NCBI GenBank assembly: GCA_019038695.1
Contig: JAHOYZ010000012.1
Coordinates: forward strand, 1 to 64,000
Reading direction: 5' to 3'
Length of the DNA stretch: 64,000 nt
From: Candidatus Zixiibacteriota bacterium
GTDB lineage: Bacteria; Zixibacteria; MSB-5A5; GN15; FEB-12
Part shown: positions 1 through 64,000 of the stretch, piece after piece
How positions within the stretch are numbered: the stretch's first letter is position 1
How the letters are laid out: the number at the start of each line of letters is the position of its first letter
Program-made: the position numbers and the translations under genes
Notes under the pieces: generated by a model
Database searches by the model: none
What the model saw: the letters and a program-made list of their open reading frames with translations, nothing else
What the model was told of the DNA's origin: nothing

Positions 1-128
1 AAAGCAGCATGAATAATATGGATACACACTTTTACACACAACTCTTGACATTACCCCTAGCGTGAGTAGCTCGGATTTCAATGCCACCCGTCCGAATTAT
101 CTAAGGACACAGAATAGTCACAAATGAG

Positions 129-161
129 AACAGCCACTCCTCGTGATGAGAAGTGGCTGTT
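129..161 (-). terminator. stem-loop terminator after dockerin gene
   Basis: The arms at 129-142 and 148-161 are complementary except for one mismatch and enclose a 5-base loop (GTGAT). The hairpin lies 33 bp past the stop codon of the minus-strand dockerin gene. A near-identical hairpin follows the other dockerin gene at 53.2 kb, where the arms are perfect and a T-run follows. This copy lacks a clean T-run, so it may be a weaker or decayed terminator. Confidence 0.6.
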
Positions 162-193
162 CCAATCTACTCTATTCTATCTGTCCGCAGTTC

Positions 194-3100
194 CTAAGGA
201 CACGCCACCGGTGGTGGACCACCAGTGAACAGATATGCCACCAAGTAAGTCAGGTCAGCTATATTGATCTCGCCATCGCCGTTTACGTCAGCTTCTTCCA
301 GGCACGGAGGAGGTGGACCACCAGTGAACAGGTAGGCCACAAGGTAGGTCAGATCAGCAATATTGACTTCGCCGTCATCATCGACATTGCCGCGAAGACC
401 CTCACAGCAATCGTCACCACCACTGAATTGAGGTGTCTCGGGAACTTCGTTGGCTTCGACCGAATCAACAGCCTCATTGTGCGCTTCTTCCCATGTTGCA
501 CCGCTCTTCAAAGCCTCAATGAAGGGGTACTCGTACTCACCATGAGCATCGGCACCTTCTTCACCGTTGCCGTAAGAATACTCACCCGCCTCGCACGCGG
601 TCGCGTGTTCACCGACGCAGGCTGCCAGGTCATCAATGAAGCTACCACTGAAGCATTGATCCATCTCTGCCCGGCAGTTGTCCTTGGTCAAGCCCGTGCC
701 GGGAGTAGCGATGAGATCGCTAATAAGGTCCGCCAACTCATCGTCTACAAGCGATCCGCCTACACCGAGTGATATAATGTCATCGACACCAATCATGCTG
801 ATACCACCGGTTCCATCAAGATCAGGGGCTGTCCAGTCATCGTCCAGTTTATCAATGTAGCCGTCGCCGTTGGTATCGGTTCCGACCAGTTCGTCCTCTT
901 CGAAGATACCGTCGCCGTCGGCGTCATGATAAACGGTGGGCGGAGGTCCGTACCAGAATTGGAGATCGCCGAGGGTGTCTCCGTTGACATCAAGTGTTCC
1001 CTGTCCGCGGCCATCAAATCTCAGATCATTTTCGCTGATCCGATTGGCTTCATCGCCGCCAGGTGGGTCGACCTGACCGCCACACCAGCCCTGACCACCA
1101 CCACCTTCGGGCTCTTCCCCAACGGGAACTTGGTGCGCTGCAGTGTGATTGCCGCCGCCGTGGGACGAGCTGTGGAACTGGAACTCAGTATCCGAACAAC
1201 CACTGGCGATCATCTGCTGTTTGATGTATTCGAAGGCCTTTTGGACATTGTCTTCAGTGGCAGGAAAGGCCCCACCGCTGGTGAAGTTGCCTGCTCCGTC
1301 GGTGGTGCCGGCTGGAGCGTCGAAGTCTTCCAGACAAGCCGCCGGACCCAGCACAATGATGTTGTCCGGATCGACGTCGGCATAGTTCTTTTTGTAATCG
1401 TACTTCTGGTTGATGTCATTCACAAAATCATCGTCGCAGTAGCCGGTCACAAGAATCGCGAACTTACACGGATCAATCACTCTGTCACCGGTCCTCGGCG
1501 GTGGCAGAGGATTACGGGATGGAGCAGACGGTGACGGCGGTATGGCGACGCCCCGAATGGATACATCGTCAACTGTAATATTGGCGATTAACTCATCTTT
1601 AGTCATTTTTCCCACTTTAGGGAAGATTTCGGAGGTATAGTAACCACTGATTGTAATTGCCGTTCCCTGGGAGATGCCGGAGAGATCCCCATCAGGGTCG
1701 TTAAGCAAGACATGGTGATTCCAGAACTTGCCCGCTCTGGAATTAGCCTTTCTTATACTAGTCCAGAGTTCAACCTGCTGTTTTTTAATTATCAGGACAC
1801 CGGGTAGCGCCGTCGCATAGCCCGCTCGTTCCTTCATAATCAGCGAAGCGTTCAATTTGGGGATAAAGAGCGTATCGATAATATGCACAAATGTTTCGAT
1901 CGTGTCCGGAGACGAAGGCGCATTCGAGTTGATAATCAGGCGACCAGTCAGATCTACTTCGGTGCCGGGACTGTTGACGATGCCACCCTGGTTGAAACTG
2001 ACGGTTACGGTGTCGGCATTGCCAAGTCCCGCCGGCACTACACCTGAATATGGACCTACACCCAGCCATCCGGCCGGTCCGGTGTCTTCCACGATGGATA
2101 TGCTGTAGTTGAGGGTCGCGTTACCGGTGTTCTCGATTATCAATGATGTGTCGAACTGGACTCCGTGCTGAACCCACAGCCAACCGAATTCAACCGGATG
2201 GGGCACAACAATCGGCGTTTCAACCGGTTCCACACAAGCCAGACGGAACCACTCGACATCGGCTTCAGTGAAATTCCCTTCCTGGAAAGGAAGACCTGGA
2301 GGGCCGGTTCGATCATCACTTTTCCATCCCGGATTGGGCCATAGACCATTGGTATATGCGCCGGGACTCTGATCAAGGATGTACTGGACATCAAGGTACC
2401 AGTCACCAGCATAACTCGCTGACGGATCAATGATGGGAACCCCGCTGAAATTGCCTACGAAATCGGTACCGAACTTGGTCATCGACGGCCAGTTTTCAGA
2501 GGCGCACGGTCCGCCCACTCCACCAACTGAATCACATCCGGGAGTATAAGTGTAGGTCAGATTGCGAGCGAGGTCCCAGGTGAGTCCGTAGTTATCGGAC
2601 ACACAGACAAATAGATCACCGTTGGCGGCGCCATCGGGATAGCCGGGGCTACCCACAGCGGCGCAGTCATCGGTAAGACCATTGGGAACATCGTTAAACT
2701 GGACAAAGAGGCAATACAGTCTGCCATCGCACTCTGATATTGTCATCTTAGAGGCGTTTAGCATCCAGTAACCACCGTTACACATAGGCTGGTTCCAGAG
2801 GAACAGATGGACTGAGCGAATGAACGGATTGTCTTCGGACCAGTGAAATATCCGGCCACTGAGTTTGTACGGTGGACCGGTATTGTCCCACTCGCGCGAA
2901 CCCCAGGCAACGTGAAAATCATTCTTCGAATCGATGAATGCTGAGAGATCAGTATATGGCCGATATGGCCGGCTGCCGTTATAGTTCTTCGTGATGTTCT
3001 GTCGAGGATTCCAGTTGTCACCATTGTTATATGTAATTTGATAGTAAACATCGTTATCGACCAGTGGGTGCGATCCACCCAAGCCGGAACAGGTATCGCC

Positions 3101-4021
3101 ACCGTTACAGGGATCGGTAATATCATGCTTTTGCGCAATCCAGGTTATGGCGACTTTACCGTAGTCATCGGCGGCAATGTCGTGTCCCACAACGTAGACA
3201 GTATCCACACAATACGGGGGATTGTCCCAGGTCGCAGTTGGGCTGCCAACGGAACCTAGCAGGCGGTAATAGACCAGAGCCGCCGGATCGCCCGGTTCTG
3301 GTTCCCCTTCAAGGGCGATAACATGTAGGAAAGTATCGGCTGAAGGACCTTCCACGAGGCGGAATTTGGGCCAGCAAGCACCGTCCTCAGGGGGAGGAGG
3401 AGGAGTGACTGCACAGTAGTTGGCCAGCGCATTGGGAATCGAATCCTGGTAGGCGAAAAATCCGACGCCGGGCGCCCAATCACGGAAGAAAGTACTGTTG
3501 AAGTCACCACCGGTAGGCTTCAGATGTCCGCCCAACAATGCCTGGTTCTCAACTGTGATGTCAATGCCAACATAACCTCCATACAAATCATGAGGGGGGT
3601 GAACATCGATTCCCCCTGCGAAAACCAGGTTTCCTGCACCAGCATCCCACGCCTCATATCGGTACGTCCGGTGCGACAAGCACGAAGGATCACCTCCGGG
3701 CGTATAAGTCCATGTAAATTGCATCAACAATTGAGATGGATCTGAAGGCGTTATGCCGTAGTCGATCATCCGTCCCATCGAGCCGATCTGCTGCTGATCC
3801 CACCAGGTTGTTCCGATCTTTAATCCCACGCCACGGCTGGAACCGCCAGATGAACCCAGCGCCTGATCACCTGCTTCGGCGGGGAAAGCGTATTGTTGAG
3901 AGTTGATGACCTTAGAGTCTACAACTCTGTCGTCATCCCGAACATCCCCGGCTACTACTGCGGTCACGATCAGACCGCAAAGCAACGCTGCCATAAGATA
4001 CATTTTAGCGAGTGACTTCAT
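194..4021 (-). CDS. secreted dockerin protein with BNR-like repeats and caspase-fold (clan CD) peptidase domain
   Basis: The start at 4021 opens a clear signal peptide (MKSLAKMYLMAALL...) and has AAGGAAG just upstream; a longer frame to 4057 would only add residues before the signal. The N-terminal half has Asp-box/BNR-like pieces such as 'SDNYGLTWD' and 'YNNGDNWNP', as in exported sialidase-like propellers. A BACON-like Ig domain follows ('IENTGNATLNYSI'). Near residue 890 a caspase/C13-like fold begins ('FAILVTGYCDDDF'), with a His motif 'FHSSSHGGG' and a Cys motif 'EMDQCFSGSF' about 170 residues later, which form a plausible His-Cys dyad of clan CD peptidases. The C-terminus has two dockerin-type calcium repeats ('NVDDDGEVNIADLTYLV' and 'DVNGDGEINIADLTYLV') and ends in ACP. 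Likely an exported, dockerin-anchored protease. The substrate is unknown, and peptidase activity is inferred from motifs only. Confidence 0.85.
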   Translation of the reverse strand: MKSLAKMYLMAALLCGLIVTAVVAGDVRDDDRVVDSKVINSQQYAFPAEAGDQALGSSGGSSRGVGLKIGTTWWDQQQIGSMGRMIDYGITPSDPSQLLMQFTWTYTPGGDPSCLSHRTYRYEAWDAGAGNLVFAGGIDVHPPHDLYGGYVGIDITVENQALLGGHLKPTGGDFNSTFFRDWAPGVGFFAYQDSIPNALANYCAVTPPPPPEDGACWPKFRLVEGPSADTFLHVIALEGEPEPGDPAALVYYRLLGSVGSPTATWDNPPYCVDTVYVVGHDIAADDYGKVAITWIAQKHDITDPCNGGDTCSGLGGSHPLVDNDVYYQITYNNGDNWNPRQNITKNYNGSRPYRPYTDLSAFIDSKNDFHVAWGSREWDNTGPPYKLSGRIFHWSEDNPFIRSVHLFLWNQPMCNGGYWMLNASKMTISECDGRLYCLFVQFNDVPNGLTDDCAAVGSPGYPDGAANGDLFVCVSDNYGLTWDLARNLTYTYTPGCDSVGGVGGPCASENWPSMTKFGTDFVGNFSGVPIIDPSASYAGDWYLDVQYILDQSPGAYTNGLWPNPGWKSDDRTGPPGLPFQEGNFTEADVEWFRLACVEPVETPIVVPHPVEFGWLWVQHGVQFDTSLIIENTGNATLNYSISIVEDTGPAGWLGVGPYSGVVPAGLGNADTVTVSFNQGGIVNSPGTEVDLTGRLIINSNAPSSPDTIETFVHIIDTLFIPKLNASLIMKERAGYATALPGVLIIKKQQVELWTSIRKANSRAGKFWNHHVLLNDPDGDLSGISQGTAITISGYYTSEIFPKVGKMTKDELIANITVDDVSIRGVAIPPSPSAPSRNPLPPPRTGDRVIDPCKFAILVTGYCDDDFVNDINQKYDYKKNYADVDPDNIIVLGPAACLEDFDAPAGTTDGAGNFTSGGAFPATEDNVQKAFEYIKQQMIASGCSDTEFQFHSSSHGGGNHTAAHQVPVGEEPEGGGGQGWCGGQVDPPGGDEANRISENDLRFDGRGQGTLDVNGDTLGDLQFWYGPPPTVYHDADGDGIFEEDELVGTDTNGDGYIDKLDDDWTAPDLDGTGGISMIGVDDIISLGVGGSLVDDELADLISDLIATPGTGLTKDNCRAEMDQCFSGSFIDDLAACVGEHATACEAGEYSYGNGEEGADAHGEYEYPFIEALKSGATWEEAHNEAVDSVEANEVPETPQFSGGDDCCEGLRGNVDDDGEVNIADLTYLVAYLFTGGPPPPCLEEADVNGDGEINIADLTYLVAYLFTGGPPPVACP

Positions 4022-4348
4022 AGTGTTCTTCCTTGTCCATGCGTATATTCGGTTCAATTACTGTCGATTTCATGATTGATCGTCGCAGAGGGGAGTCCAC
4101 TGCGCCCCATGTCAGAAGAACCGAGCGCGAGATCAAGTATGGTACCTCTTTTGGCAAACTGTAGCATCTGAGAAACAATTCATCGATGGGCGCAAACAGA
4201 AGTAACAATAGCAGACTCCTACCTTAATTTAAGTCTGCATCCATGGCATTATTATAGCGCTTGAAGTGTGAAATGTCAAGTGCCGGAATTGGATTGTTCG
4301 CTGACAGTTGGGCAGTGACCCAACCGAGGTTAGCAGGCTTCGTGAGCG
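4022..4348. other. gene-poor stretch
   Basis: This is the upstream region of the minus-strand dockerin gene, running to the stop of a small minus-strand frame. It contains the AAGGAAG ribosome-binding site next to 4021. I see no further gene, RNA or convincing promoter. A 67-codon frame on the minus strand here has no ribosome-binding site and no recognisable content. Confidence 0.4.
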
Positions 4349-4558
4349 TTACCCGTTGCGATAACCCTTCCTCTGGTTGGTTCGATGGTGGCGACCGGCA
4401 TTGATGAAACTGTCAAAGTCGACCGCCAATATCTTTTGATGTATTCGTTTGGCTACATACTGACAACTTCGTTCAAAATGCATTCGATACACATCCTTGA
4501 CCTCGAACATACAGATTGCTGCCATGTGACTGTCGAAATTCAACTCTCGATAAAACAT
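4349..4558 (-). CDS. small hypothetical protein (69 aa)
   Basis: The case rests on the start: an AAAGGAG Shine-Dalgarno sequence sits 7 bases before the ATG at 4558, one of the best in this region. The 69-residue product begins MFYRELNFDSHMAAICMFEV, has no signal peptide or membrane segment, and ends in a basic tail (RHHRTNQRKGYRNG). I do not recognise the family. It could be a genuine small cytosolic protein or a chance frame with a good ribosome-binding site. It stands alone between the dockerin gene and the oppositely transcribed gene at 4724. Confidence 0.4.
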   Translation of the reverse strand: MFYRELNFDSHMAAICMFEVKDVYRMHFERSCQYVAKRIHQKILAVDFDSFINAGRHHRTNQRKGYRNG

Positions 4559-4659
4559 TAGGTGTCTCCTTTGTGGGTCGTTGAAAACTCTAGGATACAC
4601 CTTTTGTTTTTACACACTTCCAAAGATATTACGAGGTTCGAAACATGGAACAAATGGTC

Positions 4660-4688
4660 TTGACTCAGCCTCTTGTACCGACTACTTT
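4660..4688 (+). promoter_or_regulatory. sigma-70-like promoter for the gene at 4724
   Basis: TTGACT at 4660-4665 and TACTTT at 4683-4688 are separated by 17 bases. The expected transcription start near 4695 would leave a leader of about 30 bases before the GTG at 4724. It also lies downstream of the ATG at 4673, so it argues against that longer reading of the gene. Confidence 0.45.
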
Positions 4689-4723
4689 TATCAAAACAGA
4701 TACCATATTCAGGGAGTAATGAC

Positions 4724-5668
4724 GTGACACAAATTCGTTACAGACAGATGGCAAGTTATATTGTGATTCTCTTTGGCATCTTCGCATTGACTTACCCTCT
4801 GTCCGCTGAACAAGCAGCTGTTGATCAGGATAAACCACTAACCCTCACTGAGGAGCCAGACGCTTTAAGCGGGACTATCATTCATGCAGATCTTCTTATT
4901 AGCAACTTCGAAGATCACCAAGCTGAGTTGTACATTAACGATATTCCAGTCGCAAGAGTTGGTGGCAAGTTGCAGTCTTGGGCATCGGTGCCTGTTCCGG
5001 AATTCTTGCTGGATGGAACCAACACTCTCTCCGTGGTCATTGGAATTGGTGCAACACCCGCAACTGCCAAGGCTGGACCAAGTGATGGTAAATGTAACCC
5101 ACAGATGGAAGTGTTGGCCCGAATTGTGAGAATGAAGGATGGTGAAATGGCCGAACCGGGCTCCGGAGAAATGCTTGCAGAAATAAAGTGGACCGGTGAG
5201 AAAGCAGAACCTATGCCAACGGCTGTCTCCGCTGAAGTAGATTTGGGGAAGCAATTCGGAGCTTGGGCGTGGCAATCAGCTGATGTTCTCACACTTGACT
5301 CGACAACCTGTGAATCGGCTGCTCAGTTTATTTCAGGATTGAGTGCTGCGTATACCGGTGGTCAAGCTGACCCGATTATCAAGGTGGCTCAACCCAAGCA
5401 TTCGGAAGTAGGCCGCGCCTATCCCGAATTTGGGGATATCTCTTTTGACGATATGTTCAGGGAACAGATGGAGATGACAGCCGAAGAGCCTAATTGGAAA
5501 CCATTCGTTCTGCCACGGGATGAGTATGATCTTCGTCTGGTCGCAGATGGTCGTCTTATCGAAGCAATCGCAAAGAACTGGAGACCAATAATCCGAATGG
5601 AAGACGGTGACTATGCCTATCCGATGCTTATCGGTAAGATCAAAGGCGAATGGCAGATAATGCGGTGA
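4724..5668 (+). CDS. exported hypothetical protein (314 aa)
   Basis: I chose the GTG at 4724 because a GGGAG ribosome-binding site lies 7 bases upstream and the predicted promoter starts transcription after the alternative ATG at 4673. From this start the protein has a short basic N-terminus and a hydrophobic signal segment (MASYIVILFGIFALTYPL) ending near SAEQ. The mature part is acidic, with a beta-rich first half ('ADLLISNFEDHQAELYINDIP') and a C-terminal half ending 'YAYPMLIGKIKGEWQIMR', which looks like a small lumenal or periplasmic fold. I recognise no family. The next three genes run the same way after a 130-bp gap and may or may not be co-transcribed. Confidence 0.7.
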   Translation: MTQIRYRQMASYIVILFGIFALTYPLSAEQAAVDQDKPLTLTEEPDALSGTIIHADLLISNFEDHQAELYINDIPVARVGGKLQSWASVPVPEFLLDGTNTLSVVIGIGATPATAKAGPSDGKCNPQMEVLARIVRMKDGEMAEPGSGEMLAEIKWTGEKAEPMPTAVSAEVDLGKQFGAWAWQSADVLTLDSTTCESAAQFISGLSAAYTGGQADPIIKVAQPKHSEVGRAYPEFGDISFDDMFREQMEMTAEEPNWKPFVLPRDEYDLRLVADGRLIEAIAKNWRPIIRMEDGDYAYPMLIGKIKGEWQIMR

Positions 5669-5797
5669 TCTTCATGTGGTGTCAACGTTGTAGCTCTGCG
5701 GTTCAGTTAGGGCGGGAGTATACTAAGTCTGAGTCGGAATGAAGGACGCTTTTGAGACTCTCGTTCCTAAAACATACGACCCCTTGGAAGAAAAGTG

Positions 5798-6664
5798 ATG
5801 TCTGATCTGAAGTTCACGGTGTCAACAGACACCAAGCACGAGATAGAGTTGGACTCGACGTTGGAAAGCGCCATGTGGTGCAGAGGTACTGCTGTCGTGG
5901 GCCAACCTGTGAAATTCGAAGTAATCACTTCTTTTGTCGGAAATGGTGCTAAGATCAAGATCACCGGCATGACTAATAATGGTACGAAGCTCGGCAAGAT
6001 CAGCGATAAAATCTCAAACAATGTGTTTGTCGGCGAGTTCGATGTTCCGGAAAATATAGAACTGGACGACGAAGCCTATTTCGAGGTGAAGCTCCCTGAG
6101 AACGACCTCTCGGGCGAATCGAATAAGATACCATGTGTCGCTCCCGCAGTAATCTCGAACATGCGATGGAGTGCTAGTGAAGCGAGACGCGGCGATGTTC
6201 TGACACTTTCGGCCGATGTCAAAAATGTCCACTCACAGACCGAAGTATTGATCACTATATACGAATACGACGAAGACGGCGCTCACGACAAGGTCACTGA
6301 CTTTCCTGGGATTGTGCGGAGCAGCAGAGTTGAAGTGAAATGGGAGTATGAGTACTTCGAGGACGTTAACGAAGTACCGACTGAGGAAGAGCTTCAAAGA
6401 TATGGTCGGAGCTACAATCCTCCGAGGTATTTCTTTACGATCAAGGTGAATGACATCGAGTACGGTAGAGAGCAGGAGTCCGGATTGCTCGCTTTCAAAG
6501 ACTGGATCGAAATCAAAGTTCTCAACTATACAGGTAATGAGAATTACGTCCTCCATCTCGCAGACGGAAGTGAGCGAAGGGGATCATTCGGTGAAGATGG
6601 CACTGCGCGAGAAGAAGATGTTCCTCCCGGGAGATGCTCCATCGAAATTGAAAGAGAGAACTAA
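5798..6664 (+). CDS. beta-rich hypothetical protein with VgrG/PAAR-like C-terminal tail
   Basis: The ATG at 5798 is preferred to the GTG at 5795 because GGAAG lies 7 bases before it. The protein has no signal peptide and is built of beta-rich segments, including Ig-like pieces such as 'ARRGDVLTLSADVKN'. The C-terminus reads LHLADGSERRGSFGEDG, then a 'DVPPGRCSIEI' ending. That resembles the short end module (LxLxDGxxxxGxLDxxGxAxxxxVPPGxC) often found at the tail of type VI spike-associated proteins and their cargo. It is the first gene of a set with the metallophosphoesterase (24 bp downstream) and the pentapeptide-repeat lipoprotein. No secretion-apparatus genes are in view, so a link to an injection system is inference only. 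Confidence 0.6.
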   Translation: MSDLKFTVSTDTKHEIELDSTLESAMWCRGTAVVGQPVKFEVITSFVGNGAKIKITGMTNNGTKLGKISDKISNNVFVGEFDVPENIELDDEAYFEVKLPENDLSGESNKIPCVAPAVISNMRWSASEARRGDVLTLSADVKNVHSQTEVLITIYEYDEDGAHDKVTDFPGIVRSSRVEVKWEYEYFEDVNEVPTEEELQRYGRSYNPPRYFFTIKVNDIEYGREQESGLLAFKDWIEIKVLNYTGNENYVLHLADGSERRGSFGEDGTAREEDVPPGRCSIEIEREN

Positions 6665-6688
6665 TTCGATGAGAACGGTGTCCACAGT

Positions 6689-9600
6689 ATGACTCTGCAG
6701 GGTACAACTGGCAGACAGCACGATGTAATCTTTACCATTCCGGCCATGATAATCTATCCTTCACTACTTACACCGGAAGTAATAGTGGGAACGCAGAGTT
6801 CAAGCGACATAGAGCTACTGCTGCTTTTGCGTGACGGCTTTGAATTGTCTCAAGACAATATCGATTATCAGGTGAAGATCACCAATGGGCTCGACCCCGC
6901 TAAGAATTTCTCCCTTGATCCTCTTTCACAACTGGACGGTTCGGTTGAAATATCCTTCCACAGTATACCTTTGGACGAAAATGTTCTGGCCACAGATGCA
7001 AGATTCAAGGGTATACTCGACAGTCAGTCACTACAGATGTTTAGAGATTCCGAATGGACTCAGCTCTTCAAAATATCCATAAGGAATACGCGACTTCTAT
7101 CCGATGGTGTCAACAATCTGTTTTGGCTTTATCCTCATGACCAGAAATGGTATGAAATATCCCCCGGAAGTGCTCCTGCTACCGGATCGGGTGTCCCGAC
7201 TCATACGCTGAATCGCGTCGAGTCGGGGCGTATCATATCTAACGAAATCCAGGATGAGCAGATCAGGCACGTACTCAGGAATTTGAATGGACCCAATATC
7301 GCCGAGAGAGGCGAATATTGTTTTCGAGTGACTGAAGATGATATAGATCACACCGAAGTAGATTTGATGAATCCGATTCAGGCATATCATCCTGTGATCT
7401 TTTATGAGCAAGCTCTGGAATATCTGAACATTGGGCACATAACAGACCTACACCTTGCCGCAAGACAGAGCGTACTGTCGAGATGTGAGGCGAGGGTGAT
7501 TGAATATCCATTCGAGAACGCCATACCACCGTCCTCCGAGAGTACACCTCCATCATCGGAGGAACCTTCCGAAACTCAGTCTGAAGCAGCAGAGTCTCCT
7601 CCTCCTGCTCCTGCCCATGACATATATATTGTTCAAAGTGGTGACTGGCTCTCCAAGATAGCATCGCGATATGGTATGACCTGGCAGGAACTGTGGCACT
7701 ACGACGGCGGAACCGGTATTCCGAACTCGAAGCGCCTCAGGAGTGGGGACCCTGACTTGATTTATCCGGGCGAAGAGATTGTCGTACCGCCCTCTTCTCC
7801 ACCGGGACTGGGCGAGGATGTCCCCCGATTGCATGTTTCTCCGGACTCAGTTGCAATCGTAATACATTCGGGTGGTGCCTCAACGGGACCACAGCCGGTA
7901 ACTATAGCAAACATAGGCGGCGGGACTCTGAATTGGAATGCTGTTTCGGCTGATGATTGGGCCAGCATCAGTCCGACATCAGGTGTCACCACACCCGAAA
8001 CGCCCAACTCGGCTTTCGTGGACGTCAATGGCGAGGGAATGGAGCCGGGCACTTACTATTCTGAGATCACCGTCTCATCTGAGGAGGCTTCTAACTCGCC
8101 TCAGCAGATTGGAATAACGCTTATCGTCGCCGAACAAGAGCTTCCACTGGAGGATTCCCCCGGAATAGGCTCGATGCTCGAAGTCTCTACACGCATTATA
8201 AAGACATTGCTGGACAGAATAGGAGGTGATCCCGGAATCCATGCTCTCATGCTGACGGGAGACCTCATAGATTTCGTGAGAATGCTCTATCCTGACAAGA
8301 CGAGCAGGACGGTAAAGCAGATATGGGATCAGGTTGCACTCGATGACTCATATGATTCGCGGTATCAGGATTACGTTGACAATATTGCGCTCTATTCGTT
8401 GATAGTGTACTTCTACAACAGGTACCAGAAGCCCGTATTTGCTGTTACCGGGAATCACGATGCATATGCGCTACCATATGGTATTTCACCCCGAGTAGCC
8501 GGGGTACGTGCTAACCCCGGCATTCCGGCAGATCACAATTTGACGATCTACGAGGCAACACTTGCTTTCGGAGAGACTTATGCGGAAGTCAAGGAGATGT
8601 TTACATTCCATTACGAGAGGCTTCAGTGGTTGTATACAGTGTTTAGTCCTTTCGCAGATTTTGCCGCAGGATTTCCCAGGCAGACTCTTATCGGAGTGTC
8701 GTGGGGAGATGAAGAAGATATTCTCGATTTCCCGGGTATCGATCAGGGATTTGGTCATCTTCCAAGAGCAGATGATCCGGTGACTGATACTCAGCTTGAA
8801 CTGCTGAATCGCGCTATCGAAGATCAGAAAAACATAATCTTCACAAGCCATTTCACGTTCGTTAGTTATCTTGAGAGTATTCCTATGAATACGGCTGAAG
8901 AAGGCGACGTAGAATTCCAATCAGGCTGGGATGCAGACGATCATGATCAGGGAACCTTTGAGACTAACAGGCAGCCTCTCTATGAAGACCATCTTGTTAA
9001 GCGCAAGAGCATTCAAGTTGTATTGACTGGACATTCGCATCGACGGGGCTTCTACACGATAAACCGTGCGGATTACAGCGGCGACGATTCCGTAAAGACG
9101 AGCTACTATGATTTTTCCGATTATCCGGCGCTTCGAGCTACCGGCAGGAGATTAATCCCTGTGGTGATAGTGTCAGATTCTGCCGGGCCACATCCGCGGC
9201 TCAACAAAACCGGCGAGTTCAATGGCGTGGGAAGTGATTTCTCGGCGGGTTCAAAGATTTGCTTCGACTCAACCGGCGACGTCGACAGGATGGAACCTGT
9301 AACAGGCTCTGTGAGCCCGAGAATCGCTGTCGCGATTGACTACTACGACTTACTCGAAAACAATCCGACAGTCGGCCATCATGATCGAGTCATTGAGACA
9401 TTTGAATCCGACAAGTTCCTTATTCGGGACGAGCATCGCGGTTTGATCGATTACCGGTTCAGTGTAGTCATCATGCAGCATATTCGCATTCTGGTGAATC
9501 TGGAAGATATTGTGATCTATGTCTTCGCTGCCGATGGAGAGTGGAAGAAGATTCCATTGCAACCCGAAGGCTTGAACCATTGGATAATACCACGGGGAAG

Positions 9601-9865
9601 AGATGCTCAGACGTTCTTCAATTTTGTTGCCGGCAACAATGAGAGATCGATCTTTATGTCGATTAAATTCAATCAGAGAAATGCTCTTGTATCACATTAT
9701 GATTTTGACAGCAGATGGAATTTCGAGATCCAAATAGACTCAGACACATCTGGTGGTGGGATCTTCGGTACAGACACTCACAAAATTTACACAATTGAAA
9801 GAGATGTGGATCGAGCAGAGATACCCGACTTCGAATGGAGACGGCGATTTGAAAAATACTGTTAG
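6689..9865 (+). CDS. calcineurin-like metallophosphoesterase interrupted by LysM and BACON domains
   Basis: This 1058-residue protein has the metal-binding motifs of calcineurin-like phosphoesterases in order: DxH in 'HITDLHLA' (about residue 253), GD in 'LTGDLID' (about 525), GNHD in 'VTGNHDAYA' (about 588), the His in 'FTSHFTF' (about 718) and GHxH in 'LTGHSHRRG' (about 780). Between the first and second motifs is an insertion of roughly 250 residues. It carries a Pro/Ser/Glu-rich linker, one LysM domain ('IYIVQSGDWLSKIASRYGM', about 312-368) and one BACON/Ig-like domain (about 381-481). The N-terminal 230 residues are beta-rich and unrecognised. There is no signal peptide. LysM suggests peptidoglycan contact and the catalytic motifs suggest hydrolysis of a phosphoester, but the substrate is unknown. 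The following gene overlaps by 17 bp. Confidence 0.85.
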   Translation: MTLQGTTGRQHDVIFTIPAMIIYPSLLTPEVIVGTQSSSDIELLLLLRDGFELSQDNIDYQVKITNGLDPAKNFSLDPLSQLDGSVEISFHSIPLDENVLATDARFKGILDSQSLQMFRDSEWTQLFKISIRNTRLLSDGVNNLFWLYPHDQKWYEISPGSAPATGSGVPTHTLNRVESGRIISNEIQDEQIRHVLRNLNGPNIAERGEYCFRVTEDDIDHTEVDLMNPIQAYHPVIFYEQALEYLNIGHITDLHLAARQSVLSRCEARVIEYPFENAIPPSSESTPPSSEEPSETQSEAAESPPPAPAHDIYIVQSGDWLSKIASRYGMTWQELWHYDGGTGIPNSKRLRSGDPDLIYPGEEIVVPPSSPPGLGEDVPRLHVSPDSVAIVIHSGGASTGPQPVTIANIGGGTLNWNAVSADDWASISPTSGVTTPETPNSAFVDVNGEGMEPGTYYSEITVSSEEASNSPQQIGITLIVAEQELPLEDSPGIGSMLEVSTRIIKTLLDRIGGDPGIHALMLTGDLIDFVRMLYPDKTSRTVKQIWDQVALDDSYDSRYQDYVDNIALYSLIVYFYNRYQKPVFAVTGNHDAYALPYGISPRVAGVRANPGIPADHNLTIYEATLAFGETYAEVKEMFTFHYERLQWLYTVFSPFADFAAGFPRQTLIGVSWGDEEDILDFPGIDQGFGHLPRADDPVTDTQLELLNRAIEDQKNIIFTSHFTFVSYLESIPMNTAEEGDVEFQSGWDADDHDQGTFETNRQPLYEDHLVKRKSIQVVLTGHSHRRGFYTINRADYSGDDSVKTSYYDFSDYPALRATGRRLIPVVIVSDSAGPHPRLNKTGEFNGVGSDFSAGSKICFDSTGDVDRMEPVTGSVSPRIAVAIDYYDLLENNPTVGHHDRVIETFESDKFLIRDEHRGLIDYRFSVVIMQHIRILVNLEDIVIYVFAADGEWKKIPLQPEGLNHWIIPRGRDAQTFFNFVAGNNERSIFMSIKFNQRNALVSHYDFDSRWNFEIQIDSDTSGGGIFGTDTHKIYTIERDVDRAEIPDFEWRRRFEKYC

Positions 9866-11009
9866 ACATTTGTGGGTATGGTTTGTACTTGCGGTCATGA
9901 TTGGCATGGGAGGAGTTTCCTGTATGACTTCAGAATTGAGTGACAAGGAGAAGAGCGATCTCAAGGATATTAGAAAATTCAATGCTGAGATCGGTCAACG
10001 GGGATGGCATGTCGAGGATAAACTCATTGAAGAACTGGACATTTCAGGCATTGTATTGAATCAGTCGTCTCTACGGGCTATTGAATTCAGCAATGTCACA
10101 TCCAGGGGTGCCAGAATCACCGGGTCGGAGCTCAAGGGGGTCAAATTCGCTTCCGGAGACTTCTCTAATTCACAGTTTGCAGATGTTCATTTCATTGAGT
10201 GCGAATTCGGAGGTGTATCGTTTGAGCGAAGCACATTCGACAACTGCTCTTTCGTAGACTGCAAAAGCGTTAGAGCAAGAATGAGCGATGCAGCCTTCAG
10301 AGGATGCTCATTTGACAATTGCTCTGATGAATCCGGTGTTTTCTCTCGGGTAGAATTCATTAACACCAGGATACTCAAACCGGACTGGCGCAACACAAGT
10401 CTCTATCATGCTAGATTCGACTCTACAGAGATTACAAACGGTAAATTGGAGCTGGTTGTCTTCGGAAATGCCAATATCGACGATTTGAGCATCTCCGAAT
10501 CGAGTATCATCTCCTGCAGCTTTGGTGAAAGTAATATCAGAAAACTTCAGTTCGACAAATGCGAAAGCAGGAGCGCCTCATTTGGGAAGGCGAATATCCA
10601 GCAGCTGATATTTGTTGGGTGCAACGGATTCAATGGCCTAAACATCATTAATAGCGACTGCCAGATGGTGACGATTGAAAATTGTGAAAACATGTCAGAG
10701 CCCAAGATATTCATTTCCAGAGTAGATAGTCTCTCGATAAGTAATTGCAGTATTGCTTACCTCTACTGTGTAGATTCTGAATTTAGATCCGGGGGACAAA
10801 TCAACGGCTGCAAGATATCGGGTGCTAACTTTCAGGGAGCGAAAATGACCGGCATCGCGATCAGCGACTCCGAATTCTCCGACTACCTGGTAATTTCAAA
10901 TGCTATTATCAAGAATCTCTCGCTGACGGGTGTGACATATATGAGTGGCATTGAGGTTGACAGTCAAAACGTTAATTACATTGAGTCTGATAGATTTGCG
11001 CCTTTGTAA
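9849..11009 (+). CDS. pentapeptide-repeat lipoprotein
   Basis: I place the start at a TTG at 9849, with GGAG 8 bases upstream, inside the end of the phosphoesterase gene; upstream codons in this frame lie deep in that gene. From there the product has a hydrophobic leader and a lipobox-like GGVSC, so it is probably lipid-anchored. The rest is a long series of degenerate pentapeptide repeats of the A(D/N)LXX kind ('SNSQFADVHFIECEFGGVSFERSTFDNCSF'-type units, broken in the middle), which fold as a right-handed quadrilateral beta-helix. Such proteins often act as binding scaffolds. Overlap with the upstream gene implies translational coupling and a shared role with the phosphoesterase. Confidence 0.75.
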   Translation: MKNTVRHLWVWFVLAVMIGMGGVSCMTSELSDKEKSDLKDIRKFNAEIGQRGWHVEDKLIEELDISGIVLNQSSLRAIEFSNVTSRGARITGSELKGVKFASGDFSNSQFADVHFIECEFGGVSFERSTFDNCSFVDCKSVRARMSDAAFRGCSFDNCSDESGVFSRVEFINTRILKPDWRNTSLYHARFDSTEITNGKLELVVFGNANIDDLSISESSIISCSFGESNIRKLQFDKCESRSASFGKANIQQLIFVGCNGFNGLNIINSDCQMVTIENCENMSEPKIFISRVDSLSISNCSIAYLYCVDSEFRSGGQINGCKISGANFQGAKMTGIAISDSEFSDYLVISNAIIKNLSLTGVTYMSGIEVDSQNVNYIESDRFAPL

Positions 11010-11350
11010 TAGGATGGGAGCATGAAGAGCAGGTGGGCTAATGAGGAAATTAAGAATGCAGTAGTGACTGAAGAGATTAGGCTGAAGCGACATAGTGAAG
11101 ACATATCATTTTAACCAATGAATGTTTCTTGTACGTGTATGTCTTCAGACAATCCGGACAAAGTGTAGTTGAAATCTAAGCCATAGTTTGAGCCCTGTCA
11201 ATTGTCCTTCTGTAATTCAACGTGATCCATTGCCTCTGTCCGATATCTGTTCATCCAACTGAGTTTCAAGTTAAATATCACAAGGAGAGACTCATACTGC
11301 GCCAATCGCAATTCGGCCGCAGGATTCATCGGTTTTGTCCCGGATTGGAG
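11010..11350. other. intergenic between convergent genes
   Basis: The region lies between the pentapeptide gene (plus) and the stop of the beta-helix dockerin gene (minus). I found no strong hairpin with a T-run, no RNA gene and no credible small reading frame. Confidence 0.4.
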
Positions 11351-14104
11351 CTAAGGACACGCTGGCGGTGCTGCAGCTCCGCCAAATAGATAGTTTACCA
11401 GGAAGGTCAGGTCGGCTATATTGATGCTGCCATCCCGGTTCATGTCTGCTGATTCCATTATAGGAGGAGGCGGACCACCGCTAAATAAGTAAGCGACGAA
11501 GTGTGTCAGATCAACAATGTTAATAGTACCGTCATCATTCATATCACCAGTCGTATGACCGACGATTGTAATGGTTCCGTCGACAGAGAAGCTCTCCAGG
11601 TCGTTGTACTCACCTGACACGTTGTGCAACTGGATGGTGGTATCAGCCAGCACTCCATAGGTAACAAGGAAATCTTCTACTGGGCACGTGATTTGGAAAA
11701 CGTCACCATCGAAATCCGGGTGCGATGCTAACAGCTCCCAGGAAGTTGGAGTGATAGTCGCATTTATCAGCACCGACGAGGGATCGATATCACCACAGAT
11801 GTATCCGCCATCGAGATTACCCAGACGGATGGTTGCCATCTCGGCGAACCGCAAACCCTGAAGAGGAAGCTGCATCAAGTCTGGTTCAATGGTAGTCATC
11901 TCCCCGGAGCAACCGACTCCATAGGCGCCTACCAGGGAATCACAAACGTTATATTCGGGTGCACAGGGTGAGGTCTCGAAGAGGTGGAAGTCGCCGGAGG
12001 TGGTATCACAAAACCAGGGGTCAGCCGAGAAGTTGCAGTAAACACCATATTGATCTGCAATGCAGTCGGTCCAGTCACCGCCCTGATTGCCATAAATGTC
12101 ACATAACCAGAAGAACGGGTAGGCGTAAGGGGAGAGGCATGCCACCGCCGCAGGTCCTTCGTTAAAAGCGATGAGGCACCGATCAAAAACTGGTGAGCAG
12201 TACGACGCGACGGCCACAGCACCACCATAGCTGTTGCTGTGGCCGTAGAACGTGCAGTTCCTGGCGTGGGGAGAGGCATTAGCCATGTACAGCGCCCCGC
12301 CATTGCTACCGGCGTGGTTATCATCAAAAGTGCAGAAGGTCAGGTAGGATGTGTCGGAGCTGTACATTGTGGTATCGTTGCTGAAAAAATGTATGGCGCC
12401 CCCATTAGCCATGGCGGTATTGCGTGATACAACGCAGTCGGAAAGTGAAACGGACGAACCGGTGAAGATACCACCGCCGTTGTTGCCTGCCGAGTTGCTA
12501 TCGAGCGTACACACCTCAAGGCGCAAAAGGGAATAAAGCTCAACGCAAGCTAAGGCGCCGCCCGAGTAGGCGTGGTTACCTCTAAGAACACAGTTGCGTA
12601 TGGTGGGGGAAGAGCCGTCACAAAACATTCCCCCGCCATTTTGAGACTCGAAATAGCCATTGACGATGGTAAGGCCTTCTATGAAGGTGGTCGAATCCTC
12701 TCCCTGATGAAGATAGAACCCCCGGTGTTCCTCAGACGCACTGCCTTCACAATCGATAATGGTCTGTTCGGGTCCTGAAACAGAAGTTAAGACAATGGCT
12801 TTGCCGCGCAGTTCGATATCACGATTGCCGACGCCGGAGTAGGTTCCCGGTTCCAGCAGAACCGTATCAAGAGTTGAGCAAGAGTCAACCGCGGCCTGGA
12901 TGTTGGGCGCATCGCCACTACCATCGGCAGATACTAACCACGCCCGCGCGGGCGTTCCACAGCCCACTCCCATCGCACCTATCAGCGTGCCGCAGCCGCT
13001 GAGAGCAGGAGAACCCGGCGAAATCTCGTCAATGTGATAGTCACCGGCGGCGGTATCGCAAAATAGTGGATCAGCTGAGATGTTGTTATTGTCGTTGTCT
13101 TGACCGGCGATGCAGTCAATCCAGTCCCCTCCAATGTTGCCATAGACATCGCAGCAAGCAAGTGTCGGGTAACAAGGTTCGCCTGTGTACTGGAGACACT
13201 TTACGGCCTGCCCCGGGCTGAAAGCAATGATGCAATTCTGTAGCGCAGGTGAGGACGAGCGTCCGCAGTAGATCCCTCCCCCGAAAAAAGTGCAGTTTGT
13301 CAATGTGGGTGAGCATGAGCGATAGAGCGTCAGATCGTTGCTATTAAAACCGGTATTACTGATAAAAACACAGTTCTCAAATATCGGAGAGCATTCAATC
13401 ACGCAGTAAATACCGCCGCTACCGCCCCAACTGAAATTGGTTTCGAAGCGACAGTCGGCTAAACTTGGAAAGGAGTTGTCCTGCATATAAATCGCCCCGC
13501 CGGAGTGTCGGGAGGTGTCACAATAAAACAGGCAACCTGACAGAACCGGCGAAGACTGATTACAATGCATGCCACCGCCCCATAAGTAGGCATAGTTGGT
13601 CTTGATGACGCAGTTAACCAGACTTGGTGAAGCGTCGTCACAGGAGATACCGCCGCCCATCATGGCCCAGGAGTCTTCAATGATGCAGTCAACGACGGTC
13701 GGGGAAGCGGAGTCGCAGAGCATGCCACCGCCATAGGTGATGGTGGTGTCATCAATGTACATGTACCCGTTGCGAATTGTAAAGCCCTGTACCACGGTCA
13801 TGAAGTCCTCACCCGTGTTGAAAATGAACCCACGGTGTGGGTTTGTGGAATCGCCTTCGCAATCGATGATAGTCAACTCCGGGCCACTCAAGGATTTCAG
13901 TACTACGGCCCTGCCGCCAAAGTTGATGTCGCGGTTACCATCGCCGGTGTATACGCCGTCCGCAACGAGGATGGTATCAAGATACTCTTCTGCGGAGTCT
14001 ATTCCTGACTGGATGGTTGGTTGATCGGCCGGCACATGTATTATGGTTGCCTGGACAGGGGCCACAATCAACATCATTACTGTTAAGACTAGAATTCGCT
14101 TCAT
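11351..14104 (-). CDS. secreted tandem beta-helix protein with C-terminal dockerin
   Basis: The start at 14104 opens a signal peptide (MKRILVLTVMMLIVAPVQA) and has GAGAGGAA upstream; the longer frame to 14227 is unlikely. The mature protein has two homologous right-handed parallel beta-helix modules of about 370 residues. Each begins with the 'P(A)DQPTIQxGID' or 'DAPNIQAAVDSC' type motif, followed by 'SGPExTIIDCEG', and each contains many 'GGGM.C..SSP.l.nC' rungs. A short Ig-like segment and two dockerin repeats follow ('DMNDDGTINIVDLTHFV', 'DMNRDGSINIADLTFLV'), and the protein ends in ACP. This is the family layout of exported adhesin or polysaccharide-associated proteins; no catalytic residues stand out. 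It probably binds or processes a surface polymer. Confidence 0.88.
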   Translation of the reverse strand: MKRILVLTVMMLIVAPVQATIIHVPADQPTIQSGIDSAEEYLDTILVADGVYTGDGNRDINFGGRAVVLKSLSGPELTIIDCEGDSTNPHRGFIFNTGEDFMTVVQGFTIRNGYMYIDDTTITYGGGMLCDSASPTVVDCIIEDSWAMMGGGISCDDASPSLVNCVIKTNYAYLWGGGMHCNQSSPVLSGCLFYCDTSRHSGGAIYMQDNSFPSLADCRFETNFSWGGSGGIYCVIECSPIFENCVFISNTGFNSNDLTLYRSCSPTLTNCTFFGGGIYCGRSSSPALQNCIIAFSPGQAVKCLQYTGEPCYPTLACCDVYGNIGGDWIDCIAGQDNDNNNISADPLFCDTAAGDYHIDEISPGSPALSGCGTLIGAMGVGCGTPARAWLVSADGSGDAPNIQAAVDSCSTLDTVLLEPGTYSGVGNRDIELRGKAIVLTSVSGPEQTIIDCEGSASEEHRGFYLHQGEDSTTFIEGLTIVNGYFESQNGGGMFCDGSSPTIRNCVLRGNHAYSGGALACVELYSLLRLEVCTLDSNSAGNNGGGIFTGSSVSLSDCVVSRNTAMANGGAIHFFSNDTTMYSSDTSYLTFCTFDDNHAGSNGGALYMANASPHARNCTFYGHSNSYGGAVAVASYCSPVFDRCLIAFNEGPAAVACLSPYAYPFFWLCDIYGNQGGDWTDCIADQYGVYCNFSADPWFCDTTSGDFHLFETSPCAPEYNVCDSLVGAYGVGCSGEMTTIEPDLMQLPLQGLRFAEMATIRLGNLDGGYICGDIDPSSVLINATITPTSWELLASHPDFDGDVFQITCPVEDFLVTYGVLADTTIQLHNVSGEYNDLESFSVDGTITIVGHTTGDMNDDGTINIVDLTHFVAYLFSGGPPPPIMESADMNRDGSINIADLTFLVNYLFGGAAAPPACP

Positions 14105-14341
14105 CTCTACGTTCCTCTCCTGATTATGATCGCCAGAGAGGCGCTCTTGGGGTACACCCAATAATATACATAGGAGAACGTATTGGGGCAAACGGAAACT
14201 GACTACCCCTCGATAGAGAAATGTCACACAGTGTGAGAGGTTCTGTGAGTGTGAGTAGCGACTATTTTGTTAGAAATCGGGGAGGAAAAGCTTCTAGTCT
14301 ATGTCATAAGATTATGTAGCACAATAATTTACATAATAATG

Positions 14342-14426
14342 CGGAGGAGGTAGGATTCGAACCCACGGTACCTTGCGGTACAACGGTTTTCAAGACCGCC
14401 GCTTTCGACCTCTCAGCCACTCCTCC
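14342..14426 (-). tRNA. tRNA-Ser(UGA)
   Basis: Read on the minus strand the gene starts GGAGGAG and ends CTCCTCC plus a G discriminator, giving a 7-bp acceptor stem. The anticodon loop CTTGAAA carries UGA. A long variable arm (TACCGCAAGGTA) and the GTTCGAATC T-loop fit class II tRNA-Ser. CCA is not encoded. Confidence 0.97.
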
Positions 14427-14667
14427 GGACAAATACTGTCACACACTGTTTGTCGGTCCCATTATGCATCTCTTGAATGCCATCATCAGGAACCAACACA
14501 CCGTGTGTCAAGGTCGGTAAGATCACCGATCAATAGCTGGTCGTCAAGTCTTTTGGGCGGCGGTGCCACCTCTTACTCCTGAGTTCGAAAGATAATCTGG
14601 GGATCATAAGAAGGCGGGCGCCCGAAAAGGACACCCGACAGAATACTTCGCCAATTCAATCTGCGAA

Positions 14668-14685
14668 GGCGGTTCAGTAACCGCC
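14668..14685. terminator. stem-loop beside the lipoprotein gene
   Basis: GGCGGTT and AACCGCC form a perfect 7-bp stem around a CAGT loop, just past the stop of the minus-strand lipoprotein gene. A T-run follows only on the plus strand (14692-14696), so termination of the minus-strand transcript is uncertain. Confidence 0.35.
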
Positions 14686-14694
14686 GCGAGGTTT

Positions 14695-15600
14695 TTATGC
14701 CGACGGGCCGCAGTCGAGAGTCTCGGTAGTTGTCCAGGTAGTTGTACCATCACTGATGGTTACCGTTATCGTCCTGTTGCCGTTGACAACTGCCGTCATT
14801 GTCCACGTGCCGTCGATATTGAGTTGATCCCATCCAATTGGGCTGTCCCCAGTGCAATCCATGTCAATTGCCATGGTGACCGAAATCGTTCCATCCAGAG
14901 GGCAGTCGTCACCCCCATTTAGTAACAGTTCGAGTCCGTCAACAGTTGTTACAGAAGCCATCTCCAGTTCGCAGGTTGTGACGTCATCGGCCCAGGCGAT
15001 AGCGATTGTGTCGTGAGCCGTGCCGTCGATGGTGGCCACGCTGTCGGTATCGGTTACATTCACCTCGAAATCTACACGGTGGTGGCTGCCAATTGTAGTG
15101 CCATTGTTGGTCTCTCCATTGACGTGAGCGCGCACTTTCACACCGTTAAATACGAGGGGCATTATTTCCATCGTGAGCGGCGTTCCGTCATTAAGAAGCT
15201 GAATCGAGTCGATACCGTTGATATTGATGGTGTCGAAACCGTCAATGATGGTGCCATGGAATATAAAGACATACCAATATTCAGGAGTGAACAGGAAACT
15301 GTCGACTAAGGTAATCTCGATTTCGTCCGAGCCATCACCAAGGGCCGCGAGTGGGGTGGATTTCGACGGCGACATCGTAATACCCTCGATTTCGTCCAGA
15401 AGGGCCAGCGACATATTTAGAGAGATGTCGAAGCTTGAAAAGATGTCCTCCCCGAAGGCCGAATCCACGAACTGGAAATTGGCCGCAGTTGTATCTCCCT
15501 GTTGATTCGAAACGGGGTCCTTGGAACTGTCACAGCCGGTTCCCATCATCAACAGAACCAAGCCAGTGAGAATCGCCATCAAAAAAATTATGCGTTTCAC
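14695..15600 (-). CDS. hypothetical lipoprotein (301 aa)
   Basis: The gene starts with a GTG at 15600, with GGAGG 7 bases upstream. The N-terminus is a lipoprotein signal (MKRIIFLMAILTGLVLLMMG, then TGC), so it is probably anchored in the outer membrane or the outer face of the inner membrane. The mature part is acidic and Thr/Asp-rich with many short beta strands ('GTWTMTAVVNGNRTITVTI'). It has paired cysteines near residues 210, 232, 250 and 296 that could form disulfides. I do not recognise a family. Proteins of this composition are common unannotated surface lipoproteins in FCB-group genomes. Confidence 0.75.
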   Translation of the reverse strand: MKRIIFLMAILTGLVLLMMGTGCDSSKDPVSNQQGDTTAANFQFVDSAFGEDIFSSFDISLNMSLALLDEIEGITMSPSKSTPLAALGDGSDEIEITLVDSFLFTPEYWYVFIFHGTIIDGFDTININGIDSIQLLNDGTPLTMEIMPLVFNGVKVRAHVNGETNNGTTIGSHHRVDFEVNVTDTDSVATIDGTAHDTIAIAWADDVTTCELEMASVTTVDGLELLLNGGDDCPLDGTISVTMAIDMDCTGDSPIGWDQLNIDGTWTMTAVVNGNRTITVTISDGTTTWTTTETLDCGPSA

Positions 15601-15709
15601 AACTAGTCCTCCATATTCAACAATTCATTTCTATCCGATATTTCTCTAATCGGTTACTCACTGGTCGAGAATTAGAAAATAATGATCGCTGGTCAGAAAT
15701 GTTCGATCT

Positions 15710-16915
15710 TCAGTCTTGTTTGGCCTGTGGTCCGCCATAGAGCCCGATATGTGAGGCTGAACCGTCGATGTTGTAAATCAGGCTGTCACCAGCGTTCAGT
15801 CCTGGAGATCCGGCTTGAAGATGAAAATCTCCATCTCCAACGAAGAGGGGGTCAACATTCAAGTTGCCGTTTAGGCCGGTCTGGTTCCAGATAGCCTCAT
15901 ATTCGCCTGCCACGTTGTTGAAGACGATATTATTTCTAAAATCCCATTTGGCCCAATCGCCATAATTCCAGACTCCGACACAAGGACAGACCCACTGCTC
16001 CCGCCAACCGTTCTCAATCACAATGTTATTGACTATGCGACCCCTGCTTTCCGTTGACCAGGGAGCGATGCCGCAATTGCCGTTGTGGTACACAACGTTG
16101 TTGACCATATCCATATAGGCTTGCCCGGTGGCGATCATGCCCCAACCCAGGTTATTATGAATCAAGTTGTTGCGGGCAATAACCCACGAAGTACCAAAAG
16201 CACCGATACCTTTCCAATAGCCGGTTACTTCGTTGCGATATGCGGTGCAGGTGGCATCCCATGTCACGCCGATTGCTGCTCCGCGGCCGTCCTTGATCAG
16301 GCAGTCAGTAATCACTGCCGATGCTCCCCGGTAGAGTGCTATGCCATCCCACCCGTTGTTCTCGATCGTGCAGTTTCGAATCTCAAGCTCGGCTCCTTCG
16401 CGACCGAATATGCCCCCGATTCCAACTACGACGGTGTCGAGCCGGTGATCGTTGTCGCGGACATTGACTTCGGTGATTTCCACTTGCGAACGACGTACAA
16501 CTATTCCGGCGTTAGTTGCCATACCGTCAGGATCACGACGACCTCCGGTTATGGTTAGATTCGAAATCCTGAGCGATGGACAGTCTTCAATGTACAACCC
16601 GTAACCTGCACCGGTTATCAGCTTCGTACCGGTTCGGTCAGCCCCGCGGATTACCAGTGATTTGCCGCGAATAACGAAACCGACTGAGGCTCTGACTACC
16701 GTCTGTGGATCAGGGCAGTTGCCACAAAGAGAATCTTCAAATGGTGAAGGTCTCGAAGAGAACTCCTTGGCCGCCAGGAGAAGGGTGTCCCCGTTTCGGG
16801 CGTAATTTATGACGGACTGAAGATCGGACCCGCGCTTGACGGTTAGGGTGGCGGCTATGGCAGACTGCACCACCAGAAGCAGACTGATTCCATAAACTAT
16901 GAGTATCTTGAACAT
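15710..16915 (-). CDS. exported NosD-like right-handed beta-helix protein
   Basis: A signal peptide (MFKILIVYGISLLLVVQSAIA) precedes a right-handed beta-helix of the pectate-lyase/NosD type. It opens with 'VKRGSDLQSVINYARNGDTLLL', followed by regular rungs with 'NxI..N' ladders such as 'NNLIHNN', 'NNVVYHN' and 'NNIVIEN'. It ends with the usual cap 'NLNVDPLFVGDGDFHLQAGSPGLNAG'. About 400 residues is normal for the family. It shares the fold with the dockerin beta-helix protein at 11.4-14.1 kb but has no dockerin, so it may be free in the periplasm or secreted. A polysaccharide-binding or lyase role is possible but not shown. Confidence 0.85.
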   Translation of the reverse strand: MFKILIVYGISLLLVVQSAIAATLTVKRGSDLQSVINYARNGDTLLLAAKEFSSRPSPFEDSLCGNCPDPQTVVRASVGFVIRGKSLVIRGADRTGTKLITGAGYGLYIEDCPSLRISNLTITGGRRDPDGMATNAGIVVRRSQVEITEVNVRDNDHRLDTVVVGIGGIFGREGAELEIRNCTIENNGWDGIALYRGASAVITDCLIKDGRGAAIGVTWDATCTAYRNEVTGYWKGIGAFGTSWVIARNNLIHNNLGWGMIATGQAYMDMVNNVVYHNGNCGIAPWSTESRGRIVNNIVIENGWREQWVCPCVGVWNYGDWAKWDFRNNIVFNNVAGEYEAIWNQTGLNGNLNVDPLFVGDGDFHLQAGSPGLNAGDSLIYNIDGSASHIGLYGGPQAKQD

Positions 16916-17021
16916 AATCTAAAGAAGTGGCCGAATTGCGCCTGATAGCAAGGAAAAAAGAAGCCGCGACTGACCTCAATCCTTTCCCCAGGTTCGATTC
17001 TGATGCATCTTGATACTTATA

Positions 17022-18128
17022 ATGAAAAGCAAGAAAGCTGCCATACTGTTATCGCGCCAGCCTCTCCACCCGAACGGCAATGCCGGCTGGGTTCGGCAGG
17101 TGATCAAGGCAGTCCAGTGGGTTCGTGATCATGATCTGACGCTGGTGACATCGATAGGGCTTCAGACCTGGGAGCTGATCACCACCTTTGGGGCGGAACT
17201 CGATCTCAGGCAGGAGATACTGATCCCGGCTGCCAATGAGTCGGATTTCGCTCGGTTGCAATCCTGGACTCTGGAGCAGTTCACTTTTGACCAGACTCGC
17301 ACTCGGATTCGACCTGTAATTCTGTCTGAAGGGGGAGAAGTCACGAATCTATCTGTGCAACGTGATAGGGCGGTTGTTGATACGGCCGATACTCTGGTGC
17401 CAATCTCGGTCAGATCCGGCGGCAACATGTCTCGGCTCATCTCAGAGGGTTATTCGGCAGGGAAGGAAATCATGTCTTCTATGCAGATAGTGTATCAGCG
17501 CCGTTCGAGTCGTTTGAAGTATAAGATCATTCATGATCATCTTAACTCGGAATTGGACAGGTTCGGCCGCAAGTACCTGGTCCACTGGACCCGTTCGTCA
17601 AATGGTCCCTGGCCAGATGAACGAGTAGTCGATTATTGGCGAGCAGTAGTAGATTCTAAGACACATCCTCGATCTGCCTTTGATACGTTGCAACATATCG
17701 TATCCACTCGCAAGATTATTGCTTCACCACGACATATGCCGGGAGGTGTGGCAACGGTATCAATGACTGGTCTGGATCCGGAAAAGGCACTGGCATTGAT
17801 GCGATGGCGCGCCCGGTATCACGAGATGTCTTTCGAACCATACGGATTAGCTATTGATCGCGATTTCGCACTGGCTCACGGTGTGGTTCCGGTCGTGTAC
17901 TACGAGAAAAAATCAAGTCAGTCGGAAGCAAGGGAGAATGCCTGGCAATTCCAGTCACGAGGTCATAAGACTGACTGGCGGGTGGAAGAAGAATTCCGGT
18001 GTCGCGGCGATTTCGATCTGTCCGGTATACCGCCCGACAAGCTGCTGGCGATTTGTTACCGACCCGATGAGTCAACGCGGTTGGAATCAACGTCGGGAAT
18101 CAGGACAATATCGATCCTGGCGCGATAG
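17022..18128 (+). CDS. hypothetical protein with DprA/SLOG-like N-terminus
   Basis: I take the ATG at 17022; an upstream TTG at 17010 is in frame and no good ribosome-binding site decides between them. The first 150 residues resemble the Rossmann-like DprA/LOG fold: an 'AAILLSRQPLHPNGNAGW' opening, 'LTLVTSIGLQTWELI', then 'ADTLVPISVRSGGNMSRLI', close to the nucleotide-binding 'SGG' pattern of that superfamily. The C-terminal half is a separate, unrecognised domain ending in 'DWRVEEEFRCRGDFDLS', similar in flavour to DUF2971-type 'kWRyEkEWR' sequences. It is divergent from the beta-helix gene and 117 bp before trpS. A link to nucleotide sensing is a guess from the fold alone. Confidence 0.6.
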   Translation: MKSKKAAILLSRQPLHPNGNAGWVRQVIKAVQWVRDHDLTLVTSIGLQTWELITTFGAELDLRQEILIPAANESDFARLQSWTLEQFTFDQTRTRIRPVILSEGGEVTNLSVQRDRAVVDTADTLVPISVRSGGNMSRLISEGYSAGKEIMSSMQIVYQRRSSRLKYKIIHDHLNSELDRFGRKYLVHWTRSSNGPWPDERVVDYWRAVVDSKTHPRSAFDTLQHIVSTRKIIASPRHMPGGVATVSMTGLDPEKALALMRWRARYHEMSFEPYGLAIDRDFALAHGVVPVVYYEKKSSQSEARENAWQFQSRGHKTDWRVEEEFRCRGDFDLSGIPPDKLLAICYRPDESTRLESTSGIRTISILAR

Positions 18129-18245
18129 GGGCTGCTATATAGCCACGATTCAACTGGACTCCTTAAAAAGTTTTATTTGATTTCGATCCCAACTCTGGAT
18201 AACATCTAAAGCTGGTAGAAAGGTGTATTATATGGGAATACTTCT

Positions 18246-19241
18246 GTGACTGACACAAACAAAAATGGCCGCCAGGTTATCCTTTCCGGGATGCAACCGA
18301 CCGGCAGACTCCATATCGGGAATCTTGAGGGCGCCCTGCGCAACTGGGTCATGTTGCAACAGGAATATGAGATGTACTGTTGTATCGTGGATCTGCACGC
18401 GTTGACGGCCGACTATAAGGAACCGGGAGTGCTGAAGGATCGGATTTTCCAGATGACCATTGATTTTCTATCTGCTGGTCTCGATCCGCAACAGTGCGCC
18501 ATCTTCATCCAGTCGGAGGTACCCGAGCACGTCGAATTGCATTGGATATTCTCCACGATGATCACAGTACCTACACTGATGCGGCTGCCAACGTACATTG
18601 AGAAAAAGGACACGCTCGATTCGTATGGTTTTCTCGGGTATCCTGTTTTACAGGCGGCGGATATCTGTATCTATGACGCTGACAAAGTGCCGGTCGGTAA
18701 GGATCAGGAGAAACATATTTGGCTCGCCGGCGATTTGGCAAAGCGGTTCAACCACTACTATGGTCCGACGCTGAAAGAACCGGAAGGGTTGTTTAGAGAC
18801 ATTCCGCTAATTCCCGGGTCTGATAACCGCAAGATGTCAAAGTCCTATGACAACCACATTCCGATAGATTACTCGCCGGAAGACACTATCAAGCGTATTC
18901 GCGGTTTCTATACTGATGAGAAGAAACTACGAAAAGGGGACCCGGGTCGACCAGAACAATGCCCGGTGTTCCTGCTGCATCGCATCTATACTCAAAACGC
19001 CGAAGAAGAACTGGCAGTTCCATGCCGGACGGGTGAACTTGGATGTGTCGATTGCAAGATGCGCCTCGCAGATAATATGAACAGCGCCCTGGCGCCAATA
19101 CGTGACAAACGTGCCGAACTGGAGAAAACTCCGGACTACGTCTGGGATGTACTCAAGGATGGCCGCGACCGCGCCAGGATTCGAACTGGAGGCGTGATGG
19201 ACCGAGTGCGTGTGGCTATGAAGATGAACTACCGAGGATGA
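18246..19241 (+). CDS. trpS: tryptophanyl-tRNA synthetase
   Basis: Charges tRNA-Trp with tryptophan in the cytosol. The class I signatures are present: 'TGRLHIGN' (HIGH motif, about residue 20-27) and 'KMSKSYDN' (KMSKS motif, about 196). At 331 residues it has the standard length for the short bacterial form. It starts with GTG at 18246; the ATG a little upstream is out of frame. The gene overlaps scpA by 4 bp (ATGA), so trpS, scpA and scpB form one operon, an arrangement seen in several bacterial phyla. Confidence 0.97.
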   Translation: MTDTNKNGRQVILSGMQPTGRLHIGNLEGALRNWVMLQQEYEMYCCIVDLHALTADYKEPGVLKDRIFQMTIDFLSAGLDPQQCAIFIQSEVPEHVELHWIFSTMITVPTLMRLPTYIEKKDTLDSYGFLGYPVLQAADICIYDADKVPVGKDQEKHIWLAGDLAKRFNHYYGPTLKEPEGLFRDIPLIPGSDNRKMSKSYDNHIPIDYSPEDTIKRIRGFYTDEKKLRKGDPGRPEQCPVFLLHRIYTQNAEEELAVPCRTGELGCVDCKMRLADNMNSALAPIRDKRAELEKTPDYVWDVLKDGRDRARIRTGGVMDRVRVAMKMNYRG

Positions 19242-20050
19242 ATGACAATATGAACATGACCACCAGCCAATTGCCTCAGGATTACCGGGTTGACCTGCCT
19301 GTTTTCAGCGGACCTCTTGATCTACTCTTGTATCTGATCAAGAAAGAGGAAGTCGATATCTATGACATTCCTCTGGCGCGCGTAACGAGCCAGTACTTGA
19401 AGTATATGGAACTGATACAAGAACTGAATCTTGATGTCGCCGGTGAGTTCGTTTTGATGGCGGCCACTTTGATCCGAGCCAAGGCGCGACTACTTTTACC
19501 TCGTGACGAAAACGATCCGGAGGAGATCGATCCTCGCGAAGAGCTCATCATGGCTCTGGTTGAGTATCGCAAGTATCGGGAAGCGAGCGAGATTCTGCGC
19601 GAGAAGGCGCTTCTTGAGGAACGCAACTATGTGCCGCCCTCGCCGGTAGGCAAGATTGAAACCAAGGTTGACCTGTCGCCAGGAACGTCATTGTTCGAAT
19701 TGCTGACCGCTTTCAGGGAAGTCCTGGAGGCAAAGCGCGATGAAGCATTTCACAGTGTCGATGCCGAGGAGATCTCTATTGAAGACCGGATCACGGTTAT
19801 CATGGGAATGCTCAAGCAACAAGAGTTCGCTACCTTCCCCGAACTGTTTTCTGACGTTCCCCGTCGCATTGTAGCTATCGTGACATTCATAGCTCTACTG
19901 GAACTGGTTCGTGTTCACCGCGTCTCAATTTATCAATCGGTGTCATTTGGTGAGATGCGGGTTTACCGGGGCAAGGAATTCGAGGCTCCCCGCAGATCAA
20001 TGGACATCATCGATTTTACCCAATCCCAACCACAAATGGTGAGTAACTGA
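19238..20050 (+). CDS. scpA: segregation and condensation protein A
   Basis: ScpA is the kleisin that bridges the SMC dimer and binds ScpB in the bacterial condensin. The N-terminal motif 'VDLPVFSGPLDLLLYLIKKEEVD' is the family signature (shown here only as a motif around residues 15-37). The C-terminal winged-helix end 'FIALLELVRVHRVSIYQSVSFGEMRVYR' is also typical in position and content. The length (270 residues) is normal. The ATG overlaps the trpS stop, and the stop overlaps the scpB start (TGATG), which indicates translational coupling. Confidence 0.96.
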   Translation: MNDNMNMTTSQLPQDYRVDLPVFSGPLDLLLYLIKKEEVDIYDIPLARVTSQYLKYMELIQELNLDVAGEFVLMAATLIRAKARLLLPRDENDPEEIDPREELIMALVEYRKYREASEILREKALLEERNYVPPSPVGKIETKVDLSPGTSLFELLTAFREVLEAKRDEAFHSVDAEEISIEDRITVIMGMLKQQEFATFPELFSDVPRRIVAIVTFIALLELVRVHRVSIYQSVSFGEMRVYRGKEFEAPRRSMDIIDFTQSQPQMVSN

Positions 20051-20838
20051 TGGAGAATGGATACCAGCAATCAGTAGTCGAGGCACTTATTCTGGCCTCA
20101 CCGGAACCGCTACCGGTTCGGCGTATTGCCGGGCTGATTGACGACATGACCCCAAGCCGCGTTAACAAAATCGTGGCCGATCTTAACAATCGTTATATGC
20201 AATCCGGTAGTTGCTCTCGTATCCGGGAGATTGCCGGAGGCTTTCAGTTTTATATCCTGCCGGAGTTTGCCGGGTTTGTCGAGGAACTCTTTGCCCGTCG
20301 GCGTAAGATGCGTCTAACGCGGGCATCGCTTGAGACTCTGGCTATCACCGCCTACCGTCAGCCGGTGACCAAAGCGGAGATCGAGCACATTCGCGGGGTA
20401 GCGTCAGATGGCGTTCTGCACAATCTGCTCGACAAGAAAATGATAACTATCAAGGGTCGAGCCGAGACTGTAGGTCGTCCGCTTCAATACGGAACGACCG
20501 ATGAGTTCTTGAAGTTTTTCGGATTGGCGCGGCTTGACGATCTGCCCAAGATGACGGAAATCGAGGAATTGATCAGGGCCGTCGAGCCGCAGGACCAGTC
20601 GCAGTTAAGTCTGGACCCCGACGCTCTCGATGCAGAAACACAGCAGAAGCTCAATGTAGCTGACGGAACTTTTGATCCGAAATCTCGGCGTGAGACTGAA
20701 ATCGCTCCCATCTCGGTGAAAGAAACATCGGTTGAACCATCAGAGGAGGAGATCAGCGTCGAAGCGACATCTGTCGAGGAAGAGACGTCAGAAGGTATCA
20801 CTGTCGATATGATTGTCACGGCCGATTCCACCTCCTGA
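20050..20838 (+). CDS. scpB: segregation and condensation protein B
   Basis: ScpB is the partner of ScpA in the SMC complex. It shows the two winged-helix domains: 'VVEALILASPEPLPVRRIAGLI' at the start and 'LETLAITAYRQPVTKAEIEHIRGV' near residue 95, the best-conserved stretch of the family. After 'FLKFFGLARLDDLPK' the protein adds about 80 residues of acidic, Ser/Thr/Glu-rich tail ('SVEPSEEEISVEATSVEEE'), longer than in most ScpB proteins and probably disordered. Confidence 0.95.
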   Translation: MENGYQQSVVEALILASPEPLPVRRIAGLIDDMTPSRVNKIVADLNNRYMQSGSCSRIREIAGGFQFYILPEFAGFVEELFARRRKMRLTRASLETLAITAYRQPVTKAEIEHIRGVASDGVLHNLLDKKMITIKGRAETVGRPLQYGTTDEFLKFFGLARLDDLPKMTEIEELIRAVEPQDQSQLSLDPDALDAETQQKLNVADGTFDPKSRRETEIAPISVKETSVEPSEEEISVEATSVEEETSEGITVDMIVTADSTS

Positions 20839-20914
20839 AGGCTTGACGTGGTTGCCTCGGTACCAATGGTAGGTTCAGTTGACTTCAACCTGACAATACT
20901 ATTGCTATTGTTTT

Positions 20915-20938
20915 CCTTCGACTTCGCTCAGGATGACG
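20915..20938. repeat. short dispersed repeat (CTTCGACTTCGCTCAGGATG type)
   Basis: The sequence CTTCGACTTCGCTCAGGATG, extended by CC before and ACG after, sits in the scpB-rsuA gap. From general knowledge this motif, or its complement, occurs as a dispersed intergenic repeat in many environmental bacterial genomes. Only one copy is in this window, so its repeat status is not proven here. Confidence 0.4.
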
Positions 20939-20990
20939 ACTCTGTTTCGGTACCCCATAGCTTGCTATGGGACTGGTGAGCAATGAAACT

Positions 20991-21716
20991 ATGCCCTCAG
21001 TACGAATCAACAAGTTCCTTGCCCTGTGCGGTGTCACTTCGCGTCGTGGGGCTGATGCCCTTATAGCTCAACAGCGAGTAGTTGTCAACGATTGTCTGGT
21101 CGACAAGGTGGGCACGATTATTGACGACGAATGTGACGTAGTCAAGGTGGACGGAACTGTCGTGTCGCCGGTACGGGAGAAGGTACATGTTCTGTTGTTC
21201 AAGCCGCGCGAAGTAGTGACCACACTCGACGATCCGTTCCATCGCAGGACGGTGGCTGATTATCTTAGGAATCTTAAAGTTCGTGTTTATCCGGTCGGTC
21301 GTCTCGACTACGATACCGACGGTGTACTGTTGCTAACCAACGATGGCGATCTGGCTCATCGTCTGACCCACCCTCGATACGAGGTGCCCAAGGTGTATGA
21401 GGCGCAGGTACGGGGATATTTCGAGCACGACTCCGCCCATCTGATCGGTAAGGGCATCCCACTAGAAGATGGTGCCATAGGGAGAGCCAAAGTGCGTATA
21501 GGTGTTCGTACTGACGACACCACGCGGATCAGACTCACACTTACCGAAGGCCGCAAACGCGAAGTGAAGCAGCTCTGCAAGGCAGTCGGGCATCGAGTAC
21601 TCAGACTACAGCGAATCAAGTTTGCCGGGTTGACCGTCGAGGGGCTTCAACCGGGTAACTGGCGCCATCTATCGGACGATGAGGTGCGGCAATTGAAAGA
21701 GCTGGTGGGGCTTTAG
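20991..21716 (+). CDS. RsuA/RluB-family rRNA pseudouridine synthase
   Basis: Converts a uridine in rRNA to pseudouridine. It has an N-terminal S4 RNA-binding domain ('VRINKFLALCGVTSRRGAD') and the catalytic motif 'GRLDYDTDGVLLLTNDG', in which the first Asp is the nucleophile. The C-terminal 'LTEGRKREVKQLCKAVGH' is the family's RxxQIR-like segment. I start at 20991 because homologues begin about ten residues before the S4 motif; an in-frame ATG at 20967 lacks a ribosome-binding site. RluB (23S) and RsuA (16S) cannot be told apart from the sequence alone, though genes next to scpB are often rluB. Confidence 0.93.
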   Translation: MPSVRINKFLALCGVTSRRGADALIAQQRVVVNDCLVDKVGTIIDDECDVVKVDGTVVSPVREKVHVLLFKPREVVTTLDDPFHRRTVADYLRNLKVRVYPVGRLDYDTDGVLLLTNDGDLAHRLTHPRYEVPKVYEAQVRGYFEHDSAHLIGKGIPLEDGAIGRAKVRIGVRTDDTTRIRLTLTEGRKREVKQLCKAVGHRVLRLQRIKFAGLTVEGLQPGNWRHLSDDEVRQLKELVGL

Positions 21717-21973
21717 GAGTACTGCACTCTCTCACAAAACCCATGTTGAACCTTGATTCCTGCGGACAAATTGCCGATACCTCATTATAAGTAGCCGAGT
21801 CGATATCCCTGGCTATCCGGAGGCGGAATTGAAACCGGGTGAACAGGTGACAGATCGACAGGCGTTTGCATTCAGGGTTGGCAATGCAGCACGACTAGCG
21901 TTTATTGTTTTACACCTCGCATCGTCTATCAGAACGTCAGTGTAGTTGACATTCACTTTGGAAAGGCAGGGAT

Positions 21974-24900
21974 ATGCCGGAATTGATGAAATCCCGAAAA
22001 GAGTTACTCAAGGAAGTAGAATCACTCCACGCCCGCATTGCGGAATTGGAGAATACCATAACACGCCCACACGACTCGGCAAACTTGCAGGAGAGCGATG
22101 CCAGATACCAGGAGTTATTTGACTCCCTGATGGAGGGGGTTGGTTTTGTTGATGAGAACGAAGTCTTTCAGTTTTGCAATCCTGCTTGCGTCAGGATATT
22201 CGAGGAGAATTCGTGCGAGGCCATGGTTGGGAAGAGCTTGCTGTCATACCTCCCGGACGACCAGGTCAAGCTGGTCCGTCAGGAGACCTCCCAAAGAGGA
22301 AAAGGTATATCATCCACGTATGACTTGAAGATAGTCACTGCCAGCGGCAACCATCGGTTTATATCTGTCACTGCCTCACCGCAATTCGACGAAGTTGGCA
22401 AGTTCACTGGTACCTCCAGTGCGTTGCTTGACATCACCCAGCGCAAGCAGGCCGAAGAGGCGTTAATTGCAAGCAAGGAGCAATTTAGGAGGTTGGTGGA
22501 CCAGTCACCCATGAGTATTCAGGTTATGGAACCCGACGGTAGGACTATTCAAGTAAATAAGGCCTGGGAACAACTCTGGGGAGTAACCCTTGATGATCTG
22601 CAAGGCTACAACATGCTTGAGGATCAACAGTTGGAGTGCCTGGGTGTGATGCCCTATATCAAACGGGGATTCGGAGGCGAAAAGGTAACAATCCCAGTCG
22701 TTCAATACGATGTGCTGGAGACATTGGATACCGGTACCAAGCCCTGGGTGGCGGCGACAATCTATCCGGTGAAGAGTGCAGATGGGGAAATCAGTCATGT
22801 TGTCCTTATGCATGAGGACATCACCGACCGCAAGCGGGCCGAGGAGGCGCTGCGGGAGAGTGAAGAGAAATTACGTGCGTTTGCCGATACTGTTAGTGAC
22901 GTAATCTATCGTTACGACCCCATACTCAACCAGTATGACTTCATCTCCCCGTCCATCGAGAGTCATACGGGCTACACTGTGGAAGAGATCTCGGCTGATC
23001 CCGCCGGCGTGGTGCGATCCTTTTCACATCCGGAAGATTGTGAAAGAGTGTTCCGGGAGGTCAGAGAGCACATAGCCTTGGGGCCGGACATCGGACCCCT
23101 AGTGACAGAATACCGCATCATCCGCAAAGACGGGGAAACCATTCACGTCATAGACACCAAAGTTATCGAGTTCACTCCGGACGGAAAGCTGTCGCGTGTC
23201 AGCGGAGTAGTCTCCAACATCACCGAGCGCAAGAAGACGGAAGAGAAGTTGCGGCATCTATCTTCAGTTGCCGAGCAGTGTAACGAGGGAATGGCCCAGG
23301 TGGATGTTGATGGCAATTTGGAATTCGTTAACCGGGCTTTCGCACAAATGCATGGATATGAGCCCGAGGAGTTGCTGGGAAAATCTCTCTCGATTTTTCA
23401 TACGGCAGATCAGATGCTAGCCGTGAATGAAATCAATCGGCAGGTTATGGACAGTGGCTCATTCAGTGGTGAGGTGTGGCATGTGCGAAGGGACGGCACA
23501 ACGTTTCCCACCCATATGGAGAGCTCACTGCTTCGTGACTCGGATGGCAAGGTCATCGGTCTTATTGGAACCATGCGTGATATTACTGAGCGCAAGCGGG
23601 CCGAGGAGGCACTGCGGGAGTCAGAGGCACGCTTCCGAGATGTAGCGCAGAGTACCGCCGACTGGATCTGGGAAGTTGATGCGCAGGGCAGGTACACCTA
23701 TGTCTCCGACGGCGTGGAAGAGGTGCTGGGTTATGTTCCCGAAGACCTGCTGGGGAAGACGCCTTTCGACTTAATGTCTGAGAAGGAGGCCGAGCGCGTA
23801 TCCAGAATCTTCACGGCAATAGCGGCTGACAAACAGCCCATCGTTGACTTGGAGAACTTGAACATTGCCAAAGATGGACATGAGGTTTACCTCCTTACTA
23901 ACGGCGTTCCCATATTGGACGACGAAGGCAAGCTCGCCGGTTATCGTGGTGTGGACAAAGACATCACTGAGCGCAAGCAGGTCGAGGAGGCGCTGCGGGA
24001 AAAGACAACTATGCTCGACAACATCCTGCGTAGCGCGAGCGATGTTGCTATTGCCACGACCGATCTGGACTACCGCATCACTTACTACAATCCCATGGCG
24101 GAGAAACTGTTTGGCTACTCTGCTGCGGAAGTCGTCGGCAAGACCGTTCTGGAAATGCATACGAAAGAGAATGTCTCGCCAAAGCGCTTCGAGCGCGTAG
24201 TGGAGATCGTCCGTCAGGTCGGAGAATACAACTACTCTATTACACAGGAGACTGATGAGGGCGTACGCGAACTGGATTCGACTGTGGCTGGCATTTTCGG
24301 TCCGGATGGCAAGATGGTAGGTTACTCGCTGTTCACTTACGACATCACCGAGCGCAAGCAAGCCGAGGAGGCGTTACGGGAGAGCGAGGGGCGCTACCGT
24401 GATTTGTTCGATAATGCGAGCAATCTGATTCAGTGCGTTCGTCCGGATGGCTCGTTTCTCTATGTGAATCCAGCATGGCGTGAAACGCTTGGCTACGAAG
24501 AGGAAGAAATCGCCAATCTCTCCCTGTTCGACATTATTCACCCAGACCACAAAGAACACTGTCTGGATATCTTTGAGAGGGTTCAGGCTGGGGGAACTGC
24601 CAAGGGCGTGGAGACTGTTCTTGTTTCCAAGACCGGCAAGATGATCACGGTCGCGGGTAATAGTAGCTGTCTGTTTGAAGACGGCAAGCCGGTCGCCACG
24701 CGAGGAATCTTCATCGACATCACCGAACGCAAGCAGGCCGAGGGGGAGCGGGAACGCGCGCGGAAGTTTATGCAGACGGTCATTGACGGGTTCCCCGAGA
24801 GTCTGATGGTGATCAACCACGACTACACGATCGAGCTGGCTAACAAGGCTGCGCTCAAGATAATGAAAGGAAAAGACTCTGCTGACTCCTGCATGAAGTG

Positions 24901-26650
24901 TCACGAAGCTTCACACAATTCTCCGACACCGTGCACGGGTACAGATGACCCGTGCCCACTGAAGCATGTTTTCGCAACCAAAGCCCCGGTGACGGTTGAA
25001 CACACCCACTATGATATCGAAGGCCGGGCCATTGCGGTGGAAATTGTGGCTGCACCTATCTTCGACGAGGAGGGCGAGGTTATCCAGGTCATTGAGACAT
25101 CCCGTGATATCACCGATCGCAAAGAAGGCGAGGCCAACCGTCTCAGACTATCAAGGGCCATTGAACATGCCGCCGAGACAATCGTCATCACGGATGCCGA
25201 GGGAACAATTCAATATGCAAATCCTGCCTTCGAGAGAATAACGGGCTATACGGTTAAGGAAGCTATCGGGCAAAATCCACGAATATTGAAAAGCGACAAG
25301 CATGATGACGCCTTCTACAAGAAGTTGTGGGAAACGTTGTTGCGAGGTGAAGAATGGCGTGGAGAGGTTATCAATAAGAAAAAAGATGGTACCCTCTTTA
25401 CCGAAGATGTGACAATTTCACCTGTCTATGATGGTGACGGTAAGGTCGTCAATTATGTGGCTGTCAAGAGTGACATTACCGAAATCAGACGTCTGCAAAC
25501 TCTTGAATCCCGCGCCGAACGACTGGAGATCGCGGGTCGTATAGCAGGACAAGTAGCACATGATTTCAACAACCTGCTCGCGCCGCTGGTGGCTTATCCG
25601 GAATTTATCAGAGAAGAGCTAGCTGAGGATCATCACTGTTTAACCTATTTGGAACAGATGGAAAAGGCAGCCTCTCAGATTGCTGACATCAATCAGCAGT
25701 TGCTGACTCTGGGACGGCGGGGGCATTACAATCAGGAACCGTTGGAACTCAATGAGATTGTCTACCAAGTCTTGCAACAGATGGAAGAGACACCAAAGAC
25801 GCTCGTATGTGAGACCCAGTTAGCTGGAGATCTTCTGAGAATTATGGGCGGGAGTGCCCAGATCGGCCGAGTATTGCTGAACCTGATCTCAAATGCCTGC
25901 GACGCCATGCAGAACATCGGACAAATCACAATCATGACCGAGAACTACTACATAGATGAAGCATACGGTCGCTATGCCAGTGTTCCGCGAGGAGAGTACG
26001 TCAAACTCACCATTACTGACACCGGGTCAGGCATTTCGCCTGATGTCCTACCGACAATTTTTGAGCCGTTCATCACTACCAAAACAACTGACAAGAAACG
26101 TGGCTCCGGTCTCGGTTTGAGTGTTGTTGATGCCGTCGTCAAGGATCATGACGGATACATTGATGTCAAGAGTATTGTTGGGGAGGGAACTTCGTTCTAT
26201 CTCTATTTCCCGGTGGCGCGACAATCAATTACGACAGTGACCCCGGCCGAGATCGTCGGCGGCACAGAGACGGTACTGGTAGTTGACGATGATGTTGTGC
26301 AGCGTGATGTGTCGGTGCAACTACTAAAAAAACTTGGTTACGAGATCGATGCAGTGGAGAGTGGCGAGAAGGCAATTAACTACATCAGGAATAACCCGCG
26401 AGATCTTCTAATTCTCGATATGGTTATGCCGCCCGGAATCGACGGTGCCGAAACCTATCGACAGACTCTCGAAATCAATCCGAAACAGAAGGCCATAATA
26501 GTCTCCGGTTTCGCCGAGTCGGAGCGGGTGGATGAAGCCTTGCGGTTGGGAGCAGGAGCCTACATCCGAAAGCCGCTCACGCTCCGTACTATTGCCGAGG
26601 CAGCGCGCCGGGAGTTGAATCGGGTAGGAGCATCGGTGTCTTCGGAATAG
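21974..26650 (+). CDS. multi-PAS hybrid sensor histidine kinase with receiver domain
   Basis: A 1558-residue signalling protein with no membrane segment, so probably cytosolic. A short coiled coil is followed by about nine PAS/PAC domains, each closed by 'DITERKQAEEALRESE' or a close variant. A histidine-kinase core follows: H-box 'AGQVAHDFNNLLAP' (His near residue 1196), N-box 'ISNACDAM', G-boxes 'TDTGSGIS' and 'GSGLGLSVVDAVV'. A C-terminal receiver has its phospho-acceptor Asp in 'LLILDMVMPPGIDG' (about 1481) and the conserved Lys in 'YIRKPLT'. One PAS domain (about residues 960-1050) is Cys/His-rich with 'SCMKCHEASH' and could bind a metal or haem. No dedicated output regulator lies nearby. 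AGGGA precedes the ATG. Confidence 0.93.
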   Translation: MPELMKSRKELLKEVESLHARIAELENTITRPHDSANLQESDARYQELFDSLMEGVGFVDENEVFQFCNPACVRIFEENSCEAMVGKSLLSYLPDDQVKLVRQETSQRGKGISSTYDLKIVTASGNHRFISVTASPQFDEVGKFTGTSSALLDITQRKQAEEALIASKEQFRRLVDQSPMSIQVMEPDGRTIQVNKAWEQLWGVTLDDLQGYNMLEDQQLECLGVMPYIKRGFGGEKVTIPVVQYDVLETLDTGTKPWVAATIYPVKSADGEISHVVLMHEDITDRKRAEEALRESEEKLRAFADTVSDVIYRYDPILNQYDFISPSIESHTGYTVEEISADPAGVVRSFSHPEDCERVFREVREHIALGPDIGPLVTEYRIIRKDGETIHVIDTKVIEFTPDGKLSRVSGVVSNITERKKTEEKLRHLSSVAEQCNEGMAQVDVDGNLEFVNRAFAQMHGYEPEELLGKSLSIFHTADQMLAVNEINRQVMDSGSFSGEVWHVRRDGTTFPTHMESSLLRDSDGKVIGLIGTMRDITERKRAEEALRESEARFRDVAQSTADWIWEVDAQGRYTYVSDGVEEVLGYVPEDLLGKTPFDLMSEKEAERVSRIFTAIAADKQPIVDLENLNIAKDGHEVYLLTNGVPILDDEGKLAGYRGVDKDITERKQVEEALREKTTMLDNILRSASDVAIATTDLDYRITYYNPMAEKLFGYSAAEVVGKTVLEMHTKENVSPKRFERVVEIVRQVGEYNYSITQETDEGVRELDSTVAGIFGPDGKMVGYSLFTYDITERKQAEEALRESEGRYRDLFDNASNLIQCVRPDGSFLYVNPAWRETLGYEEEEIANLSLFDIIHPDHKEHCLDIFERVQAGGTAKGVETVLVSKTGKMITVAGNSSCLFEDGKPVATRGIFIDITERKQAEGERERARKFMQTVIDGFPESLMVINHDYTIELANKAALKIMKGKDSADSCMKCHEASHNSPTPCTGTDDPCPLKHVFATKAPVTVEHTHYDIEGRAIAVEIVAAPIFDEEGEVIQVIETSRDITDRKEGEANRLRLSRAIEHAAETIVITDAEGTIQYANPAFERITGYTVKEAIGQNPRILKSDKHDDAFYKKLWETLLRGEEWRGEVINKKKDGTLFTEDVTISPVYDGDGKVVNYVAVKSDITEIRRLQTLESRAERLEIAGRIAGQVAHDFNNLLAPLVAYPEFIREELAEDHHCLTYLEQMEKAASQIADINQQLLTLGRRGHYNQEPLELNEIVYQVLQQMEETPKTLVCETQLAGDLLRIMGGSAQIGRVLLNLISNACDAMQNIGQITIMTENYYIDEAYGRYASVPRGEYVKLTITDTGSGISPDVLPTIFEPFITTKTTDKKRGSGLGLSVVDAVVKDHDGYIDVKSIVGEGTSFYLYFPVARQSITTVTPAEIVGGTETVLVVDDDVVQRDVSVQLLKKLGYEIDAVESGEKAINYIRNNPRDLLILDMVMPPGIDGAETYRQTLEINPKQKAIIVSGFAESERVDEALRLGAGAYIRKPLTLRTIAEAARRELNRVGASVSSE

Positions 26651-26658
26651 TTCAGTAA

Positions 26659-26682
26659 GCGGCAGACGGAGGTGTCTGCCGC
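26659..26682. terminator. hairpin between convergent genes
   Basis: GCGGCAGAC and GTCTGCCGC form a perfect 9-bp stem with a 6-base loop (GGAGGT), 9 bp after the kinase stop. It lies between the convergent kinase and nifX-like genes and could serve both; a T-rich stretch follows on the plus strand. The GGCAGACGGAGGTGTCTGCC core also resembles a dispersed repeat known from other environmental genomes, which I cannot check here. Confidence 0.55.
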
Positions 26683-26712
26683 CCACAAGTGTATTTCTTT
26701 AGGGTGTTACGG

Positions 26713-27084
26713 TTACTCCCCGCAAGGCGTGTCGCCGTGAAAGGCTGGATCATCACACGGATTGACACCGGTAGTGAGCTTGCTGTCAAGATAGGCCATC
26801 ACAATCTCTTCGGGCTTTCCATTTGGTGCTCCCATAACAACTTCGATGTCATTTTGCTTGAACAAGTCTATGGCTCGACCGCCCATACCACCAGCGATTA
26901 TGAGATTACATCCTAACTTGTGCAACCATGCGGGGAGCACGCCCGGTTCGTGCGGAGGTGGGGTCAACATCTCAGAATTGTCAATCACCTTTGTTTCCAA
27001 ATTGACATCAAGGATTGCAAACTGCTGGCAATGTCCAAAATGCGGGCACAACACACCATCTACCGTAGGGATTGCGATTTTCAT
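26713..27084 (-). CDS. NifX/NifB-family (dinitrogenase Fe-Mo cofactor-like) protein
   Basis: Small proteins of this family bind Fe-S-Mo cofactors or precursors; one of them is the orange protein of sulfate reducers, which holds a mixed Mo-Cu sulfide cluster. The sequence shows 'MKIAIPTVDGVLCPHFGHCQQF' (positions 1-22, with the characteristic PHFGHC), 'ILDV', 'LIIAGGMGGRAIDLF' and 'GAPNGKPEEIVMAYLDSKL'. A short tail has two more Cys (CDDPAFHGDTPCGE). GGAG lies 9 bases before the ATG. It is the last gene of a minus-strand operon with two MinD-like ATPases upstream, as in the ORP clusters of anaerobes. Confidence 0.88.
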   Translation of the reverse strand: MKIAIPTVDGVLCPHFGHCQQFAILDVNLETKVIDNSEMLTPPPHEPGVLPAWLHKLGCNLIIAGGMGGRAIDLFKQNDIEVVMGAPNGKPEEIVMAYLDSKLTTGVNPCDDPAFHGDTPCGE

Positions 27085-27143
27085 ATTCTTAACTCCATGT
27101 TAATTCCTGTTGATTCTTGTTTTGTCATGTATCTGATTTGAGA

Positions 27144-28046
27144 CTATGATCCTTTCTTTCTCAGTTCGTTTTCAAGGTTTGACCACATGAGTGAGATATT
27201 CTTTGAGGCTCCGTTGGTGACATGCTCAATGACGGAAGTGCCCTCAAGTTGAGCTTGTGTCACTGCCGGGTCAAAGGGGATTCGCCCCAGCGTGTTAACT
27301 TTTTGCTTCTTTGCAAAGTTCTCGATACGGGAAGTCAGGTCGTGATTGATATCGGACCTGTTGATACATATCCCGGTTGGCATTCTGAAGTGTGTGGTTA
27401 ATTGTAATAGCCGTTCCATATCGTGCATAGCCGACATAGATGGTTCAGTAACTATCAGAACGTATGTGGCTCCGGTGATCGAGGCAATCACGGGACAGCC
27501 AATCCCGGGGGGACCATCAACAATAATCAGATCCAACCCTCTCTTTTCCGCCATCAATCTTGCTTGCTGGCGCAACAGCGAAACCAGCTTGCCGGAATTG
27601 GCCTGTGCCAGACCCAGACGCGCATGCAGGAGAGGTCCATGCGGGGTCTCGGAAAGGAACCAATCGCCGCTGATAACTTCCTTGAAATCGATGGCCTGTT
27701 CCGGGCAGTGACGTACACAAGCCGCACATCCGTCACAAGCATGCTTGTCAATCCAATACTTCTCTTCGCCGTCGAGGTCAGAGGGTGACTTATGCTTGAT
27801 GGCATCGAACCGGCAGAATTCCTCACATAGCCCGCAATTTGTGCATCTCTCTTCAATGATTGAGGCTTGCTTGCCACCGATGAACTTGGTTGTTCTCAGG
27901 ACGTTATGTTGTAGAATCAAATGGAGATCAGCCGCGTCGACATCGCAATCAACCAGCACTTTGTTCTGTGACAAAGCAGCGAGTGATCCGACCAAACTGG
28001 TCTTTCCCGTACCGCCCTTACCGCTGACTACGATCAGTTCCGTCAT
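27144..28046 (-). CDS. MinD/Mrp-like P-loop ATPase with inserted 2[4Fe-4S] ferredoxin domain
   Basis: Deviant Walker A 'SGKGGTGKTSLVGSLA' at the N-terminus and the later 'IIVDGPPGIGCPV' mark a MinD/Mrp-type ATPase. A ferredoxin insert carries two cluster motifs, 'CTNCGLCEEFCRFDAI' and 'CDGCAACVRHCPEQAI'. Proteins of this type come as pairs in ORP-type loci and are thought to act in cluster handling or cell positioning. It overlaps the upstream paralogue by 29 bp, which implies coupled translation. About 300 residues is the usual length. Confidence 0.92.
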   Translation of the reverse strand: MTELIVVSGKGGTGKTSLVGSLAALSQNKVLVDCDVDAADLHLILQHNVLRTTKFIGGKQASIIEERCTNCGLCEEFCRFDAIKHKSPSDLDGEEKYWIDKHACDGCAACVRHCPEQAIDFKEVISGDWFLSETPHGPLLHARLGLAQANSGKLVSLLRQQARLMAEKRGLDLIIVDGPPGIGCPVIASITGATYVLIVTEPSMSAMHDMERLLQLTTHFRMPTGICINRSDINHDLTSRIENFAKKQKVNTLGRIPFDPAVTQAQLEGTSVIEHVTNGASKNISLMWSNLENELRKKGS

Positions 28047-28890
28047 GATTAACCCGTTCTGCTATGATCTGGTAAAGATCGTACAGGTTCTTATCATACT
28101 GTGAGTTGACATCAAGCATCATGTCTCCACGCGAGTATGTTTCAGCAACCTGACGGTCAAAGGGAATGTTCATTAGAATATCGATCTTCTCTTGCCGACA
28201 ATATTCGTGAGTTCTGCTATCACCAATATCTGAACGATTGATCACGACGCCATATGACAGGCCGATCTCACGCACCATCCCGACTGCCAGTTTAAGATCG
28301 TTCAATCCAAATGGTGTGGGTTCGGTTATCAATATCACGAAATCTGTGTCTTTGATTGCTTCAATGACCGGACAGGATGTACCGGGGGGAGCGTCGATAA
28401 TGACTACACTGGATGTCGTACCAAGCTTCCGCAGAGCCTTCGTAACGGGAGGTGATATCGCTTCTCCGACATTCAGACGTCCCTCAAGGAACTCGACTCC
28501 CATCCCAACTCCACGATTGATCTGTCCGATAGTTCTGGGGATTTCTTCGATGGCATCTTCCGGGCAAACATCAAGGCATCCCCCGCAACCATGACAAAGT
28601 GAATCAAAGACCTCCACTGTTTTTCCCAGTACGGCGATAGCGTGATACTCGCAGGCTGCGGAACAATCACCACATAGAGTGCACTTATCGAGATCAACTC
28701 GGGGAACCGGAACAGTAACATCGATCTGTTCCTTGATCTCCGGCTTCAGGAACAAATGACCGTTCGGTTCCTCGACATCGCAATCAAGGTAGGCAACGGT
28801 CTTACCCATCCGACCAATCGCAACGGCCAAATTGGTGGCAATCGTTGTTTTTCCGGTACCACCTTTACCGCTGGCGACAGATATTTTCAA
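28018..28890 (-). CDS. MinD/Mrp-like P-loop ATPase with inserted 2[4Fe-4S] ferredoxin domain (paralogue)
   Basis: Same architecture as its downstream neighbour: Walker A 'SGKGGTGKTTIATNLA', ferredoxin motifs 'CTLCGDCSAACEYHAI' and 'CHGCGGCLDVCPEDAI', and switch region 'VIIDAPPGTSCPV'. The two differ throughout, so they are an old pair rather than a recent duplication, and likely form a heterodimer. In Desulfovibrio the equivalent genes lie beside the orange-protein gene and its sigma-54 activator, as they do here. Confidence 0.92.
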   Translation of the reverse strand: MKISVASGKGGTGKTTIATNLAVAIGRMGKTVAYLDCDVEEPNGHLFLKPEIKEQIDVTVPVPRVDLDKCTLCGDCSAACEYHAIAVLGKTVEVFDSLCHGCGGCLDVCPEDAIEEIPRTIGQINRGVGMGVEFLEGRLNVGEAISPPVTKALRKLGTTSSVVIIDAPPGTSCPVIEAIKDTDFVILITEPTPFGLNDLKLAVGMVREIGLSYGVVINRSDIGDSRTHEYCRQEKIDILMNIPFDRQVAETYSRGDMMLDVNSQYDKNLYDLYQIIAERVNHDGTDRSQR

Positions 28891-28909
28891 AGTATTGTTT
28901 TTCAGTTCC

Positions 28910-29233
28910 TTACTGCCTCGTCATTTTCTGGCCACACTTCGGGCAGTCTGTCTCAATGCAGGGCATGCCTTGCTGATGCGGAACAGTCACACCGCAGTTC
29001 AGGCAGACACATTCGGTACCGGGGCCGAGGCCTTGCCCGCCACCTTTGCCTTGTCCGCCACCACGTCTGCGACCCTGACCACCACCTCTACCTTGTCCTC
29101 CGCCCCGACCACGACCAAAGCGTCCGGGAGAAGGATTCTGATTTCCTGATACATCGTTGCCGGCACAAAAACCGACGCCTCGTCCTGTCATTGGTCCGTC
29201 ACCTGACGGTCCGGTTTTGTCTCCACCTGGCAT
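28910..29233 (-). CDS. DUF5320-like Gly/Arg-rich protein with zinc-ribbon end
   Basis: The protein opens 'MPGGDKTGPSGDGPMTGRG', close to the 'MPGGDxTGPxGxGPMTGRxxGxC' start of DUF5320-type proteins that accompany NifX/MinD clusters in anaerobes. A low-complexity centre of RGGGQGRGGGQG repeats follows. The C-terminus has CxCxxC and CPKC motifs ('CVCLNCG', 'CPKCGQKM'), probably a zinc ribbon or metal site. AGGAG stands 8 bases before the ATG. The function is unknown; context points to the ORP-like complex. Confidence 0.8.
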   Translation of the reverse strand: MPGGDKTGPSGDGPMTGRGVGFCAGNDVSGNQNPSPGRFGRGRGGGQGRGGGQGRRRGGGQGKGGGQGLGPGTECVCLNCGVTVPHQQGMPCIETDCPKCGQKMTRQ

Positions 29234-29294
29234 CTTGAACTCCTATCTTTTTTGATTATTGAAATCATCTCTTCCAAGTTATAAGAGCAGACAA

Positions 29295-29657
29295 TCACAT
29301 CCAGTGTCCTTCAACATTGGCTTTGTCGCATATCTTGAGTTTGTCATTCCGAACCTGCTCAATCGCCTCTGCAACGGTCCCATCTGCCCAGAGGGCGACC
29401 TTGATTTTTGCTACTTCCAGAGCTCGAAACGCTTTCGGACCGAAATTGCCGGCAACAACGATGTCGACGTTTTTCTTTGCAATGTTTTCGGCTGCCTGGA
29501 TACCGGCTCCCTGCGCGGCATTTACGTTCTGGCTATTCTCAACAACTTCAACGCTCTCGTCAGTCGTATCAAATACCAGGAAATACAACGCCCGGCCAAA
29601 TCGTGGATCAACCTTGCTAGCCAAATCTGTACCTTGTGATGTAACTGCTATCCTCAT
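29295..29657 (-). CDS. NifX/NifB-family protein
   Basis: Shows 'MRIAVTSQGTDLASKVDPRF' (family opening with the DxRFGRA motif), 'VVAGNFGPKAFRALEVAKI' and 'GTVAEAIEQV'. The length (120 residues) and motifs fit the orange-protein/MTH1175 branch. The ATG at 29657 overlaps the stop of the preceding gene (TGATG) and has GAGGAGGA upstream. Of the three NifX-like proteins in the cluster, this one is closest in outline to the short single-domain form. Confidence 0.87.
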   Translation of the reverse strand: MRIAVTSQGTDLASKVDPRFGRALYFLVFDTTDESVEVVENSQNVNAAQGAGIQAAENIAKKNVDIVVAGNFGPKAFRALEVAKIKVALWADGTVAEAIEQVRNDKLKICDKANVEGHWM

Positions 29658-30082
29658 CACTCCTCCTCAAATTGTTTATAACGACCGAGTTCTGTACGTC
29701 GACCACGACACCTACCCATTCCCTGACGGCGACGTCGCCCACAACCGGGCAAGCGGTAGCTGTTGTTTTGCAGAGAGCCGTCGGCGTAGGCGGTGACTAT
29801 TTCATCAACATTTCCGCCAAACCAGGGAACGGTCTTAATTCCTGAAGCAGAAAGCATTCGTTCGAACTGATGCGATATAGCTCCGCAGATCAGGACATCA
29901 ATGCCGCGATCTATGAAGAAGCTTACCCGGTATGGGATATTGACCTGAGGAATATCCCAGGCTTCTCTGGAGACCTCAACGCTATCGGAAAACTCGACCA
30001 CGAGCAGACGACACGCTGTGTCCATTACAGGTGAAACACGTCCATTCCATATCGGAATTGCAACCTTCATAGTCATGCTCAT
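29657..30082 (-). CDS. NifX/NifB-family protein with basic C-terminal tail
   Basis: Core motifs are 'KVAIPIWNGRVSPVMDTACRL', 'FIDRGIDVLICGAISHQFERML' and 'PWFGGNVDEIVTAYADGSL', the pattern of the NifX/orange-protein family. A tail of about 25 residues is rich in Arg, Gly and Cys ('GCGRRRRQGMGRCRGRR'). Three ATG codons at 30082, 30076 and 30070 are possible starts and none has a strong ribosome-binding site; I use the first. This is the first gene of the minus-strand operon, directly downstream of the sigma-54 activator and its candidate binding sites. Confidence 0.8.
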   Translation of the reverse strand: MSMTMKVAIPIWNGRVSPVMDTACRLLVVEFSDSVEVSREAWDIPQVNIPYRVSFFIDRGIDVLICGAISHQFERMLSASGIKTVPWFGGNVDEIVTAYADGSLQNNSYRLPGCGRRRRQGMGRCRGRRTELGRYKQFEEE

Positions 30083-30202
30083 ATCTTGAGCACTATTCAT
30101 GCCGAAATGGACATACCCGCAAGAGTGAAGAGTTATAGTAGTTGGATTCAACGAGTTACAAGGCTGGTCCAATTTGGAGGATGGGACGTTGTGTAGCGAT
30201 TG

Positions 30203-30250
30203 ATTGCAGTAATGCAGTTATTGATTGGTGATGGTTGCGTATATGCAACC
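30203..30250. promoter_or_regulatory. two candidate activator sites (TTGC-N6-GCAA)
   Basis: GGTTGC-GTATAT-GCAACC at 30233-30250 is a perfect inverted repeat. TTGC-AGTAAT-GCAG at 30204-30217 is a near copy. Both sit in the gap between the sigma-54 activator gene and the ORP-like operon, 120-170 bp before the first ATG, the usual distance for enhancer-binding-protein sites. A third copy lies before the activator gene itself. Confidence 0.55.
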
Positions 30251-30254
30251 TCAA

Positions 30255-31583
30255 TCAGTCAGGGTTGGAGATTCCCAGTTTCTTCATTTTACGCCAGAGC
30301 GTCGTTTTGTGCATTCCAAGTTCTTCGGCTGTTTGTTTCCTATTCCAGTTGTTTCTCTTGAGTGCCTCGGTTATGAATGCTGCCTCAATATCATCCATAG
30401 AGCTTATTTTTGCTGAAGCCCTTTCATCTCTATGGCTGATTTTGTCGGGCAGATCGTCAATCTCAATAGTAGTCCCTCGACAGAGAACAAAGGCACGTTC
30501 GATGATATTCTCAAGCTCTCTGATATTGCCTGGATAATTATGACTTACCAGAGCAGCCAGGGCGTCGGGCGAGATGTCCGTGATGAGCTTTTTCCTGAGG
30601 TTGCTGAGACGCCGGATGAAATGATTAGTCAACATTGGAATATCTTCTTTGCGTTTCCGGAGCGGTGGCAAGGTGATGAGAATTACGTTGATGCGATAGA
30701 ACAAATCTTCTCTGAACTCTCCTGATTGGACAAGGTTCTCGAGGTTCTTGTTGGATGCGGCAACAATGCGAACATCCGCCGGAACTGATTCTGTAGCACC
30801 CAGCGGCTCATAGGTTCTTTCCTGAATAACTCGCAACAAACGCACCTGCAAGGCTGGGGAAACATCAGCAATTTCGTCGAGGAATATGGTTCCGGTTTCG
30901 GCTTTTGCAAAGCGTCCCGGCTTATCTCGACGGGCATCGGTGAAGGCTCCCGCTTTGTAGCCAAAGAGCTCCGATTCGAGAAGGGTATCTGGTATTGCAC
31001 CGCAGTTGACAGCAACGAATGGATTGTCTTTTCGAAGTGATAAATCATGCAGGGCACGGGCAATCAGTTCTTTGCCGGTACCGGTTTCGCCTTCGATAAG
31101 CACTGTGCTATCACTCTCGGCGATGCTTGGCAGGACATCAAAGATCCGAAGCATTTCGCTGTTCTTGCTGATAATATCATGGAAGGAGTATTTCTTCTCC
31201 AGTTCCAGCCGGAGTTCCTCAATTGTGCTCAAGTCGCGGAACGTTTCAACACCTCCAATGATGTCCCCGTTTTTGTTCTTCAGGACCGCTGCTGAAATAC
31301 TGATTGGGACTCTGTTTCCTTCAGCATCGATAATGAAGGCAGTTCGGTTGATTACGGGTTTCCCGGATTCGAGGGTCTCTTTGAGTGCACAGCTTGTTTC
31401 GCAAATCGAAGCATGAAATACGTCGCTGCACCGTTGACCAATAGCCTCCTCCTTCAGAATACCGGTAATTTCCTCAGCCGCCCGATTGAAAGAAGTTATC
31501 AGCCACTCGCGATCAATCGTGAAAACACCATCGGCGATTGAGTCGAGAATTATCTTGGTGGTATCTATACTTGTATTTGCCAT
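30255..31583 (-). CDS. sigma-54-dependent PAS/AAA+/Fis transcriptional activator
   Basis: N-terminal PAS domain ('ILDSIADGVFTIDREWLITSFNRAAEEITG'-type, broken here; about residues 10-125, with two Cys in 'SICETSC'). The AAA+ domain follows with Walker A 'GETGTGKELIARALH', the sigma-54 loop 'GAFTDA' (consensus GAFTGA), Walker B 'GTIFLDEIADV' and 'LPPLRKRKEDIP'. A Fis-type helix-turn-helix ends it ('KQTAEELGMHKTTLWRKMK'). It activates sigma-54 promoters. The same kind of regulator controls the orange-protein operons of Desulfovibrio. It is encoded on the same strand, just upstream of the ORP-like operon. The start at 31583 is preferred to a TTG at 31598. Confidence 0.93.
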   Translation of the reverse strand: MANTSIDTTKIILDSIADGVFTIDREWLITSFNRAAEEITGILKEEAIGQRCSDVFHASICETSCALKETLESGKPVINRTAFIIDAEGNRVPISISAAVLKNKNGDIIGGVETFRDLSTIEELRLELEKKYSFHDIISKNSEMLRIFDVLPSIAESDSTVLIEGETGTGKELIARALHDLSLRKDNPFVAVNCGAIPDTLLESELFGYKAGAFTDARRDKPGRFAKAETGTIFLDEIADVSPALQVRLLRVIQERTYEPLGATESVPADVRIVAASNKNLENLVQSGEFREDLFYRINVILITLPPLRKRKEDIPMLTNHFIRRLSNLRKKLITDISPDALAALVSHNYPGNIRELENIIERAFVLCRGTTIEIDDLPDKISHRDERASAKISSMDDIEAAFITEALKRNNWNRKQTAEELGMHKTTLWRKMKKLGISNPD

Positions 31584-31626
31584 ATCCTTCAATCCCAAGA
31601 AGCTTTCAACCCATAATATGGCCTAC

Positions 31627-31642
31627 GTTGCAATTATGCAAC
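31627..31642. promoter_or_regulatory. candidate activator/autoregulatory site
   Basis: GTTGC-AATTAT-GCAAC is a perfect inverted repeat 44 bp upstream of the activator start. It matches the pair of sites between the activator and the ORP-like operon (TTGC-N6-GCAA), which suggests that the activator also regulates its own gene. Confidence 0.55.
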
Positions 31643-32094
31643 TATTACTAACACTCGCATTTGGTCGATTGGCTTGAGTGGAAAGGAATTGTTAAGATGA
31701 ACCTCCAACCGTATCTTGTGCTTGATGTAAAACGGATCTGCCCAAAACCATATTTAGAGTCTTCATTTCCGCTCTTGCTTTCAATCGCGATGTATTTGTA
31801 AGGCATAACCAGATTTCAGAGAATGGGCTGGCCAGTCCTGTCAGGACCCCGTTCGGACACTACCCATAATCGACAAATGCACGAATTCCATCAATCATAA
31901 TTGGTCGGGGTGCAATACTCAGTCGATCATCCCGAAAAAAAAAGGGCCTGCTTGACTTTCGTTATGGTTTTCATAACTTGTTTGGTCATAAGAAACGAGT
32001 ATGATGGAGGACCACATTCTCGTAGACAAACTATCTATGGACCAATGGCCTGTAGGTATTAGTTTGTGACTGCGGAATTACTCGTTTTGCTGTC
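31643..32094. other. intergenic region before tRNA-Ser
   Basis: Apart from the palindromic GTTATG-GTTTT-CATAAC near 31960, I see no coding frame, hairpin terminator or further RNA gene in this 450-bp gap. Confidence 0.35.
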
Positions 32095-32183
<89 letters not shown>

Positions 32184-32240
32184 TATCCATGTTTGCGGGG
32201 TCCATCTGGCTGCAGATCATCTGTCGAAAGCTGTGGACAA

Positions 32241-32318
32241 GCTGCCGTTTGGGTAGGGCACGGTGACCTTCAGGCTCATAACCCGAAGGTCAGGGATTCA
32301 AATCCCCCCCCGCTACCA
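32241..32318 (+). pseudogene. decayed tRNA-Met(CAU), left boundary of the island
   Basis: The anticodon loop CTCATAA, the following CCCGAAGGTC and the end CCCCGCTACCA match the 3' half of a bacterial tRNA-Met/Ile2(CAU) gene. A D-loop-like TTTGGGTAGGGCAC lies upstream, but there is no intact 5' acceptor or D stem in place. The T arm has lost pairing (A for G before TTCAAAT), and one base is missing before the acceptor. This copy alone lacks the conserved 150-bp block that precedes the other three fragments, as expected for the chromosomal side of a tRNA-targeted insertion. Confidence 0.65.
32264..32292. other. candidate recombinase core site at tRNA anticodon arm
   Basis: Arms TGACCTTCAGG and CCCGAAGGTCA form an 11-bp inverted repeat (10 of 11 pairs) around exactly 7 bases, the anticodon loop CTCATAA. 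Paired 11-bp arms around a 7-bp spacer is the classic core layout of tyrosine-recombinase sites in tRNA genes. The right arm and loop recur at 41.66, 47.78 and 52.83 kb. Confidence 0.55.
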
Positions 32319-32380
32319 TAATTCATTACATCGCAATTAGTTATGCGTTCCCATGGGAAAATGGTCTGTAAAGGTTCTAG

Positions 32381-32460
32381 CACGAAGGTCAAAATGATAG
32401 TATCTATTATTATCTAATGGTGTTTCTAGTTCGGTGATTTTTTACTTTGTGACCTTCGGG
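32381..32460. repeat. 80-bp left-end block with inverted CCCGAAGGTC ends (block 1)
   Basis: Begins CACGAAGGTCAAA and ends TTTGTGACCTTCGGG, enclosing an AT-rich centre. The start is 99 bp after the start of the tRNA core CCCGAAGGTC. A block of exactly the same length and similar sequence occurs at 47882-47961, and a diverged one at 41761-41840. Confidence 0.55.
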
Positions 32461-32697
32461 TTCTATCTGTTTCACAGATACGAACCGTTCATCCGGCGGA
32501 CGCGAAGGCCACTGCCTGTGTGCATTACACAAGTTTGAAGACATAGTATCCTCTTAGTTTGGATTGCAAGAGAACAATTTTATATATGCTGGTATTAGTT
32601 TAGGTTGAATGTGGAAGAAATCAATTGCCTTTAAAGGATTATTGGTTCTCAATTGAAGATTATCAATGAGAACTAGCAATCAATAGTAAAATGCTAA

Positions 32698-33399
32698 CTA
32701 CAAAAAGAGTTTTCTGATTAAAGTATTATCGTTTATTAATTCTTCCGAATTTCCACAAAATGCTTTTTTACCAAGTTTTAAAGAATATACGCGATCAGAA
32801 ATCTCAAGTATATCTTTTACTTTTTGTTCTACTATGATTATGCTTAAAGAATGACCTTTCATGATTTCTTGAATTTTATCAAGTATAAGATTTGCATAAT
32901 TAGGGGCAAGACCCAAAGTAGGTTCATCAAGCATTAACAATTTCGGTTCCGGGATAAGGACGCGAGCCAAAGATAGCATTTGTTGTTCCCCTCCGGAAAG
33001 CGACCCGGCGATTTGCGATAATCGCTCCTTTAGAGGAGGAAATACATCCAGAATATATTCAAAACGATTACATAAAGCACGTTTGGATAACTGAAAACCA
33101 CCTACTTCAATATTTTCTTTAACAGTTAAATCCTGGAATACGCGACCTCCCTGTGGAGCAAATGTAATTCCACGCATTACATTTGCATAAGGTACAGAAT
33201 TATTGATTAACATTCCCTGAAAGCGTATTTCGCCTTTCCAAATTGGAATCAAACCACAAATTGCTTTAAGAAGAGTTGATTTTCCAGCACCGTTGGGGCC
33301 GATTATGGATACGATCTCATTATCTAGAATTTCAAAATCTAATCCATAAATAACTTGTTTAATTCCGTATCCAGTATCTAAAGCATCAATTTTCAGCAT
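32698..33399 (-). CDS. livF: branched-chain/HAAT-family ABC transporter ATPase (LivF-like)
   Basis: ATP-hydrolysing subunit of a hydrophobic-amino-acid-type importer. Walker A 'GPNGAGKSTLLKAICG', signature 'GSLSGGEQQMLSLARVL' and Walker B 'LLMLDEPTLGLAPNYA' are intact. The length (233 residues) and 'GITFAPQGGRVFQDLTVKENI' are typical of LivF. It is the last gene of the seven-gene minus-strand operon of block 1, 3 bp after livG. The base composition is strongly AT-rich, as in the rest of the block and unlike the chromosome. The symbol reflects family position; the true substrate may not be an amino acid. Confidence 0.9.
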   Translation of the reverse strand: MLKIDALDTGYGIKQVIYGLDFEILDNEIVSIIGPNGAGKSTLLKAICGLIPIWKGEIRFQGMLINNSVPYANVMRGITFAPQGGRVFQDLTVKENIEVGGFQLSKRALCNRFEYILDVFPPLKERLSQIAGSLSGGEQQMLSLARVLIPEPKLLMLDEPTLGLAPNYANLILDKIQEIMKGHSLSIIIVEQKVKDILEISDRVYSLKLGKKAFCGNSEELINDNTLIRKLFL

Positions 33400-33402
33400 T
33401 TA

Positions 33403-34167
33403 TCAAACTCTGTTTAAATATGCTTTTAAGACTTCTGGATTATTACGAACTTCATTAGGTGTTCCTTCGCAGATTACTTTACCAGCATCCATAAAAACAA
33501 CTCGATCACATATTTGAATGATTGCATCTATATTATGTTCAATTACAATTACCGATTTGCCTTCGGTCGGTAGTTGTAGAATTATATCCAAAATATTATT
33601 TGTAAGATTTTTAGCAACGCCTGAGATAGGTTCATCCAATAGTAATAGATTACCATTTGCCGCAAGACAAGAGATAAGGGTCAAAAGTTTTTGCTGCCCA
33701 TATGAAAGCTCATCGGCAATTTCATCAATTGTTTTGTCAAGCCCAGCTTTTTCCAACAATCGTGTTACCTCCTGCCGAAAAGAATGTTCTTGTTTTCTAA
33801 TACTACTCCATTTGGTAAACAATTTTATTAAGCTATTGCCAAGTCTATTTTTAAAAGCCATGGAGACATTATCAACTATACTTAACCTACGGATTAGTCG
33901 CAAATCTTGAAAGGTTCTTGTAATTCCTGCTTTCGCTATATTTTGTGATGGAGTGCCTACAATACTTTTCTTAAGATAATTAATCTCTCCGCTGTCCGGT
34001 AAAATGAAACCACTAATTAGATTAAAAAGAGTCGTTTTACCAGAACCATTTGGGCCGATTAAACCAACGATTTCTGAACTTTTCACTGATAATGATATAT
34101 TATTAATGGCATTTATACCATTAAAGCTTTTACTAACATTATGCATTGACAGGATTTCTTCGTTCAT
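33403..34167 (-). CDS. livG: branched-chain/HAAT-family ABC transporter ATPase (LivG-like)
   Basis: The second ATPase subunit. Walker A 'GPNGSGKTTLFNLISG', the LivG-type 'AKAGITRTFQDLRLIRRLSIVDNV', and Walker B 'LLLLDEPISGVAKNL' are present. The signature 'DELSYGQQKLLTLISCLA' has a slightly altered C-loop (LSYGQQ), usual in LivG. The normal LivG length is kept (254 residues). The start overlaps the end of livM by 4 bp. Confidence 0.9.
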   Translation of the reverse strand: MNEEILSMHNVSKSFNGINAINNISLSVKSSEIVGLIGPNGSGKTTLFNLISGFILPDSGEINYLKKSIVGTPSQNIAKAGITRTFQDLRLIRRLSIVDNVSMAFKNRLGNSLIKLFTKWSSIRKQEHSFRQEVTRLLEKAGLDKTIDEIADELSYGQQKLLTLISCLAANGNLLLLDEPISGVAKNLTNNILDIILQLPTEGKSVIVIEHNIDAIIQICDRVVFMDAGKVICEGTPNEVRNNPEVLKAYLNRV

Positions 34168-35051
34168 TCCAATTTCCCAGTTTTTGCAAAAATATTCTCA
34201 CCCAAAATCCCTTTCGGCCTGTAAACTAAAAATAGAATAATAGCAACTCCCAGTAAAATCTGCCTTAAGTTTGCTACTATGGAATTAGGCAATCCAATAA
34301 ACCGAAAAATCTCTGGAAATAACACCATTACGAGTGCGCCCAATATTGGGCTCCAAAAATTACCCGCACCTCCAATAATTATAATTGCTAAAATATATAC
34401 AGACTCCATAAATGTAAAAGCCGGAGGTGACACAAATCCCACGTAATAAGCATAAAGAGCACCTGCCAAGGACGCAAAAGAACTTCCTACTATAAATACA
34501 GAGATCTTATATTTATTAACATTTATCCCGAATGAGCGTAAGAGTAACTCGTCCTCACGGATACCCTTCAATACCTTTCCATATGGTGATAAACAGATTC
34601 TTCGCATTATTGCCAATGAAATTATACAGACCACAAAAATAACAACAAAATAGGAGAATGTAGAATATAGATTTACAAAACCAAATGAAAGGTTCTGTAT
34701 TTCTGTTATGCCCATAGGGCCACCCGTAACTGATATCCAATTATTGAAAATATTGTAGATAATAATGTGAAGCATAAATGTGGCAATTGCAAAATAGTCA
34801 TCCCTAATTCGTAATGTTGGTATGGCAACAACAACACATACTATTATGCAAAAGAGAACAGCAATCAATATATTTAATGCCGCAGGCATATTAGTACTAG
34901 TTGATAATATTGCTATTACATATGCACCAATTCCGAAATATCCTGCATGTGCGAGAGTAATTAATCCAGCATAGCCTGTTATTAAATTCAGAGAAACACC
35001 AAGAATCAAATAGATGCAATACAAAATCAATATGTGAATTACATATTCCAT
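34164..35051 (-). CDS. livM: branched-chain/HAAT-family ABC permease (LivM-like)
   Basis: An inner-membrane permease of 295 residues with about eight to ten hydrophobic segments. The family motifs 'LNLITGYAGLITLAHAGYFGIGAYV' (residues 20-45, the Q-loop-side GxxSLGHAAFFGIGAY pattern) and 'GSSFASLAGALYAYYVGFVSP' are recognisable, along with 'IIIIGGAGNFWSPILGALV', the EAA-type coupling region. It pairs with the LivH-like permease immediately upstream in the operon. Confidence 0.88.
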   Translation of the reverse strand: MEYVIHILILYCIYLILGVSLNLITGYAGLITLAHAGYFGIGAYVIAILSTSTNMPAALNILIAVLFCIIVCVVVAIPTLRIRDDYFAIATFMLHIIIYNIFNNWISVTGGPMGITEIQNLSFGFVNLYSTFSYFVVIFVVCIISLAIMRRICLSPYGKVLKGIREDELLLRSFGINVNKYKISVFIVGSSFASLAGALYAYYVGFVSPPAFTFMESVYILAIIIIGGAGNFWSPILGALVMVLFPEIFRFIGLPNSIVANLRQILLGVAIILFLVYRPKGILGENIFAKTGKLE

Positions 35052-35060
35052 TCTACCTAC

Positions 35061-35939
35061 CTATACCGCCGCTTTCTTACTTTTCTTACCAAACAAACCA
35101 TTTGGTCTTAATATAAGAATCACTAAGAAGACTGCGAAAATAATAGTATCCTGCCACTGAGGTCCAATTTTCCAAACACCGAAATGTTGGATAATTCCAA
35201 ACAATGAAGCTGCAATCGCAATTCCATGTAATCTATTCGATCCGCTTACAATGACAATAACAACGCCTATAAGCATTGGTTGTAGTCCCATCCAGGGGAC
35301 CAAATCAGTATCTAAGCCAAGAAGTACTCCGGATAGTCCGCCAATAGCAGACCCAATGGCAAAAGTAACAAGCATTATCTTATGTGAACTAATTCCGGAA
35401 ATCTCGGCAAGCTCAATATCACAAGAGACAGCCTTAATAGCTTTACCATACTTAGTATAGCTCAGGAAAACCGAGATAAATAAATACGTTATACAAGTCA
35501 AAGCAATGATGATTAATTGTAATGTTGTGATGTGTGCTCCTAAAATGCTATGACCCGTGGAAACATTACTCTCTCGTATCACTAATATGTCATTTCCAAA
35601 AACAATTGATACTAGATTCTGTAGAATTATAAAAGCACCCAGGGATACTAAAAGCAAAATCAAGGGAGACGTCTTTTTAGCGATCATTCGCCTATATAAT
35701 AGGTAGTATAATAATACACCTAATACCGCACTCAAAAATACAGCCACAATGCCTGATGCAACAAGTGGAAATCCAAAATATTCTTTAATCAAATAAGTAA
35801 AATATGCCCCGGATGAAATTATAATGCAATGCGCGAAATTAAAAAAGCGAGTAGTATTATAAATTAAACCAAACCCTATTGCCACCAATATCCATATGGC
35901 AATACTATTAAGGCTATTCATTAATACTTGTTCAAACAA
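35061..35939 (-). CDS. livH: branched-chain/HAAT-family ABC permease (LivH-like)
   Basis: An inner-membrane permease of 292 residues. Motifs include 'LNSLNSIAIWILVAIGFGLIYNTTRFFNFAH' split over residues 7-38, 'ISGISSHKIMLVTFAIGSAIGG' and 'PMLIGVVIVIVSGSNRLHGIAIAASLFG', the usual LivH pattern. Its start directly abuts the stop of the radical SAM gene, so the two are co-translated or closely coupled. Confidence 0.88.
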   Translation of the reverse strand: MFEQVLMNSLNSIAIWILVAIGFGLIYNTTRFFNFAHCIIISSGAYFTYLIKEYFGFPLVASGIVAVFLSAVLGVLLYYLLYRRMIAKKTSPLILLLVSLGAFIILQNLVSIVFGNDILVIRESNVSTGHSILGAHITTLQLIIIALTCITYLFISVFLSYTKYGKAIKAVSCDIELAEISGISSHKIMLVTFAIGSAIGGLSGVLLGLDTDLVPWMGLQPMLIGVVIVIVSGSNRLHGIAIAASLFGIIQHFGVWKIGPQWQDTIIFAVFLVILILRPNGLFGKKSKKAAV

Positions 35940-37397
35940 TTACGACTCCTCAGATTTAATCATTCGGTTACTTATATACCCCATACTTGAATGAGGGCCG
36001 GGGCTAAGGCAATCTAATCTATTTGCCACTTTTCGAAGAACATCTAGTCCCTGGGTAGGAGAATTGCCAAGCTCAGGGCAGAAATGTTTTACCCAATACC
36101 ATTGCAGTTTTTCTGTCGGAAGTTCATCTAATTCCATAATCCAGTTTTCTTTAGAACAAAGTAGTGAATAGTTAGGTGCCCCGGGCATAATAACGACAAT
36201 AGCAGTATTTATTCTTTCAAGAATACGCATTTCACTTAGTTCTTCAGCAAACCTGATATTTTTTCCCAATGAGTCTAATGTCTCACCAGCACACCCAAGC
36301 ATAAATGCGGCCTGTAATTTGAAGTCGAAATCCTTACATATATTTGCTGCCTTTTTATGAGATTTTAGAGTTGAACCAAGACCATTATATTTTTGAATTT
36401 TGTCATCAGCAGAATCAAATCCTATAAAAATATTTTTGCCACCCACTTTTTGCAGTTTTATTGCCAAATCCTCTGTCATATGACTGCTTTGAACGTAAAA
36501 GGTCCATTCTATTCTGTAATTACTCAACAGTTCATTACAATGCAGAGCACTATATAAATCATCAAGCATTTGCTTATGATAACCTACGTTGTCACCATAG
36601 CATTTCAATAATATTCTGGAACCAAAAGGAATATTGTGATAGCTAATCAAATACTTAATATCATTTACAATGTCAGTGCCGCTACGCGAATACGAATTGT
36701 CATTTAATGAACAAAAACTACACCAGCCTGATATGCAACTATTATTACCATGGCGACGTTTCATGATATTTTGATACTTGCATCCAAAATGAGTAAAAAC
36801 TACAAACGCTGTATCGATATCTGAGTTAATGTTTTTATTGAATATGTGAGTATAATCGCTAATGTCTGTGTTTAATAATGAAAAATCAAATGGTACAAAT
36901 GCATCATATTCCCATTGATGTAAAGAAACGGGATTATGGATAGGTGTTCCGTTATCAGATATCCAACTAAGATTTGGAATCTCTTCAAAACCACTATTTC
37001 TTTGGATTGCTTTGATTAATTCTCCAAAAGGTATTTCACCCTTTCCACGTATAACATAGTCAATAAGGCCATTTCTCTTTAGCAATATTTGATTTGCCAG
37101 ATGTGTAGCGTGAGGACCACCAAGCACAACAATGCTATTATTGTTTTTGGCCTTTTGAGCAATCTCTAAAACATTTGAATAATTGAGTGTACTGCTTGCA
37201 GCAATTCCCACAATCTCAGCGGAAGGTACATAATCCTGATCATGATGAAGGTCTATAATCCTAATATTTGATTCAGGAAATAATTTCTTGAGAAAAGTCC
37301 CAATTGAAAGTATTCCACAGGGATAATATGCGCCATCATTTGCACCATGTCCAAAATTAGCAGGAACGGATACTAGATCAACTTGTATACTTGTCAT
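35940..37397 (-). CDS. B12-binding-domain radical SAM protein
   Basis: The N-terminal third resembles a cobalamin-binding Rossmann domain ('YYPCGILSIGTFLKKLFP', then 'IVVLGGPHATHLANQIL' and 'DYVIRGKGEIPFGELIKAI'), the order seen in B12-dependent radical SAM methylases and related enzymes. The radical SAM domain follows. Its cluster motif reads 'CISGWCSFCS', that is Cx4Cx2C rather than the standard Cx3Cx2C. Downstream pieces 'IEWTFYVQSSHMTEDLAIKLQKVG' and 'IFIGFDSADDKIQKYNG' are typical. It overlaps the DAC-like gene by 20 bp and abuts the permease gene, so it is an integral part of the operon. The substrate is unknown; modifying the transported molecule or the nucleotide signal are both possible. 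Confidence 0.8.
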   Translation of the reverse strand: MTSIQVDLVSVPANFGHGANDGAYYPCGILSIGTFLKKLFPESNIRIIDLHHDQDYVPSAEIVGIAASSTLNYSNVLEIAQKAKNNNSIVVLGGPHATHLANQILLKRNGLIDYVIRGKGEIPFGELIKAIQRNSGFEEIPNLSWISDNGTPIHNPVSLHQWEYDAFVPFDFSLLNTDISDYTHIFNKNINSDIDTAFVVFTHFGCKYQNIMKRRHGNNSCISGWCSFCSLNDNSYSRSGTDIVNDIKYLISYHNIPFGSRILLKCYGDNVGYHKQMLDDLYSALHCNELLSNYRIEWTFYVQSSHMTEDLAIKLQKVGGKNIFIGFDSADDKIQKYNGLGSTLKSHKKAANICKDFDFKLQAAFMLGCAGETLDSLGKNIRFAEELSEMRILERINTAIVVIMPGAPNYSLLCSKENWIMELDELPTEKLQWYWVKHFCPELGNSPTQGLDVLRKVANRLDCLSPGPHSSMGYISNRMIKSEES

Positions 37398-39765
37398 ATA
37401 TGCTTTCTACTTCTTTGGGATTTGGTCCTGACCCAATCATTATGGCCTTTGATGATATTATTTCCACAATTGGAATCCCTCCTAACCAAATTCTAATAGG
37501 CCCCGATTCTGAACACGTTATTGCAAGAGTATCTTCGCATAACATCGATATGGTGGATGCTTTTCTATGTCTAGTTCCAAAAGACAGTAATTTCGAGGGT
37601 TCTAAATTCGAAATTGTATTCATTTCAACTTTATCCATAAAACCGGGTAATTCTAATTTATCGTAATAGTGCGATAATTGGGGTAATATATTGGGATTGA
37701 AGTTGGTGTTAATTTCATTCCATTGAATTTTATAAGCATCATTCACGTCCGGCTTAGTTGGATGAATTAGTGGTTGCGTATTACTAGGGGGTTGTGTAAA
37801 ACATCCTGTGCTTATTCCACAAGTACTATCTGGTTCAGTATCGCCATTTTTATATAGCGGGCAACATATAATAGTCTCGCCATCAAGACCCGACATATCA
37901 GCATATTTACTACAAAAATCATTTGAAAGAAAAGTAGGCAAATTGGGGACTACTTTCCAACTAGTTCCTAACCTCGTTATTTGTATGTTATCGGGGTTTT
38001 CAAATTTACCTGCCTTCCTCAATAACCATAATGTGGAATCTTCCTTTTGATGCGTTGGACCTAAGAATACTAAACATCCGCGATTTAACCTGCATACCTC
38101 TGCAATCCCGGCACAAAGATTTATTAATTGGTTATTTTCAATATTATTAAATGTGACTAAGTAATGGGAAAAATAGCTTAGGCTAACAAACTCAGTTTTC
38201 ATATGGCATAAACAAGTATACAATAATGATGCGACTACGCTCCAATCATTCCATGTTTTTTTTCGTAGTTGTATTTTACTAAAATCTTCAGTCGAAGAAA
38301 TCTTTGGTGCCGTTGATACTTTTATTTTTTCGCCATCCTCCAAAGTGTATCCAAAATATAAGGCATGCTCTTTGCCCGCTTCAAAACCAGACCTTAAACA
38401 TCCGGGATAGTGGATATTTCGGTCATCCAGATCTTCAAAAAGCTCAATTGCAGACTGTGACATATAAATTATGCTTCTGGGCTTAATTATAACTTCACTA
38501 ATGTCATTACCTGAATTGATTAATTCCCACTCAAATTGGATATAAATATTAGGCCTGGATAAGAGAAATGCATTGGATAGAATGATTGGCTTAATCTTTT
38601 TGAAGAAATATTCCAATTGATTTGATGTTATTATTGAAGGAAAATCGTCTTGTTTAAACTCATATAGTATTTTTAAGTTGGATGGTCCAGCCGGTATGGT
38701 ATCTATTCCCTCTGTAATTAATGCGCGTAAAGACAGTGGTTTACCCTCATGATCAGAACCAATTAACTCATTCCCCAAATGCATAAAAAACGAATTAGAC
38801 ACATTTATTATGTTATTTTTCCAGGCACCCAATTTATTTTCAAATTCATCTTGATTAATATCGAGCGATTCTATTTTATTCGCTAATATTTTATGGAATT
38901 GAGTGGTCCACTCGTCCGCAATTTTAATTAAGTTTTCCATTTTAGGAGAATCAAGATTTGCACCGCAGTGACAGGCAACAGTGGTACTTGCAGTAACATT
39001 TAACATACTCCAAATTTTGTTTTCAAACTCAATCCTCTTGGTTACCCATCTCTGACCCCAGATCTTAGAGGCTATGACTGCGAGCTGAACCTTTCTTGCC
39101 CAACCATCCTTTGCATCAAACTTACTTGTACCGGATAAAACTTCATTTCTTAGATATAGCTCGCTAAACTCATCAAACTGGATATCCTCAACATTTTCAA
39201 TGAAATTCATACGGTTTTCTGTTATTATCTCCCTAAAACGTCCTTCATACTTGGATTCGAATTCATCTACAAATAGATGTGAAAGCAATGCCGTACTAAT
39301 ATCTAGGTACGAAACAAGTTCTTTCTGGGTATTTGTTTCGTTCGAGTATAATGGAATTTTAAATTCGACAGGATCAGCATTTGGGGTAGGGCCATGTAAT
39401 GTATCTGATGTAGTATCTACATGTATATTGTATACATTACTGTTTTCTATTATATAATGATTAATGCTTGCATTTCGTCCCAATAACTTTATATATCTTT
39501 TGTGAGCCCTTCCTAAATTATCAGGGTCTGTTTCAATACCTTTCTGTTTGAGATTATCAAAAACAGATAACTGATCTTGGTTTGTAGGATAAATGACTTT
39601 AGAAATACGACCATTAGAAATATACGGCGACCAGAGATTTAATGCAAACGATGCAGGACCACTATTATAATTACTACTACTTAATATATATTCCATCTGC
39701 GTAAATTCATCCAAACACAGATTTATAAGCTGGGATGCATACAAATAATAAGGATTAGTCAGCAT
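37378..39765 (-). CDS. large protein with C-terminal diadenylate-cyclase-like (DisA_N/DAC) domain
   Basis: The last ~240 of 795 residues match a DAC domain in order. 'LCAGIAEVCRLNRGCLVFLG' corresponds to the opening helix and strand. 'MSGLDGETIICCPL' (Asp near 628) is the DGA-type motif, here DGE. 'SFGTRHRKAS' (730-734) is the hallmark GTRHR, and 'ITCSESGPIRIWLGG' (Ser near 752) matches the VSEExGxI motif. About 100 residues separate DGE from GTRHR, against roughly 30 in DisA; the insert holds a Cys cluster. The N-terminal ~550 residues are unrecognised and may be a sensor. DAC domains make c-di-AMP from two ATP; activity here is inference. The gene lies 1 bp after the binding-protein gene. 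Confidence 0.65.
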   Translation of the reverse strand: MLTNPYYLYASQLINLCLDEFTQMEYILSSSNYNSGPASFALNLWSPYISNGRISKVIYPTNQDQLSVFDNLKQKGIETDPDNLGRAHKRYIKLLGRNASINHYIIENSNVYNIHVDTTSDTLHGPTPNADPVEFKIPLYSNETNTQKELVSYLDISTALLSHLFVDEFESKYEGRFREIITENRMNFIENVEDIQFDEFSELYLRNEVLSGTSKFDAKDGWARKVQLAVIASKIWGQRWVTKRIEFENKIWSMLNVTASTTVACHCGANLDSPKMENLIKIADEWTTQFHKILANKIESLDINQDEFENKLGAWKNNIINVSNSFFMHLGNELIGSDHEGKPLSLRALITEGIDTIPAGPSNLKILYEFKQDDFPSIITSNQLEYFFKKIKPIILSNAFLLSRPNIYIQFEWELINSGNDISEVIIKPRSIIYMSQSAIELFEDLDDRNIHYPGCLRSGFEAGKEHALYFGYTLEDGEKIKVSTAPKISSTEDFSKIQLRKKTWNDWSVVASLLYTCLCHMKTEFVSLSYFSHYLVTFNNIENNQLINLCAGIAEVCRLNRGCLVFLGPTHQKEDSTLWLLRKAGKFENPDNIQITRLGTSWKVVPNLPTFLSNDFCSKYADMSGLDGETIICCPLYKNGDTEPDSTCGISTGCFTQPPSNTQPLIHPTKPDVNDAYKIQWNEINTNFNPNILPQLSHYYDKLELPGFMDKVEMNTISNLEPSKLLSFGTRHRKASTISMLCEDTLAITCSESGPIRIWLGGIPIVEIISSKAIMIGSGPNPKEVESIYDKYTS

Positions 39766-39766
39766 A

Positions 39767-40891
39767 TTAATTATCCCCCATCCTCACAAATACTCCTTCT
39801 GTGATAATGACAAGGTCTACAGGTTTTACAACGTCACCATAAGAATCAAATGTTGTTATTCCTCCAACACCATTATATTGCTGTACTGAGTATAAAGCAT
39901 CCTTGATTTTATCCGAAGTTTCTGCCCCGCTTGTAAGAATACCTGCTATGATCTTAACGGCATCATAAGAGTTTGCGGCGATCCAATCTGGAGCAGACCC
40001 GTATTTATTAGTATAGGCTTCTACAAACCCCTTAACGTTTATTTCATCCGATTCAATATTAAATGGTGCAGTTGCACAGATCATACCTTCGGCTGCTTCT
40101 TTTGATATTTCAAGTAATTTCTTACTGACAGCTCCGGCACTAGCAAAATACTGGGGCGCATACCCCACCTCGCGGGATTGCTTCAATATCATGCCCATTT
40201 CAGTATCATGACCAGCAAGATATACCGCCTTTGCATTTGATTCTCGCAATTGCTCTATTTCCGCACGAAAATCAGTCTTGTTTTCATTATACCCGACGAT
40301 TTTGGCAACCTTGCCATTCAGGTCCTCAATCGCTTTCTTAAAGCTATCACGATACGAAATACCATTTGCTGCATTTGCATGCAATATAGCTACTTCTTTG
40401 AAATTGTATTGTTCTATACACGCTTTGGCTATTATCTCTGCTTGGAGAGTAGCGCTTTCTCTATTTCTGAATATGTAATCTCCCGCTTCTCTTATTTTGG
40501 TGCTTCCTGCGCCAGGGGTAAAAATAATTGTTTTTGTTTTATTGGCAAAAGGTGCACAAGTTAATACCTCATCGCTAAGGACCATACCTATGACCACATT
40601 TACCCTATCTATAGAAACTAGCTTGCGTAAAGCTGTCAATGCACCGCTACCCGATGATTCTGAATCTTCAATAATCAATTCAATAGGCTTATCTTTAAAA
40701 TTTTCTGTGGCGTTCAACTGGTCTGTGGCGAGTTGTATTCCTCGCAGAGATCGTTCACCATATGTTGCCCCACGGTCTGTTAGTGACAATATGATCCCTA
40801 CTTTATAAGAATCAGATTTATCGCTTGAACAACCCAACATTAAACAGGTTGACAAAATAATTACTGTTAATGTAATCCAAGTACTTTTCAT
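39767..40891 (-). CDS. livK: ABC transporter substrate-binding lipoprotein (LivK-like, periplasmic binding fold type I)
   Basis: A signal with lipobox LMLGC marks a lipid-anchored receptor. The fold is the leucine/isoleucine/valine-binding type: 'YKVGIILSLTDRGATYGERSLRG', 'VNVVIGMVLSDEVLTCAPFAN', 'FTPGAGSTKIREAGDYIFR', 'DWIAANSYDAVKIIAGIL'. The length (374 residues) is normal. GGAG precedes the ATG. As first structural gene, before the DAC-like gene, it fits a sensor or importer of a small ligand whose uptake is tied to nucleotide signalling. Confidence 0.9.
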   Translation of the reverse strand: MKSTWITLTVIILSTCLMLGCSSDKSDSYKVGIILSLTDRGATYGERSLRGIQLATDQLNATENFKDKPIELIIEDSESSGSGALTALRKLVSIDRVNVVIGMVLSDEVLTCAPFANKTKTIIFTPGAGSTKIREAGDYIFRNRESATLQAEIIAKACIEQYNFKEVAILHANAANGISYRDSFKKAIEDLNGKVAKIVGYNENKTDFRAEIEQLRESNAKAVYLAGHDTEMGMILKQSREVGYAPQYFASAGAVSKKLLEISKEAAEGMICATAPFNIESDEINVKGFVEAYTNKYGSAPDWIAANSYDAVKIIAGILTSGAETSDKIKDALYSVQQYNGVGGITTFDSYGDVVKPVDLVIITEGVFVRMGDN

Positions 40892-40920
40892 AATTCCAAA
40901 TCTCCATTTATTATTAATTA

Positions 40921-41109
40921 CTACCTTTTGTGTTCCTCAATTAATTCATCAATTCGTCGCATAGCCAATGGAGAGGGCCGCCCTCGGTTATTTTCCCAAC
41001 GATTTACAGTTGAAAATGTGACACCGATCTTAAAGGCGAATTGCTCTTGGGTTAGGTTGAGTCTTTTTCTTAATTTTTTTATTTTTTGAGGTATATTTTT
41101 GGAAACCAT
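40921..41109 (-). CDS. small XRE-family helix-turn-helix regulator
   Basis: A 62-residue protein made almost wholly of a Cro/C1-type helix-turn-helix ('IKKLRKRLNLTQEQFAFKIG', then 'VTFSTVNRWENNRGRPSPLA'). Proteins this short usually act as dimers. It lies 29 bp upstream of the binding-protein gene on the same strand, so it probably leads the operon and controls it. A near-palindromic AT-rich 16-mer at 41171-41186 could be its operator. Confidence 0.85.
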   Translation of the reverse strand: MVSKNIPQKIKKLRKRLNLTQEQFAFKIGVTFSTVNRWENNRGRPSPLAMRRIDELIEEHKR

Positions 41110-41170
41110 AAAGATATAAACTCCTGAAAGCAGCCACCAATTAGATTGGCAAAGCCATTAACGCATATTA

Positions 41171-41186
41171 TATAGCATATGATATA
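41171..41186. promoter_or_regulatory. possible operator for the XRE regulator
   Basis: TATAGCATATGATATA is palindromic except at one pair of positions and centres on CATATG. It lies 62 bp upstream of the regulator start. In such AT-rich sequence this could be chance. Confidence 0.25.
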
Positions 41187-41299
41187 AATACAAAATGCAA
41201 TGTCAATATTTATTGTATCATTATACTGGGCAATAAGTCAGAGGGTGTTTCTAGTAAACCGAAAAACCATTATAAATTTGTTGTGCATGAATCAAACAT

Positions 41300-41446
41300 T
41301 TACTTTGGGTTTTTGAGGGTTTCCACGTTTTTTCCCTTTAAGTAATCATTGGCCAATAATTCTGTCAAAAAATCAATAAACGATTCCATGCGTTCTTTAG
41401 GAATTGGCGGAAGATCAACGTCAATTATTACTTCCTTTTTCATCAT
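41300..41446 (-). CDS. small hypothetical protein (48 aa)
   Basis: An ATG-ATG start at 41446/41443 has GGAG about 7 bases upstream. The product begins MMKKEVIIDVDLPPIPKERM and ends in KNPK; it is helical and charged, with no signal or membrane segment. The 'MKKEVIIDVDLPPIPxER' start looks like a coherent small protein rather than noise. It sits between the XRE gene and the conserved right end of block 1. A regulator partner or an element-encoded accessory protein is possible. Confidence 0.5.
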   Translation of the reverse strand: MMKKEVIIDVDLPPIPKERMESFIDFLTELLANDYLKGKNVETLKNPK

Positions 41447-41505
41447 AGAATTTCTCCTTCAAAAATAGCCAAATAGTAATGTATATGAGTATGAAGTCCA
41501 TGTTA

Positions 41506-41699
41506 ACATACACCTCTTTCTAACAATTTTCTAACAAAACGAGCAAGAACAACAGATAACAAGAAGAAACACCAGACACTGAGTTTCCCGTAAGTAATTG
41601 CTATTACTACAGGATAGTGTCTGGTGCTTTCTGTTGTTCGGACTATCGAACAGGCTCATAACCCGAAGGTCAGAGGTTCAAATCCTCTCCCCGCCACCA
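41506..41699 (+). repeat. conserved right end of block 1 with tRNA-Met 3' fragment
   Basis: In order: two TTTCTAACA direct repeats 11 bp apart (41517, 41528), an outer inverted pair AACAACAG/CTGTTGTT (41548, 41631), an inner pair CACCAGACACT/AGTGTCTGGTG (41570, 41616) enclosing a further small palindrome, then the tRNA anticodon loop CTCATAA, CCCGAAGGTC, an intact T arm (AGAGG/CCTCT) and CCCCGCCACCA. It is about 95% identical to 47625-47818 over the same 194 bp. Confidence 0.85.
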
Positions 41700-41760
41700 T
41701 AAATAGCTACATCATAACAAGTTACACGTTTAACAAGACGAGGATCTGTCAGGGTTTTGA

Positions 41761-41840
41761 CCCGAAGGTCAATTGATCATTTTCATCCATTACTCATTGA
41801 TCTAAACAACTAATCATCAGGGGGCTCGGTTACTTCGTGA
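41761..41840. repeat. left-end block of block 2 (second core copy)
   Basis: CCCGAAGGTCAA at 41761 lies exactly 99 bp after the core in the tRNA fragment (41662). Seven bases before it stands TCAGG, as in the anticodon core site. The far end (GTTACTTCGTGA, about 41829-41840) is a diverged form of the inverted GTGACCTTCGGG seen in the other two blocks. Confidence 0.45.
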
Positions 41841-42074
41841 TTTTGAACAATTAACTCTGAAGAGCAGTTATCTAACCGTTTTCTAACAATAAATCCCAGC
41901 ATTAGATTCAAAGATGTGAAGACTCAGCAGTTTTCATCTGAGGTATTGCAGGGATCATCCCCAGTCTCATCATCGAGTCAACTCTTTACCGATATCCGAC
42001 GATACTGTATATTGACTCATTGTCATGGGGTTGTGGAGATGGAACCTATTAGAGGATTTGGTGTTGAAGCAATA

Positions 42075-42407
42075 ATGGCTGAAAAAGATTGCAAAACAAT
42101 ACTATTTCGTTTTGTTGCAGCGCTGACTCTGGTCTTACTTTTGGTAGCACCACTCCTACCTGCCCCTACGGGAGCACAGGTGTCTGCCTGTGATGATTGT
42201 GACGACTGTGACGATCATGACGATGGTGACGGTGAATCAGTTTGTGGATGTATTGGCTGCCTGCCGGTTACAGTAGCTTGTGTCTCAGATTTCTCTGAGG
42301 ACAGCTATACTCTGGATGCCATCACTTATTCCATAATCAATCCTTTCATCGACATTGAGTGTGAGTTCTTCGATCGCGTGGATAGACCACCCCAGACACT
42401 CCTCTAA
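42075..42407 (+). CDS. small exported Cys/Asp/His-rich protein of metal efflux operon
   Basis: From the ATG at 42075 (110 residues) the product has a typical signal peptide ending near PTGAQVSA; in-frame upstream starts at 42039 and 41916 would bury it. The mature protein begins with a dense metal-ligand run (CDDCDDCDDHDDGDG), followed by CGCIGC. It ends 'FDRVDRPPQTLL', a tail seen in small proteins encoded ahead of Czc/Cus-type pumps. It probably binds metal in the periplasm and is the first gene of the efflux operon, 150 bp before the adaptor gene. Confidence 0.65.
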   Translation: MAEKDCKTILFRFVAALTLVLLLVAPLLPAPTGAQVSACDDCDDCDDHDDGDGESVCGCIGCLPVTVACVSDFSEDSYTLDAITYSIINPFIDIECEFFDRVDRPPQTLL

Positions 42408-42554
42408 TAGTTTCTTATAGCCGACTAGTTTTTTGCATCTAGTTTCGGAAGCGCAACATAGCTATAATTCTGACTCATTCAAGGGTCTAAGATTCTATTT
42501 GGTACTCATGGTCGCCAATGAGCAACTGCGAGATTCACCAAATGTGGAGGAGTA

Positions 42555-44282
42555 ATGATAATGAAAAAGCGTCTGTGGATCGCCGGTATACTATTGGTGA
42601 TCATAAGTGTGGCAATCACGTCAGTGACTCTGTTAGGTGATAGCGAAACAGATAAGGACGAAACTGCCACTTTGAGCATAAGCCCACAGTCATCAAACAA
42701 AGCGGTCGTGGTGGATTGGTGTGCAGAACATTCTGTGCCAGAATCAGAGTGTACCCAATGCGACCCTTCACTGATTGATAAATATAAAGCAGCTAATGAC
42801 TGGTGTGCCGGGCACGCTCTCCCAGAATCTCATTGTAGACTCTGTAATCCGGAAATCACGTTTCCCCAGGAAGAGTTGCTAGCTAGTGCCAATGCGGGTC
42901 ACAATGGAATAGCCTCACCTGAGAAGGCACAGAATAATGTTGATCTTGACTGGTGTGCTGAACATTCGGTACCCGAGTCACAGTGTACCCAATGCAATTC
43001 TTCGTTAATAGAGCAATACAAAATAGCTCACGACTGGTGTGCCCCGCACGCTCTCCCAGAATCTCATTGTAGACTCTGTAACCCTGAGATCGCGTTCCCT
43101 CAAGAAGAGACTATAAGACTACGTCTGGCGGAATCACCTGAAAACGAGATTAAGGTCACGCTCTTCTTCCGCCCAAATGCAGATGTGTGCGCTACAAATG
43201 GCGCCCTCATCCAATTTGTATCGTCAAGAACTGCCGAGAGGTCGGGCATCGCCGTTCGCCGGGCGTTAGCCGCCCCTTACGAATCTTCAATCGATGCTCC
43301 CGCAGAGATTATGTTCGACGAGAACAGCACCTCGGTTATTGCTTCGGCTGTGAAGGTGCTTGTATCGCGATGGTTAATCTCACCCGGCGATATCGTCGCA
43401 AAGGGTGATCCAATAGCGATGTTACAATCGTCGGAAATGGCAGAATTACAGGCAAGGTTGATTTCAACACATGCTGAATTCATGGTTCAGCAGAAGGAAC
43501 TAGAAAGAGATGAGGCTCTGGTATCCAAGAAACTCGTCTCGGAGAGTGAATATGAGCGTCGGGTAGCTCTCCATAAGAAGGCCCAAGCAGAGTTGACAAG
43601 TGTGCGTGGTTTGTTGCTGTCAAGTGGCATCAGTGATGCTGACATCGATGACCTGCTCGATAAGGGTACGGTTACAAATGAGTTTGTCTTTAGAGCACCT
43701 AACTCAGGCTTGATTGCTAAACGACTTGCGCAAGTTGGAGAGTTGCTTGAAGACGGTCAAGCGTTAGCAATACAAACAGACCCGGCCTCGTTGTGGATAG
43801 AAGCACATTTGACAGAAGATCAAATGAAGCATGTTTTCCTTGGCCAGGACTTACTCTTCGCATCTGACGACCGCGCACTAAATCGAGTAGGAGCCAAAGT
43901 CATATGGGTGTCTCCTTATCTTGACTCTCATACTCGAACCGGAGTGGTCCGAGCTCAAGTTGTTGAAAACGGACATTATCTCCGGGCAGGCGAGTTTGGC
44001 CGGGTCACTATCTCGGAAGCTCTTGACATTGAATCCGTCTTGGTGCCCAAAGATGCAGTTCAATGGGAAGGCTGCTGTAATGTGGTGTTCGTCAGAGAAG
44101 CGATCGATCGTTTCCGTCCCCGCAAAGTACAGATTGCCGACGGCCCCGGATCATATTACCAGATAACTGAAGGGCTTTTACCAGGGGAAGAGGTTGTCGT
44201 TGAAGGTTCATTCCTTTTGAAGACTGAATTGAAAAAGACTAGTATCGGCGCCGGTTGTTGTGGTATCGAACCTGTAGGATAA
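42555..44282 (+). CDS. RND metal efflux periplasmic adaptor with four N-terminal Cys/His repeats
   Basis: Links the inner-membrane RND pump to an outer-membrane channel. After an N-terminal membrane anchor (KKRLWIAGILLVIISVAI) come four copies of a WCxxHx(V/L)PESxCxxC motif, as two near-identical pairs (from about 42715 and about 42949, offset 234 bp). They are likely metal-binding. The rest is a standard CusB/CzcB-type adaptor: lipoyl-like 'VKVLVSRWLISPGDIVAKGDPIAML', a helical hairpin ('AELQARLISTHAEFMVQQKEL'), and beta-barrel 'LWIEAHLTEDQMKHVFLGQDL'. GGAGGAG precedes the start. The duplicated pair is unusual; one or two repeats are more common. Confidence 0.92.
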   Translation: MIMKKRLWIAGILLVIISVAITSVTLLGDSETDKDETATLSISPQSSNKAVVVDWCAEHSVPESECTQCDPSLIDKYKAANDWCAGHALPESHCRLCNPEITFPQEELLASANAGHNGIASPEKAQNNVDLDWCAEHSVPESQCTQCNSSLIEQYKIAHDWCAPHALPESHCRLCNPEIAFPQEETIRLRLAESPENEIKVTLFFRPNADVCATNGALIQFVSSRTAERSGIAVRRALAAPYESSIDAPAEIMFDENSTSVIASAVKVLVSRWLISPGDIVAKGDPIAMLQSSEMAELQARLISTHAEFMVQQKELERDEALVSKKLVSESEYERRVALHKKAQAELTSVRGLLLSSGISDADIDDLLDKGTVTNEFVFRAPNSGLIAKRLAQVGELLEDGQALAIQTDPASLWIEAHLTEDQMKHVFLGQDLLFASDDRALNRVGAKVIWVSPYLDSHTRTGVVRAQVVENGHYLRAGEFGRVTISEALDIESVLVPKDAVQWEGCCNVVFVREAIDRFRPRKVQIADGPGSYYQITEGLLPGEEVVVEGSFLLKTELKKTSIGAGCCGIEPVG

Positions 44283-44293
44283 AGGTGTGACAC

Positions 44294-47200
44294 ATGTTAC
44301 GAAAACTGGTTGAATCAGTACTAAAGTACCGGTTTGTTGTCCTCGCATTAGGTGGCATCTTTTGTCTGTTTGGTTTGGTTGCACTTTGGGACTTACCTTT
44401 TGATGCATTTCCTGATACTACACCAATTCTTGTGCAGGTTAATGTCTCCGCTTCCGGTTGGGCACCCGAGGATCTTGAGAGGTTAGTTACCTTTCCCATC
44501 GAACAGGCACTAACAGGTCTAACCGGGCTTGATGAAGTACGATCCATGACAAAATACGGGCTTTGTCAGGTAACAACTATATTCGAAGACGGCACAGATT
44601 TGTATCTGGCACGCCAACAGGTGAGTGAACGACTGTTGACAGCAGAGCTGCCTGATGGTGTCGGCGTACCTCAACTCGGACCGGTATCAACAGGTCTTGG
44701 TGAGGTATTTCACTATATTGTGATAGGTTCGTCAGGCGATCCGTCGGAGCCACGCACGGCTCAGGATTGGCTCATCAAACCGCAACTTCAAGCTGTTCCT
44801 GGCGTGGCGGAAGTCAACAGTTGGGGGGGATTCACAAAACAATATCTGATTCTCTTCGATCCTGCCAAGCTCGCGCAATATAGTCTCGCTGTGAATGACG
44901 TAGTGTCGTCGATTAATGATGATTTGGGGAACGTTCCGGGTGGCCAGATTATTCGCGGCGGAGAAATGACCCTGGTTCGTGGGATTGGTGTTGTTGAATC
45001 CATGGAAGAAATCGAGAACATTGTCGTGGACAGCCGCGAGGGGGTACCTATCCTCGTTGCTGACATTGCCGATGTCGTTATCGGTCATGAACTGCGACGG
45101 GGTGCTACTACTTACAACGGCCAGGGCGAGGTTGTCCTGGGTTTGGGCTTTATGATCACCGGAGAGAATCCGCCTGCGGTGACTGAGCAGCTGGCAAAAC
45201 GGCTTGCCGAAGCTACCGCTGCATTGCCTGACGGCATAGAAGCAACCACAGTGTACGAGCGCACGGATCTGGTCAACGATGTCTTGTCTACTGTCGAACA
45301 CAACCTCTTCTATGGGGCTCTGCTGGTTGTGGCGGTCCTATTTATATTTCTGGGCAGTCTCCGCGCCGGATTGATTGTCGCCTCAGCTATCCCGCTTTCA
45401 ATGCTCTTTGCTTTCGACATGATGTCCAGGGTGGGAATCACTGGAAGTCTTATGAGTCTTGGGGCTATAGACTTTGGATTGGCGGTGGACAACGCGGTGA
45501 TTCAGGTCGAAAACTCGGTGCGAAGACTGGCTCAGGCGGGAGAGTCTGTCAGTCGTCTACAGGTTATTCGTGACGCAATCCTTGAAGTAAGAAAACCGAC
45601 ACTATTCGGTGAGTTGATTCTCATAATAGTCTATCTGCCAATTCTTACCCTGGAAGGAGTGGAAGGCAAACTCTTCCAACCAATGGCTCTGACGGTCGTG
45701 TTTGTCCTGACAGGTTCGCTGCTTCTGTCGTTCACTGTGATCCCGGCCTTGATTGGTACTTTTCTGACCAAGACCGTTCGCGATCGCGAACCTCTGTTCG
45801 TCATTTGGTTACGTCATCTCTATGAACCAGTTTTAGACTGGGCCTTACGTTTTCGCCGGACTGTTCTGGTAGCAGCCCTGGTGCTAATCGCGGGCGGCAC
45901 GTTTCTGTTCAGCCAACTTGGATCTGAGTTTGTACCACGGTTGAGTGAGGGAACTATAGTCATCAATTTTGTCCGCTTGGCAGGTATTTCCCTGGATCAA
46001 TCGGTCAAATACAATACTCAAATCGAACAGAATCTGCTTGAGGCCTTTCCGGACGAAATCAAACACATATGGACACGGACCGGCACCGCTGAGTTGTCGA
46101 CAGATCCGATGGGTCTAGAATTGTCAGATATGTTCATCTCCTTGACACCAAGAGATCAATGGACCAAAGTGAGCAGCCAGCAGGATTTGGTAGCTGCTAT
46201 GGATCTGGAACTAAGTGATCTTCCGGGACAGAATCGAATATTCACTCAGCCAATCGAAATGCGCGTAAACGAAATGATCGCCGGTATTCGATCAGATATA
46301 GGGATAAAATTATTCGGAGATGATTTGTTGGTCCTGGTAGATAAAGGAGAAGAGATTGCATCCGTAGTCAAGCAAATACCAGGTGCTGCAGATGTATCTG
46401 TCGAGCAGATGACGGGGCAGCCGCAACTTCGCCTGGCAATAGATCGGCAAAGATTAGCTCGCTTCGGGTTATCGGCGCGCGAAGTTCTCGCTTCCATTGA
46501 AAGCATTGGGGGACTGACGGTAGGAGATGTCTTTGAAGGACAACGCCGATTCGAGTTGGTTTTGCGAGTGGATACAACGCGGATTAAGGGTCCGGAGGAC
46601 ATCAATCAAGTGTTGCTTGCCTCGAGCACCGGTAGTTTAATAGGTCTTGATCAAGTGACAATCGCCACGCTTGATGAGGGACCAGCCACTATTACCAGGG
46701 AATGGAGTAAACGTCGAGTTGTAGTACAGTGTAACGTTCGTGATCGCGATATGGGATCGTTTGTGAGTGAATTGCGGGATCGCCTTGATTCTGACATATC
46801 CCTCCCGACCGGTTATTTCATCAGGCTCGGAGGACAGTTTGAGAACCTCGAACGGGCTCGCACCAGGCTGGCGATTGTAGTGCCCATAGCCCTGTTTCTG
46901 ATTTTTGGATTGCTCTATTGGACATATAAGTCAGCAAGAGATGCTATACTAATCTTCTCGGGAGTGCCACTTGCGGCGCTAGGAGGTGTAGTATCACTCG
47001 CACTTCGCGGCATGCCTTTTTCCATATCTGCAGGTGTTGGCTTTATAGCTCTCTCTGGTATTGCCGTGCTCAATGGTCTTGTACTTGTGTCGTCGATCAA
47101 ACATCTTCGCTCTGAAGGTAAGGACATCTTAGGTGCAGTTAAGCGAAGCGCATTAACACGACTCCGCCCGGTCTTTATGACTGCCTTAGTCGCTGCGTTT

Positions 47201-47362
47201 GGTTTCATACCAATGGCCATCTCTACGAGTATCGGGGCTGAGGTTCAACGTCCGCTGGCAACCGTCGTGGTCGGTGGCATTCTGACTTCAACGGTGCTTA
47301 CCCTGATCGTATTGCCTGTGCTTTACATAACCTTCGGAAGAAGAACGGAATCCGAGTCGTAG
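44294..47362 (+). CDS. czcA: CzcA-type heavy-metal RND efflux pump
   Basis: The inner-membrane proton-driven pump of a tripartite system, 1022 residues with the twelve-helix RND layout. The helix-4 motif 'DFGLAVDNAVIQVEN' is close to the DFGxxxDGAxxxVEN signature of divalent-cation (Co/Zn/Cd/Ni) pumps and unlike the CusA (Cu/Ag) motif; Asn replaces the usual Gly. 'DAFPDTTPILVQV' near the N-terminus is the family start, and the C-terminal half ends 'TSTVLTLIVLPVLYI'. It follows the adaptor gene by 11 bp. No outer-membrane factor gene is in the block, so the channel must come from elsewhere. Confidence 0.93.
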   Translation: MLRKLVESVLKYRFVVLALGGIFCLFGLVALWDLPFDAFPDTTPILVQVNVSASGWAPEDLERLVTFPIEQALTGLTGLDEVRSMTKYGLCQVTTIFEDGTDLYLARQQVSERLLTAELPDGVGVPQLGPVSTGLGEVFHYIVIGSSGDPSEPRTAQDWLIKPQLQAVPGVAEVNSWGGFTKQYLILFDPAKLAQYSLAVNDVVSSINDDLGNVPGGQIIRGGEMTLVRGIGVVESMEEIENIVVDSREGVPILVADIADVVIGHELRRGATTYNGQGEVVLGLGFMITGENPPAVTEQLAKRLAEATAALPDGIEATTVYERTDLVNDVLSTVEHNLFYGALLVVAVLFIFLGSLRAGLIVASAIPLSMLFAFDMMSRVGITGSLMSLGAIDFGLAVDNAVIQVENSVRRLAQAGESVSRLQVIRDAILEVRKPTLFGELILIIVYLPILTLEGVEGKLFQPMALTVVFVLTGSLLLSFTVIPALIGTFLTKTVRDREPLFVIWLRHLYEPVLDWALRFRRTVLVAALVLIAGGTFLFSQLGSEFVPRLSEGTIVINFVRLAGISLDQSVKYNTQIEQNLLEAFPDEIKHIWTRTGTAELSTDPMGLELSDMFISLTPRDQWTKVSSQQDLVAAMDLELSDLPGQNRIFTQPIEMRVNEMIAGIRSDIGIKLFGDDLLVLVDKGEEIASVVKQIPGAADVSVEQMTGQPQLRLAIDRQRLARFGLSAREVLASIESIGGLTVGDVFEGQRRFELVLRVDTTRIKGPEDINQVLLASSTGSLIGLDQVTIATLDEGPATITREWSKRRVVVQCNVRDRDMGSFVSELRDRLDSDISLPTGYFIRLGGQFENLERARTRLAIVVPIALFLIFGLLYWTYKSARDAILIFSGVPLAALGGVVSLALRGMPFSISAGVGFIALSGIAVLNGLVLVSSIKHLRSEGKDILGAVKRSALTRLRPVFMTALVAAFGFIPMAISTSIGAEVQRPLATVVVGGILTSTVLTLIVLPVLYITFGRRTESES

Positions 47363-47370
47363 AATATTGT

Positions 47371-47394
47371 GATCCGGAGTATGATAACTCCGGA
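47371..47394 (+). terminator. hairpin after the RND pump gene
   Basis: ATCCGGAGT and ACTCCGGAT form a perfect 9-bp stem with a 6-base loop, 8 bp after the stop codon. The following sequence (TCTATC) is only weakly T-rich. Confidence 0.5.
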
Positions 47395-47551
47395 TTCTAT
47401 CACATTGATGGTTTTTACAGAAGCACATCGTCTTAGTTCTTTGACTTCAGCAGCCGCATCTGCGGAAGCGATCGCGAGCAATAGCGGTGTTGGTGTAGGA
47501 CTTGCGGGTGGCGAGCGAATTTTGGTTCCCGTACCTGGGATGTATATCATT

Positions 47552-47571
47552 CACTCTCTGAAGAGAGTGAT
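47552..47571. other. stem-loop near the right end of block 2
   Basis: TCACTCTC-TGAA-GAGAGTGA is a perfect 8-bp hairpin with a tetraloop, about 50 bp before the conserved end repeat. It could be a terminator or part of the end structure; the other blocks do not share it. Confidence 0.35.
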
Positions 47572-47624
47572 GCAGTTGGTCAGTTCGCTATGATCTCATG
47601 TGATGGATGTGTCACTCGCGGCTG

Positions 47625-47818
47625 ACATACACCTCTTTCTAACACTTTTCTAACAAAACGAGCAAGAACAACAGACAATAAGAAGAAACACCAGACACTG
47701 TGTTTCCCGTAAGTAATTGCTATTACTACAGGATAGTGTCTGGTGCTTTCTGTTGTTCGGACTATCGAACAGGCTCATAACCCGAAGGTCGAGGGTTCAA
47801 ATCCCTCCCCCGCCACCA
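47625..47818 (+). repeat. conserved right end of block 2 with tRNA-Met 3' fragment
   Basis: Same 194-bp layout as at 41506-41699: direct TTTCTAACA repeats at 47636 and 47647, inverted pair CACCAGACACT (47689)/AGTGTCTGGTG (47735), anticodon loop, CCCGAAGGTC, T arm and CCCCCGCCACCA. The T stem is GAGGG/CCCTC here against AGAGG/CCTCT at 41.7 kb; both pair perfectly, so the differences compensate. No 5' half of the tRNA is present upstream. Confidence 0.85.
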
Positions 47819-47881
47819 AAATTTGTTGTCACTCATCCACTTACGAAACATCATAGATTAAATCCTGTTATGGGTCACCAG

Positions 47882-47961
47882 CCCGAAGGTCAACATTGTT
47901 TTATCTAATATTATCTATTGTTGTTTCTTATTAGGGATTTTTCTGCTTTGTGACCTTCGGG
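47882..47961. repeat. 80-bp left-end block of block 3 with inverted CCCGAAGGTC ends
   Basis: Starts CCCGAAGGTCAA and ends TTGTGACCTTCGGG. The start is 101 bp after the tRNA core at 47781. It aligns over its whole 80-bp length with 32381-32460, including an AT-rich middle with TATCT and GTTTCT pieces. Confidence 0.55.
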
Positions 47962-48029
47962 TAATTTGTTGAAAATCTGAAATAAACTATGTAAAATATC
48001 GGTTATTATTATCCGTTTCTTAATGACAT

Positions 48030-49112
48030 TTACGCTTTACACTTCTCCAGTTCAATCTCTCCTCCGGTAAAGTACTTCTTCCGGAAGTACAGGGCGACAT
48101 TGACCAATCCGATTAGTACCGGGACCTCTACTAAGGGGCCAATTACAGCCGCAAAGGCCACACCTGAGTTGATTCCGAATACAGCCACGGCCACGGCGAT
48201 GGCTAATTCAAAGTTGTTTGATGCAGCTGTGAAGCTGAGAGTTGTTGCCTTTCCATAGTCAGCCTTAGCCTTTTTGCTCATGTAGAAACTAACTAAGAAC
48301 ATCACCACAAAGTAAATCAATAACGGGACGGCAATACGAACCACGTCCATCGGAATCTTTACAATCAGTTCGCCCTTGAGGGAGAACATCACGAATATAG
48401 TGAAGAGCAACGCAACCAATGTGATCGGGCTTATGCGTGGTATGAATTCACGATGATACCATTCTTTCCCCTTAGCCTTGACTAGGATCAATCTAGTCAA
48501 CATGCCTGCCAAGAACGGAATCCCAAGATAAATGAAGACACTCTCGGCAATTTGGCCAATCGTTACGTCTACAGCTACTCCTTCAAGTCCGAAAAGAGGA
48601 GGTAACTTAGTTACGAAGATCCAGGCGAATACTGAGTAGAACAGTACTTGAAAGACTGAATTGAAGGCTACTAGCCCAGCGGCATACTCAGGGTCTCCAT
48701 CTGCTAGGTCGTTCCAAACAATGACCATCGCAATACATCGGGCTAGCCCGATCATTATGAGACCGACCATGTACTCGGGATATCCCGAGAGAAATGCTAT
48801 CGCCAGAACAAACATTAGAATTGGGCCAATAACCCAATTCTGGATCAGGCTCAAGAAAAGGATCTTGTAATTGCGAAATACACGCCCCATCTCCTCATAG
48901 CGCACCTTAGCCAGGGGCGGGTACATCATGAGAATTAGACCGATTGCGATCGGGATGTTGGTCGTCCCGACTGAGAAAGTATCCCAGAATCCGGCAATGC
49001 CGGGGGAAAAGTGACCAATTGCGACACCAATTCCCATAGCCGCAAATATCCAAACTGTAAGATAGCGGTCCAGAAAGCCAAGTCTTTTGACAATCGAACC
49101 TTCAGTCGTCAC
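48030..49112 (-). CDS. acr3: Acr3-type arsenite efflux permease
   Basis: Exports arsenite (as As(OH)3) across the inner membrane. It is a 360-residue protein with about ten membrane helices. The motif '[19 protein letters not shown]' holds the Cys conserved in Acr3 proteins, and '[22 protein letters not shown]' is the second hallmark of this BASS-superfamily branch. It starts with GTG at 49112, with GGAG upstream. It closes the arsenic operon, 147 bp after the ABC ATPase gene. Confidence 0.93.
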
Positions 49113-49258
49113 GATAGCAACTCCTTCTGATCACGCTGATATATTCGCTCAATCGGTGTTCATGATGGTTGTTATAGTATCCTCAAACTGTTTCCCCCTC
49201 ACCTTCGAAAATCTTATTGTTCTGGTACTTAGTTACAATCAGCACCAGCTTGCATCCC

Positions 49259-49924
49259 TCAGGACACAAGCATACCTTCTCTTAGATTCAGCACGGCCCC
49301 CGCTCTTGCAGCTGCCTGAGGGCTGTGGGTTACCATTATCACTGTCTTTCCATGAGTTCTATTTAAGTCCCCTAAAATATCAAGAATCTCCTCAGAAAGA
49401 GCGGGATCGAGGTTACCGGTCGGCTCATCGGCCAGAATCACGTCTGGCTCATTCGCAAGGGCTCGGGCAATTGCTACTCTTTGCTGCTGACCAACCGAAA
49501 GTTCTCTGGGATGGAAATCCTTGCGATTCGCTAATCCCAATATATCCAATAGCTCTATTGCGCGCTGTGTTGGGTTCGTTCCATTTCTGCCCTGCGGCAG
49601 CATAGGTAACAACACGTTTTCAACGGCCGTCAGATACGGCACCAAATTAAATGTCTGAAGCACAAATCCAATCGTCTGATTACGGAATGCTGCTATCCTT
49701 GAGGAGGAGAGAGTGTATAAGTCCTTATCGCCATACTGCACTTTACCCGCACTGGGTTGAATGAGCCCTCCCAGAGACAACAGAAGAGTGGTCTTCCCCG
49801 ATCCGGAGGGACCTGTCACAGCTACAAAACTACCAGCATCTATAGACAGTGAGACATCTTTTAAGGCATGTACTTGGTGCCTGGAACGAGTATATGTTTT
49901 TGTGAGACTTTGAATGACAAACAC
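49259..49924 (-). CDS. MacB/LolD-type ABC transporter ATPase
   Basis: I start at the GTG at 49924, 2 bp after the permease stop, because AGGAGG lies 7 bases upstream and the LolD/MacB family starts here ('[21 protein letters not shown]'); the longer frame to 50188 runs inside the permease gene. Walker A '[16 protein letters not shown]', signature '[17 protein letters not shown]' and Walker B '[13 protein letters not shown]' are intact. With the FtsX-type permease upstream it forms a type VII ABC pair. Such pairs work in lipoprotein release, efflux or envelope stress; here the arsenic context suggests export or repair during metalloid stress. Confidence 0.9.
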
Positions 49925-49926
49925 GC

Positions 49927-51153
49927 TCAGACCTCCTGCATAATGACAGCTGGGTCGATCCGAGCCGCCCGATAAGTGGGATACCAACTGCCTGCCAGAG
50001 CGATTACAACCGAAACCAAGACCGACCACCACAAGTAACTCATCACAGGGCCTATCTCCAAACCGGCCAGATAAGGTCCGAGAATGACCGCAGACACCGT
50101 TCCGACCGCATATCCAAGAACACCGCCAAACAGACCCAGAATGATGGCCTTGGAAAGGAAGAGCCAATAGATGTGTCGTCTTGCCCATCCGATCGTAATG
50201 AGAGTTCCTATTTCCTTGCGGCGTTCTTCAACATTAGCCCACATGTAGTTGCCAATTGAAAAGGACCCTACGACGATAATGATCACAAGTAGGACCAGGG
50301 CAACCTTGGCCATCAGTGTGTTGGTTTCAATCTGAGTATTAACGATATGCCCGATGGTAGTTATGCGCGTATCCGGAAGAATATTACGCAGCTTTCCAAG
50401 CAAACCGTCTGATATTTCGCTGCAACACCCCATGATCTCAATGTTACTCACCTGACCTTCGATACCTAGAAGACGCTGGGCTGTGTGAAGGTGAGCGAAA
50501 ACCCTGTTGTCGTCGATTGTTCCCGTTTCCGACAGCACGTGCGTTACCTGAAGGTTCTCGCCTTCGATCGGTATAGCGGAACCTTTTTCGATTTTGAAAC
50601 GCTCGGCAATCAGACTGCCAATCCACACTTCATTGCTGCCCAGAGAATCAACGGTCTTGCGTTGAGCCTTAAGATCTGTATCGGTGAGTGATGACTCTTT
50701 GTCTTTTGAGGGAGCACAGGCCAGTTCCAACTCAGCTCCCATGAGGCCGGAGGCCTGCCAGATCGGCTTTGAGGCTAACTCATTTGCCGGGAGGATCCCG
50801 GTTAGAATGATCGATGAGCCGTCAATGTCAATTCGGCGACTCAGCTTGGGCGACATGTTATCGACCCCGGGAATCATCGATGTTGCAATTCGCTCAACGT
50901 ACTCCTCCGGGAAGGTAGGGGCGTCGACATCAGCGGTATAATAGTCATCTACAGTGGCACCTTGCGGAAGCACCATAATATTAGCGCCAAGCAGATCCAA
51001 CTTCTTGGCCACCATTTGGCGTGAAACAGAAGTCACAGACTGGATTGCAACTATCACCGCAATGCCTAAGGTAATGGCCAATAGGCCTGAAACCAGGCGA
51101 CCCTTACGCTGAGATATTTCTTTGAGTACGACGGTTCTGAAGTTGAATGGCAT
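49927..51153 (-). CDS. FtsX/MacB-type ABC permease
   Basis: A 408-residue permease with an N-terminal helix ('GRLVSGLLAITLGIAVIVAIQSVTSVSRQM', residues about 17-46), a large periplasmic MacB-like domain, and three C-terminal helices ('VALVLLVIIIVVGSFSIGNYM', 'AIILGLFGGVLGYAVGTVSAV', 'SYLWWSVLVSVVIALAGSW'). 'RRKEIGTLITIGWARRHIYWLF' is the FtsX coupling motif. The periplasmic domain contains 'MGCCSEI', a vicinal Cys pair that could bind arsenite or copper, but this is speculative. It is 3 bp downstream of the thioredoxin-like gene. Confidence 0.88.
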   Translation of the reverse strand: MPFNFRTVVLKEISQRKGRLVSGLLAITLGIAVIVAIQSVTSVSRQMVAKKLDLLGANIMVLPQGATVDDYYTADVDAPTFPEEYVERIATSMIPGVDNMSPKLSRRIDIDGSSIILTGILPANELASKPIWQASGLMGAELELACAPSKDKESSLTDTDLKAQRKTVDSLGSNEVWIGSLIAERFKIEKGSAIPIEGENLQVTHVLSETGTIDDNRVFAHLHTAQRLLGIEGQVSNIEIMGCCSEISDGLLGKLRNILPDTRITTIGHIVNTQIETNTLMAKVALVLLVIIIVVGSFSIGNYMWANVEERRKEIGTLITIGWARRHIYWLFLSKAIILGLFGGVLGYAVGTVSAVILGPYLAGLEIGPVMSYLWWSVLVSVVIALAGSWYPTYRAARIDPAVIMQEV

Positions 51154-51156
51154 TGG

Positions 51157-51924
51157 CTACTTCCCGCCCTCTTTCTTTGCGGGGGTTGGAGCGCACGTCT
51201 TCCCACTGTTGGGAGGGCAGCAACCACTGCTGACTTTCTTGGTCGCAGCCTGAACCAGATTTGTTACGTCTACTGGTCCGTTGAAAGTACCGGTCAATTG
51301 TCCCTGTGCATTGAGCACGACGGTGACAGGCTCAGTCGCCTGCAAATTCACTTTGAGTTGCTTGAGAAAATCCGATTCAGCTGGATCATCCATTGCAACA
51401 TCTATTGAAGCGCATTTCCCCTGCATTTGTGTGCAAGCGGCAGCGCATCCTTTGGCAACATCGGACGTGGTAGCCATTCCGGAGCGTGACGCTGTCAAAT
51501 AAACGGCTTGCCCGGATTGAAGAGCCTTCAGAACTTCTGCTTTCTTGGGGCTGGGTACCATGGCTACCAACTGCTGTGTTGTCAGCTTGGAAGCAATATT
51601 GCCACCTGCCATGATTCCGTTGGATGCAAAGACAAGGACCAAAGGAACCGGCGCAGCGGCCAGCTTATACTTCTTGATGAAATCCGAGTTGGCCGCATCA
51701 TCCCTGTTCGACTCGATCATCACGGCCCCGGGGACTTGAGCCATAGCTGCCTGAATCATTTGTTTTGCCTGATCGATTCCAATTGCACCTGGTTCGGTGA
51801 CGAGAACGAAGGCAACATGGCCATCTGAGGTTGCCGTCTGAAGCTGATCGCTTGTGGAAGCGAAAGCGACAAGAGGCAGACATGTCACGAAGGCTAAGAC
51901 CGCAATCTTCTTGAAGTTGATCAT
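51157..51924 (-). CDS. exported tandem thioredoxin-like protein with Cys-rich tail
   Basis: Signal peptide 'KKIAVLAFVTCLPLVAFAS', then two similar domains of about 100 residues. Each looks like a thioredoxin-fold unit with 'DxAxSDFxKxxK' and 'PVxLVxxxxGxxxG' patterns, but neither has a CxxC active site at the usual place. The C-terminus is Cys-rich ('SSGCCPPNSGKTCAP'). The second ATG (51924) is better spaced from GGAG than 51927. Its place right after arsR and before the ABC pair suggests a periplasmic metalloid-binding or redox role. I do not recognise a named family. Confidence 0.7.
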   Translation of the reverse strand: MINFKKIAVLAFVTCLPLVAFASTSDQLQTATSDGHVAFVLVTEPGAIGIDQAKQMIQAAMAQVPGAVMIESNRDDAANSDFIKKYKLAAAPVPLVLVFASNGIMAGGNIASKLTTQQLVAMVPSPKKAEVLKALQSGQAVYLTASRSGMATTSDVAKGCAAACTQMQGKCASIDVAMDDPAESDFLKQLKVNLQATEPVTVVLNAQGQLTGTFNGPVDVTNLVQAATKKVSSGCCPPNSGKTCAPTPAKKEGGK

Positions 51925-52079
51925 CATTACTCCTAACTATGCATTACCTAATTTCGTTACTATTATCATAATTCAACGCCGACCAAGCCGGCTTCCTTCA
52001 TCTTACTATGACCGCTGCATTGTGTACCACTAAAGCTGGTAAGACCTATGAGCATACAGAAGCGGTCGGTCGCATCTGT

Positions 52080-52487
52080 TCAGCCCACCGATGCTATCAC
52101 TGCCCCTTTAGCTGTCCGTGCCGTCCTGGTCGCCTTCTGCTTCCTGCAGACTTCGACAGGATGCTGCTTGATAATCGCCTTTAGGCTCTTGGCATCTCTC
52201 TTGACGGTCGCCTCAGCCACAAGATGTTTTTTCGCCCACTCAATAGCCTCCAGAGCGGCCTTTGGTGCGCTGCAAGCTAGTCGATAGTAAACCCATTTAC
52301 CGCTCTTCTCACCCTCCACTAGTCGCGCCTGCTTGAGGATGGACATGTGTTTGGACACGGTTGACGGGGCCAGATTGAGCAGCTCAATGATCTGGCAAAC
52401 ACACAATTCTCCGGTGCCAAGCGCCATTAGGACGCGGACCCGGTTTTCATCGCTGAGGGCTTTGGTAATGGAAAGAAAGTCTTGCAC
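52080..52487 (-). CDS. arsR: ArsR-family metalloregulatory repressor
   Basis: A winged-helix repressor that leaves DNA when it binds arsenite. It shows 'ITKALSDENRVRVLMALGTGELCVCQI', with the ELCVC metal site at the start of helix 3, and recognition helix 'APSTVSKHMSILKQARLV'. After the winged helix comes a basic Lys/Arg/Ala-rich tail with one more Cys, longer than usual. It starts with GTG at 52487, with AGGAG 6 bases upstream. It is the first gene of the arsenic operon and presumably represses it. Confidence 0.94.
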   Translation of the reverse strand: MQDFLSITKALSDENRVRVLMALGTGELCVCQIIELLNLAPSTVSKHMSILKQARLVEGEKSGKWVYYRLACSAPKAALEAIEWAKKHLVAEATVKRDAKSLKAIIKQHPVEVCRKQKATRTARTAKGAVIASVG

Positions 52488-52500
52488 AACATCTCCTACA

Positions 52501-52525
52501 ATTCGCCAATCATCGAATTATTATA
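52501..52525 (-). promoter_or_regulatory. arsR promoter/operator candidate
   Basis: On the minus strand TATAAT (52520-52525) lies 33 bp before the arsR start. Immediately downstream of it is the inverted repeat ATTCG-N8-CGAAT (52501-52518), a reasonable ArsR operator covering the transcription start. No good -35 box is at the ideal spacing. Confidence 0.4.
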
Positions 52526-52680
52526 CAGCAATATCGGCAAAAGTTTCCATTTGTCAATGGGATTTTTTTCTCAAGGAGCCGGGCAACTACATGTACAAAC
52601 TCGTCCTAATAACGTTAGCTACTTGTATTCATGCGCATTATGCGCCAGTGGCAGCTAATACTTGCAGTTCTATAGTTTTG

Positions 52681-52846
52681 CCATACAGCACTTTCTAACA
52701 TTTTTCTAACATAATTAGCCAAAGCTACAGAAAATTAGGGATAACACCAGACACTGTGGTCCCCGTAAGTAATTGCTATTACTACAGGATTGTGTCTGGT
52801 GCTTTATGGTGTTCGGACAACTGAGCAAGCTCATAACCCGAAGGTC
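52681..52846 (+). repeat. conserved right end of block 3, fused core site
   Basis: More diverged copy of the end repeat: TTTCTAACA direct repeats (52692, 52703), CACCAGACACT (52745) with TGTGTCTGGTG (52791), then GCTCATAACCCGAAGGTC ending at 52846. Identity to the other copies stops at this core. Instead of the T arm the sequence continues AATAGATCC, which resembles the flank of the second core in block 2 (AATTGATC). Confidence 0.75.
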
Positions 52847-53208
52847 AATAGATCCAATTTGGACCCACCACACAGTCCCGTCGTTTTCTAAGATGCAAAA
52901 CAGGATTTGTTCGCGGAAATAGTGGAGTTGGTCACTTCCTTTCACGTTCGTACTTCAACTGCCACATTCTCGGTCTTGATCGCAGACTCTCATCAACCGT
53001 CAAGTGACTTATTTCAAGCCGATTAGCTGCTTCCTCATCCTACGCCGCACCCCTCAAAAAAGTTCTAAAATCTTCAATGAAGGCCCGCTTTATTATTTTC
53101 TAACCTATATTTCCCTTTTATAGCATGTTTTCCGTATATTACCAAAAGCCCATGTTCACATAAGATAGATACCACTGGCGATGAGATGTTCTGTGAAATT
53201 GGATAAAA
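52847..53208. other. junction between island and chromosome
   Basis: No gene is visible. It contains one further TTTTCTAAC (about 53096) and AT-rich sequence, then the T-run (on the minus strand) that belongs to the dockerin terminator. The exact right edge of the island cannot be fixed from this copy alone. Confidence 0.35.
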
Positions 53209-53241
53209 AACAGCCACTCCTCGTGATGAGGAGTGGCTGTT
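53209..53241 (-). terminator. rho-independent terminator after dockerin fragment
   Basis: Perfect 14-bp inverted repeat (arms 53209-53222 and 53228-53241, loop GTGAT). On the minus strand it is followed by a run of six T. It is nearly identical to 129-161. Confidence 0.8.
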
Positions 53242-53274
53242 CCAATCTACTCTATATCTATCTGTTCACAGCTC

Positions 53275-53709
53275 CTAAGGACACGCAACCGGTGCAGGAC
53301 CACCAGTGAACAAGTACGAAACCAGATAGGTCAGGTCGGCAATATTGATCTCGACATTGCCATCAATGTCACTTTCTTCCATACATGGTGGCTCCGATCC
53401 TCCGGTATACAAATAAGACACAAGGTAGGTCAGATCGGCAATGTTGACTTCGCCGATATCATCAACATTTCCACGTAACCCATCCCCGTTGCAGCAACAA
53501 ACGTCGCCGATTCCATTCCCATCAGTATCGAGTTGGTCTGGATTGTGGACATCGGGACAGTTGTCACACAGGTTGCCTGCCCCATCAAGGTCTGAATCCA
53601 GTTGACTCAGATTTGCGGTTTGGGGGCAATTGTCGCAATCGTCCTCGATTCCATCGCTGTCGCTATCAGTCGAATCGTGGCAACGCCGACCGGTCAGCAG
53701 CGAAACCAT
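53275..53709 (-). pseudogene. truncated thrombospondin-3/dockerin protein
   Basis: The 144-residue frame has thrombospondin type 3 calcium repeats ('DSDSDGIEDDCDNCPQ', 'DSDLDGAGNLCDNCPD', 'DTDGNGIGDVCC') followed by two dockerin repeats and the ACP end. It lacks a signal peptide and any N-terminal domain, and the sequence upstream gives no continuation in any frame, so it looks like the 3' remnant of a larger exported protein. Dockerin repeat 2 (DIDGNVEINIADLTYLV) has Val where Gly is usual in the calcium loop. It lies just outside the right end of the island, so loss of its front part may be connected with island insertion or rearrangement. Confidence 0.65.
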
Positions 53710-54055
53710 TACGCCAAACCATGAAAATCGTAGTAATGATGTCCAGTCATCGATTGCCTAATACCGTCTACTTTTGTGACAGTAAGATAACCCCGGATGT
53801 CAAACTGTCCAAACCGAAAAGCACTTATCCCGACCAGTATTTTCTTGACCGGACACAAAATGAACACCGACGAACTCAATGAAAGTAAAAAAAACAGGGC
53901 ACGAGCTGGCTCAAAGATGAAGCTAACAGCGACACTTGGCCTCGGGATCACCACTTAGTGGGCTGCATCCGAACGACCAATAAACTTGTTGATCCGAGCC
54001 GAATGCGAACTATTTTGACATGGTGTTCTGATACCCAACCGGGAAGGATATCGAC
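53710..54055. other. intergenic before the symporter gene
   Basis: A minus-strand frame of 81 codons here has no ribosome-binding site or family features and I do not regard it as a gene. No hairpin or clear promoter seen. GGGAAGGA stands just before the symporter ATG. Confidence 0.35.
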
Positions 54056-55522
54056 ATGGATTCACAGATTGTTCTGACAATATCATTTATTGTCTACACC
54101 TCCGCCATTATAGGTGTGGGACTCTATTCGTCGCGAATGCGCAAGCGAACCGAAGATGACTTCACCCTGGCCAATCGTGAACTAGGACCCTGGGTATCGG
54201 CGCTTTCAGCGTCGGCCAGTGCGGAATCAGGTTGGGTGATGCTGGGTTTGGTAGGTGAGGCTTACCTGTTTGGCATGTCGGCTTTCTGGATTGTTCCCGG
54301 CATTGCCGCCGGATATCTATTCAACTGGTTCGTTATTGCTGAACGCTTGCGTCGGGAATCGCTCCGTATGGGGACGTCAACTTTGCCGCAATACCTTGAT
54401 GCCCGTTTCGGAGGCGGTTCAGTGGCTCTGAAATCAATAGCCATCGTTATCATTACGGCCGCCATGCTGGGCTATGTGGCTGCTCAGATGAACGCTGCCG
54501 GCAAAGCGTTCGATGCTGTGTTTCATCTTCCATATTGGTTGGGAGTGTTGATCGGAGCGGTGGTAATTTTGGTCTATACAATTACCGGTGGCTTTCGCGC
54601 CATTTGCTGGACTGATGTCATCCAATCGAGTTTCATGTTTGTTGCTATGGTTGGGATGCCAATTATCCTGCTCGCTCGAATCGGTGGTTGGGATATGTTC
54701 ATGCAGGGCTTGCAGTCGATTGATACTCACGCCGGTAGTTCCGAAGCGATCATGCTTTCGATAGCGGGTGGGAAAACTGGAATGACCGCCTTCGGGTTTG
54801 TCATTGGATTGCTTGGCATTGGTCTTGGTTATCCTGGCCAACCGCACATTCTCGCCCGGTTCATGGCGGTTCGCGATGAGGAGTCGGTAAAGCGCGGAGG
54901 TGCCATAGCCATTTCTTGGATGGTCATAGTTTATCTTGGGGCGGTGTTGTTCGGACTGATGGCCAAGGTGTATTTTGGCATAATGGATGACCCCGAACAA
55001 GCGTTGCCGAGGGCAGTCAGTGAGTTTCTGCCCCCTGTAATTGGCGGGTTCGTAATAGCGGCCATTGTATCGGCTATCTGTTCCACCGCTGATTCTCAGC
55101 TCATTGTCGTCTCCACAGCCATCTCCAGAGATGTTCCCGCTATGCTGGGAAAGATGGGACGGTCGTTCAAACAAATTCAATTCACCGACAGGGTAGTATT
55201 GGTCGTTTTGGCCCTTATATCCGTTTTCTTCGCTTTGACCGAGAATCGTGTTATTTTCTCCTTTGTGCTCTATGCCTGGTCAGCGTTGGGGGCGTCGTTT
55301 GGTCCGCTTGTGATTTTGAGCCTGCTCTGGAAGGGAACAACCCGCGCCGGGGCTATTGCTGGTATGCTTACTGGAATCATCGTTACGATAGTATGGAGAA
55401 ATGTGCCATCGCTCAAGGCTGTAGTCTATGAACTGGTGCCAGCCTTTGTTCTGGCTTTCCTTGCAGTGTGGTTGGTGAGCCTGATGACTTCTTCGGGCAA
55501 AGTCGCAGAGCGACAGGAATAG
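54056..55522 (+). CDS. sodium:solute symporter, PutP-like
   Basis: Inner-membrane Na+-coupled importer of the SSS family, 488 residues with about thirteen helices. 'RKRTEDDFTLANRELGPWVSALSASASAESGWVMLGLVGEAY' (spread over residues 23-64) is the PutP-type start, with 'LGYPGQPHILARFMA' and 'AIVSAICSTADSQLIVVSTAISRD' as the sodium-site helix. This pattern favours proline or a related amino acid. It is 6 bp ahead of the penicillin-acylase family gene, so the two are co-transcribed; an amide hydrolase plus importer would suit use of acylated amino acids, but this is inference. Confidence 0.92.
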   Translation: MDSQIVLTISFIVYTSAIIGVGLYSSRMRKRTEDDFTLANRELGPWVSALSASASAESGWVMLGLVGEAYLFGMSAFWIVPGIAAGYLFNWFVIAERLRRESLRMGTSTLPQYLDARFGGGSVALKSIAIVIITAAMLGYVAAQMNAAGKAFDAVFHLPYWLGVLIGAVVILVYTITGGFRAICWTDVIQSSFMFVAMVGMPIILLARIGGWDMFMQGLQSIDTHAGSSEAIMLSIAGGKTGMTAFGFVIGLLGIGLGYPGQPHILARFMAVRDEESVKRGGAIAISWMVIVYLGAVLFGLMAKVYFGIMDDPEQALPRAVSEFLPPVIGGFVIAAIVSAICSTADSQLIVVSTAISRDVPAMLGKMGRSFKQIQFTDRVVLVVLALISVFFALTENRVIFSFVLYAWSALGASFGPLVILSLLWKGTTRAGAIAGMLTGIIVTIVWRNVPSLKAVVYELVPAFVLAFLAVWLVSLMTSSGKVAERQE

Positions 55523-55528
55523 CAGTCA

Positions 55529-57907
55529 ATGTCTATGAATCACAAGCTCGTCCGTCTGATCAAGAGTATTGGCGTTGCACTGGCAATCCTTGTCGGAGGG
55601 ATTATCATCGCTGCCTATCTGACGCTGAGATCAACCCTTCCGCCGACCAGTGGCGAAATCTCCCTGGTGAATATTCGGAAATCCGTCGAAATCACTTTTG
55701 ACAGTATGGGTATCGCCCAGATTTGGGCTGAGACCGAGCACGATGGTTTCTTCGCTATGGGTTGGCAACATGCTGCAGATCGTCTTTTTCAAATGGACCT
55801 CACACGCCGCGTATCGCAGGGAAGGTTGTCGGAGATGTTGGGGGAGATGACGCTCGATTTCGATATCCAGCAGCGTCGTATCGGGCACCATCGGATTGCT
55901 CGGCAGGCTTTGCAGAACCTGTCCGAACCCGATCTGGCTCGTTTGCAAGCCTATGCCGACGGCGTGAACGCCTACGTTCTGGAATGCGACGCTTTTCCGT
56001 TTGAGTTCTATTTGCTGCCGGTAGCTTTTGAGGAATGGACAGTCTACGACTGCCTGACTATTCTCAGTTTCAAAACCTGGTATTCGGACGCCTTGCAGAA
56101 CCGTGATGATTTCTTTGTCGAGCTTTCGCGCAAACTTCCTTCTGATATTGCGTCCGATTTTCTGCCTGAGTACCCGTCGTGGGCACCTGTAACGGCTGAT
56201 GATAAAAACGTAGCAGAGCAGCCACGAAGGTTGCTTCCCGATGGATTGGAAAAATGGCGATTGCCAAGCGCTACGGCTGTCTCCAATGCCTGGATCATTG
56301 GACCGGACAGAAGCCATAGCGGCAAGGCGATGTTGGCCTCTGATCCCCATCTTGAGATCACACGGCTGCCGCAGTTCTGGTACGCAATCGGCTTGCACAT
56401 TGAAGAGACAAATCTCAATGCGTTTGGCATTGGTATGGCCGGTGTGCCGTTAATCGTTATGGGTCACAACGGTCAGGCTGGTTGGACTTTCACAGCTGGC
56501 GGGGTCGACATCACCGACTATTATCAGGAGATTGTCAATCCGGACGATTCGACGCTGTATCTCGTAAGTGCCGATGCGGACAATCCCGAGAACAATGTTT
56601 GGGATCAATTTGTGGTCTACGAAGACACGCTCCGCGTGTCCGGGCAGGATTCAACCATCATCTCGCAAACCCGCTGGACACGACATGGTCCGATCATACC
56701 CGAACTTGCTGACAATACGCATCTGTTGTCATGGCGCTGGGCGGGTTATGACTGTCGGTTGGAGAAGGTGGTTGCGGCCGGATTCGAGTTAATGCGAGTG
56801 CGTGATTTTGAGATCTTTCGCTCTGTGGTGACCAATATGGGGGCACTTGATGCCAACTGGCTCTATGCCGACAGCAGTGGTATGATCGGGTACCAACTCG
56901 GCACTCCGGTTCCGAAGCGACCGAACGATGTAACAAGTTATCCGCTTCCAGGCTGGACGGACCAATGGGAATGGGATGGTTTCTTGCCTTTGGACGAAAC
57001 CCCACATGCTCAAAATCCCCCTTGCGGGTGGCTAGCCAGTTGTAACAATAACCCCGGTGGGTCGGTAGAAATCCAAGGCAGTTACGCTGCTGACCGGATA
57101 CTCCGTGCTACCGAGCTTCTAGCCATAGCGAGGGATCTTACTATTGAGGATATGCACTCTTTCCAGATAGACATTCATGATGAATATCTGTTGCGATGGA
57201 AAAATGAAGTTGCTTCTCTCCTTAATGATATCGGTGACACTCTTGAGGCCGAAGCGATGCGATCCTGGGATGGCAGCACTGATCTGCAATCGCGACAGAC
57301 AGCGTTACTGGTGGAGTTTCTCAATGCTCTTCGAGATGAAATCTTCGCCGATGATCTGGATGATCTCGCCGGTCGTGTGTCCCGGTTTACCGTTGATCGT
57401 ATCTACCATGATACCGCCGCAATGTGGATTGATGATCAACGAACGAAAAACACGATCGAGTCTCGTGAGGATATTGGTGCCAGAGCAATGCGACGAGCGC
57501 TTGAGACCACCAGTGGCCGTAGTTGGGGACAAATGCATTCGCTGACTATGCGGCACCCGATGGGAGCTGTGCCCGTGTTGGGCAGTATGTTGAAACTGGC
57601 TCGTGGACCATGGCCGTGGGCTGGTACCTCCGGTACGCTCAATTCTTCTTTTACCCGACGTACAAGTGATGGTAACTACCGTTCGGTCGTGGCACCGAGT
57701 TGGCGCATGGTGATTGATTTCGCAAACACGGATTCCGTGACAATCGTTCTGCCGGCGGGGAATTCAGGTAATCCGGTCAGCTCCCATTTCTTCGACTTCA
57801 ATGAGCTATGGCAGCGAGGCGATTACTGGGTGGTCCCGTTTAGCCGGGCGCAGGTTCAAGCGCAGGCGGCCAGTGTTATGGTTCTGCGGCCGCCTTCATC
57901 GGAATAG
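55529..57907 (+). CDS. penicillin-acylase family N-terminal-nucleophile amidohydrolase
   Basis: Exported Ntn hydrolase made as a precursor that cleaves itself. An N-terminal hydrophobic anchor (IGVALAILVGGIIIAAYL) precedes the alpha chain ('DSMGIAQIWAETEHDGFFAMGWQHAADRLFQMDL' pattern over residues 50-83). The autocleavage/catalytic Ser is the first residue of 'SNAWIIGPDRSHSGKAMLASDPHL' (about residue 252). The later 'NNNPGG' and 'MRHPMG' segments fit the beta chain. The length of 792 residues is typical. Homologues act on acyl-homoserine lactones, beta-lactams or N-acyl amino acids; the substrate cannot be told here. A second ATG at 55535 is also possible. Confidence 0.93.
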   Translation: MSMNHKLVRLIKSIGVALAILVGGIIIAAYLTLRSTLPPTSGEISLVNIRKSVEITFDSMGIAQIWAETEHDGFFAMGWQHAADRLFQMDLTRRVSQGRLSEMLGEMTLDFDIQQRRIGHHRIARQALQNLSEPDLARLQAYADGVNAYVLECDAFPFEFYLLPVAFEEWTVYDCLTILSFKTWYSDALQNRDDFFVELSRKLPSDIASDFLPEYPSWAPVTADDKNVAEQPRRLLPDGLEKWRLPSATAVSNAWIIGPDRSHSGKAMLASDPHLEITRLPQFWYAIGLHIEETNLNAFGIGMAGVPLIVMGHNGQAGWTFTAGGVDITDYYQEIVNPDDSTLYLVSADADNPENNVWDQFVVYEDTLRVSGQDSTIISQTRWTRHGPIIPELADNTHLLSWRWAGYDCRLEKVVAAGFELMRVRDFEIFRSVVTNMGALDANWLYADSSGMIGYQLGTPVPKRPNDVTSYPLPGWTDQWEWDGFLPLDETPHAQNPPCGWLASCNNNPGGSVEIQGSYAADRILRATELLAIARDLTIEDMHSFQIDIHDEYLLRWKNEVASLLNDIGDTLEAEAMRSWDGSTDLQSRQTALLVEFLNALRDEIFADDLDDLAGRVSRFTVDRIYHDTAAMWIDDQRTKNTIESREDIGARAMRRALETTSGRSWGQMHSLTMRHPMGAVPVLGSMLKLARGPWPWAGTSGTLNSSFTRRTSDGNYRSVVAPSWRMVIDFANTDSVTIVLPAGNSGNPVSSHFFDFNELWQRGDYWVVPFSRAQVQAQAASVMVLRPPSSE

Positions 57908-58016
57908 CCAAGTAGCGACTATCTTCAGTTTCGACAGGCATCTGTTTAGAACCTACCACCCATTCCTCGCTAATTGTTGTTGAACAACAGCCCAACACAC
58001 CCTATTATTTGTACCT

Positions 58017-59711
58017 ATGGTTGATGAACGGATAGGTAACTACAAGGTCCTTGAGCAGAAGGGTGCCGGAGGTATGGCTAAGGTTTACCTGGCCGTGCAC
58101 AAGGATGTCCCCAATCTCAAGGTTATACTCAAGGTTCTCAGTGATCCGAATCTGGTGGAGCGGTTTCGTGGGGAAGCGGGGAATCTGGCTCTGCTTGACG
58201 GTCATCCCAATATCTGTCGCATCAAGGATTTTTTCACGCACGGTGAAGATACCATTATCGCGATGGAATACATCGAAGGGGCGGCACTGGATGAAATTCA
58301 CCTGGCCGGTTCTCAGATGCGGGTGGCGGAAGCAATCCGGATAACAATCGAAGTGTTGGATATCCTTGGTTTTGCCCATCAAAAAGGTGTCTACCACCGC
58401 GACATCAAGCCCGGCAACATCATGCTGGAGAAATCGGGCCAGCCCAAAATTATCGACTTTGGCATTGCTAAGGGCGAGACCGACCCCAATCTCACTGCGG
58501 CTGGTACTGCCTGTGGTACGCCGACTTACATGTCCCCTGAGCAGTTCACGCCAACCGAGAATACTAACTATGCGCTGGTCGATATCTACGCCGTCGGTAC
58601 GACTCTTTTCTGGTTGCTAACTGGGGATGTTCCGTTCAAAGGGGACAATGAGTTTGTAATCCGTGATGCCAAGATGTTTAACGATCCTCCGTCCCCGAGA
58701 TCATTGAACTCCGAGATACCCAAATCGCTGGAAAAGATCATTCTCAGAGCACTGGCCAAAGATCCCAAAAAACGCTACGGTTCTACTGAGGCGATGCGGG
58801 ACGCTCTTATTAATTGCGATGATGGGGAGATCACAGAGAAATCGACCCGTGAAGATGCTACTATGGCGATGTCTACTGGACCATCGATCAGTCGTCACGA
58901 GCGGAATTGGAAGCTGATAACAGGGGCTGTAGCTGCTTGCGTGGTGGTTGTGATAGTCGCTGTCTGGTTGTTTTTTCCCACAACATCGGAGGAACAACCA
59001 GTAGGATGGGCCGAAATTGATATTTCTCCTTCAGCTGATTCGGTGTTGTTCGATGACAGTCTATTGGCACTAAAAGCACCTTCGGTCACAATCGAAGCTG
59101 TCCCCGGACAGTATTCACTTCGTCTGATTAGATCCGGTGCGACTAACTCTCCCATTGAAGAAATGATCACTCTCTCTGCCAACCAAGTCACAGAGCTTAA
59201 CTACGAGTTTACGCTTGCTGAGACATCCGCCTTGGCAATAGGCACGGTGCGTATCGATGTCTCACCGGCCGCGGATTCAATCTTCTTAGATGATAATCTG
59301 ATAGCTCGTGGAAAAACTACGGTGTCAGTGGAAGGAACGGCTGGAGAGCATCGTCTCCGTCTTGTTAAGGCTAAGGCGACCAACTCGCCAATTGTGAGGA
59401 CCGTGATCATTGCAGCCGATCAGACAGAACGTATTCAGTATCGTTTCAATATGCCGGTTGTAAGAGACGTATCGCCCCCCCCATCTCCACCACCCTCTTC
59501 TATCCTGGGAACGGTTATTGTTGCTTCGCGTCCCCGCGGCGCGAGTATAACCCTTGACGGAGCCAAACAGAACAAGGAGACTCCGTTTACGTTCAACATG
59601 AAGGCCGGATTGCACATAATCAAATTGGAATATGGTTCGCAAGTACGGGTAGATACTGTTGATGTTGTGGTGGCTGACACTCATCGAGTCGTCGTAGATT
59701 TTGACAATTAG
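58017..59711 (+). CDS. transmembrane Ser/Thr protein kinase with three PEGA domains
   Basis: The kinase domain has the glycine loop 'GAGGMAKVY', the ATP Lys in 'VILKVL', the catalytic 'HRDIKPGNIM' (about residue 127), 'DFGIAKGE' and 'GTPTYMSPEQ', all intact. One membrane helix ('LITGAVAACVVVVIVAVWLFF', in parts about 298-318) separates it from an extracytoplasmic part with three PEGA repeats ('EIDISPSADSVLFDDSLLA', 'RIDVSPAADSIFLDDNLIA', 'IVASRPRGASITLDGAKQN'). PEGA domains probably bind surface polymers or proteins, so the protein would sense the envelope and signal inward. It stands first in a same-strand series with two CsgG-like proteins and a barrel protein. Confidence 0.95.
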   Translation: MVDERIGNYKVLEQKGAGGMAKVYLAVHKDVPNLKVILKVLSDPNLVERFRGEAGNLALLDGHPNICRIKDFFTHGEDTIIAMEYIEGAALDEIHLAGSQMRVAEAIRITIEVLDILGFAHQKGVYHRDIKPGNIMLEKSGQPKIIDFGIAKGETDPNLTAAGTACGTPTYMSPEQFTPTENTNYALVDIYAVGTTLFWLLTGDVPFKGDNEFVIRDAKMFNDPPSPRSLNSEIPKSLEKIILRALAKDPKKRYGSTEAMRDALINCDDGEITEKSTREDATMAMSTGPSISRHERNWKLITGAVAACVVVVIVAVWLFFPTTSEEQPVGWAEIDISPSADSVLFDDSLLALKAPSVTIEAVPGQYSLRLIRSGATNSPIEEMITLSANQVTELNYEFTLAETSALAIGTVRIDVSPAADSIFLDDNLIARGKTTVSVEGTAGEHRLRLVKAKATNSPIVRTVIIAADQTERIQYRFNMPVVRDVSPPPSPPPSSILGTVIVASRPRGASITLDGAKQNKETPFTFNMKAGLHIIKLEYGSQVRVDTVDVVVADTHRVVVDFDN

Positions 59712-59788
59712 GGCTTTCGTCAGCCTGTCGGTCATGTTATGTTTTTATTGAGTAAACTCTAGGACAGATTTTGGCATAAGGAGAAATC

Positions 59789-60844
59789 ATGAAACAGGAA
59801 CGGTCTCTAACCACGTTTTTGTGTGTGACATGCCTGGTGGTCTCGCTGATTGGAGCAGCGGCACCATCGATCACAGCACAAGAGTCTGAGCCGATTGCTA
59901 CCCAGTTGGCTAAAGCTATGGACATGTACACTGTCGGCGAGATCAACAAAGGTCTCAAAATTACGCAGGACCTGCTCAGCCAGGACAATCTTACTTCCGT
60001 AGATAGCATTGCAGTCTTTGAAGTTATGAGTCTGCTGACCTATTCCAAAGGTGTAGACTATATGAATCTCGCTGCGGACTATCTTAAGAAGATTTCTGCT
60101 ATCGGTCCCTGTTTGATTCGTCTTCCACGGGAAATATGGCCCTCGGAATTGCGTGATGTTTGGAACTCCCTACAATATGGCAGCGCCAGTTTTGTCTGCG
60201 CTCAGGACGGCGGGAGCGATGTGAAATCGATTGCCTTCATGGAATTCGACAACAATTCGGTCGGCAAGTATCAGGAGAATCTCGGTCCTCTGGCCAAGGG
60301 TTTGGCCGAGCTGTTTGCGCATTACTTCCGCAACATCAGCTCCTTCACCGTGATCGAGCGAGACAAGATCAATTTTGTGCTCAAGGAACTTGAGCTCCAG
60401 AAATCAGGCGCGGTGGATCGCTCCACGGCGGTCAAGGTGGGTAAGATTATCGGCGCTCAATACATGGTGTTCGGTAGCATCATGCAACTCGACGACAAAA
60501 ACTCTATTACACTGGTGCGAGTAGTCAATGTCGAGACATCAGAGATCATTGAAAGCCTCGACAGAGAAGGTAAGCCTCAATTCGTAAAGGCTGTCCGGGA
60601 GATGGTCGAGGAGTTGTCGAATAAGCTCGACGTCCAGCTGAGCGATGAGATTAAGCAGTTGATCCAGGAAGGTGGTACCGACTCTGACAACGCCGCTACC
60701 CTGTATTCCAAGGGGCTTGAGTACATGGATAAGTATGAATACGAAAGTGCCTACGAGTATTTCAAACAGGCGTATGAGATGGACAACGGCTTTGCCGAAG
60801 CCAAGAGGAAAATGGACCTGTATCGGCCATTGATCAAAGGTTGA
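59789..60844 (+). CDS. exported CsgG/FlgO-like protein with TPR end
   Basis: Signal peptide at the N-terminus (FLCVTCLVVSLIGAAAP). The central domain 'SIAFMEFDNNSVGKYQ', 'GLAELFAHYFRNISSFTVIERDKINFVLKEL' (in parts), then 'GKIIGAQYMVFGSIMQLDDKNSI' is the CsgG-type fold found in curli secretion pores, FlgO and many lipoproteins. The C-terminal 45 residues form one tetratricopeptide unit ('LYSKGLEYMDKYEYESAYEYF'). The next gene has the same two modules in the opposite order, so the pair may form a complex at the outer membrane. Confidence 0.88.
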   Translation: MKQERSLTTFLCVTCLVVSLIGAAAPSITAQESEPIATQLAKAMDMYTVGEINKGLKITQDLLSQDNLTSVDSIAVFEVMSLLTYSKGVDYMNLAADYLKKISAIGPCLIRLPREIWPSELRDVWNSLQYGSASFVCAQDGGSDVKSIAFMEFDNNSVGKYQENLGPLAKGLAELFAHYFRNISSFTVIERDKINFVLKELELQKSGAVDRSTAVKVGKIIGAQYMVFGSIMQLDDKNSITLVRVVNVETSEIIESLDREGKPQFVKAVREMVEELSNKLDVQLSDEIKQLIQEGGTDSDNAATLYSKGLEYMDKYEYESAYEYFKQAYEMDNGFAEAKRKMDLYRPLIKG

Positions 60845-60884
60845 TCTGGTTAGGTTGAATTTCTTACGGTAGGGAGTTGTATTG

Positions 60885-62186
60885 ATGTATATCAAAACGT
60901 TGATCCTGTTACTACTGGTTGTACTCGCTGTTGGGTGCTCGCAGAGTTTCTATTCTCAGGGGAGAAAACACCTGGATAGTAATAGATATAGTCAGGCGAT
61001 AGACGCGTTCTACAGTGAAATCGGTAAGCACCCGTCAAGCATGTACGCCTGGCGGGAATTGGGCGTCGCATTTTACAAGAAGGGTGAGTACACTCAGGCG
61101 GAGGAAGCTCTCAAACAAGCCGCTGCTATCGAGCCGGATAGTCGGACTCACCTGTTCCTGGGGTTGGTTTATGAGGCTCAGGAGTTGTGGGATCATGCTC
61201 TCGACGCTTACGCCGCCTCGCTCAGCTTGAAGCCAGACGGGAAGACCGCCGTGATGACCCGCGCCCATATCGACCTTCTTATGAGCAAGAGGATAGCCAG
61301 GGAAGTGGCTGCGGCTATTGAGAACGAGGCTTCGATTGATGTGGAGGATATTCCTACACACACAATTGCGGTCTCTGATTTCGATGGTTCTCTTCTGCCC
61401 ACCGAGACGATGCCACTGGCACGCGGTCTGGCCGAGTTTGTCTCTATTGATCTGGCCAAAGTGCGATCCCTGGCCGTAGTCGAGCGCCAGAAGATCAGTG
61501 CTATTATGGACGAGCTGAAACTGAGCACGACTGGTTATGTCGATTCTGCCACAGTACCGCGTGTAGGTAAATTACTGGGAGCCCATAAACTGGTCACAGG
61601 CTCTGTCCTGAATATTGGTGATGAGGGCTTACGCCTTGACGGAACAGTAGTGAAGACGGCGACCGGTTCACAGTTAGCTGGCGCGGCCACCGAAGGAGAA
61701 CTGCAGAAGCTCTTCCAGATGGAGAAGGATTTCGTATTCTCAATTATTGCTCAGCTTGGTATCACTCTTAGTCGTGCAGAACGGGACGACATTGAGGAGG
61801 TCCCGACCGAATCGTATCTTGCGTTCCTGGCGTATAGCCGGGGGCTCGAATACCAGTCTATGGGTATGCATGACGCCGCGCGTCAGGAGTTTGATAATGC
61901 CCTTGAATACGATGCCGGATTTGAGGAGGCTGGTATCCAGTCTGAAAGTGAGGCCGCTGCCGCTGATGTCGGCTCGTTTGGTAATACCTATGACTGGCTG
62001 GCCGGTACTTCACCGGATGGTGATGACATGGGAACTACCGATAGCGGTATCGACGATTATCTCGCCAGTCAACCGGACATGATGGGTGCTACTGAAGGGT
62101 CGGCTTATGAAATTGTTGCGGAATCCGAGCCTCTACCAGGTGGTACCGGGACAGTCATTGTGGAGGGGAATCTTGATGCGCAATAA
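60885..62186 (+). CDS. lipoprotein with TPR and CsgG-like domains
   Basis: A lipoprotein signal with lipobox AVGCSQ; the ATG at 60885 is 8 bases after GGGAG (the TTG before it is not needed). Three TPR units follow ('RYSQAIDAFYSEIGKHP', 'EYTQAEEALKQAAAIEP', 'LWDHALDAYAASLSLKP'), then a CsgG-like domain ('TIAVSDFDGSLLP', 'LRSLAVVERQKISAIMDEL' in parts, 'LLGAHKLVTGSVLNIGDEG'). Another TPR-like segment and an acidic tail end it. It overlaps the following barrel gene by 11 bp. Confidence 0.9.
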   Translation: MYIKTLILLLLVVLAVGCSQSFYSQGRKHLDSNRYSQAIDAFYSEIGKHPSSMYAWRELGVAFYKKGEYTQAEEALKQAAAIEPDSRTHLFLGLVYEAQELWDHALDAYAASLSLKPDGKTAVMTRAHIDLLMSKRIAREVAAAIENEASIDVEDIPTHTIAVSDFDGSLLPTETMPLARGLAEFVSIDLAKVRSLAVVERQKISAIMDELKLSTTGYVDSATVPRVGKLLGAHKLVTGSVLNIGDEGLRLDGTVVKTATGSQLAGAATEGELQKLFQMEKDFVFSIIAQLGITLSRAERDDIEEVPTESYLAFLAYSRGLEYQSMGMHDAARQEFDNALEYDAGFEEAGIQSESEAAAADVGSFGNTYDWLAGTSPDGDDMGTTDSGIDDYLASQPDMMGATEGSAYEIVAESEPLPGGTGTVIVEGNLDAQ

Positions 62187-63306
62187 ACTATTAATACTGA
62201 CGGCAAGCCTGATGATCGTATTGGGCGGCTTGACATCGGCCTATGGTCAAATACGATACGGGCAACCCGCATCAGGGCGGGTCGGATTTGTTTATAGCAA
62301 CTGGAAGGTCGAATCCAAGGTCGATTCCAATGGAACGGAAACGACCGTCAATCAATTGTCTTTCCCGGTTGTTGGTTTCCTTCCTCTGCAGGACAATCTC
62401 GAAATGCGTTTGTTTGTGGCCGGTGCCTCGAACAGTATCGATGGCGACTATGGTGACGTCTCCTTCTTCGGGCTGGGAGATATGCGACTCCAGATTAACA
62501 AATCACTGTCGGATGACCAGTGGTTGATATCAGCCGGAGTGAATCTACCCACCGGCAAGAAGAGTCTTGATTCTGATGGCCGCCAGATTCTGTCGATGCT
62601 ATCGAAGAACTACCTCAGTTTTCCGGTTCGACGGATGGGGACGGGATTTGGGTTTAACCTCTTGCTGGCTACCGCGCGTGCTTCGGGTACTCTCAAGTAC
62701 GGAGCCGGGATTATGTACCAGTTTAATGGCACCTATGAGCCTTACGAGGGAACAGACAATTATGATCCCGGCGATAAGGTTAGCATTAATGCCGGTGTTG
62801 ATCTGGTCTCAGGACCGACTGTGTTTTCGGCTGATGTCATTTATGCGCTGTACACTGCGGACAAGTTTGACGGCAACAAGAACTTCCGTCAGAGCCCGGT
62901 GCTGGATTTGCGACTTGGTTTGAACCGTCAAGCCGGTAGCACGATTCTGAAGTTCCGAACTCGATACGCCAAACGCGGCAACAATGAGATCTATAGCGGC
63001 GACGGACAGGACGTAGCCCAGTCATTGCGGCTCTTCGGTAATGAAATACTCGTGGCCGGCAATGTGTCATTCCTGGTGGGGGAGGGGTTGCGACTTATCC
63101 CACTCGCCGAACTGCGGCTCATTTCCGAGAATGAGGACGACTTCGGCAATGCATCGATCATTGGTTTCGGGAGTAATTTTGAATACCAAATGGCTCAAGA
63201 CACTAAGATGACGCTAGGTGGCAAGATGTACACTGGCAGTGCCGATGGTGGTGACCTGGATTTGTCAGGAATGCAACTGTCGATCGGCCTGGCAGCGTCA
63301 TTTTAA
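62176..63306 (+). CDS. outer-membrane beta-barrel protein
   Basis: I start at the ATG at 62176, which has GGAGGGG upstream and opens a signal peptide (MRNKLLILTASLMIVLGGLT); the longer frame from 62086 lies inside the previous gene. The mature protein alternates polar and aromatic residues in strands typical of a transmembrane barrel ('GRVGFVYSNWKVESKV', 'FGFNLLLATARASGTLKYG'), ending 'LSIGLAASF' with the C-terminal Phe expected for BAM-assembled outer-membrane proteins. The overlap with the TPR-CsgG gene suggests a joint envelope complex, perhaps an export pore. Confidence 0.85.
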   Translation: MRNKLLILTASLMIVLGGLTSAYGQIRYGQPASGRVGFVYSNWKVESKVDSNGTETTVNQLSFPVVGFLPLQDNLEMRLFVAGASNSIDGDYGDVSFFGLGDMRLQINKSLSDDQWLISAGVNLPTGKKSLDSDGRQILSMLSKNYLSFPVRRMGTGFGFNLLLATARASGTLKYGAGIMYQFNGTYEPYEGTDNYDPGDKVSINAGVDLVSGPTVFSADVIYALYTADKFDGNKNFRQSPVLDLRLGLNRQAGSTILKFRTRYAKRGNNEIYSGDGQDVAQSLRLFGNEILVAGNVSFLVGEGLRLIPLAELRLISENEDDFGNASIIGFGSNFEYQMAQDTKMTLGGKMYTGSADGGDLDLSGMQLSIGLAASF

Positions 63307-63318
63307 GGGGATGCAGCT

Positions 63319-64000
63319 ATGAACAACAGCAAGGTCAAATTACTAATACTCTGTGTGTCGGTCCTGAGTATGCTCTGTGCGGCTGGGTTTTTGCTTAGTT
63401 GCTCCGATAACCCGGTTGATTCGATTACCAGGGACAACCAACTGGCTATGAACCTTTCCATCGCTTCCTCACCGGAACTGATGGAGATGGTCAACAACTT
63501 TGTTGTCCATGTCTCGGGCGACGGCTTTGAGACATTCTCGCAATCTCTGGACATCGAAGACGGCTACGTGCGAGGCACGATTAACTCTGTTCCGGCCGGA
63601 GACGCCATTACGTTCACGGTCCAGGCGCTGGACGGTTCGCTACTAATCTATGAGGGTACGGATACCATTCCGGTTCAACCCGACACGGTTAATAATGTAA
63701 ATGTTGTCCTGATTCCAGTCGTTTCAATGGTCAAGCTCTCGCCGCGTTATCTGGAGGTCGGAACTAACCAGGAAAGTTCGTTTGAATTGAAAGTGTATGG
63801 AATTCGTAATCTGTCGCAGCTTTCATTCCGGCTCCACTGGGATTTCCCGGCGCTGATTCGTTTCTCAACTGAGGTGTCCGGGATCCTGTCCAATCGGGTG
63901 CTGGTTTTCGACACTCTTGGGGGAGCGGTTGCGCCGCCGTACTACTATGCCTGCGCTTTTCTGAACACCGAACAGGCCAATCGCATTGTTGATGCCAACG
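63319..64000 (+). CDS. lipoprotein with cohesin-like domain (runs off the window)
   Basis: The frame starts at the ATG at 63319, 12 bp after the barrel gene with AAGGGG upstream, and is open to the end of the window (227 codons). The signal has the lipobox LLSC, so the protein is lipid-anchored. After a beta-rich first domain, residues from about 138 ('MVKLSPRYLEVGTNQESSFE', then 'ELKVYGIRNLSQLSFRLHWD' and 'ALIRFSTEVSGILS') follow the strand pattern of cohesin domains (V.....V.NL.G....L.YDP..L.......G.L). If real, it would be a surface receptor for the dockerin proteins encoded elsewhere in this window. The missing 3' end prevents a firmer call. Confidence 0.7.
   Translation, partial: MNNSKVKLLILCVSVLSMLCAAGFLLSCSDNPVDSITRDNQLAMNLSIASSPELMEMVNNFVVHVSGDGFETFSQSLDIEDGYVRGTINSVPAGDAITFTVQALDGSLLIYEGTDTIPVQPDTVNNVNVVLIPVVSMVKLSPRYLEVGTNQESSFELKVYGIRNLSQLSFRLHWDFPALIRFSTEVSGILSNRVLVFDTLGGAVAPPYYYACAFLNTEQANRIVDAN

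Follow-up and report, generated by a model that had tools for sequence, protein, structure and literature searches.

Organization of the array in the window

The window, a stretch of 64,000 nucleotides from a Candidatus Zixiibacteriota bacterium, contained an array of cassettes, whose features were collected in Table 1. The members of this array were a 3' half of tRNA-fMet at 32271-32318 and repeated units starting at 41506, 47625 and 52682. According to Pfam, cassette 1 encoded a branched-chain amino-acid-type ABC transporter, a B12/radical SAM protein, a periplasmic binding protein and a 795-aa protein of no known family, while cassette 3 also encoded a 256-aa protein. The left ends of cassettes 1 and 3 were of another type, in which the motif scan revealed neither the tail of the integrase IntF described below nor clear TTTCTAACA sites.

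Table 1. Positions of the array features in the window
Feature	Position	Strand	Basis
tRNA-Ser(CGA) gene, neighbour of the array at a secondary site (not the tRNA-fMet locus)	32095..32181	+	ARAGORN
C-terminal remnant of second integrase type IntS, reading ADHLSKAVDKLPFG and stop	32212..32256	+	by-eye comparison with IntS C-terminus ...PDHLADAVEKLEF
Left junction of array, TGACCTTCAGG-CTCATAA-CCCGAAGGTCA, overlap CTCATAA at 32275-32281	32264..32292	+	sequence
tRNA-fMet 3' half, left end of cassette 1, decayed T stem AGGGA/CCCCC	32271/32275..32318	+	sequence
Cassette 1 cargo	32319..41505	.	Pfam
Right arm of cassette 1 attachment site	41506..41654	+	43-unit alignment, distances
TTTCTAACA repeats in right arm of cassette 1	41517-41525, 41528-41536	+	alignment
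Core overlap CTCATAA, putative crossover	41655..41661	+	arm conservation up to here, divergence after it in distal copies
tRNA-fMet 3' half, T stem AGAGG/CCTCT (41672-41676/41684-41688)	41655..41699	+	identical to 3' half of the genome's intact tRNA-fMet
Cassette 2 cargo	41700..47624	+	Pfam, NCBIfam
Arm-type pair TATCTAACC/TTTCTAACA, 11-bp spacing, near left end of cassette 2	41869..41888	+	motif scan
HlyD/CusB-like protein, cassette 2	42555-44282	+	Pfam, NCBIfam
CusA/CzcA RND metal-efflux pump, cassette 2	44294-47362	+	Pfam, NCBIfam
Right arm of cassette 2 attachment site	47625..47773	+	alignment, distances
Core CTCATAA and tRNA-fMet 3' half, T stem GAGGG/CCCTC (47791-47795/47803-47807)	47774..47818	+	stem version also in intact tRNA-fMet of G017
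Cassette 3 cargo	47819..52681	-	Pfam, NCBIfam
ACR3 arsenite efflux, cassette 3	48030-49112	-	Pfam, NCBIfam
ABC/FtsX exporter, cassette 3	49259-51153	-	Pfam, NCBIfam
ArsR-type regulator, cassette 3	52080-52487	-	Pfam, NCBIfam
Right arm of cassette 3 and distal junction, core 52830-52836, tRNA sequence stopping after CCCGAAGGTCA	52682..52847	+	sequence

In the same genome, further copies of the unit were located at 52682-52847, where only the first 167 positions were present, and at two places on contig C23, in which the intact tRNA-fMet gene was followed by a 2.7-kb cassette and then by a 1.7-kb cassette, each closed by a unit. Halves of tRNA-fMet without an arm were found at 32271 and within the intact gene of C23.

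Left junctions like that of the window were present at L048, L056 and L105. IntS or its remnant followed by the CTCATAA core was found at two places in G037 and in G055, and in reversed arrangement in G043, and the succession of tRNA-Ser and IntS or its remnant was common in the relatives. IntS was considered as the mobilising enzyme and rejected, because most IntS genes stood behind tRNA-Ser genes with no CTCATAA core downstream, and they were therefore regarded as helpers at best. If the elements entered at CTCATAA, the empty secondary site would read TGACCTTCAGG-CTCATAA-CCCGAAGGTCAATAGATCC; no empty form was found behind tRNA-Ser(CGA) among the relatives, because the neighbouring gene was not beside tRNA-Ser(CGA) in them.

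Anatomy of the 194-bp unit

The first-pass annotation had described the units at 41.5 and 47.6 kb as end repeats of equal length and about 95% identity, with roughly ten differences, six of them in a T stem that paired fully in both versions. Pairwise comparison of 41506-41699 with 47625-47818 bore this out, and exactly 10 mismatches were counted in 194 bp, located (in the 41506 copy) at 41526, 41557, 41560 and 41582 and at the six sites 41672-41674 and 41686-41688, which make up the three outer pairs of the T stem. The stems AGAGG/CCTCT of the 41506 copy and GAGGG/CCCTC of the 47625 copy were each paired at 5/5 positions, in register, which excluded a mere shift of the alignment as the source of the two versions. 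As the two ends of one element only, however, the copies could not be retained, and they were instead two junctions of a longer array.

The design of the unit was revealed by the alignment of 43 right arms from many genera (155 columns, mean column identity 82%). Each arm consisted of two TTTCTAACA repeats 11 bp apart, followed by the inverted repeat CACCAGACAC/GTGTCTGGTG and then by CTCATAA, the 7-bp anticodon loop of tRNA-fMet. Past CTCATAACCC, most copies continued into the tRNA 3' half, and several distal copies into unrelated DNA. The conservation of the arm up to CTCATAA, together with the divergence right after it in the distal copies, pointed to the anticodon loop or its immediate vicinity as the crossover site, and we infer that the exchange lies within CTCATAA. 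The anticodon loop is a classic target of tRNA-targeting integrases. Read directly from the DNA in this way, the anatomy of the unit indicated that it is very probably an attR/attL-type junction of two tandem site-specific integrative elements, for which an IntF-based mechanism is proposed below.

Origin of the compensatory changes in the T stem

Among 17 distinct 3' halves, the T stem was paired in 96.5% of cells and scored 0.62 for covariation, and the cells changed on both sides numbered 20, compared to 7.6 in shuffles (0/500 shuffles). AGAGG/CCTCT was the T stem of the intact tRNA-fMet of this genome itself (L006/L010), and GAGGG/CCCTC was present in the intact tRNA-fMet of the relative G017. 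Across the order, the intact tRNA-fMet genes displayed the stems AGAGG, GGAGG, AGGGG, GCAGG, ATAGG, ACAGG, GGCGG, GCGGG and GTAGG, with GAGGG in G017. The proposal that different functional tRNA-Met genes had supplied the 3' halves of the individual elements was thus well supported, as both versions occur in intact tRNA-fMet genes, and the outcome named as refuting it, intact genes with neither version, did not arise. The covariation was therefore that of a functional tRNA which the elements had carried with them. The versions would stay paired in that every 3' half either belongs to a functional initiator tRNA gene or is derived from one. These results suggested that variation in the essential initiator tRNA may go back to mobile elements, and that compensatory changes in a repeat may stem from a tRNA origin and not from a new RNA.

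The upstream hairpin

The nested inverted repeats noted upstream of the tRNA half were indeed present, with an outer pair AACAACAG (41548-41555)/CTGTTGTT (41631-41638) and a middle pair CACCAGACAC (41570-41579)/GTGTCTGGTG (41617-41626), but they were not conserved equally with the T stem: 82.8% of cells were paired in the outer helix, 87.4% in the middle and 72.5% in the inner helix, versus 96.5% in the T stem. Likewise, the strong covariation of the T stem over the copies was matched by hardly any in the hairpin (0.16 vs 0.62).

It had also been proposed that the unit is itself a structured RNA or a hairpin under selection, in which case it would be transcribed and the hairpin and T arm would act as RNA. 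The strand of the unit did fold far better than its shuffles (z = -6.1), and the T stem covaried; however, strong covariation was confined to the tRNA half, the middle helix varied mostly on one side, and the left hairpin arm was lost in four copies (two at L047 and one each at L048 and L055). Moreover, no Rfam family came near its gathering score in 41000-53000, and no terminator-like site was found near the unit. The identity as a structured RNA was consequently rejected on the one-sided variation, the missing Rfam family and the missing terminator-like site, and was judged extremely improbable. The paired changes in the hairpin (46 cells vs 28 in shuffles) were in small excess, which could reflect the relatedness of the copies, and some selection for a folded strand may act there. 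The inverted repeat reads better as the predicted protein-binding arms of an integrase attachment site.

The integrase IntF and its predicted arm sites

IntF was a tyrosine integrase of about 430 aa with Phage_integrase and SAM-like domains. Its homologues (62-100% identity) were detected in 8 of 61 genomes of the order, and in 8/8 of these carriers the IntF gene ended inside or beside tRNA-fMet; this count covered homologues at least 62% identical beside a tRNA, and a 213-bp contig-end fragment in G024 that could not be placed was left out. In G030, G004, G010, G042 and G015, IntF was convergent to tRNA-fMet with its gene end overlapping the tRNA end, in G044 the match stopped 58 bp from tRNA-fMet, and in G035 and G060 a truncated IntF lay at tRNA-fMet. 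Full-length integrases with the catalytic domain were present in several genomes. IntF was absent from the genome of the window (96% complete), where the best integrase was 31% identical.

The 3' part of the IntF gene contained a pair TTTCTAACA-GT-TTTCTAACA. Counted from the tRNA end, this pair lay at +70/+81, and at two IntF-type left ends its distances were 69/80 and 71/82. The right arms had the same pair with 11-bp spacing; from this pattern, the core would have predicted arm sites to its left and right, an arrangement typical of lambda-type attachment sites. A C-terminal remnant of IntF directly after the tRNA half was found at nine left ends that had no intact integrase (two at L042, three at L048 and one each at L010, L050, L056 and L141), and directly after the intact tRNA-fMet at L055 and L143. 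Elements ending in a 3' half followed the intact tRNA-fMet at L010, L042, L049, L051, L055 and L143. The hallmarks of a tRNA-targeted element were accordingly observed, namely a restored tRNA with a displaced 3' fragment and a tyrosine integrase beside the site, the latter not in this genome.

Autonomous elements and cassettes

The first element at tRNA-fMet was 26.8 kb long in G030 and 26.7 kb in G004. The G030 element carried IntF, a TrwB/TraG-like coupling ATPase and a Replic_Relax protein, and similar proteins were encoded by the G004 element; the two were 78% identical over the first 1.5 kb and 89% over the last 199 bp, with most of the interior different. The 39 measured cassettes had a median length of 2.4 kb, and without the two first elements of G030 and G004 the remaining 37 spanned 0.25-9.4 kb. 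Integrase absence with retention of both att ends, as in CIMEs, was found in these arrays: 37/39 cassettes were short and lacked an intact IntF, and the 2.4-kb cassette of G027 matched the 26.7-kb element of G004 at 86% over the leftmost 209 bp, at 72% over 1.2 kb on the right and at 85% over the rightmost 193 bp. A Fic-type gene adjoining the right arm was common to both, and the middle of the G004 element was missing from the cassette. As the G027 cassette comprised both ends of the G004 element minus its middle, the cassettes are at least partly derivatives by internal deletion.

Only one ORF (at least 120 aa) was found in 18 cassettes. Cassettes were read toward the tRNA in 25 cases vs 10 (p = 0.017, a value which ignores the relatedness of the cassettes). 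The cargo included metal efflux, arsenite export, FeoB, AbiE and Fic proteins, transporters and secreted repeat proteins. The cassettes may move with, or be mobilised by, a related element.

Distribution in the order and possible activity

A match to the unit was found in 55 of the 61 genomes of the order, many of these being the tRNA 3' end alone, and full or partial arms were present in a large minority of the 61, often several in a row. Within Candidatus Zixibacteria, related units thus extend across an order, and their arrays follow the intact tRNA-fMet gene or stand at a second site. Arrays also occurred in the single-contig genome G066 and are therefore not assembly artefacts. The named records with the arm pattern were mostly Candidatus Zixiibacteriota bins, and contigs named after Calditrichota and Ignavibacterium were rejected as cross-phylum spread since their genomes were placed in the same order. 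The unit was not found in IMG/VR and phage records, and plasmid matches amounted in essence to the common 3' end of tRNA-fMet. The records from the unit search also included contigs named Calditrichaeota CLD4 and Bacteroidales.

Occupancy varied within one genus: the tRNA-fMet flanks of G013 and G035 were 90% and 80-87% identical, and one 1.3-kb cassette was present in G013, compared to five cassettes in G035. At L135, L137, L040 and L164, the antiporter gene and tRNA-fMet were present and the arm motif was not found within the next 130 bp.

The arrays might be dead, that is, real junctions left as relics of old integrations that no longer move. The absence of the matching integrase from this genome, the decayed T stems and insertions in some halves, and the truncated integrases in G035 and G060 would agree with this; nevertheless, right arms about 82% identical per column across many genera, array content that varies among genomes of one genus, and full-length integrases including the catalytic domain in several genomes made it unlikely. 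We infer that the family is probably still active.

Proposed mechanism and significance

In the mechanism proposed for these junctions from sequence comparison, the first segment would be the right arm of the upstream element (about 149 bp), the second the 7-bp strand-exchange region CTCATAA in the anticodon loop of tRNA-fMet, and the third a tRNA-fMet 3' half from the downstream element, which would restore the tRNA upon entry into an intact gene. Autonomous elements encode IntF at their left end, and this integrase would attach to the TTTCTAACA arm sites to the left and right of the anticodon-loop core and recombine it. Most array elements have kept both ends and cargo without an integrase, and their movement would need IntF in trans. 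In a bolder and rather unlikely reading, the tRNA-fMet locus of Zixibacteria would be an integron-like capture platform built from phage-type parts. There, any autonomous element present could supply IntF, which would take up single-gene cassettes in trans and change their order, each capture swapping the 3' half of the initiator tRNA. If so, the initiator tRNA of the cell would evolve through exchange with mobile elements.

Such arrays offer a plausible non-integron route by which adaptive genes (metal efflux, arsenite export, toxin-antitoxin, transporters) could be gathered in cassette form in a lineage known here only from metagenome bins. They also provide a natural comparison for the shrinkage of non-autonomous elements to one gene and two att arms.

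Comparison with known systems

No paper on such arrays in Zixibacteria was found in the literature searched, which is not proof of absence. The arrays resembled chromosomal integrons in that their units were short, mostly contained a single gene and had one recombination site apiece, always in the same position. Taken strictly, they would be integrons if an integron integrase acted on the hairpin as an attC in folded single-stranded form and the genes were integron cassettes. One conserved imperfect palindrome at the same end of each small cassette, the good fold of the unit strand and a platform-like site behind an integrase remnant and tRNA-Ser would agree with that. However, IntF and IntS scored 65.9 and 84.7 bits against the integron-integrase model TIGR02249, far from its cut-off of 265; recombination was placed in the tRNA core, outside the hairpin; the left hairpin arm was missing in four copies; and integrase arm motifs lay on both core sides, as in phage-type sites. 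Judged from the sequence, an attC acting as a folded single strand was at odds with the arm losses and the position of the core. The identity as an integron was rejected on the integrase family and the loss of the hairpin arm, and was considered very unlikely. Compared to integrons, the Zixibacteria arrays had no integron integrase, no attC and a double-strand-type core with arms, and their integrase was located on some of the elements, whereas that of integrons occupies a fixed platform.

Tycheposons of Prochlorococcus are cargo elements which integrate at tRNA genes, many of them non-autonomous. The Zixibacteria elements, from another phylum, would be alike in tRNA-gene integration and in having non-autonomous cargo elements.

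Tandem tRNA-anchored islands, their decay to elements with att ends only, and accretion have already been described (PMC5704250). Like these CIMEs of ICESt1 type (PMC5704250), the Zixibacteria elements have lost integration and transfer genes, kept attL and attR, and share a single site in tandem with autonomous relatives; they differ in being smaller (median 2.4 kb, often one gene), in their longer runs and in an order-wide arm design. Tandem genomic islands at ssrA are known in Dehalococcoides (PMC3146451), and they are alike in their position behind an RNA gene, 3'-end repeats as bounds, many members without an integrase and strain-specific cargo. Differently, the Dehalococcoides islands use a serine recombinase at tmRNA, whereas in the Zixibacteria family the enzyme is a tyrosine integrase and its target the anticodon loop of tRNA-fMet, and each Zixibacteria junction carries about 149 bp of conserved arm DNA, unlike the Dehalococcoides islands. 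The mechanism, namely tRNA-targeted integration, decay and tandem accretion, is therefore already known; what is new here is the combination of small cassettes, single-gene content and one arm design throughout the order, which is an unusual integron-like variant.

Insertions in the tRNA halves

In some tRNA halves (the tRNA-fMet 3' halves of the attachment junctions), a 16-nt insertion of the form CACNN-NNN-NNGTG-GTT was located between CCCGAAG and GTC, and its 5-bp stem was kept through paired changes across several versions (CACAC/GTGTG, CACAT/ATGTG and CACCT/AGGTG). No intact tRNA-fMet bearing this insertion was found in 80 genomes, and its sole match with GGG upstream was an array unit of genome G037, not an intact tRNA-fMet. 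In the T loop of some tRNA halves there was another insertion, roughly 36 nt long, with the form CTTCGCT...CTCAG.

Coordinates of insertion-bearing tRNA halves and of window features (L, loci of the order of Candidatus Zixibacteria; L010, window's genome)
Feature	Locus	Position
16-nt insertion	L010	8827-9028; 7096-7297
16-nt insertion	L044, L048, L021, L049, L058	
~36-nt T-loop insertion	L042	10526-10747
~36-nt T-loop insertion	L044	4205-4457; 11253-11506; 16315-16563
83-nt block, cassette 1	window	32379-32461
83-nt block, cassette 3	window	47880-47962
Duplicated stretch, HlyD/CusB-like protein	window	42714-43109
795-aa protein	window	37378-39765

Cassette ends, cargo and IntS sites

Cassette 1 and cassette 3 had an 83-nt block in common at their left ends (80% identical), within which GAAGGTC and its inverse GACCTTC were separated by about 67 bp. 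Genomes G006 and G055 had left ends resembling these. In cassette 2, an N-terminal stretch of the HlyD/CusB-like protein was duplicated (162 bp, 81% identical) and abundant in Cys/His pairs (WCAEHSVPESECTQC), and is possibly metal-binding. The 795-aa protein of cassette 1, flanked by a B12/radical SAM gene on one side and the periplasmic binding protein of the transporter cluster on the other, had zero matches in Pfam and NCBIfam.

In many relatives, the second integrase type, IntS, immediately followed tRNA-Ser genes with four different anticodons, as well as tRNA-Met and tRNA-Gln genes (L104-L123); TTTCTAACA motifs were also present at a few of these IntS sites.
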